DNA of 64,000 bases from Mycteria americana (lineage: Eukaryota; Chordata; Aves; Ciconiiformes; Ciconiidae), in NCBI RefSeq assembly GCF_035582795.1, contig NC_134373.1, positions 25,824,501-25,888,500 of the forward strand, in the 5' to 3' direction. The stretch's first letter is position 1, and each line of letters starts with the position of its first letter. This document shows, one piece after another, positions 1 to 64,000 of this stretch. The notes under the pieces are model-generated. The model did not search any database. It had not been told where the DNA came from and saw only the letters and a program-made list of their open reading frames with translations. Both the position numbers and the translations under genes were made by a program.

Positions 1-69
1 GCACAGCATCACACAGACACAGCCAGTGTCCCAGCGTGCAAAGAGCAGACCAGAAAGCAGGCCCATTAC

Positions 70-291
70 CTAGGAGTCCCCCGAAGGTGATGGCAGGAGA
101 GAGAGCAGCAAAGTAGATGAAGAGAACGGCTGCGAGACACTGGCTGTGCAAGGCGTCTCTGATGTCACTGAGGTATTTGGGGTACCTGCGCTTTATGTCC
201 CGAACCAGACCTCCAAAAAATATCCCGGTCCGCTTCAAAGGGTCGTCCTCAGCTTCCTCCTCTTCTTCCTCAGCTTTCACTTCACACAGCT
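70..291 (-). CDS. SLC4A3: SLC4A3 exon with first membrane helix (last in window)
   Basis: After acceptor acctccag this exon reads [20 protein letters not shown], then [20 protein letters not shown] and the first transmembrane helix around [19 protein letters not shown]. It ends in phase 1 at CTAG/gtaatg. The following exons encoding helices 2-14 lie left of position 1. Confidence 0.95.
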
Positions 292-3200
292 CTGGAGGTG
301 CACAGAGGGGAGGGCTTGAGCAGGGGAATGCAGGTCGTACCCTTGGGCTGTCCCTCTCCCCCATGCCCCGTGGAGACCCTCCTCCAGCAGCACTAACCTG
401 GTGGGCCCCCTGAGGCTGCGCACCCCACTGCCTCCAGCTGCCCCCAACTGCCAGAGCTGCCCACAGCCACTGTCCTGCCTCCCCTTGCCCCCCTCCCCGC
501 TGCCCACTGCAGGAGCCAGGCCCCGCTCACCCCTCTGCCAGGCTCTGTGAGGGGAGGGCCCACTGGGGCACGCAGGGCACTAGGCACAAACTCTTTTGCC
601 CAAATGTGAGTGGAGAGACCTTTGGCTTCCTGGACAGCCCCCTCCTTCATGGACTTCTGCTCCCTCTCCTTCCTCTTCCTCAGCAGCAACTTCTGGAAGG
701 TGGCAATGGATTTGAGCAAGTCTTTCCCCTCCACCTCCGATGGGGGGATGACAATGCTGCAGTCCAAGAACTCGTTGATTGCATTGAGGAGGTCTTGACG
801 GTCATCTGCCATGTATGCAGCCTCATGGAAGTGCTGAGAGGGGCAGGGAAAAAGAGAGAGGGAGAAGGCTCAGACCAAGACTGCACCCAGCTACCTACAG
901 CCTGGAAACACAACGCTTGCTGTGACCATACAGTAACATCCCGCTCCCTCGACTTGTCTCACTACTGCCACTCTGTGCCAGACACTCCTGAATTGCTCCT
1001 CCCTGTCCTTCTACCCAGTGCCCCTCACCCAATCCCATGTCTCTCCTCCCTTCCCTATCCATCCTTTCCAGTGACCTCCTTGCTCCTGCTTTTCTCCCCC
1101 AAGCCCCACTGCTCTTGCCCAACATCGTGCTCCTGCAGCATCTCTGCCAGCTACACGCTCTGCCAGACCACAGGGACCTCATGAGGTCCCATGAGAGGTC
1201 CCTCTCATGGGACTTCACCATCAACCAAAATCAGATCTGTGCTTCCCCGCTAGCCTGGTGCCTCTCGTTCCCTAGGCTAGATGCTACACCTGGCCAGCCT
1301 GTGCCTCTGTTCACACCAGACCACTGTGGCTGCATCAGGACAAGATCCTTCTCCTTACAAGCTCTGCATGCCATTGCTCGGTCCTGCAGGGCTCTCGTTC
1401 GGAGCCCAGCTCAGGCATGTACCAGAAGCCAGGCACCACAGAGATGAAACACTTTCCCTGTCCCTGCAGCTCAAAATTAGAACTCTGCAACAGACCGATG
1501 TCCTCCTAGTCTGGTCTTGGGTTTGTTTTGAGGGAGAAGCTGGTGGAGTCCTAAAGCACTGCAGGATAAAGCACAAGAACCAGGACCTGAGCACGGAGCA
1601 TAAGAGACTCTTGGGAGTCTCCACATGGGAGAGGGAGGGAAAATAGGAGTCTACAGCATGAGGGAAGCCATGCAAGGGAAACCAGGCAGAAAAGGGGAGA
1701 TACTCCTGACAGCAAGGGCAAGATGACAAGGAAGGACTCCAAGGAGACCATGAGGGGACAGCACTACTGCAGATAGGCAGGGAGGTGCTGGCAAACAGGC
1801 GGAAGTGCTGCATTGCCTCTGGAACGTGCCTGCAGAGAAAGGGCTGGAGAAGATGAACAACTGAAGAGCCTGTAAAGCAGGCAGGGGACAGCTAAGGTCC
1901 CTGCAGCGCACAGACTCCCTGGAGCCACAGCTTCAAACTGTAAATGATACCGTACTCTTCATGGCGCCAGCCACCGTGTAACCTTGCTATGGCCAGCCGG
2001 GCTGCGGCAGCTGGCTCCCCTCTTCCAGCAACAGGGGAGCAGAGGCTCAGATGAGCAAGATCAGCCCACAAATGCAGCACCGAAGCTGGAATATGGCACC
2101 TCACCTCTTCTGGCTAGAAACACAGTCTCAGCTGAGCCCTGTGCAACTCCTGGGAAGGGATCTTACAGCTGGGAGCCCTTGTTGCCCACAGCCCACTTGC
2201 TCTAAGTGGACCTTTTAGTCCCCATTTCAGGGAGAGTTCTGCACTGGTGGCAGGACAGACAGGTTTGTTACTCCGTTATAGTTACATGGCACCAGTCAGG
2301 AGGACCCTGTGAACCTCCGATTCTCCTGTCCTGGATGTATGCAGCAGATGCTCAGATTGTCTTTTCTTTGCCTTTAATTCCTTACCAGAATAATGAATTT
2401 CACTTTCCTGCCATCTAGCCAGATGGGGGACTTCTAGCAGTGCACACGCTTGGCAGAAAAACCTTCCTGCCTCCTCATCTCTCCTCCTGCATGGATGTGC
2501 TCCTCTGCATGGATGCCCCAGCCACGGGACTCAGCTAGAAAGCTTCATCCAAACACCTGACAACAGTCCCCAGGCATTGCTGGGTCTTTTTGTCAGTGTG
2601 GCCTGGGCCAGGCATCATGGTCACTGGCACCGCTCAGCCTCCCCTCCTCTCTGTGAAACATCAACTGAACACAACTCCTCTAACCTTGGGCAGTCCTTTG
2701 CTCCTGCTTTTATGTACGGCCCCTTTCTTCACCCAGCCTAGCACTCTCTGTCCCAGCCAAGTGTCTGGCCTGCTCTTCCCTCCGTACTGGAGCATCCTAC
2801 CTTGGTCGAGCCAGGCTACTCTTAAAAATCCCAGGTGCTGACGCCCGCCTGCCCCGCCCGGGCCTTTGCACAGCATCTCGCAGCACTCTCGTCCCAGGAC
2901 TGACTTCTGAGGAGCTACCAAAGCTCCCTCGCCCATGCCGGCATCACCGCCCATCAGCTCCTCACCTTGTCAGACATGAGGGTGGAGATTGAGCGGCCAA
3001 TTTCATGGTAGTCCATGTTGGCCTGGCTCGGTCCCAGCAGCACAAAGATGAACCTGACAGGAATCGGGACCTCCAAGACAGATTCCAGAAAGACGGCCTC
3101 ATTTAGTCGGACAAAGGCCATAGTTGGCTGCTCCAGGAACTGCACACAACCTACCAGGAGGCAATGTTTTGAGCAGAGTTAATCATTGGGGTGAGCTGTA

Positions 3201-6200
3201 CTGGGCTGCCTTTAACAGTGGAAACAGGGATTTTGGGGGTTCCCACGAGCCCTGCAGTCCTGTACTTGTCTCCAGACCACTGACGCAGCATTGAGCTTCA
3301 TGCCGAGGACTGCTCCAAGTCCCCTGTTCACTGATCATTCCCAAGAAGTGCTACTTTCTTTAGCTTTCCGGTTAGCCCATTCTTAATCTCTTACAGATGG
3401 GTTCTACTTACACTATAAGGGGCTAATTTTAAATCAGAAGGTTGTTTTATGCTAAGCCGCTGCCTTATGGAAGGAAGTCTCTTACATGTTACTTTTATCA
3501 AACTTCTAATTTCATCAAAGAATGAAATCAGGTTTGCTTGACGTGACCTATTTCCCATAAACCTCACTGCTTGGCAATAATTACATTCTTATCCTTTAGC
3601 TCTTTATTAATTGAATCCCATATTAGCTCTGCCATTATTTTGGCCGGGAAGGACGTCAGGTTAACCTGTAGGTACTGGATCACTGTCCTTCCCTTCTTGA
3701 GCACTGATGCTATGAGCTTTCTTCTGTTTTTCTTGTATGTTCCCTGTATTCCTAGACTTTTTTTTTTTCAGATGAAAATGAGCCAGTTCCCTAAAGACTC
3801 ATAGGTGCAAACTGCACAGTTTGTTTTACAATGTCCGCATCTCATCAATGCTTGGCAGCCTCCTCGGTTCCTAACAGATTGGGAAGTGCTCCCGCATCCT
3901 CCAGCACACCAGCCGCTTCCTTCCCATACCGAACACAAATGTTTATTGAATACTTGTATTTCGCTGGCATTATTACTGATCTTTCTGCCATCTGTGTCCA
4001 GCAAAGAGCTGTGTTCTGTGTTAGACTGGCAAATCTGGGCCATCCGAGTGGCCAAGCGAATCCCAAGACACAGCCTTACCTCAGAAATGGCCAGTGTTTA
4101 GTTATCTGAGTATTCAAAGTGTGTTTATGAAGCTGATTTGGCCTCATCATGGTTAAACATCAGCTTGGTTGAGCTGCCAAGCCTCTTTGCCTGAGCTTTT
4201 CATCTACTGGATAGGCAATGACATTTACTTTGCTTGTAGTGTAGCTACGTTTGCTGAGATGTTAATGCCAGCAAAGTGCTGAGAAGGACTGTTCTTGTGG
4301 TTATAAGGCACCAAGCCCACTGATGCTCGAGCCTGCCCGCTCACAGCCCTGTTGCACAGAGAAATATCTTCTGGCAGTGCTATGGCCAATACCCAAGACC
4401 TTGCCACCAGCCAGGCCTTGCTTCCACAAACTCAAAGCTCCCTGGCACACACAGCCAGCAACCAACACTGGCCAGGGCAGGACCCAGCTGCTGGCAAGGT
4501 GTGAAGAGGCCAGACGGAGTGCAGCGATGGTCAGAGGACAGTGCGAGGCCTGACAGCAGTCAGTGCCTGACCATCAGTCCCTTGGGCACCACATACCCAC
4601 TTCTGAGCTGCAAAATGGGATGTTCTGGTGAGCCTGGTGGGACTTTCTCCTCTAAGCTGGGCCCCAGCTCCCAGCAGCAGTGTCTAGCAACCTTTTAGTT
4701 TAGGAAAGGAACTATCCAGGCACCCCTTACATTTACCACAGACAAACAAAACGTGTGTTGTCACCAAAGGAGAGAGCATACAAGGCTCCCTCCCCAGTTG
4801 AACTTCGGGAACATGTACAAGATGACCAAATACCCCTCAGGAGGGAGGGCACACACAGCTGGAGCCAGACCAGGATCTGAACTGCTCTCTTTTGGCACCA
4901 GGGGACTCTACATGCTGCCTCTTACCCACAAGGACCACTGTGGCCTCCGCATCTTCAGGGATCTTCTCCATCAGCTTCAGGTATTTACGGTGGCCCTCAG
5001 AGTTATGGAGATGTGGGTTTTTCTGCTGGGGAAGAATAGAAACAAGTAAGGATGGAGTTCCCATGCCTTGGTCTCCCTACACAGCCTTGCACCCCATTGG
5101 CATATCTGCAGCCAGGCTTGCTTCAGCTGCACGCCCAACACCCTGATTCAGAGGCAAGGCACCCTCACAGCAAACAGCCACCCTGCAAGTGCCAGGGCTG
5201 TTGCTGCCATTGCATGCTCAAGCAGACATTTGCATACAGCGTGAGGCTAAAATTAGGTCCCGAAATCATAACGCAGCGACCTGATTTCCAGTGCTCCAGG
5301 TGATCCAGGGGAGCTCAGCCCTTGCAAGTACAAGACCCCCTATGAAGGAGCCCAGAGGTGGGCGCCAAGGGCTGCTGCCGGCCAACAGTTGTCCCCAGGG
5401 TGTGGAGAAAGAAGCAATAACCCCCATGTCACCCTCACCTCCTTGCACTCGGTCTCATGGGCCTTGGGGTCAGCCATCTCGATGCGCTCTTCCCCCATGA
5501 GGGGCACGCAGGTGTCGGTGGTGTGGTTGTGGTGGTGGTTCCCCACAATAGAGTTCATGCTGGAGCTGGAGTGGTTCCTCGGGAAGAAGCCCTCCTTCTC
5601 ATCATTGGGGTGGCTGAGGGGAAGAGCAGTGGCCATGAGGGGACCCGTCTCCCATGCCGCCTGGGGCTCACAGACAACCCCCAAGCCCCGGCAGCCCTCG
5701 GCCATGTACCACCCACCTGTGCTTCAGCAGCAGGGCACGCAGCACATTGGCTCGGTCCTCCGCTCTGATCTGGTCAGAGATGATCATGGTCTCCACCATG
5801 AGGTGAGCAATGCCAGGCAGCGTGGTCTGCTCCAGGTCAAGGAGGACGGCACCTGCCAGCAGGAGGGGAAGAGCCCTGCTCCTAGTGCGCAGCGCTCCCC
5901 GCCGCACACACACGCTGGGGACACGGTCGTCCCACCAGGAGCCAGGCTTTGGTTGGGGTACAGATTCTCTCAGTTGAGAAATGCCCCAAGCCCAGGTGTC
6001 CCATGTCCTCTGTGTAAACCCTTGTCCCAAGAGAACCCAAAAGCTCCAAGACACACTAGTAGCTCTGGTATCTTTCTCTTGTTTTGGTCACCCACCCTGA
6101 CCAAACTTGACCTTTTACACCAAAGATGGGTCAAAGACCTGCAGGCCCAGGCACAGCTGGGTGTCACAGCTGCCATGCGCCTGAGAGCAGCAAAGCAGAG

Positions 6201-9200
6201 CAAGGAACCAACACAGGTACCCTTGGGCTAATGCAAACCCTGGCAAACAGGCTGCAGGACGGTCTCTCTCTGCAGACTCTACATGGAGCCTGGACACGGA
6301 CACTGTTGGAGTGTCTCCAGTGAGGGGCCAAACAGCAACAGAAGCTGTCCAGCAAAACCTGTCCCAGAGCAAGACACCCTGGCCCACGGTTCCTGACTCA
6401 CCGTGGGCAATTGTCTTCCTGAGCTCCAACAGGCTGCGGAAGGACAGTGAAGCCACGTGGGGTTTCCCCCACCTTGCTGTGTCCTCCTCCACGTCCTCCT
6501 CAAACTTGATCCAGCGGGCTGTCTCCCTCCAGTGCATCTCCTGGTTCTTATCCACCACCAGCTCGTTCAGCTCCACAAACACCTAGTGCAAATTACAGCG
6601 AGGACATGAGACTTCCCCTGATGCATACAGCTCTATCAACGATACACGGAAACCCTCAGGTTTGTTCTCAAGGTACCACTTGGTCTAAAGTACTGCCTGA
6701 GCAAACCTGCCTTAGTTAACCAGAAGTTTGGTGAACAGAAGCAGCCAGGACAAATATCACTGGCAGCATGGCAGGAGCTTCCATCAGCACACGGAGCACT
6801 AGAAAGCTCCAAGTCAGATGGTGTGGGCAGAGGAGAGAGAATGATGCAGTGCTGCACCCCTCTACCAAACTGTGACAATTTTGTCCTCTGCCTGCTTCTT
6901 GGTTTCCCCCAAAATTTCCCACACTCACCAGAGGTGGTGACGTTACTGTGCTGCCAACTTCCATGACAGCACTACCACGTCTGTGACTTTTTAACGTCTT
7001 TCCTAAGGATCAAGCTTTGTGATTTCAAAAAAATCTTCACTTTTATTAAAAAAGTGTATTTTCAGCCCTCATTATAATAGATAAGAGCTCGAAATGTCAC
7101 CCCCAAGGTCATGTAAACTATTAATTATATTGAAACCACATTTATCACTTTATAAAGTGCCTGTTTCCAGTCCTGATTTATGGCTTCTGAACAAGTGTGG
7201 GAGGACAGCACATGGATACCTCATGAGGCTTTCTATCCAACTTCTTCTTCTTCTTCTTTTTCTTGACAGATGGAGTTGATGCTAATTTTTTGCTTGTCCT
7301 GGTGATCTGACTCCGAGATGGTTTTTTCATCAGATGCCTCCTCACACCAGGGTTATCTTCAAAACGGTGGCCTGAAGACATGCAAAAGGAAAAAAGACCA
7401 CCAGTGTGTCTAGTGGAAACACACTGTCTGGCAGGGAAACACATCCAAGCCCACCCTTCTCTCATTAGCTTACGCTAGCAAAGCCCTGGCAGCTGGAGCA
7501 CTCACCATCATCCTCCAGACCTTTGAAGATCCTTCCTGCCTCATCTGCCTACTTTCAGCTCTTCCAGACATCTGACAGCTAATTCCTTCAAGAAGGCGGC
7601 TTCCTCCCAGGCTGTGCATACACTGAAGCATCATTGCAGAAGCTTTTATTCATGGTACCTGAATAAGTGGGGCATGAACCCTTCCCATACTCCCTCAACG
7701 GAAAGCAACCTGAAGCCCTATCTGCACAGCTCTGCACCCAGACAGCACAGGCAGGCACCTGGCTGGGGCTCATTTCTCCCACTGGAGGAAGGCCTGGCGC
7801 TCAGCAAGCACAAAGGGCAGTGAAGGGAAAGGATATTTAGCTGCTGGTCTGGGAGACACATGGAAATATCAATGACTGTTTTATATAATTGTGCAATGAG
7901 ACTGTAGGATAACAGTGCAGACCAGGGCTGGCATGGCGGCTGGGCAGTTAACTCCAGCTACCGCTGTTTCTAGATGATCCGCAGTGCCGCTGTACTGCCC
8001 TCTGAGAGGTCTGCGTTACAGAGTTCGGCTGGCTGAATCAAAGCCTCCTGAAGCCTCCAGAGAGGCTGTTGAGGCTGCATTACAGACCCACCACCAAACT
8101 ACCAGTGCTGTTGGCTAGCCAGCGCCCACCAAAACCTGGCCACAACCACGCCAGCCCCTTTTGCAATGCCAGAGAAACAGCACCTGGGCAACAGCCTGCC
8201 ATGGAGAGTAGTTTCCCTGGACACTATCCAGAGACAGCAAGTGTACCTTCCTCGGCACAGACAGCCCATGAGGATGGGGAAAGTCTCAGAGCCCAGCTCC
8301 AGGATGGGCAGGGTCCTCCAGGTAGATCACGGAGTCAGGGGTTTTGCTCAGCTTCGGTCCATCGAGGCTTGCTGGCCCTGCATGTAAGGCAAAGCCAAGG
8401 TCTTCTCCCTGGGGGACCAAGGGCAGCTCTCCGTTGACTGGGGTGAATGTTCGGTCTCCATGTACCTTTCTGCCCTTGGCTTCAAGACCTGCAGCTCTCA
8501 GGGCAGGAGAGGTAGCGAAAAGCATTGGGCTTGACGGCCAAGCGGTCTCTTTGATATTGCAGGAAAATATCCATGCATCTCTGGCATGGAAAGACATAGC
8601 CCAGCACCAGGTCAGGCATACCATGGCCTTGCTCCTTGGAAATCTGGGTTGCTAAATTAAATATAAAATGAATCAATACGGAGCCTCAGGGCATTTTCCC
8701 CCATTGGCTGCCCTGCTGATGCACGTCCTGCTGACGGCCGGACTCCTCCCTGCTCCACTTACTGCACTGCAATGTCGATAGGAGCCAATAACTGCCAATC
8801 GCTATGAACGTTTCTGGGAGCCAGGCACATGTGGGGCTTCCTCGGTCTTTTGTATGGATTTCGCAATTCCTGCATGTACGGCAGCCACTTCATCACACTT
8901 GGTGTGGATTCGTGCATAAACAAACAGGTCACCAGGCAGATGATCTTGGTATCTGGCACCTTTGCTCCAATCCCTGCAGCTTCTGATGCTCCCATGCACC
9001 CTGGGACTCATTCTCACCATGTCCCTAGAAGAACAGGGCCAGAAGATGCTCTGCCCAAGTCGACAGAGCGCTCACCCAGAGCATGGCAAGCCTCGCCCGT
9101 GGCAATGCCAACCTGTCACGCAGTGCTCTTCAGCAACAGCCCTAGAAAGCACACAGGCATTCAGCCTCAGTCACCGAATGGCTGGAGGACAGATAAAACA

Positions 9201-12200
9201 AAAGGAGCCGAGTTTCCTGCCAGCATCTCCAGTGACTCCCACACTTGCTGACAGGGACAGGAGCTGGAGTGCTGCAGGCTCAGAGCAAGCTGGTGAAGGC
9301 ACACCTCCAGAGCCCTGCAGAAGAAAGGAGCGATCCACTTTGCTGCTCTCCCTCGGCAGTGCTTGTGGCCACTGAGATGTGAGAGACAACTCATAGGAGC
9401 AGGGTGGACACATGGGCTTAATTTTGGAAGAGGCCACTGGCTTTGGGAATCCCATGCAGAGCCCAGCTGAGGTGCTCCAGACTGCTCTACAGAGAGCCTT
9501 TCTTTGTCCCGTCAGATTGGTGCTTCCCCCAAATGAAAGTCAAGCCCAAGTGAGCACCCAAGTCTGGGGTCCTTACTCAGGATCTTGGACTGAGACCAAA
9601 GGGTGATCTACCCAGGGCATAGCTCTGCCCTCCTTGCTTGAAGCCAGACTCCCCAGGGTGAGGTGAAGCAGCCAAGGACAGCTCTTGCTGTATCTCCTCT
9701 CCAGTGCTCCCCAGGAGCAGAGCATGAGACAGTGACAATGTCTGAGGACAGAGCGTGATTCTTATGGTGGCTCCGCTACAACGAACTGCTATGTCACCCG
9801 CCCACACAGCATCTCCTACAGTCTCCTCCAGAAGATCTTCTTGCCATGTTGGCTTCCATCAGTCAGATTTTTTGGGATGACCAAGTTCCTTTTCTGCCAG
9901 CTTAAATCTGAAGAGGACAAATATGACTTTGCACTGGTTAAAGTCTTCCCCCAGAGTGCCTGTCCTAGTCAGTCCAACTCAGCGGGCGATTGCCTTCAAT
10001 TCATGTGTTAGCTCCTGCTTCCCTCCTTTCATTGCCCTCTGTCCACAAGCAGGAAGCCCAGAAAGAGGCATCGGAGTAGTTGTACCAGTACTACAGAGCA
10101 ACTTGCTAGCCCAGCATCACAGGGATGGTGCACACTTCCCACGTACCCCAATGGTTAAGTTATAGCAAGAAAAAAGAGAATAAAACCCCATCTCGTGGAA
10201 TATTTAAAATTAGACAAAAAAAAATGCTAATCAACATACACTAAGTCACAACCCTACGCTGGCTTCTGGAAAAAGCTACTGCCCTGCACAGAACCCAAGT
10301 CTCTCCTGGCTGGTGCCAAGTTCAATGTGATAGGAACAGCTGGACCCCAGCTCATCCCTGCTGCCATCCAGGTGTCCCTGCACAGCACTCCCCATGCTCT
10401 GAACACTAAAAGGAGAGCAAGGAGACCAGCTCAGGTCCAACAAGGACTCTACCCTGCTAAAAAGCTATTAATTTCCTCTGGATCTGAGTTGGTCCTGGAA
10501 GAGGTACTGCCATGGAGTAAACAGCTGAGCAAGTGGCACTGGCTGGATGTGAGCTGGCTCTGCACAGAACTGACTCTGGTGTCTCTGCCATCTCTGTCTC
10601 CGCCATATCTCTCTGCAGGACTAATCCACAGTGTGGATTCATTGTGCAGAAATAATTAAGAGTTGACTGTACAGTACATCCCATTTCAAGCACCTGCAGT
10701 ATTAGCAGTAGCAATCAATGAATGTGTTAACTGCTAGCAAGCCAAACTTCCCCACTTTTAAGTGATGCAGATCACACCTTGCAGAAGTGATCTGCCCCTT
10801 CTGCCTTCCCAAGAATAGCTATCCTTTCCTGGGTGAACTTGGGGCAATTTCTCACTTTTAATCTGCAGTTTGCTCAGCGCGGGACAGCTGATGGAGCCAA
10901 TTTGCTCCAGGTTGCTATTTTGAACTTTGCTGCTATTACACTGTCTATCATTTTACAGTAACAGGTAGCAGATCCAGCCAGAAGCAAATCCCCACTTGCT
11001 GGTCCCTGCAGAAGCACACAGACAGACATTTCTTCCCTGAAGGCTTGTAAAGATGGACCAGCTGAGAAAGAGAACATGGTGCTGGGACTGGGAGGCAGGG
11101 GATGTTAAGTGTTTTGCCTGAGATCATGCAGAGAGGCTGTAGCAGAGCCAGAAACTGAGCCAAGGTGTCCTGAGTCCCTGTTGCAAGCACTCTGCCTCAC
11201 CACTCCTGCATGCAAAGCCAGTAAGTGGGCTAGTTCTGGGGCCATGCCACCCTCCCGTGTGCACTCTTAAAATCCCTTGAAAATTAGACCATGATCTGGA
11301 TGATGACATTTGGGCAGCTGTCACAGAGCTATGGATATGAACAGTGTCACTCCGAAAGTGACACGCAAAGCCACCTTTTAACTGTGAGTTACCACCATCT
11401 GCGAGGAAGGACCACTTGTGTGATGTGGGAGCGAGGCTCCGGTTTCTGCGCAGTCCCCGGGATGGCCCAGAGACCCAGCTCAAGAGATGCACAGGTACAG
11501 ATGTAGAGAACAGAGAGATGATCTTCGCTCTCAGGATTCCTATTCTCTCATTCCCTGCTTTTCCCACTCTCGCTTCCTTCCTCTTTTCCCCCTTCCAGGC
11601 ACCCTGGCCAGCCTGCCATTAGCTAGTTCCACAGCCACGCTCAAGCCTGCAGACACAGGGACTAGGTTATTTTTTCCTCCGGGCATTAGGCTACGGTGCA
11701 GAGCCGAGAACCTGATACCCACCGCTACTGTCGGATCTGCAGCTCGGCTTGAATTCCAGCAAACAGAGCAGCAGCACACTGTCACCTTGTGCCGCAGATG
11801 GAAGGGGAAATGTCTCTGTCCTTATACACACCTCGGAGCAGCTGCTTTTTCTCTGGCCACGGCATGGGCCACATCCTGATAAGCACAAACAGCAAGATGC
11901 AGCTGCCTCCAGAACTGCTCGAGCGAGACACACACAGGGAAGCACCTCAGCACTACGACACAGATCTGTACAAAGACCTTGGACAGACACACAGACACCA
12001 GACAGCTCCTCCGGTGTCCCCAGGTACACGGTAGGGCAGACCGTACCTCCTCTAAACCAGGAGACCAACCTGACACGGAGAGAGCGCAGGCAGCAAACAC
12101 AGGGTGGGGGATACGCACTTCAGCTGGGGGCTCTGATCTACGCAACCGTGGGGTCACTGCTCCGGTACTTACAGGTGGGCTCCCCGCCTGGGTAGCCCAG

Positions 12201-15200
12201 ATGGTTTCTGATGGCCTCCCATAAATCATAGTCTTCAAAATTGAAGGCAAATTCATCAAAGTCTTCATAGCTGAGCGAGTTGCGAATGCAGGTGCTTATC
12301 GCTACCTCCGGGCTGCTGCCCCCCTCCGATTCCTTCGCTGCCTCCTCTCTCTTTCGAAGGGTTGTCATTTTGTCCTTGCGAATGTCAGGGGTCAGGCGCT
12401 GTGAGCCACTCACCTTCAGAGGAGGGGCCGGGGTAGCCAGGCTGACGTGCGGAAAGCAAGCTGCCCCTCGCGGGGCTTCACCGCAGCCCCGGGGCCAGCC
12501 CCAGCGCCTCACTCCCCTCCTCACGGGGCATGAAGGTGCCGGCTGCAGCAGCCCCTGGGGACTGACGAGGTCCCAGGAAGGCTGGCTCCACCCAGGGATG
12601 CTTCCGTGGGGGGCTGCCCCACTGGATCCTCGGGAGCAGAATCCTCGCCGTGCCGCAGGGTCTCGTGCCAGCTGCCCAGGGACACGGCGCCAGCGGCCCG
12701 GGGACAGCCAGGCTGTGCGTGCAGCACCGCTTCTCTCCCTCACTCCCTTCTGGTGTCTCCCTCCCTCTCCAGCCTGCAGAGCAACCTATTGAATTCTCCA
12801 TGTCCTCGGGCCCGGAGCGTGCATTTCCATGACGTCTCTTCTGTCTGCCCTCGCGCCGCGCACAGGGGCAGTCCCCCTCCGAGGCGCTCCGGAGGGGGCA
12901 GCTGCCTCTCCGCCAGGAGAGCGGAGCAGGGGGGAGGCTCCTCACCTCAGGTTTTCTGCGATGCCAGAGCTGGCGTGTCGCACAGAGGGCTGATCACTGG
13001 GAAAGTGTGTCAGGAGAGGAGAGAGCTGGGTCTCAGGGAAACGCAGGGAGCCCTGGACCGGAGAGGGCAGTGGGGCGGGTGGAGGAGCAAACATCCGTGG
13101 GGTGGGTGTGAGTAGAGGTGCTGGAAACATGGGGACCGGCGCTGTGGACACGGCAAAGCCGACAGAGAGGAGCCAGGGCTGGAACAACAGGGGCTGGGGG
13201 ACAGGGAGGTGAGGACCAGGTCCTGCGGCAGGCTGAAGACCATGCCTGGAGCTGCTAGGGAAAGAGGGCAAAGCAGGGAGAAGCAAGGGACACGTGCACT
13301 AGTAGCATAGGTAGTGTCGCAAAGCCTCACTTTTCATGCCATCCAAGTCAGCAGACGCCAGCATCTGGGCCTCAGCCTCGTCCGTGGGGACACGCTGGTA
13401 CGCCGCGCTCTCCAGCGTGGTCATGCTGCCGATGCACATCCTCTCCTTCAAGTCATACGTAACCCGTTGTCCACTCGCCACCTGGCCCCAAGGCTTGCGC
13501 TTCTCCCACCCGCGAGACAGGCGTTCCCGAGGCCCGGGGAGGCTGTAGGAACCAAAAAGACCTATGGTAGCAAATGAGGTGAGTGAGGATGAGCACTAAC
13601 CCTCTCAGGGGCTGAGGTCCCTCGGCCCAGCCCTGACCAACAAGTCCCTGAGAAGGAGGAGAGCCAGGAGTCACCTGTCCCAACACCTAAAGGTTGCTCC
13701 TTCTGTTCCTCCTTTCCCCCACCGCAGAGTGGGATCGGCCTGTGGTCAGTGTCGGGGACCCACCTCCGAGTCAATGGCCTCATGGTCCCCTGACCCGGCC
13801 GAGCCTCCTGGGGCTTCCCAGCCTGCAGGTCAGCACGACAGTGCAAGTTAGCTGGGAGGGAGGGTACTCCACATGTGCAGCCCAGTGCCCCCAAACCTGC
13901 ACCCTGGGGATCCCACGGACCCAAGGAGTTCACAGGAGTCCCAGCGAGTGACTGTCCCACCAGGGAGCAGCCGTGTTGCTCACAGCCGCTCTCCCTCCGG
14001 GCCCCATGTCCCCTCTGGCTCAGCAGTCGAGTCCAGGCTGGGCACAGCCACTACCCCCGGGGACAGGGTCTGTGCAGCAATCCCGAGCTGGGGAGAGCGG
14101 CAGGCAGCTCGGCACCGCTCTCCTACCTGCGGAGGGAGGCAGAGCCCTTGTCCTGCAGCAGGTCGGCAAAGCGTGGCACGGGGGACAGGATGCCACACTC
14201 CTCCTCCACGTGGAACTGCGCGGGGGCCAGAGCGCTACCGGACTCCTCCTCATCGCTGCTGATGGTGAACTGCAGAGACGACAGTCCTGACAGCAAGAGC
14301 CGGGGCAGGCAGCCTTTGCCCCAGTCCCTGACGTGCAGATCCTCCCCATGTCCCCACCTCCTAGAACGGGCCACAGCGACTTCCCCCACGTGCCCTATAC
14401 CCTGGGACTGGCCATATTTAGCCCCCCCCATATCCTATACACCCTAAGAACAGCCACATTGATCTTCCCCCATGGGCCTTACACCCCCAAAATGGTCATG
14501 TACACTCTCCCCAGCATCCACCCCAAGCAATGGCTTATCTGTCACTGTCCTCCAGTGCCCATCTCTGGGACAGGGCAGGGACAGGGCAGGGACAAAACCA
14601 CTCTTCCCACAATATTTCACAGCTACAACCTCTTCCCCCTGACCAGCACGCTCCCATGACCATACACCCCCTAGCACCCTCCTGGCATCAACCCTCCCTC
14701 CACCTCCCCCGCAGCCTCCGAGCCCTGTCCAGGTAGGGATGCCCTAGCCTTGCCTTTGGTTTGCTTGGGGGCTCCAGCTTAGGGGACGTGTCCTTCCCAC
14801 GAGCTTCGCCCTCAGACTCTGCAGAGATCTCTTTCTCCTGGGCCTCTTCTGCCTCAGACTCTCCTTCTTCCTCTTCTTCTTCTTCCTCTTCTTCTTCCTC
14901 TTCTCCCCCCTCCTCGTCCTCTTCCTGGATGGTGGGGGTCACCTCCGAGGGGGGTACTGAGGTTTTCTTCTTTTTTCTCCTCCTTTTTTTCCTCCTGCTA
15001 GCACGCGGGGGCCTCTTTTGGAACTTGAGGGCAGAAGGGAGGTGAGTGGAAAGGGGATGATGGATGTGGTGCGAGGTTCGGCGGTGGACTGAGAGAGAAA
15101 AAGAGAGTCAGGGGCAGGAAGAGGCTGGGAGGAACCTGCCAGGCGCCCCTCCAGGAAACAGCATGGTCTGGAGATCAAGGGCCAGGAAGGGCAAGGAGAG

Positions 15201-18200
15201 CCACCAGCCCGCAGGGACATAGCAAAGCTCTTTCAGTGATGCGGCAGGCTGTGTCCAGCCTGGGGTGGCTGGGGAGGCAGCGCCCATGCAGTGCCAAATC
15301 ACCCCAACGCAGCTCCACTGCCCGGGGGAAGGCACGGCTCCTCTCCCAGTGCTGCCGAAAGCCATTCCCACGGCTACGCAGAGCTGCGGTGGCCTGCCAG
15401 GGCACCATCCCCTTCCTAAGCATGGAGAAATGTTTCTCGCTTTCTCAAACAAGCATGATTTGGGCCCTTTACAAACATTTATTTCCTGCATAGTGTTCTT
15501 TGAGTTAAATAGATGCGCCTTATTTATACCCCAGGCTTTGACAGAAAGTCCCTCCTGCATACCCACAGGAACCACAGACCAAGCCTTTTAGTGCAGATGC
15601 AACCTAAGTCCACATCCCAGGTACTGCGAGGGCTTGTGCCGACCAGCCTCCGAAATGCAGGTTCAATTAGGAGGCTGTCTTTTAAAAACCAGGGTAAAAA
15701 ACAGGGCAGAAGGACTTTTCTTTAAACTAATCTACAAAGATAAATTCATACAGGCTTGACCTGGGTGTCGTGGGAATTACAGAGTGAGAAGAAATTAATG
15801 GCATTTCTGAGCCTTCACTCAAAAACAACCATAATGCACCACGCAGGGAACAGGGTAAGCTCAGCATCTCCCTGCAAGAGAGAGGAAAGCCATTTCTGCC
15901 AGGTCCATCTGCAGGCACAAAGCCTCCCACAGACAGTCTGCAGGATGCACAGATCCCGGGGCTGCACCCGGAGCAGCTGAAATCACGGGGGCACCAGCCA
16001 CTTCGCAAGGGGGCTTTGCTCAGCAGCTCTTCCTGAGGAATTGTTTCCAGTCTGTTTTGATTTGGTTCCTTCCCAGCTTTCCTGTGACATGGCAGCAAAA
16101 CCTGTTTATAGTGAAAACTACCTTCAAAGGACATTTTCAATGGAAGCTGTAACCTTCTCCCTGGGAGAGCCAGGCAGGTTCATTGTTCTGCTGTCATGTT
16201 TCCTTTCCTTTGGTTTCTCAAGTCTTTTCTCCCTTGTTTCCCCCCTTGGGAACAACAGGGATATTTCACACACACCCCTGGTTCAGGAGGAGATGCTTAT
16301 GGCAAGATTAGTGGAGACTGGGAATGGTCAGACATCTGCAAATTGGAAAGAGTTTGGGCTCTTTATAAACACTTTTTCCTCCAACATGTTCTCTAGTTCT
16401 TTGGTAACTAGATGTACCCTATTTACTCGCAGGTTTGGCAGAAAGGCCCTCCTGCCCCGCTGCTGCACTCCCATAGCTCTGCTCTGCATGCCACGGATAG
16501 GTCAGGAATGAATTTCTCATGTAAGAAGCAAGGAAGGTCCCAACTGTACACTTGTTGCTCCTTCTACAGCACAAAGCTGCTGGTGAGGACATAGCCCATC
16601 TTTCCCTTCTGGCTCGTTCACATCAGCCCAAGACAGAAATGTTTACATTTTAGATCAGAAGGAAGCCAAAGCCTTGGGCTGCAGGGAAGGGCAGTGATGG
16701 TAAGTGGCTGATCTGGCACAGAAGAGGGGAGCACCGCTCTTCACCCCTGCACTCAGCACTCCTTGTGTCAACTGATCATGTTTCCACAGAGGTGGCCTGG
16801 AGGTGGGAAAAACATACCTCTTCCAAACACAAAAAGCTTCATGCTTCCCTCTTCTTCCTCCCTGTCCTCTTGTGTGCCCAGCCCCTGCCCTCCTTCCCTA
16901 CTCCCTTCCTTGCACTGCCTGCCTGTATGGAAAGTTATTGCCAAACCAGTGTCCTAGATGTTTGATTACACTGCTCAGTGAACTTGATACAAGAGAAACG
17001 AAAAAGTAATTTGGATGGGGAGCCCAGAAGGAAGAGCCTACACATTAGGAATTCCTGGCTTTGAATAGGGCAGGAAACATTTCTAAACCCAGAGAGCATT
17101 CACCTCCATGGGCTGGTATGTTATCTTCAAAGTCTAATGACCTAACCAGATCTTCTAGCTTTATAAATACGAACTGCATAAAACTTCTGATAGCAGCGCT
17201 GACGCACTCCTAGATAACAGGGATACATCAGGAGCTCAGAGGAAAACAAGCTTGATTCTGACAAAGAAAGAAGGACTCTCCTACTAAGAAGAAAAAGAAC
17301 CCGAAACAGTACAAATCTCTAGTCAAATTTTCAACGAAGCTTCTGCCATGCATGCTCAAGCAGATTGTCCGTGTCCTCCAAGCCAACCCACACACCTGTG
17401 CACACAGGCAGAGCTTCTGAGCAGGTAAGTCCTACCAGCACAGGTATTCAACCCACAGCAAAGCTAGTAGCACCTTGCAGCCATGTGCGCGAGTGACTGT
17501 GTGCTCAGGTGGAAAGTGTTATTTGAATGGAGCCTCTGTAGAGAAATGACACAAGCAGAAAGGAGCAGCTGGGGTGCACTACAGTAACAGACTTTTACCA
17601 GAAAACTTTTACAACAGCCATTGGAAATGAGTGGCCAAGCAGAAAACAGCCTGGTGAGGTACTTGGAACATAATGTTCCTGAGGTTGTATCCCATCAAAG
17701 CTAAGCTGGAAAATAAGCAGTATCTGACTGTGGAGAGCCAGAGAGTGGGAAACTCTCCCAACCGTTGCTACTTGTCTGCCACACAAGCAGGCTGCTGGCC
17801 GGGGGCCTCTTCTTCCTGCCTTTCACTGCTGTTACTACAAGCTAACGCAACCCACCTACACCAGGCAATAGCTTATGACCACTCTTGTGGGCACGCTCTC
17901 GTTTTACAGTCAAAGTGAGTTTGGGCAGACTGGTTGCCTTCATCATGGAAGGGCAGTTAGAGGAATAAATATGCTGATCAGAGGAGTTCAGGTGAGATAG
18001 CCACAGCATTTTAAATTCACACCCCATTTTTATTTTGCAGTCCTTTCTTTGAGCAGATAAGCCTGATGGTTTCGTGGTTGCTATTTAGAAATACACAGGC
18101 ATGTCTGACTGGAGCCATCTGCTTTCAGACTGGGGAGGACAGTCTGGCTTCTGGCCATATTTGGATGTTTCTTTGCAGCCATATGGAAGAAAAATAGTTT

Positions 18201-19975
18201 CAAACTGGAGATTTCAACATGGGGGAAGTGACTGCAGAGGTCCCTGACGCTGGGTGAGGAGGTGAGCGAACACCCTGGGCTGAGCTATGCCGCCGTGTGG
18301 GCTGGGCAGTAGCTACCCCTGCAGGGATGGGGAAAACAGGGAACGGACTGGGAAGAGGCCGTGGGCACTGGTGCTAAACTGGGTGTATGTAGCACTTTGG
18401 GAACACTCTGAAGGGAGGAAGTGAACAGCAGGCTAACACGATCTGCAGGGTCCCGGCACAAGCCTACAGAGCACATGGGGCTGAGCAAGGGTTGGGGGTG
18501 AAGGTGGAAGTGGGTACAACAGTTCAAACCTACATACATTCAAAATCTCTCTCACTGTAGCTGCGTCTTTGCTTCTCCAGAATGCTTGATGCTGATTTGC
18601 TTATCAGGTCCCCAAATCTCTCGATTGACAAAGTCTTATCCAAGTCCTCATCGTCCTCGGCACCAGGAGAGGCTTTCTCTGCGCGATCTCTGCCCTGCAC
18701 AGAAATCGCCAGACAAGAATCAAACACTGCAGACCCCTACAGCCCTCTGGATCCTCCTGCCCTGCAAACGGTGCTGGGCTTGCTGAGGAGCAGCAGGCTC
18801 CACACGACAGGGCTGGGGCATAGTTTCTCGCTTAGAGGCTCAGCTCTGCTCAAAACCAAGAGCCAGAACAGATCAGCAAGCCTCCAAGCTGCACTCTGCA
18901 GAGATACCTTAGCGGTCCTCCACACCTCCCCTGAGTGGCAGGTATCAAGGGACTATGTCAGTGCCTGTCTTTCCTACCAGTGGAGGTGCATAGCTTTTGT
19001 TTAGCTGGAATATCTCTCTCCTCACATCTAACTGCTGTCCTCTGGCCTTCCCTTTGCCCAGTCTGCCATCCCTCCCTTTCTTAGACCTCCTCCATATTTC
19101 CCCCAGGACACAGCATCCCTGCTCTGGTGAGCTGCCCTTGGGTCAGTGACCACCCCGTGCCTTCCCGCCTCCCCTCCGCACTCCTAGGGGACCACATTCC
19201 CCTTGGCATGCCTTCTTCAGGCTTTTCTGCCTGTTTTCCTCCTGTTTCAGGCTGTGTGTGCTTCTCTGCCTTTTGCTGGTGGAGACGCTCCGAGAAGAGC
19301 ATCGCCAGGTGACTCCTGTCCTTTCTGCCTCCCGAGCAGCTGCAGCTGTTAAAATTTTCCGTCAATATAGCCGAAATGCCAGCGCAGAGCTGTTGTGGAC
19401 TCCCATGTTTCCATGGAAACAGGAGGAGGCCCAACTGTGACAAATCTGTCTGTGCTGGGCGGAAAGAGGGAGCAAGGCAGCTTTAGCTGAGTTGCAGCTC
19501 TCCCCACAGCCCCCAGCTGTTCCCAGCTGTGCCCCAGGAGTGGCTTTGTATCTGTGGGTGAGACTGCTTCTCCTCTCACCTTAGCGTGCGTGTCCCAAGC
19601 CCAGCCTAAATGGGGAGAGTCTAATTGCAAGCTGCCCAGCTCCTCCTGCCGCTTGCCTACCCGCCCAACGGCACTGAAGGCACAGAGACCCCACAGAGCA
19701 GCCTCCGGCCTTTTCTGGACCACAGTTTGCTGTCTGCACGGAGAGCGGATGTGGGCTCGTGGGCAGCCTGGGCGCACCCTTTGTGCAGACCTGTCCCCAG
19801 GGAAGGGAGGCTGTGTCTCCCACTGCAGCAGGCTGCCAGGACGCAGGTCCCGCACTCAGCCTGGCAGGAGCGCGGTCCCCGGGGAAGAGATGGCCCCGCT
19901 GCTGCTGGATTCCCACCTCACCTGCTGCAGGTCGATGAAGACATCTCCTACGGGAGGGGACTCTCCAGCTGCCAT
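70..19975 (-). CDS. SLC4A3: SLC4A3 (anion exchanger AE3), 5' two thirds, long isoform
   Basis: Sodium-independent chloride/bicarbonate exchanger of the plasma membrane in heart, brain and other excitable tissue. Coding exons in transcript order are 19922-19975, 18538-18694, 14754-15088, 14127-14269, 13331-13542, 7220-7371, 6402-6582, 5717-5852, 5439-5613, 4926-5022, 2966-3150, 620-833 and 70-291. All phases agree, giving 754 codons. Recognisable AE3 blocks include RFGDLISK, the glutamate-rich stretch ending [17 protein letters not shown], a lysine run followed by [65 protein letters not shown] and [15 protein letters not shown]. The last visible exon holds DDPLKRTG, the juxtamembrane GGLVRDI and the first membrane helix ending ITFGGLLG, then donor gtaatg. 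The remaining membrane domain is outside the window. AE3 is chosen over AE2 from the N-terminal exons and the REREQ linker. The family assignment is very secure; exon ends are read by eye from splice consensus and phase. Confidence 0.95.
620..833 (-). CDS. SLC4A3: SLC4A3 exon with the dimerisation-arm region
   Basis: It begins [20 protein letters not shown] and reads through [20 protein letters not shown] to [16 protein letters not shown]. It ends in phase 1 at the weak donor AAAG/gtctct. The join gives [12 protein letters not shown], which parallels human GKELSLELGGSEA, so the weak donor is supported by homology and phase. A longer open frame continues into the intron to about 393 but has no AE similarity. 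Confidence 0.92.
834..2965 (-). other. SLC4A3 intron, nothing recognised
   Basis: Intron between exons 2966-3150 and 620-833. Short open frames on both strands show no family resemblance. A near-palindromic doublet, catgaggtcccatgagaggtcc, at about 1179-1202 is the only local repeat noticed. Confidence 0.6.
3290..3760 (-). mobile_element. CR1-type LINE fragment, decayed
   Basis: The plus strand matches the reverse complement of the CR1 reverse-transcriptase 3' region. Signposts in order are ttatcaaa...tttcatcaaagaa, gaaatcaggtttgcttgacgtgacc, cataaacctcactgcttgg, aataattacattcttatccttta and aggacgtcaggttaacctgtaggta. It is highly diverged, interrupted by stops in every frame, truncated at both ends, and sits in an SLC4A3 intron. 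Identification is from memory of the family, without alignment. Confidence 0.75.
4926..7371 (-). CDS. SLC4A3: SLC4A3 exons for the conserved cytoplasmic domain core
   Basis: Five exons, 7220-7371, 6402-6582, 5717-5852, 5439-5613 and 4926-5022, encode the start of the cytoplasmic domain shared by AE1-AE3. In order they carry [19 protein letters not shown], a run of eight lysines, the VFVELNEL block, [48 protein letters not shown], a serine-rich SSSSMNS followed by a histidine-rich loop (the GTG-like repeats near 5510-5545 are the other strand of this coding sequence), and the [17 protein letters not shown] sheet. Both the long and cardiac-type isoforms would use all of them. Confidence 0.95.
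7372..12172 (-). other. SLC4A3 large intron downstream of the cardiac-type exon
   Basis: This 4.8 kb contains no recognisable gene. Minus-strand open segments at 8286-8624, 8482-8676 and 8759-8995 look protein-like in composition but match no family I know and do not join in frame. No coding exon is needed here by the AE3 reading frame. Confidence 0.55.
12173..12368 (-). CDS. SLC4A3: SLC4A3 alternative first coding exon (cardiac-type AE3c isoform)
   Basis: Within the intron between exons 13331-13542 and 7220-7371, an ATG at 12368 opens 65 codons starting [12 protein letters not shown] and including [20 protein letters not shown] and [11 protein letters not shown], then one base and a strong donor, gtaagt, at 12172. 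It ends in phase 1, exactly what exon 7220-7371 needs; the join reads [11 protein letters not shown]. In mammals the cardiac AE3 variant starts from an internal promoter in intron 6 with a unique N-terminus of about 73 residues. This exon has the same position and nearly the same length. The frame stays open upstream without a stop, so the start is the likeliest Met, not a proven one. A CRE-like ATGACGTC lies about 460 bases upstream at 12829-12836. Confidence 0.85.
12369..12900 (-). promoter_or_regulatory. SLC4A3: Candidate internal promoter of the cardiac-type AE3 transcript
   Basis: This GC-rich stretch lies directly upstream, on the minus strand, of the alternative first exon. It contains a CRE-like ATGACGTC at 12829-12836 and no clear TATA box. 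The call rests on position and on the known internal promoter of mammalian AE3; no start site is visible. Confidence 0.4.
13331..14269 (-). CDS. SLC4A3: SLC4A3 exons 14127-14269 and 13331-13542
   Basis: The first exon (143 bases) starts [10 protein letters not shown] and ends in phase 2 at cgcag/gtagga. The second (212 bases) follows the acceptor ttcctacag at 13543 and carries the AE3 hallmark [12 protein letters not shown] and [11 protein letters not shown], ending LDGMK plus one base before gtgagg. Human AE3 has the matching YDLRERL and [11 protein letters not shown] blocks. This second exon is the last one unique to the long isoform: the intron that follows contains the alternative first exon at 12.2k. 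Confidence 0.93.
14754..15088 (-). CDS. SLC4A3: SLC4A3 exon with basic and acidic low-complexity tracts
   Basis: This 335-base exon starts [14 protein letters not shown], then has a basic stretch ([10 protein letters not shown]), the conserved TSVPPSE and TIQEE blocks and a long glutamate run before GESEAE. It aligns in order with human AE3. The GA-rich run at 14860-14925 is therefore coding, not a free microsatellite. The exon must end in phase 0 at 14754 to join [10 protein letters not shown] in the next exon (human KFSIGSDED). At that place the intron begins GCAAGG, not GT, so a GC-AG intron is inferred. No nearby GT keeps the frame. Confidence 0.85.
15455..15575. repeat. Diverged direct repeat, copy 1
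   Basis: The stretch from ttgggccctttacaaacatt to the cctcctgc that ends near 15560 is repeated about 890 bases to the right. Shared blocks are gggc(c/t)ctttа-like, gttctttg, ta(a/c)...agatg, ttattta, ggctttg/ggtttgg, cagaaag and ccctcctgc. It is either a local duplication or two copies of an unrecognised interspersed element. Confidence 0.7.
16345..16465. repeat. Diverged direct repeat, copy 2
   Basis: Partner of the copy at 15455-15575. It runs from tttgggctctttataaacac through agttctttggtaactagatg and tatttactcgcaggtttgg to cagaaaggccctcctgcc. Similarity by eye is roughly three bases in four with no large gaps, and it lies in the same orientation. Confidence 0.7.
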
Positions 19976-20062
19976 TTTGGTTCAGGACCTAAGGGCCTGG
20001 GCAAAATATCAACCCTTCTCTTTCACCGGCAGGCACCCAGCAAACCTGGAGAGTGGCATAAC
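19922..20062 (-). CDS. SLC4A3: SLC4A3 start-codon exon
   Basis: The ATG at 19975-19973 lies in a favourable context (A at -3, G at +4) and opens 18 codons beginning [12 protein letters not shown] and ending DLQQ, followed by donor gtgagg at 19921. The exon ends in phase 0, and the next exon (18694) begins in phase 0 with GRDRAEK. Human AE3 also starts with a short, poorly conserved N-terminus before the DDDLGKTL block, seen here as DEDLDKTL. The exon probably begins at 20062 after a good acceptor (pyrimidine-rich tract ending ccacag), which would leave about 87 bases of 5' UTR. The start rests on phase, length and Kozak context, not on residue conservation. Confidence 0.8.
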
Positions 20063-23000
20063 CTGTGGAGAGAGGGCAGGACAAGGGAATGTCGTGGGAG
20101 ACCGCTGGCCACTGCCCTCAAACCCCCTGGCTCCTAACCCAGAGAGGTCACCTCACCGGCCCTCGGGGAACCTCCCCGGCATCACTAGGACAGGGCTGTC
20201 CCCTGGCACGCTGCAGCGAGGGAGCAAGGATGGCTCAGCCCGCGCTGCTTTGTGCACCGTCTCCAACAGTTCAAAGGCAGGTGGGTCCCTGTCCTCCTCC
20301 GAACAACCTGCTGCTCGGAGGGTGCAGGGGCTGACCGAGACAGCAGCTATATGCATAGCTCCTGCACAGGTTGTGTGAGAGAAGGAAAGGCTTCCTGCTC
20401 AGCCGCCCCTCCACCAGGACATCTGTGCAAAGCCAGGGCGTGACTGACCGCTGGGGAAGGATAAAGTTGGAGAGATTGGGTGCTGGGAGGGCATGCCAGG
20501 AGCAGGCAGCAGAGTGGTCCTGTGCCACCTAGCTTTAATTGGGCAGATCCCAAAATGGCCAGGAGGAACCTCAGAGAGATCCGTGCAGGCCAGAGAGATG
20601 GCACAAGGACAAACAGTTCAGCATCCAAACACCAAACACAAAACAACACATGTTACAGGGAAAGAGGCCAACCTTCAGACTGCAGATCTGTGCCCTGTCT
20701 GCACCGGCGTGGCTGAGGGACGCAGAAGACCCTGCGGGCAGCCCAAGGGAGTGCTCTGCTCAATATGCAACTGCAAGTGAAGGTAATGAGGTGCCACGGT
20801 TCACAAGGAGCGGGATGGAGACTAACACAGAAACAGCTGTAGTCATATCATCTACAGCAACAGTGCAGGCTGAGCTCAGCATGGGCTGCACCCCAGGAAG
20901 AGTTGGAGATGGCACAGAGACTGGTACTGGGAAGATACCAACCTCCAAAAACTCATCTGAACTCATACGGAGAAGGAGAGAAGATGTAAGCACATGCACA
21001 GTGCTTTGGGCACAGGGATAAGCAAAGTGTTCTCATCTCACAGCACAAGAAAAGGGACATTCGTTAAAACTACAAGGGTAGAATACAAATGAATCCAAAA
21101 CTAGCAAAAGAAAACATTTTTTTCAGTGATGTCATCGAGGAGAAAAAAACCTGCAAAGTCAGAGGATAGCTTGGCCATCTCTCTGGGTAAAAAGTTGTCA
21201 TATTTATGACAAAGAAAATTAAGAGAAGTTAAACCCATCTTTCAGAACAAGCTATTCTCCAGCTATGAAAGCTTTGGAAGAAGTACTATAGGTTATATCC
21301 TGGTGATCTGCTGAGGGGTTTCTTACTATCTCATCTGAAGTACCTAGTATGGGCCACTGTTCAAGACAGGCCACTAAAACACTAAAACAGATGGTCTAAA
21401 GGTGACACCAGTGAGGCCACTTCATCATCCCTCCTTCTATCTTTGAAGATCTCCAGAAGGTGCTACTACAGTCTCTGCTTACTCTGCCTACCTGAAGGCA
21501 CACATTTAGCTTATTCAAGCCAAAAATCCCGGGGCCATCTGTAAGGCAAGTTTTTGAGAGGCTAATCTGACCACTGATGAAGAATGTTCCCTTGGTCCAT
21601 CCTCCTAATTATCAGGAACAAGGCAAAACTTAATGGAAAAAATCCCTCAAACACACCTCATTGAATTCTTCAGTAATTGAATCCCTCGATGAGACCTGAA
21701 CAGCTCAAGAGAAATATGCTGCCAAGACAGACGTCTAAAAAGCAAACGCAGAGTCCAGGCCATAAGGACAGGACAGAAAAGAATGAAAATACCCAATCCA
21801 CTCTGTACATCTTAAGCTGTAATATTCAACTTCACACCCTGTTTTTCAAGAATGATAGAACAAAAGGGTGCCGAGAGAGAGCAGCAGAAAAAAGGAGAAA
21901 GGTCTGGAAATCATCTGTAAGCAGAGACTGAACTGCTTTTTAGTAGGAGACATGATAGAGAAAAGGGTAATGCATGGCTTTTATTTCCTTTCGCATTTAA
22001 CTCAAGAACAGGGTATCATTCCATGAAAGCAAACAGCAGCACATTTGAAACTGCAGGCAGGGAATGCTTTATTCCAGCAGGAAGAGCTGGCGGGGGAACC
22101 TGGGCTCTGCAGTCCTGAAGGGCCTCGGCATCACGACTGTTAAAGAAAGGATTGGGTATTTGTAAGGAACATAATCTCCACAGCCACAGACTGCCTCCAA
22201 AAACACGTTGCAAGCACTACTACTTCAGGGAGTAAAAAGACAACAGGGCTTTGGATGGCAGCTCCTGTAGTGGCAGAATCCCTAAAAACTAGCAAAACGG
22301 TAAAGGTAATATAACAAAAAAAAAGCTAATGCTCAACTCCACCTCTGTGCCGCTAATGTGCCTTGTGGGGCCTCCAAAGGAAACTGCAAAGCATCAGCAA
22401 TGTTGTGAAACAATGTGCTTTGTTTCAGGTCAAGCTCAGGTTTGTCTGGAGCTAGGCAGAGGCTGGCAGGGGCATTCGTGCTCTGGGCGGGAGGAAACGC
22501 GCGAGGAACCGCTGGATGCGACGAACTCTGCTGGCTCCAGCTTTGCAAGATGTTAACACTGAGTTTAAAACTACAGCCTGACTGCCTAAAGTTAAAAGGG
22601 AGGGAAAATCCAGAACTTAATCTTTCTTTATCCACCGAAGCAGTGTATTCTGAAATATGCTGAAAATGTGTCACTCTAATGACAGCGAAAAGCAAGACAG
22701 TTGTACTAGCAGTAAAGTAAGAGAGCCCTTGGGACCCGCTTTGAAATTTCAGAGGGACTGCGAGGTGCTCACGGGGTTTCCGTCAATGCCGCTCATCACC
22801 CTGTGAAAGCAGGACGCGATGCCTGGGTGCCCCGAGCCGGCGGGGCTCGGGGGCAGAGCTGCCGGAGGGGCCCGCCGCTTTGGGGCCGAGAGAGGGGCTG
22901 GGATGCGAGCCGCTTTCTCCGACCCTAACCCTACCAGCTCTCCTGCCTTCTCGAGAAGGGAGAGCCCGTGGCCTGGGAGCACTGGTGCTCCCTTTCGGTG

Positions 23001-24850
23001 CATTAATTGATGGCTGGCCACTAGAGGCCACTTGCCACTTACTCTGTGCACCCTGGTGCAACCTCTTGGAGAAAGGCTGGATGGACACCTACTCGGATCT
23101 GGCATGGCTTTTCTATTACCCACAACAGAGGGAGTTCAGAGAAGAGCAACAAAAAATTGCCAGTAGGCCAGAGGGATTGATTTACAAGGAAAGGTTAGGA
23201 GCTAAATTTGTCTAGCACAATATGGGATGACTAAGATGGGGAGGGGACAAGCCAGCAGTCTGGAAAGATCTCAAGGGTGTAAAACACGACTAAAGATTTT
23301 TGTTTTTTGCAGACAGCCCTGCACAAAGAGACTTAGAAATGGGTTAAATTTAAAAGAGAAACTTAAAATGAATATCAGGGAGAATTCTGCTAATGAGCAT
23401 CATGCTGTAGCACCCAGCCTGTTGGGATCACTACCTGGGCTGCCATAAGAAGAACACAACACAAAAGGGGAAAGAAAAAAAACCAGTAAAGAAAACTGAA
23501 TGAATGATACCTTCATCCTACTGTATCTCCTGGTTGTCGGGAGTACGTGATTCAGCATTCCCGCTAGAAGTAATTTTCAGTAATAGAAGCGTCATGCCAG
23601 CAGGCCAGATTCGAAGGGAGGCCAGAAAAATCCACAGCCTGCCGACCTGTGCGTGCTCACGCCTCCCCGCTCTCTCCGCAAGCACATCAGTAAACAGAAC
23701 TGGCTCACCGAAATCACCGCACCTCGTACCGAGCACCTAGGCTAAATGAATGCCGAAGGAAAGTGAGCAGGCAAGCCCCTGCGATGCTGGCAGCTACGGC
23801 ATCTCCCACATGTTGCTAACAGGGACTCCAGCGGGGCTTCCCCCAACCCCCAAAGGCTGCTTCATAGTGCCAGTGCAGGAGCTTTCCTGTTTTGCTGAGA
23901 AAAACGCATCTGGCATGTCTTCGAGGGGCAGAGGAGAGCAGTTCATGCTGCCCCTTTGCAATAAAGATGAGCCGGGAGGGCTACAGCAGGCTGCCCCAGC
24001 TCCGTGGGCAAGGGGCTGCACGGAGACAGCCGTCAGGCCCCGCATCCATCTCCTCAGCTCTTCCCTAATCTCCTGGCCATCGGTCTGAGAATAATTTAGC
24101 CGTGAAGTGTCTAGACAAGGAGTGCATGTTAAGACAGGGATATAGCCACAGGGGCAAAGCTGGTGTGGGGACAGAGGAGAAGAGACTCTGGCTGATAGAC
24201 ACAGACGGGAAGAGCTCAAAAAGGAGAAGGATTAGAGGCCTGGGAAGATTTTCCTGGGAAGACATACCAATGAGCCTGTCCGTGGAGGAGAGGAGCAGGA
24301 GGGGTGCTGCTGCATACACCGAAGCATTCGGATGCGGCTGTGACAGTCACAGCCTCAAAGCCGAATGAAACGGGAGGGGGCTGCGCAGCCCCTACTTCTC
24401 CCCTGCCACGGCGGAGGAACAGGGACATACACACCAGAATGAAAAGGCAACACATAAGACAGTAAACACACACAGTTTTCAGGCATGAAGGGTTTAACCT
24501 GTGGATCTCCCTGACACATGGCTACGCTGAAACTAAGAATACAGAAGTATTTTATAAGGCTTAAATATTTCAATGAATCCTATACCCTGCTGAACTAGCC
24601 TGGATAAACCACCCTAGCCATTTGCTTCTGAAGCACCTGCTCCGTTCCCTGACGCTCCCTTCACAGAGGAACCGGACAGGACGGAGCTCGCACAGTCGAC
24701 AGACACATACACGGACACAGGGGAACAAAGCCCACTCTGGACTGAAGTACCAGCACCAGACAGTGACAAGGAGACACCTCTCCACTGGACGTACGGACGG
24801 CTCCGACAGACACACGCACAGCCGGGGGAGTGAAGGGACGTAGGCAGGCC
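20063..24850 (-). other. SLC4A3 first intron, mostly unremarkable
   Basis: Between the promoter region and the start-codon exon. It contains one decayed CR1 fragment (23.10-23.45k) and otherwise AT-richer sequence with no supported gene. The gaccctaaccctacc at about 22920 is too short to be an interstitial telomere array. Confidence 0.55.
23100..23450 (+). mobile_element. CR1-type LINE fragment, decayed, plus strand
   Basis: The order of signposts is that of a CR1 3' part in sense orientation: gagttcagagaagagcaaca, gagggattgatttacaagga, aggagctaaatttgt, gatctcaagggtgtaaa, aatgggttaaatttaaaaga and aatatcagggagaattctgc. It has many substitutions and no intact frame. Identification is by memory of family consensus only. 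Confidence 0.75.
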
Positions 24851-24854
24851 CTGG

Positions 24855-25225
24855 GGATGCACTGCACCATGTACCGTGCCGTGCCATGCCGTGCAACCCG
24901 TACGGTGCGCTGCGCAGGACCGCACCACGCTGCACACCACGCCGCGCAGCATCCAGCACCGGGCACCGCGCCGTGCCCAGGACTGTGCTGCGTGCTGTGC
25001 CGTGCACCATGCCATGCACCATGCCACGCACTATGCCACGCACCATGCCATGCAGCGCCCTGCACCGTGCCGTGCCACGCACCATGCGCTGCCCTGCACC
25101 GTGCCATGCCGTGCGCCATGCACCGTGCCATGCCATGCACCACGCACCGCCCTGCACCGTGCCATGCAGGGTGCAGCACCCCGCGCCGCGCCGCGCCACG
25201 CACCGTGCGGTGACCTGCACCGTGC
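24855..25225. repeat. Pentamer-based minisatellite (GCACC/GTGCC/ATGCC)
   Basis: About 370 bases are built from shuffled five-base words gcacc, gtgcc, atgcc, acgcc and cgcgc, best seen at 25,000-25,160 (for example gccatgcaccatgccacgca). Because the units have few stop codons, long open frames appear in several frames on both strands (for example 24876-26006 and 24614-25027); these are by-products, not genes. It lies just inside the 5' end of SLC4A3. Confidence 0.85.
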
Positions 25226-25229
25226 AGCA

Positions 25230-25675
25230 CCGGAGCGACCCGTGCGCGCCGCGCCCCGCAGGCGGGGCCGGCGGAGGGCGGCCAGGGGGGCTGCCCGGGC
25301 TCTGCGGGGCAGCGGCGCCCGCCACGCGCGTCCGCGGGGCCGGTGGGCTGCGGCAGCCGGGGCAGCGGAGGGGCAGCACCAGCACCAGGACCCGCCCCCC
25401 CTCAGCCCCCGCCCGGCCCGTACCTCGCACCGCCGGAGAAGGAGAGCCGCCCGCCGCCGCGCCGCGCCCCGGCCCCGCCACCGCGCTCCGCCCGACACGT
25501 GCCGCGCCGCGCCGGCGGCGGGCGGCGCTGCGGCCCCGGCCTCCCGCCGGCCCTGCGCAGGGCGCGGCGCGGGCCCGCCGCCCCGCTTCGTGCCGCCCGC
25601 CGCCCCTCCCGGGCCGCCCCCGCTTACCGGTGGGGCTGCGGGGCGGCGGCGCGGGGCGCTCCCCCGGCGGCGCGG

Positions 25676-25707
<32 letters not shown>

Positions 25708-26100
25708 GGCGGGGGCCGGGGGGCGCGGGCCCCGCCGGGCGGGAGGGGGACGCTGGGGCGGGCTCCATGGCAACCGGATGTAAGCGGCGGCGCTCTAGCC
25801 GCGGCGCCCGCCTCGCTGGTGCGGCGGAAGGGCGCGTCTCTGTGGTAACGCGGAAGTGCGAGGGGCCGGCGGCGGCGCGGGACGAGCCGGGCCGGGCTGG
25901 GCTGCGGTCACCTCGGCCTCCGCCGCCTCGGCCTTCCCCCCCTGCAGATGGCGGCGGCGGAGACGCTGGTGCGCGGCCTGGCGCGGCTGCTGCAGGACGC
26001 GGGTGAGTAGCGGCCGCCGCGGGCCCCGCTGGGCTGGGCTGGGCTGGGCCGGGCCGAGCCGAGCCGAGCCGGGTCGGGCCGGAGTGAAGGCCCTGGTGTG
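25230..26100. promoter_or_regulatory. CpG island, probable bidirectional SLC4A3/STK11IP promoter
   Basis: Very dense CpG and G+C between the minus-strand SLC4A3 5' end and the plus-strand STK11IP start codon at 25948. On the minus strand two plausible donors for non-coding SLC4A3 first exons are visible: ACCG/gtaagc with the exon ending at 25628, and CGAG/gtacgg with the exon ending at 25424. The STK11IP start lies only about 300 bases from the first of these. No TATA box is seen, as usual for CpG-island promoters. Transcription start sites are inferred. Confidence 0.7.
25677..25715. repeat. GGC trinucleotide repeat
   Basis: About a dozen uninterrupted ggc units on the plus strand. On the minus strand they would fall as GCC/CCG in the 5' UTR of an SLC4A3 first exon ending at 25628, if that exon is used. 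The minus-strand open frame with polyalanine across it is probably non-coding. Confidence 0.85.
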
Positions 26101-29100
26101 GGGGCAGCGGCGCTCACGGCCCGGCCCGTCCTTCCTCTTCCCTGCAGGGGACCTCGTCCTGGACGGCTCCAGCACGCTGACGCTGCTCACCCCCACCCTG
26201 CAGCACCTCACGCAGGTCTTCGAGCAGCACCTGGGCTCCCGCAACCAGAACCGGGGCTTCGTGGCCCTGCCCTCGCACCCCGCCGAGACAGCCGCCATCC
26301 TCCAGGCGCAGTTCCTCTTCGACGTCCTGCAGAAGACTCACTCCCTGAAGGTCCGTACCTACCATGGCCAGGGATGTGAGGGGCCATGGGTGCTGCAAGG
26401 CTGGCCGGTGGAGGTGGCAGGCACAGCTGCCTGCTTCAGAGTGCCCTCCTTTGGTGCCCATTGACCCCGTCTTAGGTGCTTGCTACATGGGTCAGATAGC
26501 TCTCGCAGGGCTGTTGCATGGAGTCATAGTTCAGCGTGATAGTATGTAGCTACTTCGTCTACAATCAGCCATGCAACTCAGCGGAAAGTTTTTCAGAGTT
26601 AAAAATGGGCAGCAGGGGTTAATTGTGTTCTGACCTTGGTAAGGTGTTGACATTGTTGGGAAAATGATTATTTCCTGAAATGCTTGAGCAATTCAGGCAG
26701 TATCTGGCAGCTGAGCACAGCTGAGTGCTCCCTGAGTGATGATTGATCTGCACGAGGCAGCAGAGCAGTTAGACATTGTATACACCCACTACTCTGAGAC
26801 CTTCTGCTTCTTATTTCTTGAGTTTTACACGCTCCTGCCTGGGCAGTGGTTCTGGTTGATCTGTTTCACAGCATGGGATATTGCTAGTAACGTGTCCTCA
26901 TTCGTTTTAAGAAGGCTGTAATAAAGATAAAAGTACGGAGCTAGGGGTTCTTCAGAGGGCTTTTTGAAAGATGGCATGTGTTATGAGGCTGCACATGATT
27001 ATGCTTGGCACTGCGAGGAGGGTAGTAGAGGTGAAATGGGCCTGAAAGGGGAATGGAAATTAGCAGCTGTTCTTAGGTTCCACAGTGGTGCTCAGGAGGT
27101 GTTGTGGCTGAGCACTACGGCCTGCGATGTCTTTAAAAGTGTTTTTCGTATGAGGCAGATTGGAGAGATTATCTGAATGTTGTTGGGAGGGTTTTGTAGC
27201 AGTGTGCTGAGGGTGGAGATTGGAGCGGGGCCCAGAGCCTGTGGAGAAACACAGGTCCCCTGGCAGGAGGAGGCAGGGAAGGACACGGCAGTCAGGAGGA
27301 TGTTGTGGTGAGTGCTTGTGTTAAGCAAAAAATGGGCTTTTTCTGTAACAAGCCTGTAAAGAAGGGGAAGCTACCCATTGTGGTGCAGTTACTGATTTGC
27401 TTGGAGAAACTAATAATTTATATCAGCCTGATCAGATTCTTAAGGCAATGGAGGGAGAGGAGACTCTCAGGACACAGAGCAAGGATGGCATCTGAAATAG
27501 ATTTTGCTAAAACTGATCATCAGAGCTTCCCAGTGCAAGCTTCCCCTACAAATGGTCCTGTTCAACATGCCGCATTAAAGCTGGCAGGCAGTGGGCAGTG
27601 ATTCATCGCCTCCAGGGCTGTAACTGTGGAAGCGGTAGTGGTGACGAGGCCTTCAGATGTCTGTTCTGCACCTGATGAGTCACTTCTGCGTGAATGTGGA
27701 TGTAGCTGGCAGAGATGGTCTCTCCAGTTGTACTCTGGTGTCCGCAGTGGAAGCATTAACTACTTCATTACTCACCGTGTCTGAAATGCTGTTTATGCAC
27801 TGTCCATAGAAAGCATAAGAAGCTGGAAGCTGGATTTAATAAGCTTCTTTGTGGTACATGAACACAGCTTAACTACCCTGTGGTGAAAGAGCCTGTGGCT
27901 GCACTCTAGGATGCGAAGAGGAGGTTTGCAGGTACCCCAGTCTAATGCTAACAGTGTCTTGGAGACCACATCTGTTTTGCATTGGATCTGCTTGTGATTT
28001 GCCTTATTTGGCCTGTTCTAGTGAAATGCACATGCACACCTCCCACCCCAGTTCAGCTCAGTTGCTCAATAAACATAGCTCCAGCAGTTAGATTTTCTTT
28101 ATTTAGTAGATTTGTTAGTGGTGGCTGATGAGGAATCCAGCTGCCAGACCTCCCTGTGGTTCTGAAAGTGGTGAAGCCATGTGGGCAGGGGAGAAGAAAA
28201 GGAGCTCTATGGTCTGGCAGATCGTGGTCTTGTGCTAACATGCTTTTTTCTCTTTGACCTCTATTGAACTATGGGGCCAGGAGACAGTGCCGATACCAGA
28301 ATCGGAGGAGAGCTTGTTAGTGAACACCCAAGCTGGAGGGGGGGCCTGTTCAAGGTGCTGCAGTTGGTGCATCGGGAGGGCGGTATTGCAGCACAAATCA
28401 AGCTTGACATGAGACCTCTTTTCTGATTTCTCTAGCTTGTTCATGTTCCAAACTGTGCTTTGCAATCTGCTGTGAAGATCTTCCCTTTCAAGTCCCTCCG
28501 TCATCTGGAAGTAAGTATAGGAGGCAGAACTGGCTTTGACTCTTGTTTGGCTTTTCTTGACTTAGTTTTGTGGTTGCAGAATGCCTCTGCTCCTAAAAAC
28601 TGGGTAGGCTTTTGTGGCTTCCCTAGAAGGCTAAGTCTAAACTCCTGCAACACTTGCTTGTGGTGAAGGTTGGATGTGAGCAAAGGCTGGAGTGTTAGGG
28701 AGGGAGGCTCCAGCAGGGAAATGGGATATCCCTTGCAGAGATGGGCCTGGGATGGCAGCTGCTGTTACACTGTAATATTTTGATGTATGTTGTCCTTACT
28801 TTCTCATCACTGCTGCAGTTGAGGTCTGTCCCTCCACACTGCCTCCGGGGACTGCGATTTGTCTATTCTCAGCTGGAATCTTTAACCTGTTGCAAATGTA
28901 TCAGTACACTGGAGGTGAGTGTCTCTACACAGCTTGCGGGGAGAATTGCAGGAGAAAGGCTGTCTTGATCCTACAGCCCTTCACACAGGAAAGATGCAGG
29001 AGACAGTGTTAACCATCTTATCAAGCCATGTTGTATATGTTTTTTTCTCCCTTCCACATTCTGGGGTCCTACTCCTGACTCAAACAGTGTTGAAGTATTC

Positions 29101-32100
29101 CCTGGTTGGATACATGTGTGCTCTGTAGTCTCCTTTTTAGCTGCTTGAGAATTTCTGGCTCTGGTCAATATTCACATCAGCTAGGTCTGATCGTTCTGTG
29201 TGTCTGGCTGTTTCCACATTCAAAGGCCCGCAGCTGATCGAGGTTTATTTCATTGTACCTCAGCAAACTTAAATTAGAGACGATTGTCAGAGGGAATGCT
29301 GTGCCCCAGTGTCCTATCTGCACTGGTGCCCAGCAGGTTTCTGAGACATGAAGGCAAGCTCCAGCTGCGGAGAACTAAGTAGTGTGGGCTGTGCTAGCAG
29401 TGGAGCTCTGGGCTTCTGTCTGTGGCGCAGAAGCAGCTGCCTGCAGGGGAACAGGGGCTGCTGGTAGGGAGTTGCTTTGAGAGCTTCTTTTGTCTGCCAG
29501 AGCACAAGTTGTTTGGCCAGGGCGTGTGTATCTTACTTCTGCTTTGATGGAGGTCTGAAAAAGGTTTTGTTAGCATGAATCTTTGTGCTTAGTGTTCAGA
29601 GCCTACGAATTGTAACATGTTAGGTTAACTATTGCCACATGAGTGTAGGAAGCAAAAGCATCTCCCCTTCTTTCTAAATATCTAGCCGTGGAATTCCCAC
29701 CACCTCCAAATACTTGAATTAGTGACATAAGTCATCACCACTCTAGGCAAGGCAAGGTCTGTAAAGCACAATATGCCAGCCTTGTTCTAGACTAGATGTT
29801 CTCCTGTGTTCATCTGCTGTTACGGTAACAGCTAGTACTCACCAAGGAATGGCTCCTCACTTCTTCCTAGGAAATCATTTCAGCATGTGGTGGAGATCTG
29901 AGCTGTGCTCTCCCGTGGTTGGAATTGCAGACTGTGAACTTCAGCTATAACTCGATCACTGCCTTGGATGACTCACTGGTGAGTAGGGCATCCTTCCTGC
30001 ATGACGGATGGGAAGAGAGGAGGTGATCAGAGCCAAGAACTGGGCATTCCTTTACTGATGCTGCTAGGTCTGGGTGGGAGGGAGTGGGCAGTGTTAATTT
30101 TTCTGGCCTCTCCCAGCAGGACAGGGTTTCCATGCTGCAATGGAGACGTTTGTAGGATCTGATTTAGTATCTTTTTGTCCTTCAGCAATTACTGAATGCT
30201 CTGAGAGTCTTGGATTTGAGTCACAACAAGATCCAGGATTGTGAGCACTATTTAACGGTGAGTATCTTGGGCTAAGCACCAGTTTCCTCGTATGGAGAGG
30301 ACACTGCTAAAGTGCTGTAATCATTAACCATGTGCCTGCTAGGTGAAGTATAACAAAAGAAATTGGAGACGTGGCCCAGCAGGCATGTGAGTTAGAACTA
30401 GCGCTTGCAGCCTTGAAACTGTTGTCCTGTATGTGCAGCCTGTGTACCACTGAGGCAGAGAAGACAATGTTCCTCATCTGCTCCAAGACAGGAAAGTTAG
30501 CTGTATGTATCACTGTATGTATCACTTGGCACTCCAGTGTGGCCGAGTGATAAATACAGCAATACATAAAGTGTATACTGTATGTACAGTTGCACATGCA
30601 GTGTGCACTCTGTTGTGGCCAAGACTTCGCTGTAATCTGTGCAGCAGGTGGGAATTATGTAGCCAGGCATGGGGCTGTAGAGACTTGCTGTTCAGTTTGT
30701 TCAGACTGCCAGTAGCATTTCCTTCTTGCTCTCAGAAATCTTCTGTCAGTTACTTTAGAAAGGTGGTAGTCCATCACAGTGGCATGTGCATCTCTGGGGA
30801 ATGGCAATGAAATCCTTGTTCTGCTGGGCTAGAGATCTGCTTCTTTTAAGAGAAGCTATGAAACAGCTTTTCATGGAGTTGGTGGGGCTCACAAGGTATC
30901 ATTCACCATCACCTTTGCAAAGGTAAGAAAGGGCTTGTTTTGGTAGTTCAGTCCTTTTGCTGAGGCAGGGGGTCCAGTCCTTTCCTGTGCTCCATTGAAG
31001 TTGATGAGGAAGGAGAAAGCTGCTCCTAGCAGATTTTGTAAAGCAGTTAGATCATGCTGAGCGCCCCTAGACAAACGACTCCAAATGTGAACATCAAAGT
31101 CTTGCTGCAGAAATAGTCTTAAACTCACTTGTTGGTTGACCTTGGTGGGATGGAAAAAATGGTAGGGGCTAGTGCTCTGTCTTGAGTTCAGGGTCAGGCT
31201 TTGAGCTAAGGTCCCAATTGATCTGGTGCTGCTCTTCTCTCTGAACAGGCCCTTACAGAACTAGAGTACCTCAATCTGGCTTATAACTTCCTGTCCAAGG
31301 TGCCAAACCTTGGCATCTTCAGCCGATCAAAGCTGGTGACTCTGATCCTGCGCAACAATGAGCTTGACAGCATTAATGGTGAGCCCGCAAGGGAGGAGCA
31401 TTTCTGACTTTGAGGCCTTTCTCTCTTCCTCGAGGAGGAACAGAACTTGAAATCTTGGGCACAGCTATTGTTACCAGGGTTCAATTTTGTGGGAGAGCGG
31501 TAGGTGGGAGGTCCCTAAGTTATATCTTCTAGTGTGCTGATGGCTTCTTGCTTTGTTTGCAGGGGTTGAACAGCTAGTGAGTCTGCAGCACCTGGATGTG
31601 GCCTATAACCTGCTGCTGGAACATGCCCAGTTGGCACCATTGTCCACTCTGCACTATGTAAAAAAAGTAAGCACAAAGCCTGATGGGTTGGTAGATTAGA
31701 GATGTCATGGTCACGGGGTGCAAGGTGGAGACTGTGTGGTAAGAAGAGAGTTTTGAAAGATCAGTTCAACTCTTGAGCATTTAATTTTAATGCAGGAAGC
31801 TGATGGGGGAGCCTTGGAGAGACACCTGTATTTCAGCCTTCATTTTCGGTGACCCCTGCTCAAGCTAACCTTTTTCTATATATTCATCCCCATCTCCTTG
31901 CTCCCCTTTTCCGATTTTAACACTGTCAAGTTCAGTAAAGATCCTCCCCTAATCCTGTTGTGGATTTGTGTGTTCAGAGAAGTCTGAAGGAAGATAACTG
32001 CAGTCACTATAGTGCTTGTGAAGGAAGATAGCCTGCAAAGGACTGTTCTCTCAACACTTCTCAGAGTCAATACTGAAAAAGCTCCTAATGATTTAGGGGC

Positions 32101-35100
32101 ATGAGTAGGAAGTACTTTAATTTCTTTCTCTATTTGCTGAACAACTTTCAAGGAGCACTGTAAAAGCTCAGTCCTCTCCTGGCTTGATCACCATTCCACT
32201 GCAAGGATATTTGCTGAGGCAGAGAGAAAGCCTGGAGCCTGCAGGCAGATTATGTTGGGCTATAGAATATTGCGTCTAATAACAATTTCTCTATGTCTCC
32301 CATCCAGCTGCATTTAGAGGGAAACCCATTATGGTTCCATCCAAACCACCGATCTGCAATCCTTGTACATCTGTCTCCCAGGGCAGCCTCCTCCAATGTG
32401 AGTATTAGCCATATGCCTTCTGCCCCTGCTGTTGAAGGCGTAGGGTGTTCTGACACTCAGGGGAAAGAATTTCATAAACCTGAAAATTTATTCCAGTGGT
32501 GTAACAGTGGTGATTGTTTTGTGGGTTTGGGGTTTTGTTTTGTTTTGTTGGGTTTTTTTTTTTTTTGGGGGGGGGGGTGTTCAAGTAGAGTACTTTATCC
32601 TTACATTTTTATGTGGTGTGCTGGCCAGGGCAGAGTTGAATGTTGATCTCAGCTTTGCAAGACCTCAGATCTTAATATGTCTTCACAGTCTACTTCATCA
32701 GTTTTGCTCACTGATGATCCCAAAACTTTACTCTGTTCCTGCTAGACAGTGACTATGTAGCTGGACTTTGCAAAGAAGGAACTCGCTGTCTTGGCCCACC
32801 TTGCCTAATTACATACTCCTTTGGCAGCCGTGGCCACCATTTTCCTTCTCCCCGTCACTCTGCTCTTAGCTAAGTGTCATCACTGTTTCCCTTGCACTCT
32901 AGTGCTTACGTCTATTCTTGGTAATCTGATTTTAAATAAAGAAGCCAGCAAAGACAGCATTCTGGCAATTTAGCAAAGTAAACTTTCTTGCTAAGGGTCA
33001 GAGGTGTTCCAGAGCTGGTCTGCCCTTCGTATTAGTGGCAAATGGCTGGGTTCGTTGTCTTCAGACTGCATCTTGGAACAAGCTTTCACTGAGCTCAAGT
33101 TACTGGAAGCTAGGTAGACTCAGGCTAGAAGTAGGGTACAAGCTTTGAGGTGAAAGTGAGTACCTTTCAAAACAATTCGTGAATTGTTGCAGAATAATCT
33201 GTTGTATCTCTTCCGTGAACTATCTTGGATACGTTTGTGGGAGTTGTAAAGTCTGTAAACAGGAAAACCACAATGGTCCCTTCTGGCTTTATATGCTATT
33301 AGGTCAGGTAGCTACAACTAAAGGAGTGATGGATAGGCAGGAACAGGGTTGTTTCTGGTAGTCTTCGCAGTTTTGTGCCAGGGATCCCAACCCTAGGGTG
33401 GCCTGAGGGGAATAGGAGTCAGCAGATGTTGCCCTGAGTATGTGCCAGCCAAATGGAATCTGACTTGCAAACGGGTCTCTAATTACAGTTCCTCTTGGAT
33501 GGGGAGCCACTCTCTTCCTCAGACCTAATGGTAAGTACAATTGCTGTAAACTGATCTTACTGGCTTTGGGAGTGGGAACTCTAACAGGTTTTTGCATTGT
33601 TTTGTGTCCCATTAAATCTATATGGGATGCCTTGACTCTTTGACACAGTTCATTTTGGCGCAGGCCACGCTGATTCCTAGTAATTGTTGGGACTGGCCGG
33701 TGTAACTTATTCTGTCCTATGTAGCCTTGCAGAACTTGGAGACTTGCCTGTGTCCTCTTCAGGTACTATCTGATACTTGATACTTGAATTACACGTCAGC
33801 AAAACAAACAGTTATCAGTTTCCTGTCTGCTGTTTTTAAGAAAGGCAAAGATTGAGTTAAATCAGAGTGGTCGTATTAAACAATCCAGTCAACCAGGCAG
33901 GATCTGTTGTCACCACTTCGACTGAGATGGTGAAAGTTTGGGGTGAGGGGTGGGCAGGGAAGTTGTCAGCCTGAGTTGTGGCTTGGTTACCTTGTCTCCC
34001 CTTTGCACTCAGCAGGCACCATTCTCTTCTTTTGGCTTTAGCACCTCCCAAGACTTGTGCAAAGTGTGTCACAGTCCATCCACACTTCTACCTCAGAGAA
34101 GACTGCACTGGACCGCAGTGCTCTGGACAGTTCCTGTGCTGCAGACTTCAGCGACAGTCAGTCCCCAGCGGAGAATGTGGCTGTCAGGCTCCCTCGGAAG
34201 AAAAGCAAGGTCTGGGACTGAGATAGCTTCTTAACTGTGTAGCTGGCACGTTGGGTGAAGGGGCTTCCTTGATGTGAAAGCCTCGTGCAGTGAGATGTGG
34301 TCTTGTACTGACTGCGGTAGTGAGCCTCTCTGCTGCTGTGTGTTAGGAAGGGGCTGGGCTTAACGTCAGTCTTGATATACTGTGACAAATGTTTCATGGT
34401 GTGCTTCTGCAGTGTAACAGCTATGAGCCCTTCAGCTTGGCAGAGCCCCTCATCAGGTGCTGTTTTGGCTGTTCTTGGTGCCTCCCAACTAGTCTTACCC
34501 TGTTTGTTCCAGGGAAAAGTCAAAGTGCGTAGAGCGAGCATTTCGGAGCCCAGTGATACAGAACACGAGTCCCAGGCTTTACCTCTCTCTGCTGGTGAGA
34601 CTTGTCTTCTTCCTCAGTAACACAGCAGCTGAACTGCCCACAGTCAGAGGAGTGCTCTGGCGTGGTGACTATTTCCATACTTCCCAAGTTTTCTCTCTGC
34701 AGGCCTGGTCCTACAGCACCAGAAGGAGATGAAGCGGTTGGACAGCTTCAGAGATCGCTTTGGTGTTGACTGGCTGCAGTACAAGAGACACCTGGAGGAG
34801 CATGACCAAGTACCTGTCATCTGCCGTAGCCATTCTGCAGACGAGATCGCAGGCAGACCTGCTGCAACGGACTTGCAGAGTGAGAGCTCTGACCCAGAGC
34901 AAGGAAAACCCCAAGTATCCCAGAAAGAATCCTCTCCTCCTTTGGATGATACTAAGAAGGAGGAAGAGCCTGAAGTACAGCTGGATGAGCCTGTGGAAGG
35001 AGAACAGAGAGAAGAGGAGGCAGATGAGCTAATGCTGGGGGAGGAAGAAGAGGAGAAGCCAGAAGGTAGATAGGTCCTTTCATTGCTGTGTTTGAGGGCT

Positions 35101-38100
35101 TGGGTGACAGTAGAATAGATGGATCAAATGTGATATCCCTGAAGCTTTATCGTGCTGCCCAGTATTGTGGGAATTTTAAAGACTTGGGCCAAGCAGGCCT
35201 GAAGGCCTTCTGTGTGTACTGACCTGTACTGTATCTTGTTCGGCAGTGGACCTTTGCCAGCCAGTGCTGGTGAGCCAAATAGAAGGTGAAGGGGACCCAG
35301 AGCCAGACTGGATCTTCCTGCGAGTCACAGCTAAGCATGTGATTGAGGTGGAACTGAAGGCTGCCAGAGTCCTCCATAGGCTGGAGCTGAAATGCCTGCA
35401 GAAGGTGGAGACCTCCAAGATGAACTGGAAGAGGATGGTGAGTTATGCCTCTGTGAGTTATGCCTCTGTGTGATCCTTTGACATCTTACTCCCTGTGTGG
35501 GCCAGCATTCTGGATTTGGGCTTCTGTCAGAGTACCCTGCAGGTCTTTTCCTAGCTCCTGCAAAGCCTGATTGATTGAGCATCTTTTCCACCCAACGCAT
35601 GTGTATCTAACAGCATCTGTATTGCTTAGAGTACCTGTGATAATGCGGCAGAAGCCAGCACCAATTCTATTCCAAAGCTGGAGGTAAAAGACAGTGGCTG
35701 GACTTGTTCCAGTATGCAGGAATGAGAGACTTCTCAGGAGGAGCCTAAATGAAATGGAGACCTCCTTCCCATCCGTTCCTCGCTGGGATATCACCCTGGC
35801 CTTGGAGGACTGTTTGCACGTTGCACTTTTTCTTAGACAGTGCAGCACTGAGCGTAGTGTGATGTTTAGAAAGCTACTGGTAGCTCAGTGGGCAGTTTTC
35901 CATCCGCTCTAGGTGCATGCTTTAGCACTACCAGCCCTATTTTGCTTTTGTGGTTCTTTAGAAAGGGAGTTTGGAAATCTCTTTTTCCTCATGGTAGGAT
36001 TTTAACGTATGATGTGTGCATGGACATGTTCACAGGCTTCTCTAATACTGTTTTCCTCAAAAGCTCCAACTCATTTTTTTCTTCCTGCCCTTGTACCTCT
36101 TGAATATTTGTGGCTTGATATTCTTCTGAAATACATTCATGAAAAGGTGTTTGTTTGAAATGCTTTGTTCTGGCCCTTGAAACTTACCGTTGTCCTCAGA
36201 ACTCATGAGCTTTTTATTTATTTATTTATTTATTTATGCCCATTTTATCAGGCTCCCAAATGCTATCGGCTATGGAGGCCTGACTACTCAAGGCTTACTA
36301 AATTAAGTGCTTGTATGGCCATGTTTCAGCCAGTTGCAAACAAATGCAGTCTGTATACTGGATGCTGCGCCCTCTTTCTAGAACTGGTGTTTTCTGTCTC
36401 CTGCAGGACCTGGAGCAAGTTTTCCCTGTCCTCACATTGCACTTCAGCTACATTCGCAAGGACCGGCAGAAGCGCAAATATGTGGTGCTTGACGACTGCC
36501 CAGAGCAGTGTCTACAGGTAGGGGAGGCTGGAGGGGGAAGCCTGGGGAGGGGGGCAGTGTTGCTGGAAGACACTGAATTCTTCCAGCCAGCAACAGGGCC
36601 TCTGTTCTCAGAGTACATGTGCATCTGCTGCCCTGTGGCAGCCCACGTCTGGCTTGTAAGCTCAGGATTTCTCCTGCTGCACAAATGACCTGTGGAGGGC
36701 CCTGTGAGCATGGCCATGGGCAGTGGAACTCCTGGAGCATAAAGGGTGCTCTCAAGGAGAAAGCCTTGCAGTTTTCTCCCTCTTGGGGAAAAAAGTTAGT
36801 AGTTCAGTTAGTGATCCTTACTTGTTGTGCATGTGCAACATAATGTTTCCTGGGTGCCGAGTGATGCACTAGCCTGTACTTAGCCCTCTGGACAGTGAGA
36901 GTTTCAGTGCTATGGCGGCTCTGGTCTGCACAGCTGCTGTAGGGACTCTGGTCTCAAATCCAAGTATTTTTCTTGAGGTACTGTTGTTTAAGTACATTTA
37001 AACAAATTATTACAGAGGAGGCACAAATAGATGGGACCTTTGAGACAGAGTTCCAGGGAGAGCCTGTCAGTATATAGATACAAGGCACCGACCTGCAAAA
37101 ACAGGTTTTCTTGGCCTTCTGCCGTGAAGCTCCGTGCCCTTGGCAAGTCTTGCACAGACTGGTTGTTGTACTCTTTTAGGTAGGAAATGGCCCTGCACCC
37201 CTTGCACTCTGAAATGCTGTAATGAGGCATGGTAGGAGACTTGCTGATGTCAGAGGCTTGCTTTTATTAGGACGGTTATAGCTGCCTGCTAGCACTCTTT
37301 TCCCTGTGCTACTACTTTTAGTGTGTCCTTGAAGTGTTGTCCCCAGCTGTTGAGGAGAATCGGCAAAATCAGGACCAGGAGACGGGATCCACAAAGCTCC
37401 AGTGCCTAAAATGCAAGCAGGAGTTTTCGCAGTCCCTGGCTTTCTGGCATCAAGGTCCCTATCCTTCAGAGGTTGGAGACGCCAAAATCCTGGAGACCCT
37501 AGTTGCCTCAAATCAAGGTAGGATGCAGTGTCCAGAAAAAGGATGCTTGCTAATGCCTAGGCAGACTTCCAGAATGGCAGCTGTGGTGCAGAGCATGGAA
37601 TGTATAGGAAAGGGTGATGCCTTGGCTGTACTGGAATTAAAACCAGTTGTGGGATGTACTCTCACTTGGCCCACTTGGACTTGGAAGAGCCTGCCTTGTT
37701 CACTAGCAGGAATAAGCCACTCTTTTAAGGTTAAGCAAACAGCACCCCTGTTGTGGGTAGCTGGGGTCTGGGAGAGCATAGGGGTGCTGGAAACTGCAGA
37801 TGGTCCACAGAAGTCCAAAGTCTGGGAGAGGCCTTAAAGGTCATTTATCCTGTTGGAACCGTGGTCAGTTCTGCCACAGAGACTAATTTGTTCTAATGGG
37901 CTTTTGCTAATGGAGGCTTCTGGGGAATATGCTCCAGTATTTCAGGTAAACCTTTGGCTGTTAGACGTCAGAAAAACAACCAGAACCCTAACCTAAGTCT
38001 GCCTGCTGTGATCTTAAGCCCACTCTTGCTTCCCTTATGAGGAATGATTTATTCCTTTCTTTGTACTTGAGGGCCATTGTTCTCCCCCCACGACTAGTCC

Positions 38101-41100
38101 TGTATTCTGTCCTCTAGACTAAATAAGCTCAAGTCCCTAGATAATTTGCTTGTCAGTCATATCTCGTACAATGCAGTTATTCTTGCTGGTCTCCTTTGTA
38201 CTCTTTCCCATTTGTCCACATTTTTCTTTGGGTGTCTGAAACTAGATGTGGTATTTTGGCTGAGACATGGCTAGTGCTGAATAGGCATCTTCTGATTGCT
38301 GAATTTTTCAAAGCTCAGTTTATATTTGAGGTGGGGAGTGCCCAGCCTTAGCTTGGAAGATGCTGCTCATTTGACAAAGTATCCTAGGACTGAAGTACTG
38401 CAGTGAGGGCAGAAGTGCCGTCCTGGCTGCAGCACTTTCCTCCACCCCAGGACACTTTCTCCCCCCCTCCACCCCCCCTGCCAGGGTAGTGGGAGTCCCA
38501 GGATCCAGCTGGGAGTCTGCTGTGGTGTGGGTGAAGGGAGCATCAGGAATTGGGGTCAGGAGGGATGAGGACAGCTGGAGAAGGGACATGGCATGCTTGC
38601 GGTTTGGCTGGCTGGAGGATAAACCAAGCTGGATGTGGAGGTGGCTAAGGAAGGTTTCATTGACTGGTCATGAGCTTGGGCTTCAAAGGCTATGTGGGCA
38701 CTTGTGGACATGAAGTGGAGGAAAGTCATGAGCCAAAGCCCTGATGTAGTTTCAGTTGCAACTACAGCACACACTGGTCACCCTAAATCTGAACAGAGCT
38801 ATTTCAGGTGGATGTTGGCAGTGATCCAGAATTTCTTGTTGATTTGCGAGGGGAGGTATGTAGGATCTGATTCTGAACAGAGCTGCTCAACAAGCTGCTC
38901 AAGTTGGACTATAACTGTTGTCTACTTTGAAAGGGGTAGTTTCTGGTTGCGGGGGGGGGGGGGAAGTAAGATCTTGTTGGGGGAGAGCTATTCTGCTTTT
39001 TCTTCATCCCTGACGAAATCTTCCACAGATGCTGCAGCAGCTGGTGAGCCCATAGCCTGTCCCAGTTGTTCCAGTGACCACGTGGTCATCCTGCCTTCAG
39101 AGGTGTGCTCCAGCACACCTTTGCCACCTGGCCCTGATAGCACGAGTGAGGACCTGTCAGACTCTGTCCTGGAGGGAGGCAGCCAGCAGGAGGGCCCAGA
39201 GGAAGCACCTGTCCTGGCCTGTAAGGGTGGGAAGTTCTACATCGGCGGGGAGGACAGCTCGGAGATGGATACCAGCAACAGCACCAGGACCCCGGAGCTG
39301 AGTGGCGAGCATGTTGGCACTCTCCATTCCAGCTCCCGCAGTTCAGATGGGGGCTGCGGGAAGAAGGAGCTGGGCATGAAGAGCCAGTACTTGTCCCTCA
39401 GCCACACAGACACCAATGGGGGCAGCTTGATGGGGAGCTACCGTTACAGTGTTTCTCGTGGGCCCACTCCTTCCCAGCTCTCTTTGAACTCCGAGTCCGA
39501 GGAAACATGGAATCTCAGTCCCTGTGAGTATGTAGGAGCTGTGCAGGGTTTAGGGGTGTGCACAGCTTGGTGTTGGGCTTTATCACTGGTGCTTGCAGCG
39601 TGCACTGCCTCCTGTTTAATGGGGAAGGGGGGTCACCAAGCACGAGCAGCAGTGACCATGGTTCCTGTGAGCAGTTTTTCATTCCCCTTTCTGTTCAATC
39701 CTCATGCCTGAAGGTAGGGAAAATTGAGTCAGCTCCTAATCCCTACTGTTGCTCACACTGAGTAATGAGGTCTTGTTCTGGGAGCTGCACTACTCAGTTA
39801 CAGACACACTGGGTTCCTGTGGCACCAGTGAGCTGCCAGCTGGAGCATTACCTTTGGAGAATAGTATGCACAATTTCTCTGTCTTTATTCTCTGACTTAA
39901 GTGCAGTGTGAGGCTGGTGTGTTTGTTGGAGGCTCTGGTTAGTGCAATTACTTGTGCTTTCCTCAGTGGTCTTTGTGAGCTTCAGATGACAAAGCCTGTC
40001 CAAAAGAAGAGCCCGTGTGCTGGCTGTGTGAGGGCTATTGTGCAAGACAGCAGTTACTAGGAGGTCCACAAATGCTTTTTGTGAAGGGCCTTGGATTTCT
40101 GATGTAGCAGACTGCCTTTGCTTGGGCATCAGCTTGTGATTTACAGAATAACTGAAGTTGGAAAGGAGTTGGTATAGGACCAGTGTTTAGGATTGCCATG
40201 TTCAGTCTTGTACACTTGAAGTGGGAGAAGTAAAGTAGTCTCTTGTTTTGGGTCAAATCGCAAGGTCCCAATTTAAAACTGAGCCCATGAAAAAGTTCTG
40301 CTGAGGAGAAGTTGATTAGTGTTTCTGGTGGAGAACAGGCTCTGCTGGGAAGTGTGTACTCTCGGGCAGTATTGTGGCTATTGTATAAATTATTTGGTCA
40401 TACAATTGCACAACAAACCTAATTATGTTCTTAAGCAGTTTTATTAGTGTCTTCCTCAGTCCCCTTTAGCCTTAGTACAGTTGAAGTTAGAGTTTAAAAA
40501 GTTGACCTGAGATGACATCAGCTGAAATGAAAAATGTCTTTCTGGCTTTGCAATAAAGAATTGCCCTCCTGCCAAATCTGGCAGCAAAACAGTGTCCTCC
40601 TGTGACTAAGCTGAGCATAGGTTGAAGATGGGTTAGACCAAAGCTTTGTATATCTGAAAAAGCAAGTGTTGGAGTGATGGAGTCCCCTCGTGTCTCCATG
40701 TTGAGACCTGTGGCCTGGAAAGCCCTGGCTTTGGCCCTTTGTCTTGAGGAGAGACTTGATGGAAGCAGGTGTGTAGAGGGTGTGACACTGCTGCCCTGGT
40801 ACCAGTCACATGCATGGGCAGCATCTGGTCAGTGGGTAGAGCGTCAACCCTACCCTTTGCTCTCCTCAGCTGTAAATGGCATCCTGAACACGAGGGACTT
40901 CCGTTCTGTGGATCATCGCCTGAAGCTGTACCTGGATATGGAGGTTTTTGAGGAGAACGCTGAGGAGTTCCAGTGCTTCCTCAAGGTGAGCTCCTGCAGC
41001 ACCACTCCTACAGCTCCTTGGCTATCCTTCTAGCCACCCTGCAAGTTCTGCTCTGGGGTGGCATCCCAGAGACTGTGAGGTGTGAAGGGAGCTGCAGTGT

Positions 41101-44100
41101 GTTTGAATCGGTCCTTTCCATGGGTGGGCTGGCAAGGGGCAGGCCAGTGCTGTGACCCACCCTCTCTGTGCTCTAGGTGGTTATGGTGAAGTTTGGCCGA
41201 CAAGGAGAGTTTCTCTCAATCCTGGTTGCCTCTGATCTCAAGATTTACGTGCTGGAAGTCACTGGGGTTATCAGGTGAGGAGAATGGTGGCAAGTGAGAC
41301 CCTGCAGCAAGGCTGTGAGTGCTGGGTAGTGCCAGCCTGTGCTAGCCTTACCCTGGAGGTGTGGTGACATGCAAAAGCTCTTCTGGCAAACCCCCCTGCT
41401 GCAATCTGATGTGAGAGAAGAGATGGGGCAGCCTGCTGCAGCTGAGGGCTGTGCTCTGTGATTAGGGGACAACCTGCAGACTGGCTGAAGAAGAATGACT
41501 CTCACTACCTGTCTGATATTTCCCATCTGGAAGTGGGACTCTGCCACCAGAGCTTGCGAATGGAGTTTGAGAACCCGAAAGCCTCCTACAATCTGCTGAT
41601 CCGGAACCAAAGCTGCTGTGACCAGTTCCTGCAGACCCTGACAAGTAAGAGTAGAGCTGTAGTGGGAAGGGGAGGGGGGGGGCAGGCGGGCAGGGAGAGG
41701 CTTTAGAAGATTTGCTCTTGGAGAGCTACCAGGAGAGGTGTAGCTGGATGTATGTTGGAAATTCACTTCTTGCCAGCTCAGAAAAAAGTTGGGGGAGAAC
41801 CCCACTGGCATCATTGCTTCCGGTGCCTCTCTGTAGACTAGAGAGTCATCCTGAGCTGTTATGTACTGCCCTTGGGCTTGCAAAAAAAGACGTCTACCTT
41901 CTCCCCCTCTTTAGATCTCATGCAAGAGCTGCCTGCTAAGCACAGGAGTAAGGTGAAGGAAATCCACACTGTGGAAATGAATCCACAACATTGGCTATGG
42001 TAAGAACAGCCTCTGAGAGGTTGGGGTTTCAGATAAAGGATGTCTGCTTGTCCAGCAGTGCCTGGGAAGTGTAGTGCTCAAAACAGGACAGCACAGGAGC
42101 GGCAGTCAGGCCTATGTTACAGGTTTAAGGCAGCTGGCTCAGGTGCCTGCTGCACAGGGGGTGAGCAGGCAAAGGGGTGTCATGGACTGAGCCAGGCTGG
42201 GCAATTCTAGCCCTCCTGGAGGAGCCTGAGCAGAATATAATGGAGGGAGGAAAAGGGGGAGGCATAGAGTTGCCTCCTCATGTGCGAGAAGCATTTGGTT
42301 CCTAGCTGGCAAGGTGGTGGGCAGAGTAACAGGACAGAGAGGAATTTTGCAGCATCTGGAAGAGATGGGTCCCTCCCATCCTCAAGAGGACAGTGAACAG
42401 TAGCTAACTCGCAGTAAGCCTAGACTGGAAATGGAGTGATTCCTTGATCAGCCTGCTGTTCTGTCTCCTCTAGGCCTCTGCTGGACTCCAAGACCACAGA
42501 TTCTGCAGCTGCAAATGACACTTGTTTCTTTTACCTGCTGGCCTACCTGATCCAAGGTACAGGAGATCTCAGTGGCCAGGTGTCTCACACCTTGTGCTGT
42601 CTGCTCACATGCTTGTGTTTTTAGTGTACAGTCTGTGGGAACAGAGCTGGGCCATTGCAGCAGAGATGGGGTGGGGACATGGGTGAGGGTTTGTTCTGGG
42701 GTTTTTTGGGTGTGTGGTTTTTTTTTAGTGCTGAGACACGTAGGATAGCAGCATACTTCTTCCTATATATCCAGTGAATCTCCCAGCCCTTTTTGATGTG
42801 GAAGTCCAGGCTCTAGGGATCGGTTGGTCTTGCACACCAGGTTTGGTGACAACTCAGAATGACTTCTGAGAAGCTGGAAATGTTCTAAGGTCTGGATTGT
42901 TGCCCTGAGCTGAGGGAAAGCTGAGAGGTTATATGCACAGCTGGTTTGTGTGAGGAGCTGAAAGGCTCCTTGGTTTGGGAAGACAGAAGCAAGTGTCTGG
43001 AGCAGCCTGCTGGAGGCTACCAAGTTCTGTCCCAGGGCTTGCTGAGGGCCAAATGTGCTAAACCTGGGATTTGAGTCTTCAGTGAACAATTCCAGTGTCT
43101 TCTTAGCTTGGGACACTGAAAAAATCAATCTAGCTGTTAGTCACATTCTGACCAATTTGTTACTGCTCTTGCATCCTCTTTCACCATTGGCCATTGGGGA
43201 GGTATGAGAGAACAAGAATGAGAAGGAATCTGTGGGAAGTATGTTTATTGGTCTCCTCAAGCTGAACAAATAGCCTGTGGGAGGGAGAACTTAAAGTGCT
43301 TTTTTATTACTCTACAGTTTTTCTCCTTTTTTAGAGTATGGTGCTCAAAACTGGACACAGTTCCAGCTGAGGCGTCACTGCCAAGTAGACAGGACTAATT
43401 AAACATCCCATTTCTGATATTCCTACTAATTCCCAAGAGCGAGATGTGACAAGAAAAGCAACATGTTGCTGTAGCAACTTGTGATCCCCTGTGACCTCAG
43501 CCAGTTCTGCTAGTGGTTCCCTATTTCTGTGCATCTGACTTATTCCCAAGTTCTAGTGCTTTTCTTTTGCATCCACTGCAATCAGGTGGATGATATTTAT
43601 GCTTCCTGCAGTTTATCAAAACTACTTTGCTTCCTGACATACTTATGACACATCCCAACTCGGTATTAAATTTTGTGTGTGCTCTCTGTTCCAACCATCA
43701 GATATCTGCAGCCAGATGAATTCAGGCCAAAAAAGGCGGCCTTTTAGCTGGAGCTGCTGACGTTTAACTAAGGAGTAGCAAAGTGTTGTTTAAGAGGTCA
43801 AAGGGCTCAAGTGTCTTTTCCTGCCTTATATGAGGATGTAGGCTGGACAAGACTTGCTGGGCGGTGGTCTTTCATATGCATGCTCCTGCAGTGAGTTTGG
43901 ATAAGCTGGTCAAGCCCAGCCACGTTTAGCTACCCTGCTCCCCTTCTTCAGTCAGGAAGCTGGATAAGGCTGTTCACCCAGTTACTGTTGATGGAAAGGA
44001 TTTCCCTAGGGGAGGAATGGAAAGCAAAGCTGGTTCTGTGGTGACTCAGGCTCTCAGCAAAGCCTCTCCTATTCCCTCATATCCTTTTAGGGGCATCTGC

Positions 44101-44776
44101 TTTCCCTGTGACCCTGCTGAGCACCCAAAGCATGCTGTTTCTGCTGGAGGAGAATCACCAGTGGCAGGTGCAGCCCTCCTTGGATGAAGACCATGAGGCA
44201 GAAATGCCTCCTAGGAGCAACATCCAGTTGAAGGAGAAGCAGCCGATCAGCAGTATTAGCAATGTCATAACCTATCGTCTCTGTCCTTGTGACATCAAGC
44301 TGATGCTTTATGATGAGGTAACCAGGAGGTGGTCATGGGGCACACAAGATGCTGGGGGCTAGATTGTGCTCAGATCCTGTTTCCTGCCAAGAGTGTCTTG
44401 GGGCCATCATCTCCCATCCTAAACTTGCACCACAGAGGCAGGGGAGCACAGCGAATTGCTGCTGTACAAAAGTCATGCAGGGACACTTCCACGGCTGGCA
44501 GCAGAGAGGGAGGAGGATGTCACTTGGGAATTGGGAGGAGCTGGCAGCTGCGCTGGGGAATAGCGGCTCAGGGCTGATCAGCGCATTTGAGGCTAGGCCC
44601 TGCTCATCCGCCTCCCTCTCTTTCCTCCCTCCCAGGTGCTGAAGGTGGAGAGCACTTGGCACATCCGCACAGAGTGCCCTGAGCTCCTGGTAGAGCTGGT
44701 GGAGTGGATCCGCAGGCCCTGGGAGGAGATGTTCTCGATCGAGCTACGGAAGGCTGTGTACGAGGGACTGGAGTGA
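25948..44776 (+). CDS. STK11IP: STK11IP (STK11/LKB1-interacting protein), complete
   Basis: A leucine-rich-repeat scaffold that binds the LKB1 kinase and is linked to lysosome and mTORC1 biology in mammals. The 24 coding exons are 25948-26002, 26148-26350, 28436-28510, 28819-28914, 29871-29978, 30186-30257, 31249-31378, 31563-31666, 32308-32397, 33489-33530, 34042-34209, 34513-34594, 34703-35065, 35247-35437, 36407-36517, 37322-37517, 39029-39523, 40870-40985, 41177-41274, 41466-41644, 41915-41999, 42474-42556, 44091-44317 and 44636-44776. They sum to 3,510 bases, all in phase, giving 1,169 residues against about 1,090 in human. The protein starts [19 protein letters not shown] and ends RKAVYEGLE. 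Every donor is GT and every acceptor AG. Family-typical C-terminal blocks [31 protein letters not shown] and [15 protein letters not shown] are present. No truncation or frameshift is seen, so the gene looks functional. Confidence 0.97.
26351..28435 (+). other. STK11IP large intron 2, nothing recognised
   Basis: About 2.1 kb without repeat family or conserved open frame that I can identify. A pentameric run (ggctg then gagcc words) lies in the preceding intron at 26031-26080. Confidence 0.5.
28436..32397 (+). CDS. STK11IP: STK11IP leucine-rich-repeat exons
   Basis: Seven short exons, from [18 protein letters not shown] to [11 protein letters not shown], encode the LRR block at roughly residues 87-310. 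Clear repeats are [33 protein letters not shown] and [11 protein letters not shown], closed by a [12 protein letters not shown] cap. Exon boundaries between LRRs are phase 0 or 1, as expected for a repeat-encoding gene. This block is the region tied to LKB1 and membrane association in the mammalian protein. Confidence 0.93.
32543..32580. repeat. Homopolymer T run joined to G run
   Basis: A run of about 18 T is followed directly by about 10 G in an STK11IP intron, preceded by gttttgttttgtt. It is likely unstable in sequencing and assembly. Confidence 0.85.
34513..35437 (+). CDS. STK11IP: STK11IP phospho-rich and acidic linker exons
   Basis: Exons 34513-34594, 34703-35065 and 35247-35437. The first carries basic [11 protein letters not shown], which looks like a phosphorylation site in a basic-directed context. 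The second opens with the conserved [20 protein letters not shown] and then turns into a glutamate-rich disordered segment. The third resumes folded sequence ([19 protein letters not shown]), the start of a PH-like region. The disordered part probably accounts for much of the extra length over human. Confidence 0.9.
36210..36238. repeat. TTTA microsatellite
   Basis: About six tandem ttta units in the STK11IP intron before exon 36407-36517. Confidence 0.9.
37322..39523 (+). CDS. STK11IP: STK11IP exons with split CxxC pair
   Basis: Exon 37322-37517 carries LQCLKC (Cys 658 and 661) and exon 39029-39523 carries ACPSC (Cys 706 and 709), so a probable zinc-binding four-cysteine knuckle is divided by a 1.5 kb intron. 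Human STK11IP has the same LQCLTC and VCPNC pair. The second exon continues into a serine-rich region ([26 protein letters not shown]) likely to be disordered and phosphorylated. Confidence 0.88.
37830..38310 (-). mobile_element. CR1-type LINE 3' fragment, decayed
   Basis: The plus strand resembles the reverse complement of a CR1 3' end: aaataagctcaagtccctag, ctggtctcctttgtactctt, cccatttgtccacattttt, gtctgaaactagatgtggta and ttggctgagacatggctagt follow each other in family order. Strongly diverged and without an open frame. Confidence 0.7.
40140..40265 (-). mobile_element. Short CR1 3'-end remnant
   Basis: The plus-strand text tacagaataactgaagttgg followed by aaaggagtt is the familiar start of a reversed CR1 3' tail. 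The remainder is too decayed to follow with confidence. Confidence 0.45.
43320..43720 (-). mobile_element. CR1-type LINE fragment, decayed
   Basis: Signposts on the plus strand are gtgctcaaaactggacacag, ttccagctgaggcgtcactg, gtagacaggactaattaaac, atgtgacaagaaaagcaaca and tttgcatccactgcaatcag, in the order of a reversed CR1 3' region. It lies in the STK11IP intron before exon 44091-44317. Confidence 0.75.
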
Positions 44777-45630
44777 GCTTGCCGGCTGTAGGTGGGCAGG
44801 ACTTGGGAGTCAAGAGTGCTGCTGTGCTGGCAATGGTGCACAAGTGTCTCCCACTCCCATCTGACCTTGCTGTCCTCTGGCCTCTGCTTTCTACTCTACT
44901 CTTGCCCCTGGCCCTTTTTGGTGAGGAGGAGGGGGGAGCACACGATGGTCCAGACTGCACAGTCACTCACTTGCACTGGGCTGGCTATGGAAGGAGGAGG
45001 TGGAGGGTGAGGAGCTTACTCTATAAGCTACACGGAGTTTTAATTTGGCAGCGTCTGCTAGTCTCCTTCAGGGTCAATATAGGGTGTCACTGAAGGAAGA
45101 GGGGGGCCAGGCCAGAGCATGTTCAGTGGGACATGCAGTGGTACTAGGCAAACAGCAGGCCAGAGGCAGTTGGGCGCTGTGGTCTTTCTAGCAGGTGCAT
45201 TTGCTGCCTTCCTAGCTGTCTCAGAACAGCTGCCATTATCTGCTGCTGATTTTTTTTTTTTCCCTTTCCTCCCCCTCCCTCTTGTCCATGGCTTCCCTAA
45301 AGCTGCCTGCTTCAAACAGGAGCCTTGATTGCACAAGGGGATGAGGCATGTTGTACTAATAACCCCACAGAGAGCCCTTACCTGCCTGCCTGGACGGGCA
45401 TGGCTCAGTCTGCTGCTGTAGTCTTTCACTGTCACTGGGGAGGGAAGAGCTGTGAGGCTCTTAGCACAGAAATGTGTTGCTCATCGCTTAGGGGTCAGGA
45501 CCCTGGTGGGCACTGGCAGGTAAAAGTGAGGCTTAGGCTTTTCTGAGCAGTCCAAAAGCAAGAGTCTATTTTAACATGAGTTTTACTATTTTCTATTGTA
45601 ATAAAAGCTTATATTTATTGAATTGTCACA
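44777..45630 (+). terminator. STK11IP: STK11IP 3' UTR and poly(A) signal
   Basis: After the stop at 44774-44776 about 830 bases of non-coding sequence lead to a canonical AATAAA at 45600-45605, followed by a T-rich downstream element (cattttccttgtttcatc). Cleavage is expected near 45,620. Confidence 0.8.
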
Positions 45631-45639
45631 TTTTCCTTG

Positions 45640-48600
45640 TTTCATCCTCTTGCACTGCTGTAATGTCTTTGTAAGGTCTTACATACTAGCTCTGCAGCAG
45701 CCTCAAGGGTTCCCCAACATCTCACAGGGTTCGAGCCATTCTCCCCCTCCTGTTCAGGGTGGGTGCTGATGGGCTGCTAGACTAATCTTCCCCACCTGCC
45801 TGGCTCCCAAGCTGAAAAAATGCAGCTGAAAAAATGCTGCTGCCTGGCCTGGGCTTGCCGTGTCACAGGGTCTCTGCACCCTGCCCAGTGAAGAGCAAGT
45901 GGAGGTGCTGTGTGTGGTGTTTCGGTGCAGCTGAAGCTGCCTGTTGGGGTGAGCAGAAATGGGCCTGTTACATTCAGGTGCTGCCAGGTGGGGACCTTTA
46001 CTGATGGTTGCTTTTCCCAGAGCAGTGTCTCTGCCTTGCTGTGAGTGTTCAAAGCACGGTTTCAGGGCAGGTTTTCCAACTGGTGGATCCTTAATGACAA
46101 AACCTCTGTTTTATGGCGAGGTGATCTTGATTTCTTTAAAGACCTGTATTTGTCATTCAGTGACCTGATGCCTGTTTTCTTTGGATACTGAGCACGGCAG
46201 CTCTTTGCAACAATCTCTATGACATCCAAACCTTCCACATACCCTAAGTTGGTGTCTGTGGCTTCAGCCTCTTTCATCTAGAAAACAGCTGGTCCCACAG
46301 CATCCCGCTGCTCCAGTCTCACCTGGACAGATGAGAGAGTTTCCTTCCCTGCTCAAACCCAGCTATGCCATCCTCATAGCCTTAGGAGAGCAGGAAGTTC
46401 AGTTTCCGTACTTTGTAGTGGTCTGAAGGCCACCTCACAGCGCACGGTTGGGCGCTTTCTTGGAATCGCTGTACTATTAGACTTTCTCCTGTCACTTCCA
46501 GAAGCAGTTGAGTTGCTGAAGGCCCGCAGTGGCCGATATTTTTATCTAGCCTTCTGTAGACTTGATTGACAAGATCTATACTGTCTTGAGGCAGATGTCA
46601 CAATGCATTCCACTTTCTCCCCTCTTCCTAAATGGGCATATGGCTGCTGCTCTCCGTTCCTTTGGAGCGATCTCAGATCGCAAGCAGGAGTGAGCTCAGT
46701 GGAAGCGCTGCCAGCACCTAGCACTTTGTCCAGGGGAAGGAGTCCGAGACAGCTGAGCCAGTAAAGACCAGTAAGGGTTTTCTTTCTGTCTTCGTCTTGC
46801 CATTTAAGGAGCTTGTGTAAGTACTGTCTTCACGTTCTATAGCTGCGTTTTTCACAAAGGGTAAGAGTCGAAATTGGAGTTCTTGGACCAGTTCATTGAT
46901 GTCTCTTCTGTGTAAGCTGATCCCCTGAGAAAGCCCATCCCTGGAGCTTGCTTTTTCCATCTTAGCCGAGCTGCACCTTTGCTCTGCCACACCAGTGTCT
47001 GGGTATGTGTTGAGGGGCCTGACAAAGCGTGGACTGCCAGAACCAAAGGTTTCGGCTGTGTGCCTGTCCATAGCTCTTCTCAAGCTCTTCCTGGTTTTTA
47101 CTGCAGAAGTGACTACTCATTTGCTTCTGCTCCTTGCCATGTCTCTGCAGGTTTGTGCCCTCAGCTCAGCACTAGCCTCTTGGTCCCGTTAACAGCTCCC
47201 TGCTCTTCTGCATTCCTCTGGCTGCTGACAGGGAAGCTCACATGTGCTGCCACAACCTGTCTCCTGCCTCTTAATGAAACACTTGCTTTGTTTTCCCTTA
47301 GGGTTTTGTCCTGGTTGTTACCAGATTAACCCCTTTGTGGTTAATTTGTGATCATGAACCCTTTGCTGTGGGGCTCCTCGCACTAGGTGCAGTGATAGGA
47401 TTAAGTGGCCTCATTGCATCAGCTGGGTGTGTGCAAGGGCTTCCCCGACACGCTTCTCCACTCCAGCACAGCAGGCAGCCCTGACTGATGGCCATGCAGG
47501 AACAGGGCCTGCATAGGAGAGCCAGGGGTTTGTGGAAAGGTGTGACATCTGTTGAACCAGCTGCAGATGTCTTCTGCCTGTCACAGCTCTGAGCATGCAG
47601 TCCCCCAGCTGTGCTCTTAGACACTTGATTTTTTTCCCCCCTCCTTCCTCTCTCATTTTCTGGGTGAACTTGGCTCCAGCGCTCAGCTGCTAGCATGGAG
47701 CAAGGCTGGTCTGAATCTCGGCGTTTCCCTGCCTGCATCTGTCTGGAGCAGGCTTTTCTCAAGGTGTGTGTAGCTGGAGGGATGGCTAGACCTGGGGTGG
47801 CCACAGGGCTCTGGAGGCAGGCTGCAAGCAGCCCCAGGCAGCTGTGGGCTCAGGCTTCAGGCTGGCCATTGCCATGAACCTGAAGCTACCCCTGCTTTTC
47901 CATGGGCACATAGCAGCCCTGCCTTACTCTGCTGTTCAACTCATCAATTGAAATGATGCCTCAGTCGTGGGTTTGGCTATGTCAGTGCTTCCTACTCTGT
48001 GTCTCTGCCCTCTAAACCAGTACTGCCTTGAGCATACATAGCCTGTGGGTTAGATGTCAGCCCCCTTGCACTATGTCTAAGTAACAAAGCCTTGTTTCTA
48101 ATCAAACTGGGTGACTGGAGCGACTGGTTTTTTACTTCTAGCAGAATATCCCTGCTGGCCTCATCTCCAGGGGACTGGAGATGTAGCAGCAAAGGGCACG
48201 TGTTCCCTGCGGCTCATGGACCTGCCTGGCCAGCTTCATCCTTCCTGTGGGTGCCAACGCTCCTTACCCAGCTTACAGAGTAATGGCCCGGGTCCATGTA
48301 AACCCCTTCCCTTTGGGCTGCCCTCCAGCTTGGCTGGCAGGGGAAGAGCAGTGAGCACAGGCTGGCCTGGAGTGCCACATGTGGTACTGGCGTGCTGGCA
48401 GAACTCAGCACCCCTGAATTGGGAAGGATACCCTAGCAGGAGGGAGGTGAGCACGGCCTGGGCCGTGTACCCCTCACTGTGCTTCATAATCGAGCAGCAG
48501 GGAAGGCGAAGGGGACTTCATTTTGAAGCCACCCCAGCCTTCTCTCAGCTTGTGTTAAAGGGGACGGTCATTGCCCTTTGCACTCCTGCTACAGAGCGTG

Positions 48601-51400
48601 CCTCTGCCTGTTATCAGAAGGTTATTAAGCTAGTTGTGGAGCTGTCCTGTATCAGGACAAACAGTCCCCAATAGAGCCGTCTGCTCCCTGCCCCAGTGCC
48701 AGCCGTGTTGTTTAATGTGGGAAGAGCATGTTTGCTGCCGAGGACTCACGCTGCCCACCTGCAGCCCTGCCCTCCTGTGGCCCCACTCTGGAGGGGGTGG
48801 AGATAGCTCATCCCTTCCTCGTCCCACTGCTGAGCACCCGCCGGGCAGGGTCCGTGCCGCCCCACGGCAAACATGCCTGGGGTGCCCGGCCCTGCCATCT
48901 GCTGTGCCGCCCTGTCCCCAGAATAGTGGCAGACGTAGCAGGGCCCAGCCCATCCTGCCCTGTCGATTAGAGCAGGAACTGAGACTGAGAGCCAGACTGG
49001 GCCCCACGCCCTCCCTGGCACCCCATGGCCAGCAGCCAAGGCAGGGTCTGGCAGTGGAGTCCCTGAGGGTGCCTCCATCGTGACGCTGTGGCTGAGCAGC
49101 GAGCAGGGGCTGCTCGTGGGAGCTCTTGCCGTGTCCCTCCTGAGCTGTAGCATTTGTCCCAGAAGCGGATGTTCTCCTTATCCCTGTGCTTACACCCCCC
49201 CTCAGCCATATCTCCTCGATTACCAGCTCCCCTCACTCTCACCAGGCCGTGCAGCCACCGTGCCGTGCTCCACACACTCACTCCAGCTCTGGGCTCTGCC
49301 CCACAGACTTAGTGGTTTGGGGCTGATCCTGTTTTTTGTGGTTGGAGATAGTGCTCCTGTTTCCTCTGTAAAGCTCATCTCTGAGCTGGACCCCACAAGG
49401 CTGCTGGTCTTGCACATCCTTCCTGGCTGTGATGGGCCAGGGCCCCGTCAGCCTCAGCTGATGTGGGAGGGGATGAGGGTGGGCAACACCCTTCGCCCAC
49501 CACATTCCTTTCCGAGCTGTTGTGGGTTTGCCCTCTGCCCCACGCTGAAACGGTGATGCCTCTGCAGGCGCTTGGGTGTTGCAAGCTCAAGATGAGGGTA
49601 GAGCCTCCTGAGGCAAGCTCTGCCCCGCGGCCCAGGCATGGGCTGAGCTGTGCTGCACAAAAATGCTGCCGCTGCAGCAGCTGTACCTGGCCCCGGCCCA
49701 ACAAGTGGCTTCATTCTGGGTGGAATGGCCTCGGTTTGCAGTGCCTCAGTGGGTCACGCTCTCCAGTTTACAGGCTGCTACGGGGACTCGTTCTTAACGT
49801 GCTGAGCACCAGCGTCAAAGGGTCACATATGTTCCTTACCCCTGGCAAACTGCTTGGCTGCCTGGGGGTGAAGCCAGGCTGGAGATGAGACCTGGGAGCG
49901 CTTGAAAACTAGTGGTGACTGTGGGGAAGGAAAACTCCAAGCCACTTTAACCGCCTGGCAAGAGCAGGAAGTTCAACATAGGCTGTGTGCTGCTTGCCCT
50001 CCCCAGCCTGCTGGGATGCAGCCCTCGTGCCGACAGCCCCCTGCTCTGCTCCCACCTCTCTGTGCCACACTGCGGGTGCCACCTGGCTGCAGCCCCAGGC
50101 CCCCTCCCTGGCCCTGAACGCTTCCCTGCATCCTTCCAAAAGCTCGAGGGTCTGCGCTCGGCTTGCTGTCTCCCTGCATCCACCTCCGCCTGTTGCTCCT
50201 GGCCTGGGATGGAGACTGTGCCCAGGTGTTGCTCCCAGGGCACCTGTTGCTGGATCTGCAACACATTAACGTTTCCCCTTCCAGAAATGTCAATGCTGCA
50301 GTTGCGTGCATGGGGGTGGGATTCAACAGAAAGTGTTTCTTCATGGCCAGGTCAAATCCCCTTCCTTCTGCTAAAGGCTGAAGCTGTCACCTGGGAAGGA
50401 CCCATCCATGAGCAGCGGGGAAGGAAGGATTGAGCAAGAGAGGCCAAAGTGGGGCCCTTTCCCCCTTCCTCTTGTGCACACACCTGCGTCCATGTCAGGG
50501 TGCAGCACGCTGCTCCGGGGGGCTCCAGTTGCCCTCCCGTGCGAGAGCGCTGAGCCTGTGCCCAGGCTGTGCGGGCGCTGGGGCAGCACCATGGTGGCTC
50601 TTGCTGACTTAGGGAAGCAGCAGGGCTGCCATTACTCAGCGGGCCCAGAATAACCAAAAACCCACACCGGATGCGGTGGCCACGCTTCCCACCCTGCTCC
50701 TTGCCTCAGCTCTCCTGCAGCCCGTCCCCGGCGCTGCCCGCAGGAGGTGGGCGGAGGTGCTGCACCCACCAGTGCCTGATTGTAGCAACCCTTCTGCAGG
50801 AGGGAGCACATGTTGCAGTGGGGAGAAGCAGCATCTCACGAGCTTACGGAGACACCAGCTTCCCCCTGACTATTTGGGTTGCACAAGGCAGCCTGGCATC
50901 CCTTCCTATTCTCACACAAGGACACAAGGACAGGGTGCTCTGCCTAGGACGTCATGGGCGTGGTTGGCCCAGCACAGGGACTCAGCCCCAACAAACCCCC
51001 CTGAGCCAATTTTAACAGTGCAGAAAGTGAGTGGCTGGGGTGCTCTGGCAGAGGGACAGCCCATGGCTCCAGGGTGGTGACTCAAAGCCACTGCTGCCAT
51101 TGCTCTGGCCTTCGGAGAGCGGTGCTTTTGCCCAGGAAGAGCAATGGTGACCCTAAGGGCACATCTGGAGGTGCTGCACGCTCAGCCCTGGCCCTGCTGC
51201 AGGGCCCTGGCCTGGAGCACGAGAAGCAGCATAGGCTTCAAAAGATTTGAAGCACATTCCCACCACACAGGCACGTTTTGCTCCATGTTCCCACCATGTC
51301 GGCAGCCACCTCTCCTCCGGTGCTAGCAGGTCCCTCCTTTCTTCCATCCTCTCCCTTTGTCTTCCCTGGGAGAGGAAGAATTCGGTGTTATGAGGGACAG
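45640..51400. other. Intergenic region between STK11IP and the connexin
   Basis: No gene of a known family is visible on either strand. Open frames of 60-190 codons occur on both strands but overlap one another, lack splice-consistent partners and look random. The only part I would single out is 46.0-47.1k, listed separately. Confidence 0.5.
46062..47083 (-). other. Cluster of unidentified minus-strand open segments
   Basis: Three stretches read like protein. At 47083-46718 an open frame contains a Met in good context at about 46960 and the text DINELVQELQFRLLPFV through KPLLVFTGSAVSDSF. In the same frame, about 46580-46400 reads DLVNQVYRRLDKNIGHCGPS and EVTGESLIVQRF to a stop. A further segment in another frame at 46277-46062 starts MKEAEATDTNLGYVEGL after an acceptor-like ttttctag. 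I recognise no family. It could be a small unannotated gene, a decayed gene, or chance. Confidence 0.25.
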
Positions 51401-51419
51401 GAGGTTATCGCGCAGGTGA

Positions 51420-52080
51420 GTCTCACGGCCGGAGCGCTGGCTCCCTCCTCTCCCCCGTGGCCAGGCTCCCCGGTGCTCCTTCGGAAGGCGCTGCTCATCC
51501 CTGCACACGCCGCGGGCTGAGCCACGGCCCCCGAGGCTGCTGCTGCTCCAAGGCTTCGGCGCGTTTCCGCGCAGCGGGCAGGGCCCCAGCTTCGCACCTC
51601 GGCGGGGGCGGCATCCCCGGAGCCAACGAGCTCCCGGGGGGCGGAGGGCGGAGGGGCAGAGCCGGCCCACGGGGGGGGCTGGATGGGGCTGCCGCGGCCG
51701 GGAGCAGCCTTCGGGCCACGGGTGGGTTTCGGCGGCTGCCTGGAAAGCCGGCTTTGCCGCGGCTGATGTCGCCGACACACGCGATGCCCCGCGCGAGTTT
51801 CGGCCGGGGCCGGCCCCTGCCCGCAGCCCTGCGCGGCCCCCCGAGCCGCGGGCGGGGAGGGGGCCGGGGCCCGGGGGCGGCAGCGGCCTGCCCGGCGGCT
51901 GAGTCACCCGGCGGGCCGGGCCGGGCCGGGCCGGGGCGGAGCGGGACGCTCGGTGCGCACCGGCGGGCGGGCGCGGGGCGGGGCGGCCCCGGGCCCCTTT
52001 GTTCGGCGGGAGGCGGCGGCGCGCCGCCCCGCCGCTTTGTCCGCCGCCGCCGGCGGGAGCCGCTCGTCCCGGCGCGCCGT
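51420..52080 (+). promoter_or_regulatory. CpG island and probable non-coding first exon of the connexin
   Basis: Very high G+C and CpG, with a short GGGCC pentamer run at about 51913-51936 and an AP-1-like TGAGTCA at 51900-51906. A good plus-strand donor, GCC/gtgagt, with the exon ending at 52079 fits a 5' UTR exon. Connexin genes usually have one non-coding exon and their coding sequence in exon 2. The matching acceptor is at 54528. The start site is inferred. Confidence 0.6.
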
Positions 52081-52680
52081 GAGTGGGGCCGGGGAGCGGG
52101 GGGCTGCGGGAGGGCGGGGGTCGGTGGGGCTGGGGCAGCAGGTGGGGCAGGCGTCGGTACCGCGGGAGGGCTGGGGCGGGGGGGCGGGAGCCCCGGGCGT
52201 GGGCGGGGGGCTGCGGTCAGGGAGGCTGGGGCCGCAGGCGGGGGGGATCGGGGGGGGGCGGGCTGAGGATCTGGGGCAGGCTGGGGTCAGCAGGGCTGGA
52301 GGTCCCCGGTGGGCTGGCGTCGGTGGGGCGGGGGACCCCGGGAAGGCCGGGGCTGGGGGGCTGGGTCCCTAGGCTGGCAGCGGTCAGCGGGTCCCAGCGT
52401 GGGCTGGCAGCGGTCAGCGGGTCCCCGCGTGGGCTGGCCAGGGTCAGTGGGACAGGGGTCTCTGGGCAGGCAGGGGCTGGCGAGCCCCGGGGTGGGCTGC
52501 CCGGTGCTGGGGCAGAGGGGGCCCCGATCTGATGTGGGCTGGGGAGATGGGGTCCCTGGGCAGGGCAGGCTGGGGCAGACGGGCCTGGGGGCCCAGGCCG
52601 GGGGACCTGGGGTCGGTAGGGCTGGGGGTGTACGTGTAGGGCCTGGCCAAGGCACGTGGTGCTGGTCCTGACTCACGGCG
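52080..52680 (+). repeat. G-rich degenerate minisatellite
   Basis: Directly after the connexin exon 1 donor, the plus strand is a run of GGGCTGGGG-type words. Two adjacent near-identical 30-base units start at 52372 and 52402 (ggctggcagcggtcagcggg core), followed by degraded relatives. Four-G runs are frequent, so G-quadruplex formation on the non-template strand is plausible. Long open frames across it on both strands are by-products. Confidence 0.75.
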
Positions 52681-54528
52681 TGGCCGGGAGGCGGTGGGTG
52701 GCTTGGCCCCCTGGGCAGAGAGCTGGACTCTGGCTACCTGCCCTGGGGGGCCTCAGCCCCGGGCGGGGGAAAAGGTGTGGGGAGCTCTGTTCTGCCCCGG
52801 CTGTGCCCACTGCAGCTCCTGACCCACGCTGCAGTCCGTCCCTGTGTCACCTCTCCTTGGCCACCACGGCAGTGCCCACGTGTGTGCTTTCGCTTTCCCT
52901 GGGCTTACCAGCTCCGGGGCTGCACTGCTGCCTGGTCCCAGGTCTTGTCCCCTGCCCCAGCCCCTCACCCTGGGGCCAGGGCGCTGTGCTGCTGCCAGGC
53001 AAGGGCTAAACGCAGACACAAGGCATCCTCCTTCCAGTGGGGTCCTGGGGGAGAGGGCCTCGCACCGGGGGGACGGAGCTGCGGCGAGACCTTGCAGGGT
53101 GCTCGACCACGGGAGGATGGTGGCCCTGATGGGCTGGGTTTGGGTCCCTGGTGCCAGGTCGTGTCACCTCCCACAGCTCAGCAGGCTGTGCCGAGCACCA
53201 GGCCATCAGCGGGAGTGCGTCCTGGGTGCAGGTGCTTGTGCTGGAGGGGCTTTTCTGTTTAGGTGAGATTGCTCGGGAGGCAGGCTGAGCTAAGCCAGAA
53301 AGATCCTCTTATTCTGGACAATAGTGGCACGAGTGCAGCAGGAGCCATTGTCCGCAGGGACATGCCCTGGCCGGAGGGGATGGGAGGGCAGGCCGGAGGG
53401 CAGGCGAGGTGTGGGGGAGGCCGAGGGCTCCATGGGGACACGTCCCTTCTGCTCGCCCGGGGCAGCTCTGCCACCTGCTGCCCTTGCGTCAGCTCGTGCG
53501 CAAGCTGCTGAAACTGGGGGTGGCGATGGGGTGTCTCCTCTTGCTGCTTCTCCTTTGGCCAGGAGCTGTGGCGCTTTCCTCGTAATTTCCTCCCCGACCT
53601 CCGGTGTCAGCTGCTTCGCCGGGACTTTGTGCAATTCCTTGGCCACCCCCCACTGCCCCTGCAATTGCCCTCCTGCCTCCTGCTCCGCTTCCCCCACCAG
53701 CCCCTGCCATTGGACTGCGGGGTGCTCTGAGCACCGGCCACCGTGGGCTTCGGGGGCTCGTAAGGATTGGGGGGTGAGGGTCCCACAGAAGGGTGGGCAC
53801 AGCGCGGAGGTTTGGTGAGGCGGAGTGATGCTACGTCTGTGCTGGCCCTTGAGGGAGAGCGCTGCGGGGTGCAGAGGACCTGGCTTGTGGGCTGTGGTGG
53901 GGGCTGCTGCTCAGGGCAGCTCCCCCGTGGCCAGGGCTCAGGGCTGGCAGCTGCAGCGGGCAGAGGGGCTGCCGGCACCCTGCCGTGCTGCCTGCGCGTC
54001 GCCTTCCTCCAGGGGCCCATGGACCCCCGTGGGAGGGTGTGGGTGCTGGCGCAGGGTGCAGTGCTGGTTGGGGACCTGCCCAGGACCAGGTGGCAGTCGG
54101 GTGCCGTGGCACCAGGGGCAGAGGAGGTGGTTCTTCCCCTACGCCCTCCCCAGCTGGCGCTGCCCCATGCTGCCCTGTTTACCCCGGCTGTGGCTGTGCA
54201 GACTCTTCCCCCAGATGTGTCCTGAAGGGGACGGGGATGTCCCAGCCCTTCCCCTGCTCCTCGAGTCCCCTCCGCCCACCTGGCTGGTGGTGGGGCGGGA
54301 GCAGGATACAAATGGGAGTGTGGGACGGCGGCGTTGAGCAGAGGAGGTGGTTTTGGGGAGATGGCTGCCCGTGCAGGGCTGTGCTTGCGGACCTTTGGGT
54401 AAGGGAAGGGATGTCGGTGCTGGGAGAGGGAGAGGGGCAGAGCTGGGGTGGCGGCTGGCGGTTTGGGGGGTCCCGGTGAGGTGCATGTGGATTTGCTCAG
54501 TGCCTGTTTGCCTGCCCCTTCCCCGCAG
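52681..54528 (+). other. Connexin intron 1, remainder
   Basis: GC-rich sequence with overlapping open frames on both strands and no recognisable family. It ends at acceptor ccccgcag, 54528. Confidence 0.55.
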
Positions 54529-54553
54529 GGTTTGAGCCAACTGCCTGGCCAGG

Positions 54554-55876
54554 ATGAGCTGGAGTTTCCTGACACGGCTCCTGGAGGAGATCAACAACCA
54601 CTCTACCTTTGTGGGCAAGATCTGGCTGACCGTCCTCATCGTCTTCCGCATCGTGCTGACAGCCGTGGGGGGCGAGTCCATCTACTACGACGAGCAGAGC
54701 AAGTTTGTCTGCAACACGCAGCAGCCGGGCTGCGAGAACGTCTGCTATGACGCCTTTGCCCCGCTCTCCCATGTCCGCTTCTGGATCTTCCAGATCATCA
54801 TGGTGGCCACGCCATCGGTGCTCTACCTGGGCTTTGCCATGCACCGCATCGCCCGCATGCCCGAGTCCTCGCGGCGCCGGGCACCGGCAGCCCGGCGGGC
54901 ACGCATGCCAGTGGTGCGCCGGGGAGCCGGGCGGGACTACGAGGAGGCGGAGGACGATAACGAAGAAGACCCCATGATCTTTGAGGAGATCGAGGTGGAG
55001 AAGGAGAAGAGCCCGGAGGGTGGAGAGAAGCATGACGGCCGGCGCCGCATCAAGCAGGATGGGCTGATGCGCGCCTATGTCCTGCACTTGCTCTGCCGCT
55101 CGCTGCTGGAGACAGCTTTCCTCTTCGGGCAGTACCTGCTGTACCGCTTCGAGGTGAGCCCCTCCTACGTCTGCAGCCGCAGCCCCTGCCCGCACACCGT
55201 CGACTGCTTTGTCTCCCGCCCCACCGAGAAGACCATCTTCCTCCTCATCATGTATGCCGTCAGCGGGCTCTGCCTCCTCCTCAACCTCTGCGAGCTCGTG
55301 CACCTCGGCGTGGGGCGCATCCGGGACGCCCTGAGCCAGCCCGAGGGCCCCCCACTCCCAGCCAGCGGCAGCCCTGCGCCGCAGTACCCCAAGAAAGCCC
55401 CCGGCGCACCCCCCACCTACCACTCGCTGAAGAAGGAGCCGCCGCGAGCCCCGCTGCCCGACAGCAAGCTGGACTACCGGGAGAGCCTGGCCCAGGTGGC
55501 GGCGGTGGGGCACTTCGCCCTGGCCGGGGCTCCCCCGGCACACGAGCTGGACCGGCTCCGCGAGCACCTGCGCCTGGCCCAGGAGCACCTGGAGGTGGCC
55601 TTCCACCTCCAGCCCCCCCCGCGGCCCCCCAGCCCTGCCCGCAGCAGCAGCCCCGAAGCCAACGGCATCGCCGCCGAGCAGAACCGTCTCAACCTCGCCC
55701 ACGAGAAGGGGACCGCCGCCTGCGAGAGGACCACAGGTGAGCTGGGGAGGGGGACGGATCCGGCTGACGGGGGTGGGGATATGGGGGGCTGCCCCCGGGC
55801 TCCCCCGGGGAGGGGACGCCGCTCCCCCCGGGGCGGGCGGGCGCTAACCTGCCTCTTGCTCCCCGCAGGGCTGTGA
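54554..55876 (+). CDS. Gamma-family connexin (GJC1/Cx45-like), gap-junction channel subunit
   Basis: Four-helix connexin that forms intercellular channels. The start is 25 bases after acceptor ccccgcag. The N-terminus [20 protein letters not shown] and first helix [14 protein letters not shown] are almost those of human Cx45 and Cx47. Extracellular loop 1 has Cys 53, 60 and 64 (C-x6-C-x3-C) and loop 2 has Cys 207, 212 and 218 (C-x4-C-x5-C). The cytoplasmic loop has EEDNEEDP-like DDNEEDPM and [14 protein letters not shown]. The C-tail retains a Cx45-like helix ([20 protein letters not shown]) but is proline-rich and otherwise diverged. Splicing a 132-base intron (55737-55868, GT-AG) gives 396 residues ending ERTTGL; leaving it in gives 440 residues with the same stop. 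Its place beside SLC4A3 suggests a genome-duplication sister of GJC1, which lies near SLC4A1 in human, and it may be the same lineage as fish Cx43.4. Family certain; orthology inferred. Confidence 0.93.
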
Positions 55877-56870
55877 GTGCCACCAGGGACGACGCGGTGT
55901 CTGCCGGAACAGCTGCTGCCGCCACCGCGGGACGGGCAGCCTGCCAGGAGCACCAGGCGGAGGGTGACGCGTGCCTGTCCGGCGGGGCTGGCCGGGCAGC
56001 CCTGTCCCGGTGGGCAGCAGTGGGGACGGGGGCCTTGGGGGACGTTCCTACTTAATTTTCAAAACCGGAATATCTTATTTTTGTACGTTTTTATAAACTC
56101 GTCAGCGTGTGGCACCCTGGCATTTTTATACTCCGCTCCCAAGCTCTGCTCTGGGCCTGCGCCCCCCCCGTCTCCCGTTTCACCCCCTTTTCCTCCTCCC
56201 ACACCCATTTCCCGCAGCATTTTCTCCTCACACCTCCTCATGCCCTCCCGTGCCCGCGGCCACCCGCCGCTGCGCTGGCCAGTGCTGTGCATGTGCGGGC
56301 CATGCTGGCGATGCTGGTATTGCCCCCGCGGTGTGGGGGTTTAGGGGAGCTGAGCCTGGGGGTCCGGCTGGCTGGGCCAAACCATGGGGCAGGGCGCTGG
56401 GCTGGCATTGCACTTGAAGCGGAGGGGAGGGAAGGGGTCCTGGCGGTGCCGCCACTGGAAAGTGCCGGTGTGGCCAGGGGGGCCGTGCTGCGTGGCGTCC
56501 TGGCGCAGGGGCGTGAGCCACGGGGCTGGCCTGCTTGGAAATGTCTGTGCAGAGGGCAGGGGCTGTGCTTCCTGCCACCTCTGCCTTGCTGCCGGCCGGC
56601 CACCCTTGGACCAAAGCCATCCCCTCCCGCTCTGGCTGTGGGGCTGGGACCCCCTGCGCGGGGCCAGACCCTGGAACCACAGTGGGGGGACACGGTGCCC
56701 CGAGCTGGGCTCGGCCGGGAGCCAGCGGGGCATTTCTCATCATCTCAGCCTGGGTCACACAGGGATTTTTGTAGCGTTGTTTTTTACTCGGAAATGATTG
56801 TCACTCTGTTTTTTCTTTTTTTTTTTTTTTTTTTTTAATATCTATATTAGTAAAGGCTGGAGACATTTTG
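55877..56870 (+). terminator. Connexin 3' UTR with possible variant poly(A) signal
   Basis: About 1 kb of GC-rich sequence without a convincing gene, ending in an oligo-T tract (56806-56836) and then AGTAAA at 56849-56854, a known weak variant of the poly(A) signal, followed by a GT-containing stretch. No AATAAA is present. The neighbouring INHA gene ends in the opposite direction about 570 bases further right. Confidence 0.45.
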
Positions 56871-57434
56871 TACTGAACTGCTGCATCCGGTCCTTCAGGA
56901 GGAAGGGGTGGGAAGGGAATCCTGCACAGCTGGGCTGGGGCGGGCAGCGCCGTCCGCCCTGGGACCTCCCCACTCGCCCTGGGTGACTCAGTCATTCCTG
57001 CTCGCCGTGCAGAGGCGGCTGCGGCCGGGGCAGCCTCCATCGGCCTGGCGGAGCAGGATTGCTCCGGCCGTGTTCCTGTGTGGTCCCGTCCCTGGCGAGG
57101 GGCTTCCCCGCGCCTCCCCATCCCACTGCCGCCCCTGGGCCTCCCCGTCCCGCTGCAGCCGGGAGCAGAAGAGATGCTGCCCTGCCCTGTGCTGCCCTGC
57201 CCTGGGGCCAGATCAAACCCAGCCACACCGTGCCGATTTTGGCCAGCACACCCCAGTCCCATCTCTGGGACCCCAGGTCGGAGCTGATGCCTCTTGCGGC
57301 GCTTGCCCGTCCCCTCCCTCCCCCAGCCAAAAGCCCCTGGGGAGCTCACGTCCCGCTGTACAACTGCACGCCGCCTCTGTGGCTGCCTCTGATGGAAGCT
57401 GGTGTTTCCAGGCTGTTCTGGTAAAGGGAACAGG

Positions 57435-57994
57435 TTTATTTCACTCATCCCGTTAAGCTTTCCAAGAGGCTGCCGCCGGGAGAGGGCTCGCTTGCAGCAC
57501 CACGCGTGCTGCCAGCCTCGCCACCAGTGCGAGGTCCTGGCATGGGCTCACCCTGGCACGTCCCGATCCCTGCCCCGGCAGCCTGGCCCTGCCTGGGAGC
57601 ACGGGGAGGCTGTTGCACTCTGCAGCAGGAGCAGGACCCCAGTCTTTTGGGGGGGGGGGGGTTGGAGGAGGGGAGCAGGTGGGGAAAAACGGGGGCTGAG
57701 CTGCTTGCAGACAGCAGTCTGGCTTCAGCAGGGGTTGGGTGCCTCTGCCAGAGGCTGTGCCTGTCCCTGCCCCGCCATGCCCCTGCTTGCTCTGGGCTGG
57801 GACCGGCCCAGGGCCAGGTCTGGCAGCATGACTGTACCTGGGGCAGCCTGAAACTACGGCTTGTGCAGGGGAGGGTGGCACAGCCCAAACCCCCCGCTGG
57901 GTCCCTCTGGTCCCTGCAGGTGGGGCCAGGGGTCCCCTGGGCGAGCGACTCCTCCTGGAGGGGATCACGGGCCGGGGCCGGGCTGCGGGATGCC
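57435..57994 (-). terminator. INHA: INHA 3' UTR and poly(A) signal
   Basis: On the minus strand the INHA stop at 57995 is followed by about 550 bases leading to AATAAA at 57440-57435. A run of about 12 G lies at 57645-57662. Long open frames across this stretch on the plus strand are shadows of INHA and GC richness. Confidence 0.75.
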
Positions 57995-59664
57995 CTAGAC
58001 GCAGGTGCAGTCCTGGGCCAGGATGTTGGGCACTGTCTCGTACTTGAAGGAGTACCCGCCATCGGAGGTGGTGCGGACACGCAGGGAGCGCATGGTGCCG
58101 GGCAGGGCAGCGCAGCAGAGCTGCACGCCCAGGCGATGGCTCAGCCCGTGGCCCTCGGCACAGCTCCCGTGGCAGTAGTGGAAAACGAAGCTGCTGGGAT
58201 GCACGATCCACTTGTCCCAGCCCAGCTCCTCGAAGGAGATGTTGAGGGAAGCCCGGCGGCAGTTGGTGTGGGCGGCCAGGTCCTCGGACGGGCGCTGCAG
58301 CAGGCTCAGGGCAGCCGGGGACCAGGGCATGGCGGAGCGGCGAGCCCTCTCGCCGCCCTTGGCCCGCGTGGTGGTCACCAAGAAGGGCATCTTGTCCCCC
58401 TCGGCGAGGCAGGGGCAGCCGGGGCAGCGCACCAGGAGCACGAAGAGCGGCTGCGAGAGCTGGGGCAGGAGCGCTGGGGCAAAGTGAAACACCGTCCAGT
58501 GCTCGGGCGTCCGCACCGCCGTGGCCGTCACTGGCACGCGGCCCTGCAGCGACAGGGTCAGCACGTCAGGGGCCGAGTGGTTGGGGGCAGCCGAGGGGCC
58601 AGTGTAAAACCAGAGCTGAGCGGAGGTCACCGTGCGGCTCAGGGTATGTGCCGAGGGCTGGAAGAGGTAGGTGAAAATCCCTTCTTCCTCCAGCAGCTTG
58701 TCCGGCTGCGTGGGCTCGCAGGGCACGTCTGCGGGGGGAGAAGGATGCTCAGGGTGCATGCCCAAACCCGGGGAGGGTCCCCAGTGCGAAGTGGGAGGTG
58801 GGGTGTTGCAGGGGGTCCCCAGGTGCTGGCAGGGCTGCACCAGCGTGGGCTGCATCAGGGTGTGGGGGAGCTGATGCCCAGTGCTATGCGGCAGCCACTG
58901 CACTGCGCCCCGCAGCTGAGCCCTGCTGTGCCCCAGGCTGGTCCATTACTGCTGCCCCCATCTGCCAGTGTTCTGCCCCACAGCTGGTCATCCTGCCCCA
59001 TCCTACAGCATCCTGCCCTCTCCCTTAGTATCCCATCCCATTTCCCAGCATCCTGCCCCATTCCCTAGCATCCCATCCTATCCCACCCCGCCCCTCCTCA
59101 GCCCTCCTCATCTCTCCGCATCCCACCTGGCCCACCGTTCCCCAGCCTCTCGGCACCCTCCTGTGCTGCCTGCCCCTCTCCCTGCCTGTGTCCTGGGCTG
59201 CTCTGCCTGTCCCTGCCTGCCTTCCCTTTCCACCTCCTGGCTCGCCACAACACCTCGCCCGTGCCCATGCCCCAGCCTGGCGTACCCTCTTGCCCTTCTC
59301 CTGCAGACCCCCACAGCAGCCCCTTCATCCTGCTGCGTCCTCACTGCCCAAGCCCCCACCCTGCTTCACCCCTCCGCCCTCTCCATCCCACCAGATGGTT
59401 CTCACCTGTGGAAGGGAAGAGGATCACCTGGGAGGTGTCCTCCAGCTCCTCGGGCTCGACTTCGGCGTTTTCAAGGATGTCTCTCCGGTGCACCCTCCTC
59501 GCTTCCTTCTGGGGCTCCTCCTGGAGAAGCGGGGGGCTCAGATGCTCCAGCACCCGAGCCCGCACCTTGGCCAGGATGAGCTGCCGATCGGCACCAGCCC
59601 CGGTGCAGCCGGCCAGGGCGGCGGTGGGCAGCATGGCAGGCAGCAGGTGCAGGAGCAGCAGCAT
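57995..59664 (-). CDS. INHA: INHA, inhibin alpha subunit, complete
   Basis: Secreted TGF-beta-family subunit that pairs with inhibin beta chains; the dimer suppresses pituitary FSH. Two exons, 59406-59664 (259 bases) and 57995-58728 (734 bases), join in phase 1 with normal GT-AG, giving 330 residues. Exon 1 encodes a signal peptide ([18 protein letters not shown]) and a basic site ARRVHRR matching the human pro/alpha-N cleavage site. Exon 2 carries [10 protein letters not shown], the furin-type site RARR (214-217) and a mature domain of about 113 residues with [35 protein letters not shown] and a C-terminal CTCV, keeping the seven-cysteine pattern. The mature domain is shorter than human (about 134) because the proline-rich loop between CHGSC and LCC is only a few residues. 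An in-frame upstream Met at 59772 would precede the signal peptide and is considered 5' UTR. Confidence 0.96.
58729..59405 (-). other. INHA: INHA single intron
   Basis: 677-base intron in the position conserved in vertebrate INHA (between ILFPST and the conserved acidic residue). Its centre is a degenerate run of gcatcc(c)(t)gccc-type words at 58970-59080, probably simple-sequence in origin. Confidence 0.85.
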
Positions 59665-59774
59665 GACCGTGGGCCGTGCAGCGGGCCGGCGGCTCGGGGG
59701 GCTCTGCCGCGGGCTCCTGCCTGCCTGCCCAGCCCGTCTGCCCGCTGCGCTCCCCCCAGGGCAGGGTGGCATTG

Positions 59775-59825
59775 AGACCTATCTGACACTGACGCAAACG
59801 TCTGCTTGCCGTGAATATTATCTCT
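59775..59825 (-). promoter_or_regulatory. INHA: INHA promoter CRE and GATA module
   Basis: About 110-160 bases upstream of the INHA start codon, read on the minus strand: AGATAA (59823-59818), TGCGTCA (59796-59790), then AGATAG (59784-59779) followed by gtctcaatg. Mammalian INHA promoters have a variant CRE of the same TGCGTCA form next to a GATA site, through which FSH/cAMP and GATA factors act. The match in order and spacing, with no TATA box, makes this a likely conserved control module. Seen directly: the motifs. Inferred: their use. Confidence 0.7.
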
Positions 59826-59829
59826 GGGC

Positions 59830-62400
59830 AGTGAAAGCGCTGAGACGTCTGGAATGCGAGGACTGCAAGGACAGTGTGGTCTGGGGGGGGAAGGCGCCCG
59901 GGCAGGGGGGTGCGGGGGGGGGGGTGCTGCCAGGGGCGGTGGGCGCATGGGGCTGGGGAGACTGGGCTGCAGGCAGGGTGCTGCCAGGAAGGTTTCCCTG
60001 CGCTGGCAGGGAGGCAGGGGCACCCTGGGCCAGCTTTGCAGCTGCCAGTGCTGGGTGCCCCCCGTGCTGGAGGAGCTGCGGATTTGGGGCTTCTGGGGGG
60101 ACAGTAGGAGGTAACAGTGGCTGTGCACAACCCAGACATCTGGGCAAGGACTTGATGGGGTCCAGAGCCCTGTGAGGCCCCAGTGCGGGGGGCACGTTGG
60201 GGGTAGCAGGCTGGGCACCCTTCTGCTGGGGATGGCTGGGACACCCCAGGGTCACAGGACAGCTAGGACATGAGGAGGGGACCCTGGGGAGGGCAGGCTG
60301 GGGGGTGGGGGGGCTGTGGCATGTCCAGGGCAGCCTGGAGGGTGGCAGGAGGGATGGCAAGAGGTCCCTGTGCTGCCTGGGGCTGGGGAAGGCTGGACCA
60401 GCTTCAGGAGAGGACGAGGTGAGGCAGAGCCAGGCCAGCTGGAGACCCCGCAGCAGTGCCCGGAGAAGGATGCTGCGGTGCTGTTCGGGCTGGCTGGCCG
60501 AAGGCTGGCTCCTGGGGCAGGAGGGGCACAGGCTGTGAGGGGACCCAGCGTGTCCTGCTCTTCCTCCTACCGCTGCCCGCAGGGACAGTGCCAGGCATCC
60601 CCCATCCAGCAGCCCTGCCTGCGGGGTGGTGGGCAGCCTCTGCACTCCTCTGCTCCTCCTGCAGCCCGGCGTCCCACACAGCATGGCCTGTGCGGCACAT
60701 CCCATCCCCTGCAGCCTGGCATCTCATGCAGCATCTGGTGCGGCACATCCCACCCCGTGCGGCACGTCCTGCGTGGCATGTCCTGCCCTACTGCAGCCTG
60801 GTGTCCCATGCCATGCACCCCATGCCATGCACCCCGTGTCGTGTGTTGCCTCTTGCCGCAGGCTGACCCGGCGCCGAGGCTCGGCCAGGTTTGAGTCATG
60901 CCAGGTCTCCGGAGGTGGAGTGCTGCCTGCCTGCTCCGGGCCGGGTGGCTCCCACCGGGCTGCTATACATAGGCCAGCCCTGCCCCGGCGAGGTGCTGAA
61001 TGGAGCAGGCTCAGCCTTATCAACCCAGCGTGTCATCAGAGGGTATTTTTGGGGACAGCAGCTGCAGGCATTTGTAACGTCTGGTCCCTGCGCGCTGACA
61101 CCCAGGAGCGGAGCTGGGGGAAGCGGCAGGAGCTGGTGCCGGCACTGGGAGACACGGGGAGAGGCAGCGGAGCGAGGTGTGTGCATGGGGCAGGGGACTG
61201 GGCTGTGGGGCTGCATGGGGCAGGGCGATGGGGGAAGGGGGTGGTTGAGGGGGCAGCGGGGTGGCTGAGCCACTGAGGCTGTCCGCGTCTGCAGGAGCTG
61301 CTGTGGGGTGCCCGTGGGTCTGAGGAGCGTGTGGCCGAGTAGGTGGCTCTGAATGGATGCACCATCCCAGGGGCAGGGGTCTGGGAGGAGAAGCTGGCCC
61401 TGGTCGCTGCTACTCCTTGGGGACCGGCCCTCTCCCACCGTCCCCTCTGGCTCATTCAGAGAGTATTTTGGTTTCTCTTCCCCCTGCCCGAGGGAGGCAG
61501 AGACACCTCTGCCCCAGCCTCGGCTACGGTGCGGGCAGAGGCTGGGGTGTGCTCGCCCAGGGGAGGCATGGAGCACCCTGCCCCGCTCCTGCCCGTGACG
61601 ATGGGCAGTCACCCGCGGTGCTGGGGACGGAGGTAGTGCCCTCCGAAAGCAGGACCTGTCCCCCAGGCCTCCCCTCTGCCCCCTGGGGCTTGAGCGACTG
61701 ATTATTTCCAGCCCTGGTTTTCAATACCCAAGGGCTGGATCCTGCCTGTGGGCCCACACTCTGGAGGGGGACCTGCCCCCGGGGGAGCCCCGCTTCGCCC
61801 CAGGGCAGGGCCCTGCGGGGGGCCGCTGGGTGCGGGGGGTCCCTTGCCCCTCTGAGCCCAGGAGGGAGCGCCCGGATCGGGCCGGGTGCCTCCTGCCCGC
61901 GACAGCCCCATATCGGCACCTGCCCGCTGAGCCAGCCCAGATGCTGCAGGAATGCGGCTCTGCCCCCACCCGATACTGCAGGAATGCCCCGCGGGTGGGG
62001 AAGGGGCGGGCTGGGCCCGTCCTGCCTCGGCCATCCCCCTCCCCAGCACCCGGCCAGCAGCTGCCTGTGCTCCCCGTCTAGGCAGGGGTCCCACGCCCCC
62101 GAGCCGGGGTCCCCTCTGCGACGCTGGGGCAGGCAGCCACTCTGCAAAGACCCCAGCCACTCGGGGTGCAAAGACCCCCTTTTGTCACCTCTTCTGTTGC
62201 TGCTGGGCCGGGAAATGGGTGATTCGGGCTGAGACGGGAGCGTATCCAGCAGGCCGGGGGTGCTCAGAGCGAGGGTGATGCTCCTGTGGCATGGGCTCGG
62301 CGCCGGGGGCTTCACTCCAGGCGGGGGTCCCTCCCGGCAGGGCTCCACGCCGGTCCCTTCCCCGAAGCCTGAGCCCCCGCCCCTGTTGGTCTGTGCATCC
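59830..62400. other. INHA-OBSL1 head-to-head intergenic region
   Basis: About 2.6 kb of GC-rich DNA between two divergent genes. It contains a G-rich run (59883-59930), a degenerate pentamer/decamer stretch (60,660-60,860) and an AT-richer island at 60,960-61,080 with ctatacatag, ccttatca and gggtatttttgg, which could be a promoter or enhancer core. No gene is supported here. Confidence 0.5.
60660..60860. repeat. Degenerate CATGCC/GCACC repeat
   Basis: Built from shuffled words gcggcac, atccc, gtcctgc, catgc and caccc, with a clean doublet catgccatgcacccc repeated at 60,807-60,836. In word content it is related to the minisatellite at 24.9-25.2k. Confidence 0.65.
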
Positions 62401-62465
62401 CCCCAGGCTGATGATCCCTGCCGCTGCCCCGGCCAGCCGCCTGCCGTGACCCCGGGAAGGTGGCG

Positions 62466-63501
62466 ATGGAGGGGTTCGGGGGAGCCCCCAGGTTCCTGGC
62501 CTATCCACGTGCCTTCACCGTGCAAAGTGGTGCCGACGCGGTCCTCAGCTGCCAGATCACGGGCGACCCCCGGCCAAGCATCCTCTGGGAGAAAGACAAG
62601 ACCCCGATCGAGCCCGCAGGCCGCTTCCACGTGGAGGCCAAGGGGGACCTGTACAGCCTGCTGGTGTCCCGCACCACCCCCCAGGACAGCGGGCTCTACG
62701 TCTGCAAGGCCAAGAACAGCGTTGGCGAGACCTATGCTGCCGCCACGCTCAAGGTGGAGGCGGGGGAGCCCGAGGAAGACGGATATTCGGGTGGCGAGGC
62801 GCCCGCCTTCCTTGTTGCCCCCTCGTCCACGCGGGTGTGCCGGGGGGAGGACGTGATGTTCGCCTGCAGGGTGTCCGGGCAGCCCTGCCCGGTGCTGGAG
62901 TGGGAGAAGGACGGGCGCAAGCTCTCCGACCTCTTTGAGAGCAGCCACTTCGCAGTGGGGCAGGAGCCGGAGGACTGGCACTTCCTGAAGCTGTTCGGTG
63001 CCCGGCCCCCGGACGGGGGGGTGTACGTGTGCCGGGCACGCAGCGGCTCCCGGGAGGCCCTGGCTGCTGCCGTGCTCCTGGTCGAACCCCGGGCGCTGCC
63101 AGACGGGCTCCCCAGTGGCTCTCCTGCTGACGGCCCCAAGCCGCTGGCGGAGCAGCAGCGGCGGCGGCGGCATGCGGCAGGACGGCATGCGGCACTGGAG
63201 ACCCGGGTGCCCGATGGCGCGGTGCCAGCCGGGGCGCCGGGGGCCAAGGCATTCGCCGTGAGCGCGGGGAAGCACGCCAAGTTTCGCTGCTATGTCACCG
63301 GCAAGCCCAAGCCAGAGATCATCTGGCAGAAGGATGGCGAGCCCCTCACCCCTGGCCGCAGGCACCTCATCTACGAGGACCGGGAGGGCTACTTCATCCT
63401 CAAGGTGCTGTACTGCAAACCCCAGGACCAGGGGCTGTATGTCTGCACCGCGTCCAACACCGCCGGCCAGACCCTCAGCGCGGTTCAGCTCCATGTGAAA
63501 G
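62466..63501 (+). CDS. OBSL1: OBSL1 (obscurin-like 1), first coding exon
   Basis: Cytoskeletal adaptor that binds titin and myomesin in muscle and the CUL7-CCDC8 complex elsewhere. The exon encodes 345 residues plus one base, then donor AAAG/gtagga; the rest of the gene is beyond the right edge. It holds three immunoglobulin domains, each with the Cys...Trp...DxGxYxC pattern: about 8-96 (CQITGDPRPSILWEK to SGLYVCKAKNSVGE), 112-205 (CRVSGQPCPVLEWEKDG to GGVYVCRARSG) and 260-343 (FRCYVTGKPKPEIIWQKDG to QGLYVCTASNTAGQTLSA, then VQLHVK). Human OBSL1 exon 1 has the same three domains and the same GKHAKFRCYV and GQTLSAVQLHVK text. The frame remains open from the start codon through the intron to the window end, so the exon end depends on homology and the donor. 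A long antisense open frame (63881-61524) is a composition artefact. Confidence 0.95.
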
Positions 63502-64000
63502 GTAGGAGGGTGGCCAAGTGCGGCCGGGGCGGCCGGGTGCTGGGGGGGTCCAGGGCTTTTTGTCTGGCAGGGCTGCGTCTGTGTGTGAGCCCAGCATCCC
63601 TGGTCTTCCTCCTGCCCCGTGCAGCTGGGGTCACCCCCGGCTCCTCTGGACAGAGCTGCGGGCTGGATGCAGGGGATGCTGGGCTCTCCCCGGGAGCTGT
63701 GCCCCCATCTGTGCCCCTCTCTCCTTGCAAGCAGAGAGGTGGTGTCTCTGGAGGTCTGTGGGTGTCCAGCCATGAGTGGGGACAGTGCCTTGGTGACAAA
63801 TTCCCTTGGAAGTGCAGAGTGGTTTTGGCAGGCAGCCCTGCAGGGCATGGCTCCAAGCATCTGCACTGGCGGCAGCCCCATCCCCCAGTGCCACCCTGCC
63901 AGCTGGGGACAGCCCGCCGCTGGGGTGACCCGGCACCTGGCGCATCCCCCGCCTGCACCCCACTGCTCCCCTCTGCTGAGACGCCTGCCGCGGCATGCTG
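63502..64000 (+). other. OBSL1: OBSL1 intron 1, 5' part
   Basis: GC-rich intron start that is open in the OBSL1 frame to the right edge but shows no Ig-domain pattern. Nothing else is recognised. Confidence 0.7.

What the first reader, a model, noticed from the sequence alone, without database searches (positions are those of the whole stretch)
54554..55876. Cx45-like connexin beside INHA and SLC4A3, absent from the human block: likely lost ohnolog of GJC1
The N-terminus, helices and six loop cysteines place it in the gamma connexins. Human 2q35 has no connexin between INHA and STK11IP. In human, GJC1 lies near SLC4A1 on 17q21, within the HOXB paralogon, while SLC4A3 belongs to the HOXD paralogon. 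A gamma connexin next to SLC4A3 is what a two-round genome duplication predicts, so this may be the HOXD-side sister, retained here and lost in placental mammals, possibly the lineage of fish Cx43.4. Its partner tissues are unknown.
Basis: partly seen in the sequence, partly recalled or inferred. Interest (0 to 1): 0.75.

Follow-up and report, generated by a model that had tools for sequence, protein, structure and literature searches.

The report
Third gamma connexin, fish Cx43.4 type
This is an intact gap-junction gene of the Cx45 family, very probably the bird form of the fish gene Cx43.4 that mammals are reported to lack, and its position shows it to be an old genome-duplication sister of GJC1 and GJC2; the gene group already has a name (gjc4), so this confirms and extends known biology rather than revealing a new kind of gene.

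Summary
An intact connexin lies at 54554-55876 (+): Pfam Connexin 4.7e-98, all six loop cysteines. The ORF reads through a probable 132-base intron; the likely product has 396 residues ending CERTTGL. It lies between STK11IP and INHA; SLC4A3 is further out.

The window's own genome (1.35 Gb, probably a bird) has two other gamma connexins, which I label GJC1 and GJC2, so this is a third paralogue, a copy of neither. The three lie on three of the four HOX contigs, each within 0.5 Mb of a WNT pair. GJC2 is 77 kb from the genome's best OBSL1 paralogue, read as OBSCN; this gene is 6.6 kb from OBSL1.

It groups with zebrafish Cx43.4 (98.6/99), but that sequence was recalled and only spot-checked. 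The group is published as gjc4, without mammals (PMC7066803, PMC7914757). Still open: whether mammals lost gjc4 or keep it as fast-evolving GJC3; the trees cannot tell.

The parts
51501..52500 (.). CpG island, candidate promoter and non-coding exon 1 of the connexin
   Evidence: GC 0.82, CpG observed/expected 0.74-0.89 in the two 500-base steps; role inferred
54529..54553 (+). 5' untranslated part of the coding exon, after a splice acceptor
   Evidence: CCCCTTCCCCGCAG|GG just upstream; inferred
54554..55736 (+). main coding exon of the connexin: four-helix core, both extracellular loops, cytoplasmic loop, most of the tail
   Evidence: Pfam Connexin 4.7e-98; solved connexins; own-genome paralogues
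55737..55868 (+). probable 132-base intron, in frame if retained
   Evidence: splice junctions seen in the sequence; not tested by RNA
55869..55876 (+). last coding bases: end of G, then L and stop
   Evidence: translation of the joined exons
396..6588 (-). neighbour SLC4A3 (AE3), N-terminal exons
   Evidence: Band_3_cyto; exon 396-869 best match AE3/AE3-AE2 chimera, then AE2
31222..31404 (+). LRR exon of neighbour STK11IP (whole gene about 25.9-46.7 kb by recognition)
   Evidence: LRR_4 4.4e-06; gene name by recognition
57998..58945 (-). neighbour INHA, exon with the TGF-beta domain
   Evidence: TGF_beta 4.7e-15; gene name by recognition and place
62466..63554 (+). neighbour OBSL1, first three Ig domains
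   Evidence: three I-set stretches; PDB 5fm5 OBSCURIN-LIKE-1 127.7 bits over 87 residues

Best explanation
The gene is the avian member of the gjc4 (Cx43.4) group of gamma connexins: the HOXD-chromosome ohnologue of GJC1 (HOXB chromosome) and GJC2 (HOXA chromosome), kept between STK11IP and INHA. Its product of about 44.4 kDa should act like other gamma connexins: six subunits form a hemichannel, and hemichannels of neighbouring cells dock through the two cysteine-paired loops into a gap-junction channel that passes ions and small messengers. Its second loop has the PCPHxxDC form of GJC1 and GJC2, so it should dock with that H-type group rather than with PCPN-type connexins (docking rule recalled). 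Unlike GJC1 and GJC2 of the same genome it lacks the terminal SVWI (a ZO-1 ligand, recalled) and ends in TTGL, a possible class I PDZ ligand. Shown: intact frame, family, third gamma paralogue, linkage. Inferred: splicing, channel activity, docking partners, PDZ binding, and the early-embryo and germ-line use suggested by zebrafish.
For: Connexin family: Pfam 4.7e-98. Third gamma: own-genome search gives 30 pieces in 21 connexin genes, the closest at C2 (57%) and C22 (58%), both complete and both ending SVWI. Tree of the 21: the three gammas group, GJC1+GJC2 together at 86.2/94 with the window gene outside. HOX9 gives 4 matches on 4 contigs, C2, C22, C26 and C9; the gammas are on C9, C22 and C2; 4 of 1330 triples of the 21 connexins do as well. 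WNT genes lie 0.49, 0.17 and 0.19 Mb from the three gammas, and near none of the 18 other connexins within 0.5 Mb (compared by eye); WNT trees pair C2 with C22 (99.9/100 twice) and C9 with C26 (87.6/82). The best OBSL1 paralogue of the genome is 77 kb from GJC2. Anion-exchanger-type loci are on the same three contigs. Recalled zebrafish Cx43.4 groups with the window gene (98.6/99); moving it to GJC1 or GJC2 is rejected (p-AU 0.005, 0.014).
Against: The Cx43.4 sequence was recalled after I had seen the window sequence; only seven of its residues were checked (printed primer). Its core is hardly closer to the window gene (70.6%) than to GJC1 (70.2%) or GJC2 (69.3%); over the whole alignment it is 62.3 against 57.8 and 58.4%. 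With recalled taxa added, the branching order of the three gammas is unresolved (p-AU 0.43-0.76) and GJC1+GJC2 is no longer recovered. GJC2 is 34.7 Mb from the HOX genes of its contig, so that link alone is loose. I fetched no letters around GJC1 beyond its 4.1 kb locus. No expression data for this species.
Confidence: 0.92

Rival explanations
1. Mammals did not lose the gene: mammalian GJC3 (Cx31.3/Cx29) is its relocated, fast-evolving orthologue, and the bird gene shows what that myelin connexin once looked like.
For: The two groups complement each other: the teleost table has gjc4 and no GJC3, published gjc4 has no mammals, and this genome shows three gamma connexins only. In the tree with own-genome sequences and the PDB-checked human GJC3, GJC3 falls beside the window gene (55.2/57), and GJC3 with GJC2 is rejected (p-AU 0.011). 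In the unconstrained tree with recalled sequences GJC3 also joins the window gene (82.5/60) on the gjc4 side (88.6/57). Human GJC3 scores 188 bits with the window gene, 180.5 with GJC1, 167 with GJC2. A chicken gene described as 'gap junction gamma-1 protein-like' is labelled GJC3.
Against: Support is weak and GJC3 is a very long branch. GJC3 with GJC1 (p-AU 0.25) or at the base of the gammas (0.51) is not rejected; among five constrained trees with recalled sequences GJC3 with GJC1 is marginally best (0.56 against 0.51). The window gene also scores higher than GJC1 and GJC2 with GJA8 and GJB2, so its scores may only mean slow evolution. Human GJC3 maps to 7q22, not 2q35 (recalled). Marsupial GJC3 candidates were filed as GJC3 without such a remark in the passages seen.
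Confidence: 0.15
2. The gene is not an ohnologue but a later single-gene or segmental copy of GJC1 or GJC2 that landed by INHA.
For: Identities among the three gammas are close to each other (72-74% in the core), so sequence alone does not date the split sharply.
Against: The branches are as long as that between GJC1 and GJC2 and the window gene falls outside that pair; the flanking OBSL1/OBSCN, WNT and anion-exchanger families repeat the same chromosome pattern; a lone copy would not bring those neighbours.
Confidence: 0.04
3. The ORF is a decaying or silent gene in this lineage, kept open by high GC content.
For: Third-position GC is 0.894, which makes stops rare; no RNA was available.
Against: No stop or frameshift; 167 of 226 core residues equal GJC1 and 163 GJC2; all six loop cysteines, splice sites and an upstream CpG island are intact.
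Confidence: 0.03

Closest known systems
gjc4 / Cx43.4 orthogroup (zebrafish gjc4b, gjc4a.1, gjc4a.2)
   Same: Third gamma connexin beside GJC1 and GJC2, reported in fishes and other jawed vertebrates but not in mammals; groups with recalled zebrafish Cx43.4; the typed Cx43.4 tail and the window tail share SSSPE.NG...EQNRLN.A.EK.
   Different: Single copy here, three genes in zebrafish. The bird tissue of use is unknown; the fish genes act in Kupffer's vesicle and are expressed broadly and in oocytes.
GJC1 / Cx45 (L003, C22:6084837)
   Same: Core 73.9% identical, H-type second loop, same N-terminus.
   Different: Other contig (HOXB side), ends SVWI, different loop and tail.
GJC2 / Cx47 (L002, C2:3466889)
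   Same: Core 72.1% identical; tail also carries SSP...EQNR.N.A.EK; next to the obscurin paralogue.
   Different: Other contig (HOXA side), MTN extension, ends SVWI.
GJC3 / Cx31.3, Cx29 (human 6l3t)
   Same: Gamma subfamily; lacks SVWI; best tree position is beside the window gene, weakly.
   Different: 45.5% core identity, short tail, mammalian.

Membership tests
Connexin (gap junction protein) | Connexin domain above the curated cut-off | tested here: met
   PF00029 327.9 bits, cut-off 31.3
Connexin (gap junction protein) | C-x6-C-x3-C and C-x4-C-x5-C in the two loops | tested here: met
   [24 protein letters not shown]
Connexin (gap junction protein) | Forms intercellular channels | not testable with these tools
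   Needs paired-cell recording or dye transfer
Gamma subfamily (GJC) | Groups with GJC1 and GJC2 apart from alpha, beta and delta connexins | tested here: met
   Tree of 21 own-genome connexins; labels of the other connexins are by recognition
gjc4 / Cx43.4 orthogroup | Not GJC1 or GJC2 while both are present in the genome | tested here: met
   L002 and L003
gjc4 / Cx43.4 orthogroup | Groups with fish gjc4 in a tree | tested here: inconclusive
   98.6/99 with a recalled zebrafish sequence of which seven residues were checked; core identity alone does not separate it
gjc4 / Cx43.4 orthogroup | Shared neighbours with fish gjc4 | not testable with these tools
   No vertebrate genome other than the window's own was available; the paper says synteny supports orthology, data not shown
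Ohnologue of GJC1 and GJC2 | One copy per HOX chromosome | tested here: met
   C9, C22, C2; none found on C26
Ohnologue of GJC1 and GJC2 | Neighbouring families duplicated in the same pattern | tested here: met
   WNT, anion exchangers, obscurins
GJC3 | Groups with GJC3 to the exclusion of GJC1 and GJC2 | tested here: inconclusive
   Best but weakly supported; alternatives not rejected

The most novel reading that the evidence does not exclude
gjc4 was never lost in mammals. It left its place between INHA and STK11IP, lost the long cytoplasmic parts and evolved fast into GJC3 (Cx31.3/Cx29), the connexin of myelinating glia that forms hemichannels poorly or not at all in many assays. The bird gene would then be the conserved form of a human gene thought to have no orthologue outside mammals.
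Probability: 0.15. Interest if true: 0.6.

Novelty: already known. Interest (0 to 1): 0.35.

Why it matters
It adds a locus and a mechanism of origin to a named but little-studied gene group: three gamma connexins can be traced to three of the four copies of one ancestral HOX-WNT-obscurin block, with the fourth copy missing. It warns that a bird gene called 'GJC1-like' or 'GJC3' is probably neither. It also makes one question testable: whether mammals lost this connexin, which in zebrafish serves left-right patterning and is strong in oocytes, or turned it into GJC3.

Tried and rejected
Considered and rejected: artefact or chance ORF; a duplicate of GJC1 or GJC2; a hidden SVWI exon downstream (none in three + frames of 55701-57500); relatives in bacterial genome and viral contigs (23 and 4 pattern matches, none a relative). 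Thought of and dropped: a coding intron shared with GJC3. Mouse Cx29 has its whole coding region in one exon (passages), and I had no human gene structure. A model by structure prediction was not run, since sequence matches to solved connexins settle the fold.

Not obtained: a family search of the own genome with PF00029 did not complete, so the count of 21 connexins rests on the protein search, in which the divergent GJE1 did not appear. The published bird total is 22; that GJE1 is the missing one is my guess.

Full report
What is there. The frame at 54554-55876 (+) is open for 440 codons. Pfam's Connexin model covers residues 2-252 at 4.7e-98, and 34 distinct solved connexin sequences match, the best at E 2.4e-74. 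Both cysteine triplets of the extracellular loops are present. A donor (ACAG|GTGAGC, 55736/55737) and an acceptor with a pyrimidine tract (55868/55869) bound 132 bases that happen to be in frame. A splice acceptor lies 25 bases upstream of the ATG, and a CpG island at 51501-52500 is a candidate promoter. None of this was tested by RNA.

Neighbours. SLC4A3 exons are on the minus strand at the left end (best match AE3). An LRR gene that I recognise as STK11IP follows, then the connexin, a TGF-beta gene that I recognise as INHA, and OBSL1 (PDB 5fm5). So the connexin sits between STK11IP and INHA.

Which connexin. The window lies in a 1.35-Gb assembly of 279 contigs; contig sizes and content suggest a bird (inference). 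The protein search of that assembly gave 30 pieces, which belong to 21 connexin genes. Two are further gamma connexins. L002 (C2, 57%) begins MTNMSWSFL and ends TSVWI, as I recall for GJC2; L003 (C22, 58%) reads like Cx45 and ends NSVWI; the names are by recognition. The window gene is a third gamma: in 226 core columns it is 73.9% identical to GJC1 and 72.1% to GJC2, those two are 74.3% identical to each other, and no other of the 18 connexins exceeds 50.9% with it. In that tree GJC1 and GJC2 join at 86.2/94 with the window gene outside. With human GJC3 added the figure is 74.1/75; with recalled human and fish sequences the pair is not recovered and the order is unresolved, p-AU 0.43, 0.76 and 0.46 for the three orders.

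Ohnologue test. The HOX9 model gives exactly four matches, on C2, C26, C22 and C9. The three gamma connexins are on C2, C22 and C9, none was found on C26. Of the 1330 triples of the 21 connexins 4 lie on three different HOX contigs. The distance to the HOX genes is 6.7 Mb on C9, 3.3 Mb on C22 but 34.7 Mb on C2, so this link alone is loose. Closer markers agree. WNT matches (63) include pairs 0.49 Mb from the window gene, 0.17 Mb from GJC1 and 0.19 Mb from GJC2; none of the 18 other connexins is within 0.5 Mb of a WNT match (compared by eye). The C22 gene nearest to GJC1 is WNT3 by its best solved match (381.5 bits against 349 for WNT3a). In a tree of 13 WNT end exons C22 and C2 pair twice (99.9/100 each) and C9 pairs with C26 (87.6/82); the second C9 gene is unplaced. 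The first three Ig domains of OBSL1 have their best other match in the genome at C2:3,544,987 (170 + 112 bits; the next is 77.6 bits in the region I take for titin), 77 kb from GJC2. Three loci with the exon pattern of SLC4A3's cytoplasmic domain lie on C9, C2 and C22 (41 matches in all, the rest of other patterns). OBSCN and OBSL1 are described as first-round ohnologues, and connectin as confined to the HOXD chromosome (passages of PMC12198301); the titin-like matches at C9:17.9-18.1 Mb fit C9 as the HOXD contig. HOX letters A to D for the contigs are my inference. The block duplication therefore carried one gamma connexin per copy, and the C2 and C22 blocks look like sisters, as do C9 and C26. 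That predicts GJC1 with GJC2 and this gene outside: one search agrees, cannot decide.

Cx43.4. Teleost cx43.4/44.2 genes were renamed gjc4 (passages of PMC7066803). The 2021 survey names GJC1, GJC2 and gjc4 as the three gnathostome gamma members, uses lower case for groups without mammals, and counts 22 connexins in birds (abstract, sections and passages of PMC7914757). Its figures and supplements were not seen, so that birds are in gjc4 is my inference from the count and the present genome. Against this: I had seen the window first; core identity does not separate the candidates (70.6, 70.2 and 69.3%); the whole alignment does a little better (62.3 against 57.8 and 58.4%).

How it probably works. 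By family it makes hexameric hemichannels and gap junctions. Its second loop has PCPH, like GJC1, GJC2, GJA1, GJA3, GJA4, GJA5 and GJD3 in this genome, while the PCPN form is found in GJA8, GJA9, GJA10, the six beta genes and the gja2-like gene (labels by recognition); by the docking rule that I recall it should pair within the H group. It lacks the SVWI end of GJC1 and GJC2; no such exon was found downstream. In zebrafish gjc4b loss disturbs Kupffer's vesicle and left-right symmetry, the gene is broadly expressed early (passages of PMC9073686), gjc4a.1 and gjc4b are strong in oocytes (passage of PMC10961373), and indels are reported to disturb sex determination, data not shown (passage of PMC7228771). 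[quoted passage not shown] A bird role in early embryo or germ line is thus a guess by homology. A chicken gene described as gap junction gamma-1 protein-like (labelled GJC3) appears among caecal tonsil transcripts (one passage of PMC9384989); by elimination it could be this gene.

Loss or disguise. Its place is unresolved. Beside the window gene p-AU is 0.67, at the base 0.51, with GJC1 0.25, with GJC2 0.011 (rejected). With recalled sequences: beside gjc4 0.51, with GJC1 0.56, base 0.44, with GJC2 0.08, with GJC1+GJC2 0.018. So the view that mammals turned gjc4 into GJC3 is neither shown nor excluded. Only three papers of the library hold both names; in the passages of them that I saw the two are not equated.

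Print check. Searches for the locus (STK11IP, INHA, connexin: 0 papers), for the paralogon, for GJC2 with OBSCN and OBSL1 (no paper holding GJC2 among the six listed) and for loss in mammals showed no account of the HOX-WNT-obscurin origin of the gamma connexins in the open library; subscription papers were not searchable.

Verdict. Observation confirmed, interpretation supported, group already named. Interest 0.35, mainly for the clean ohnologue pattern and the GJC3 question.

Noticed in passing
window 55737-55868: The probable last intron is 132 bases, in frame and without stops; if retained it adds 44 residues and replaces TTGL by PAGL at the end, which would remove the possible PDZ ligand.
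   Followed up: partly
window 25900-46700 against 1-13000: STK11IP (+) and SLC4A3 (-) run head to head here, whereas in human I recall STK11IP and SLC4A3 in the same direction; an inversion of the STK11IP-connexin block in one lineage could have accompanied loss or removal of the connexin.
   Followed up: no
window 24998-25225: Tandem repeats of 12 and 58 bases (TGCCATGCACCA-like) just upstream of STK11IP.
   Followed up: no
window 52372-52451: A 30-base tandem repeat, 2.7 copies, inside the CpG island upstream of the connexin.
   Followed up: no
L013 (C10:15282500-15288000): Two connexins about 2 kb apart on one strand: a GJB1-like and a gja2-like gene.
   Followed up: no
L004 (C1:202792233-202796423): The GJA3-like gene has PCPHTVDC in the second loop, where I recall PCPN in mammals; this could change its docking partners.
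   Followed up: no
C26 (about 3.0 Mb contig): The fourth HOX contig has a HOX9 and a WNT match but no connexin was found on it; the contig is short, so absence could be incomplete assembly.
   Followed up: partly
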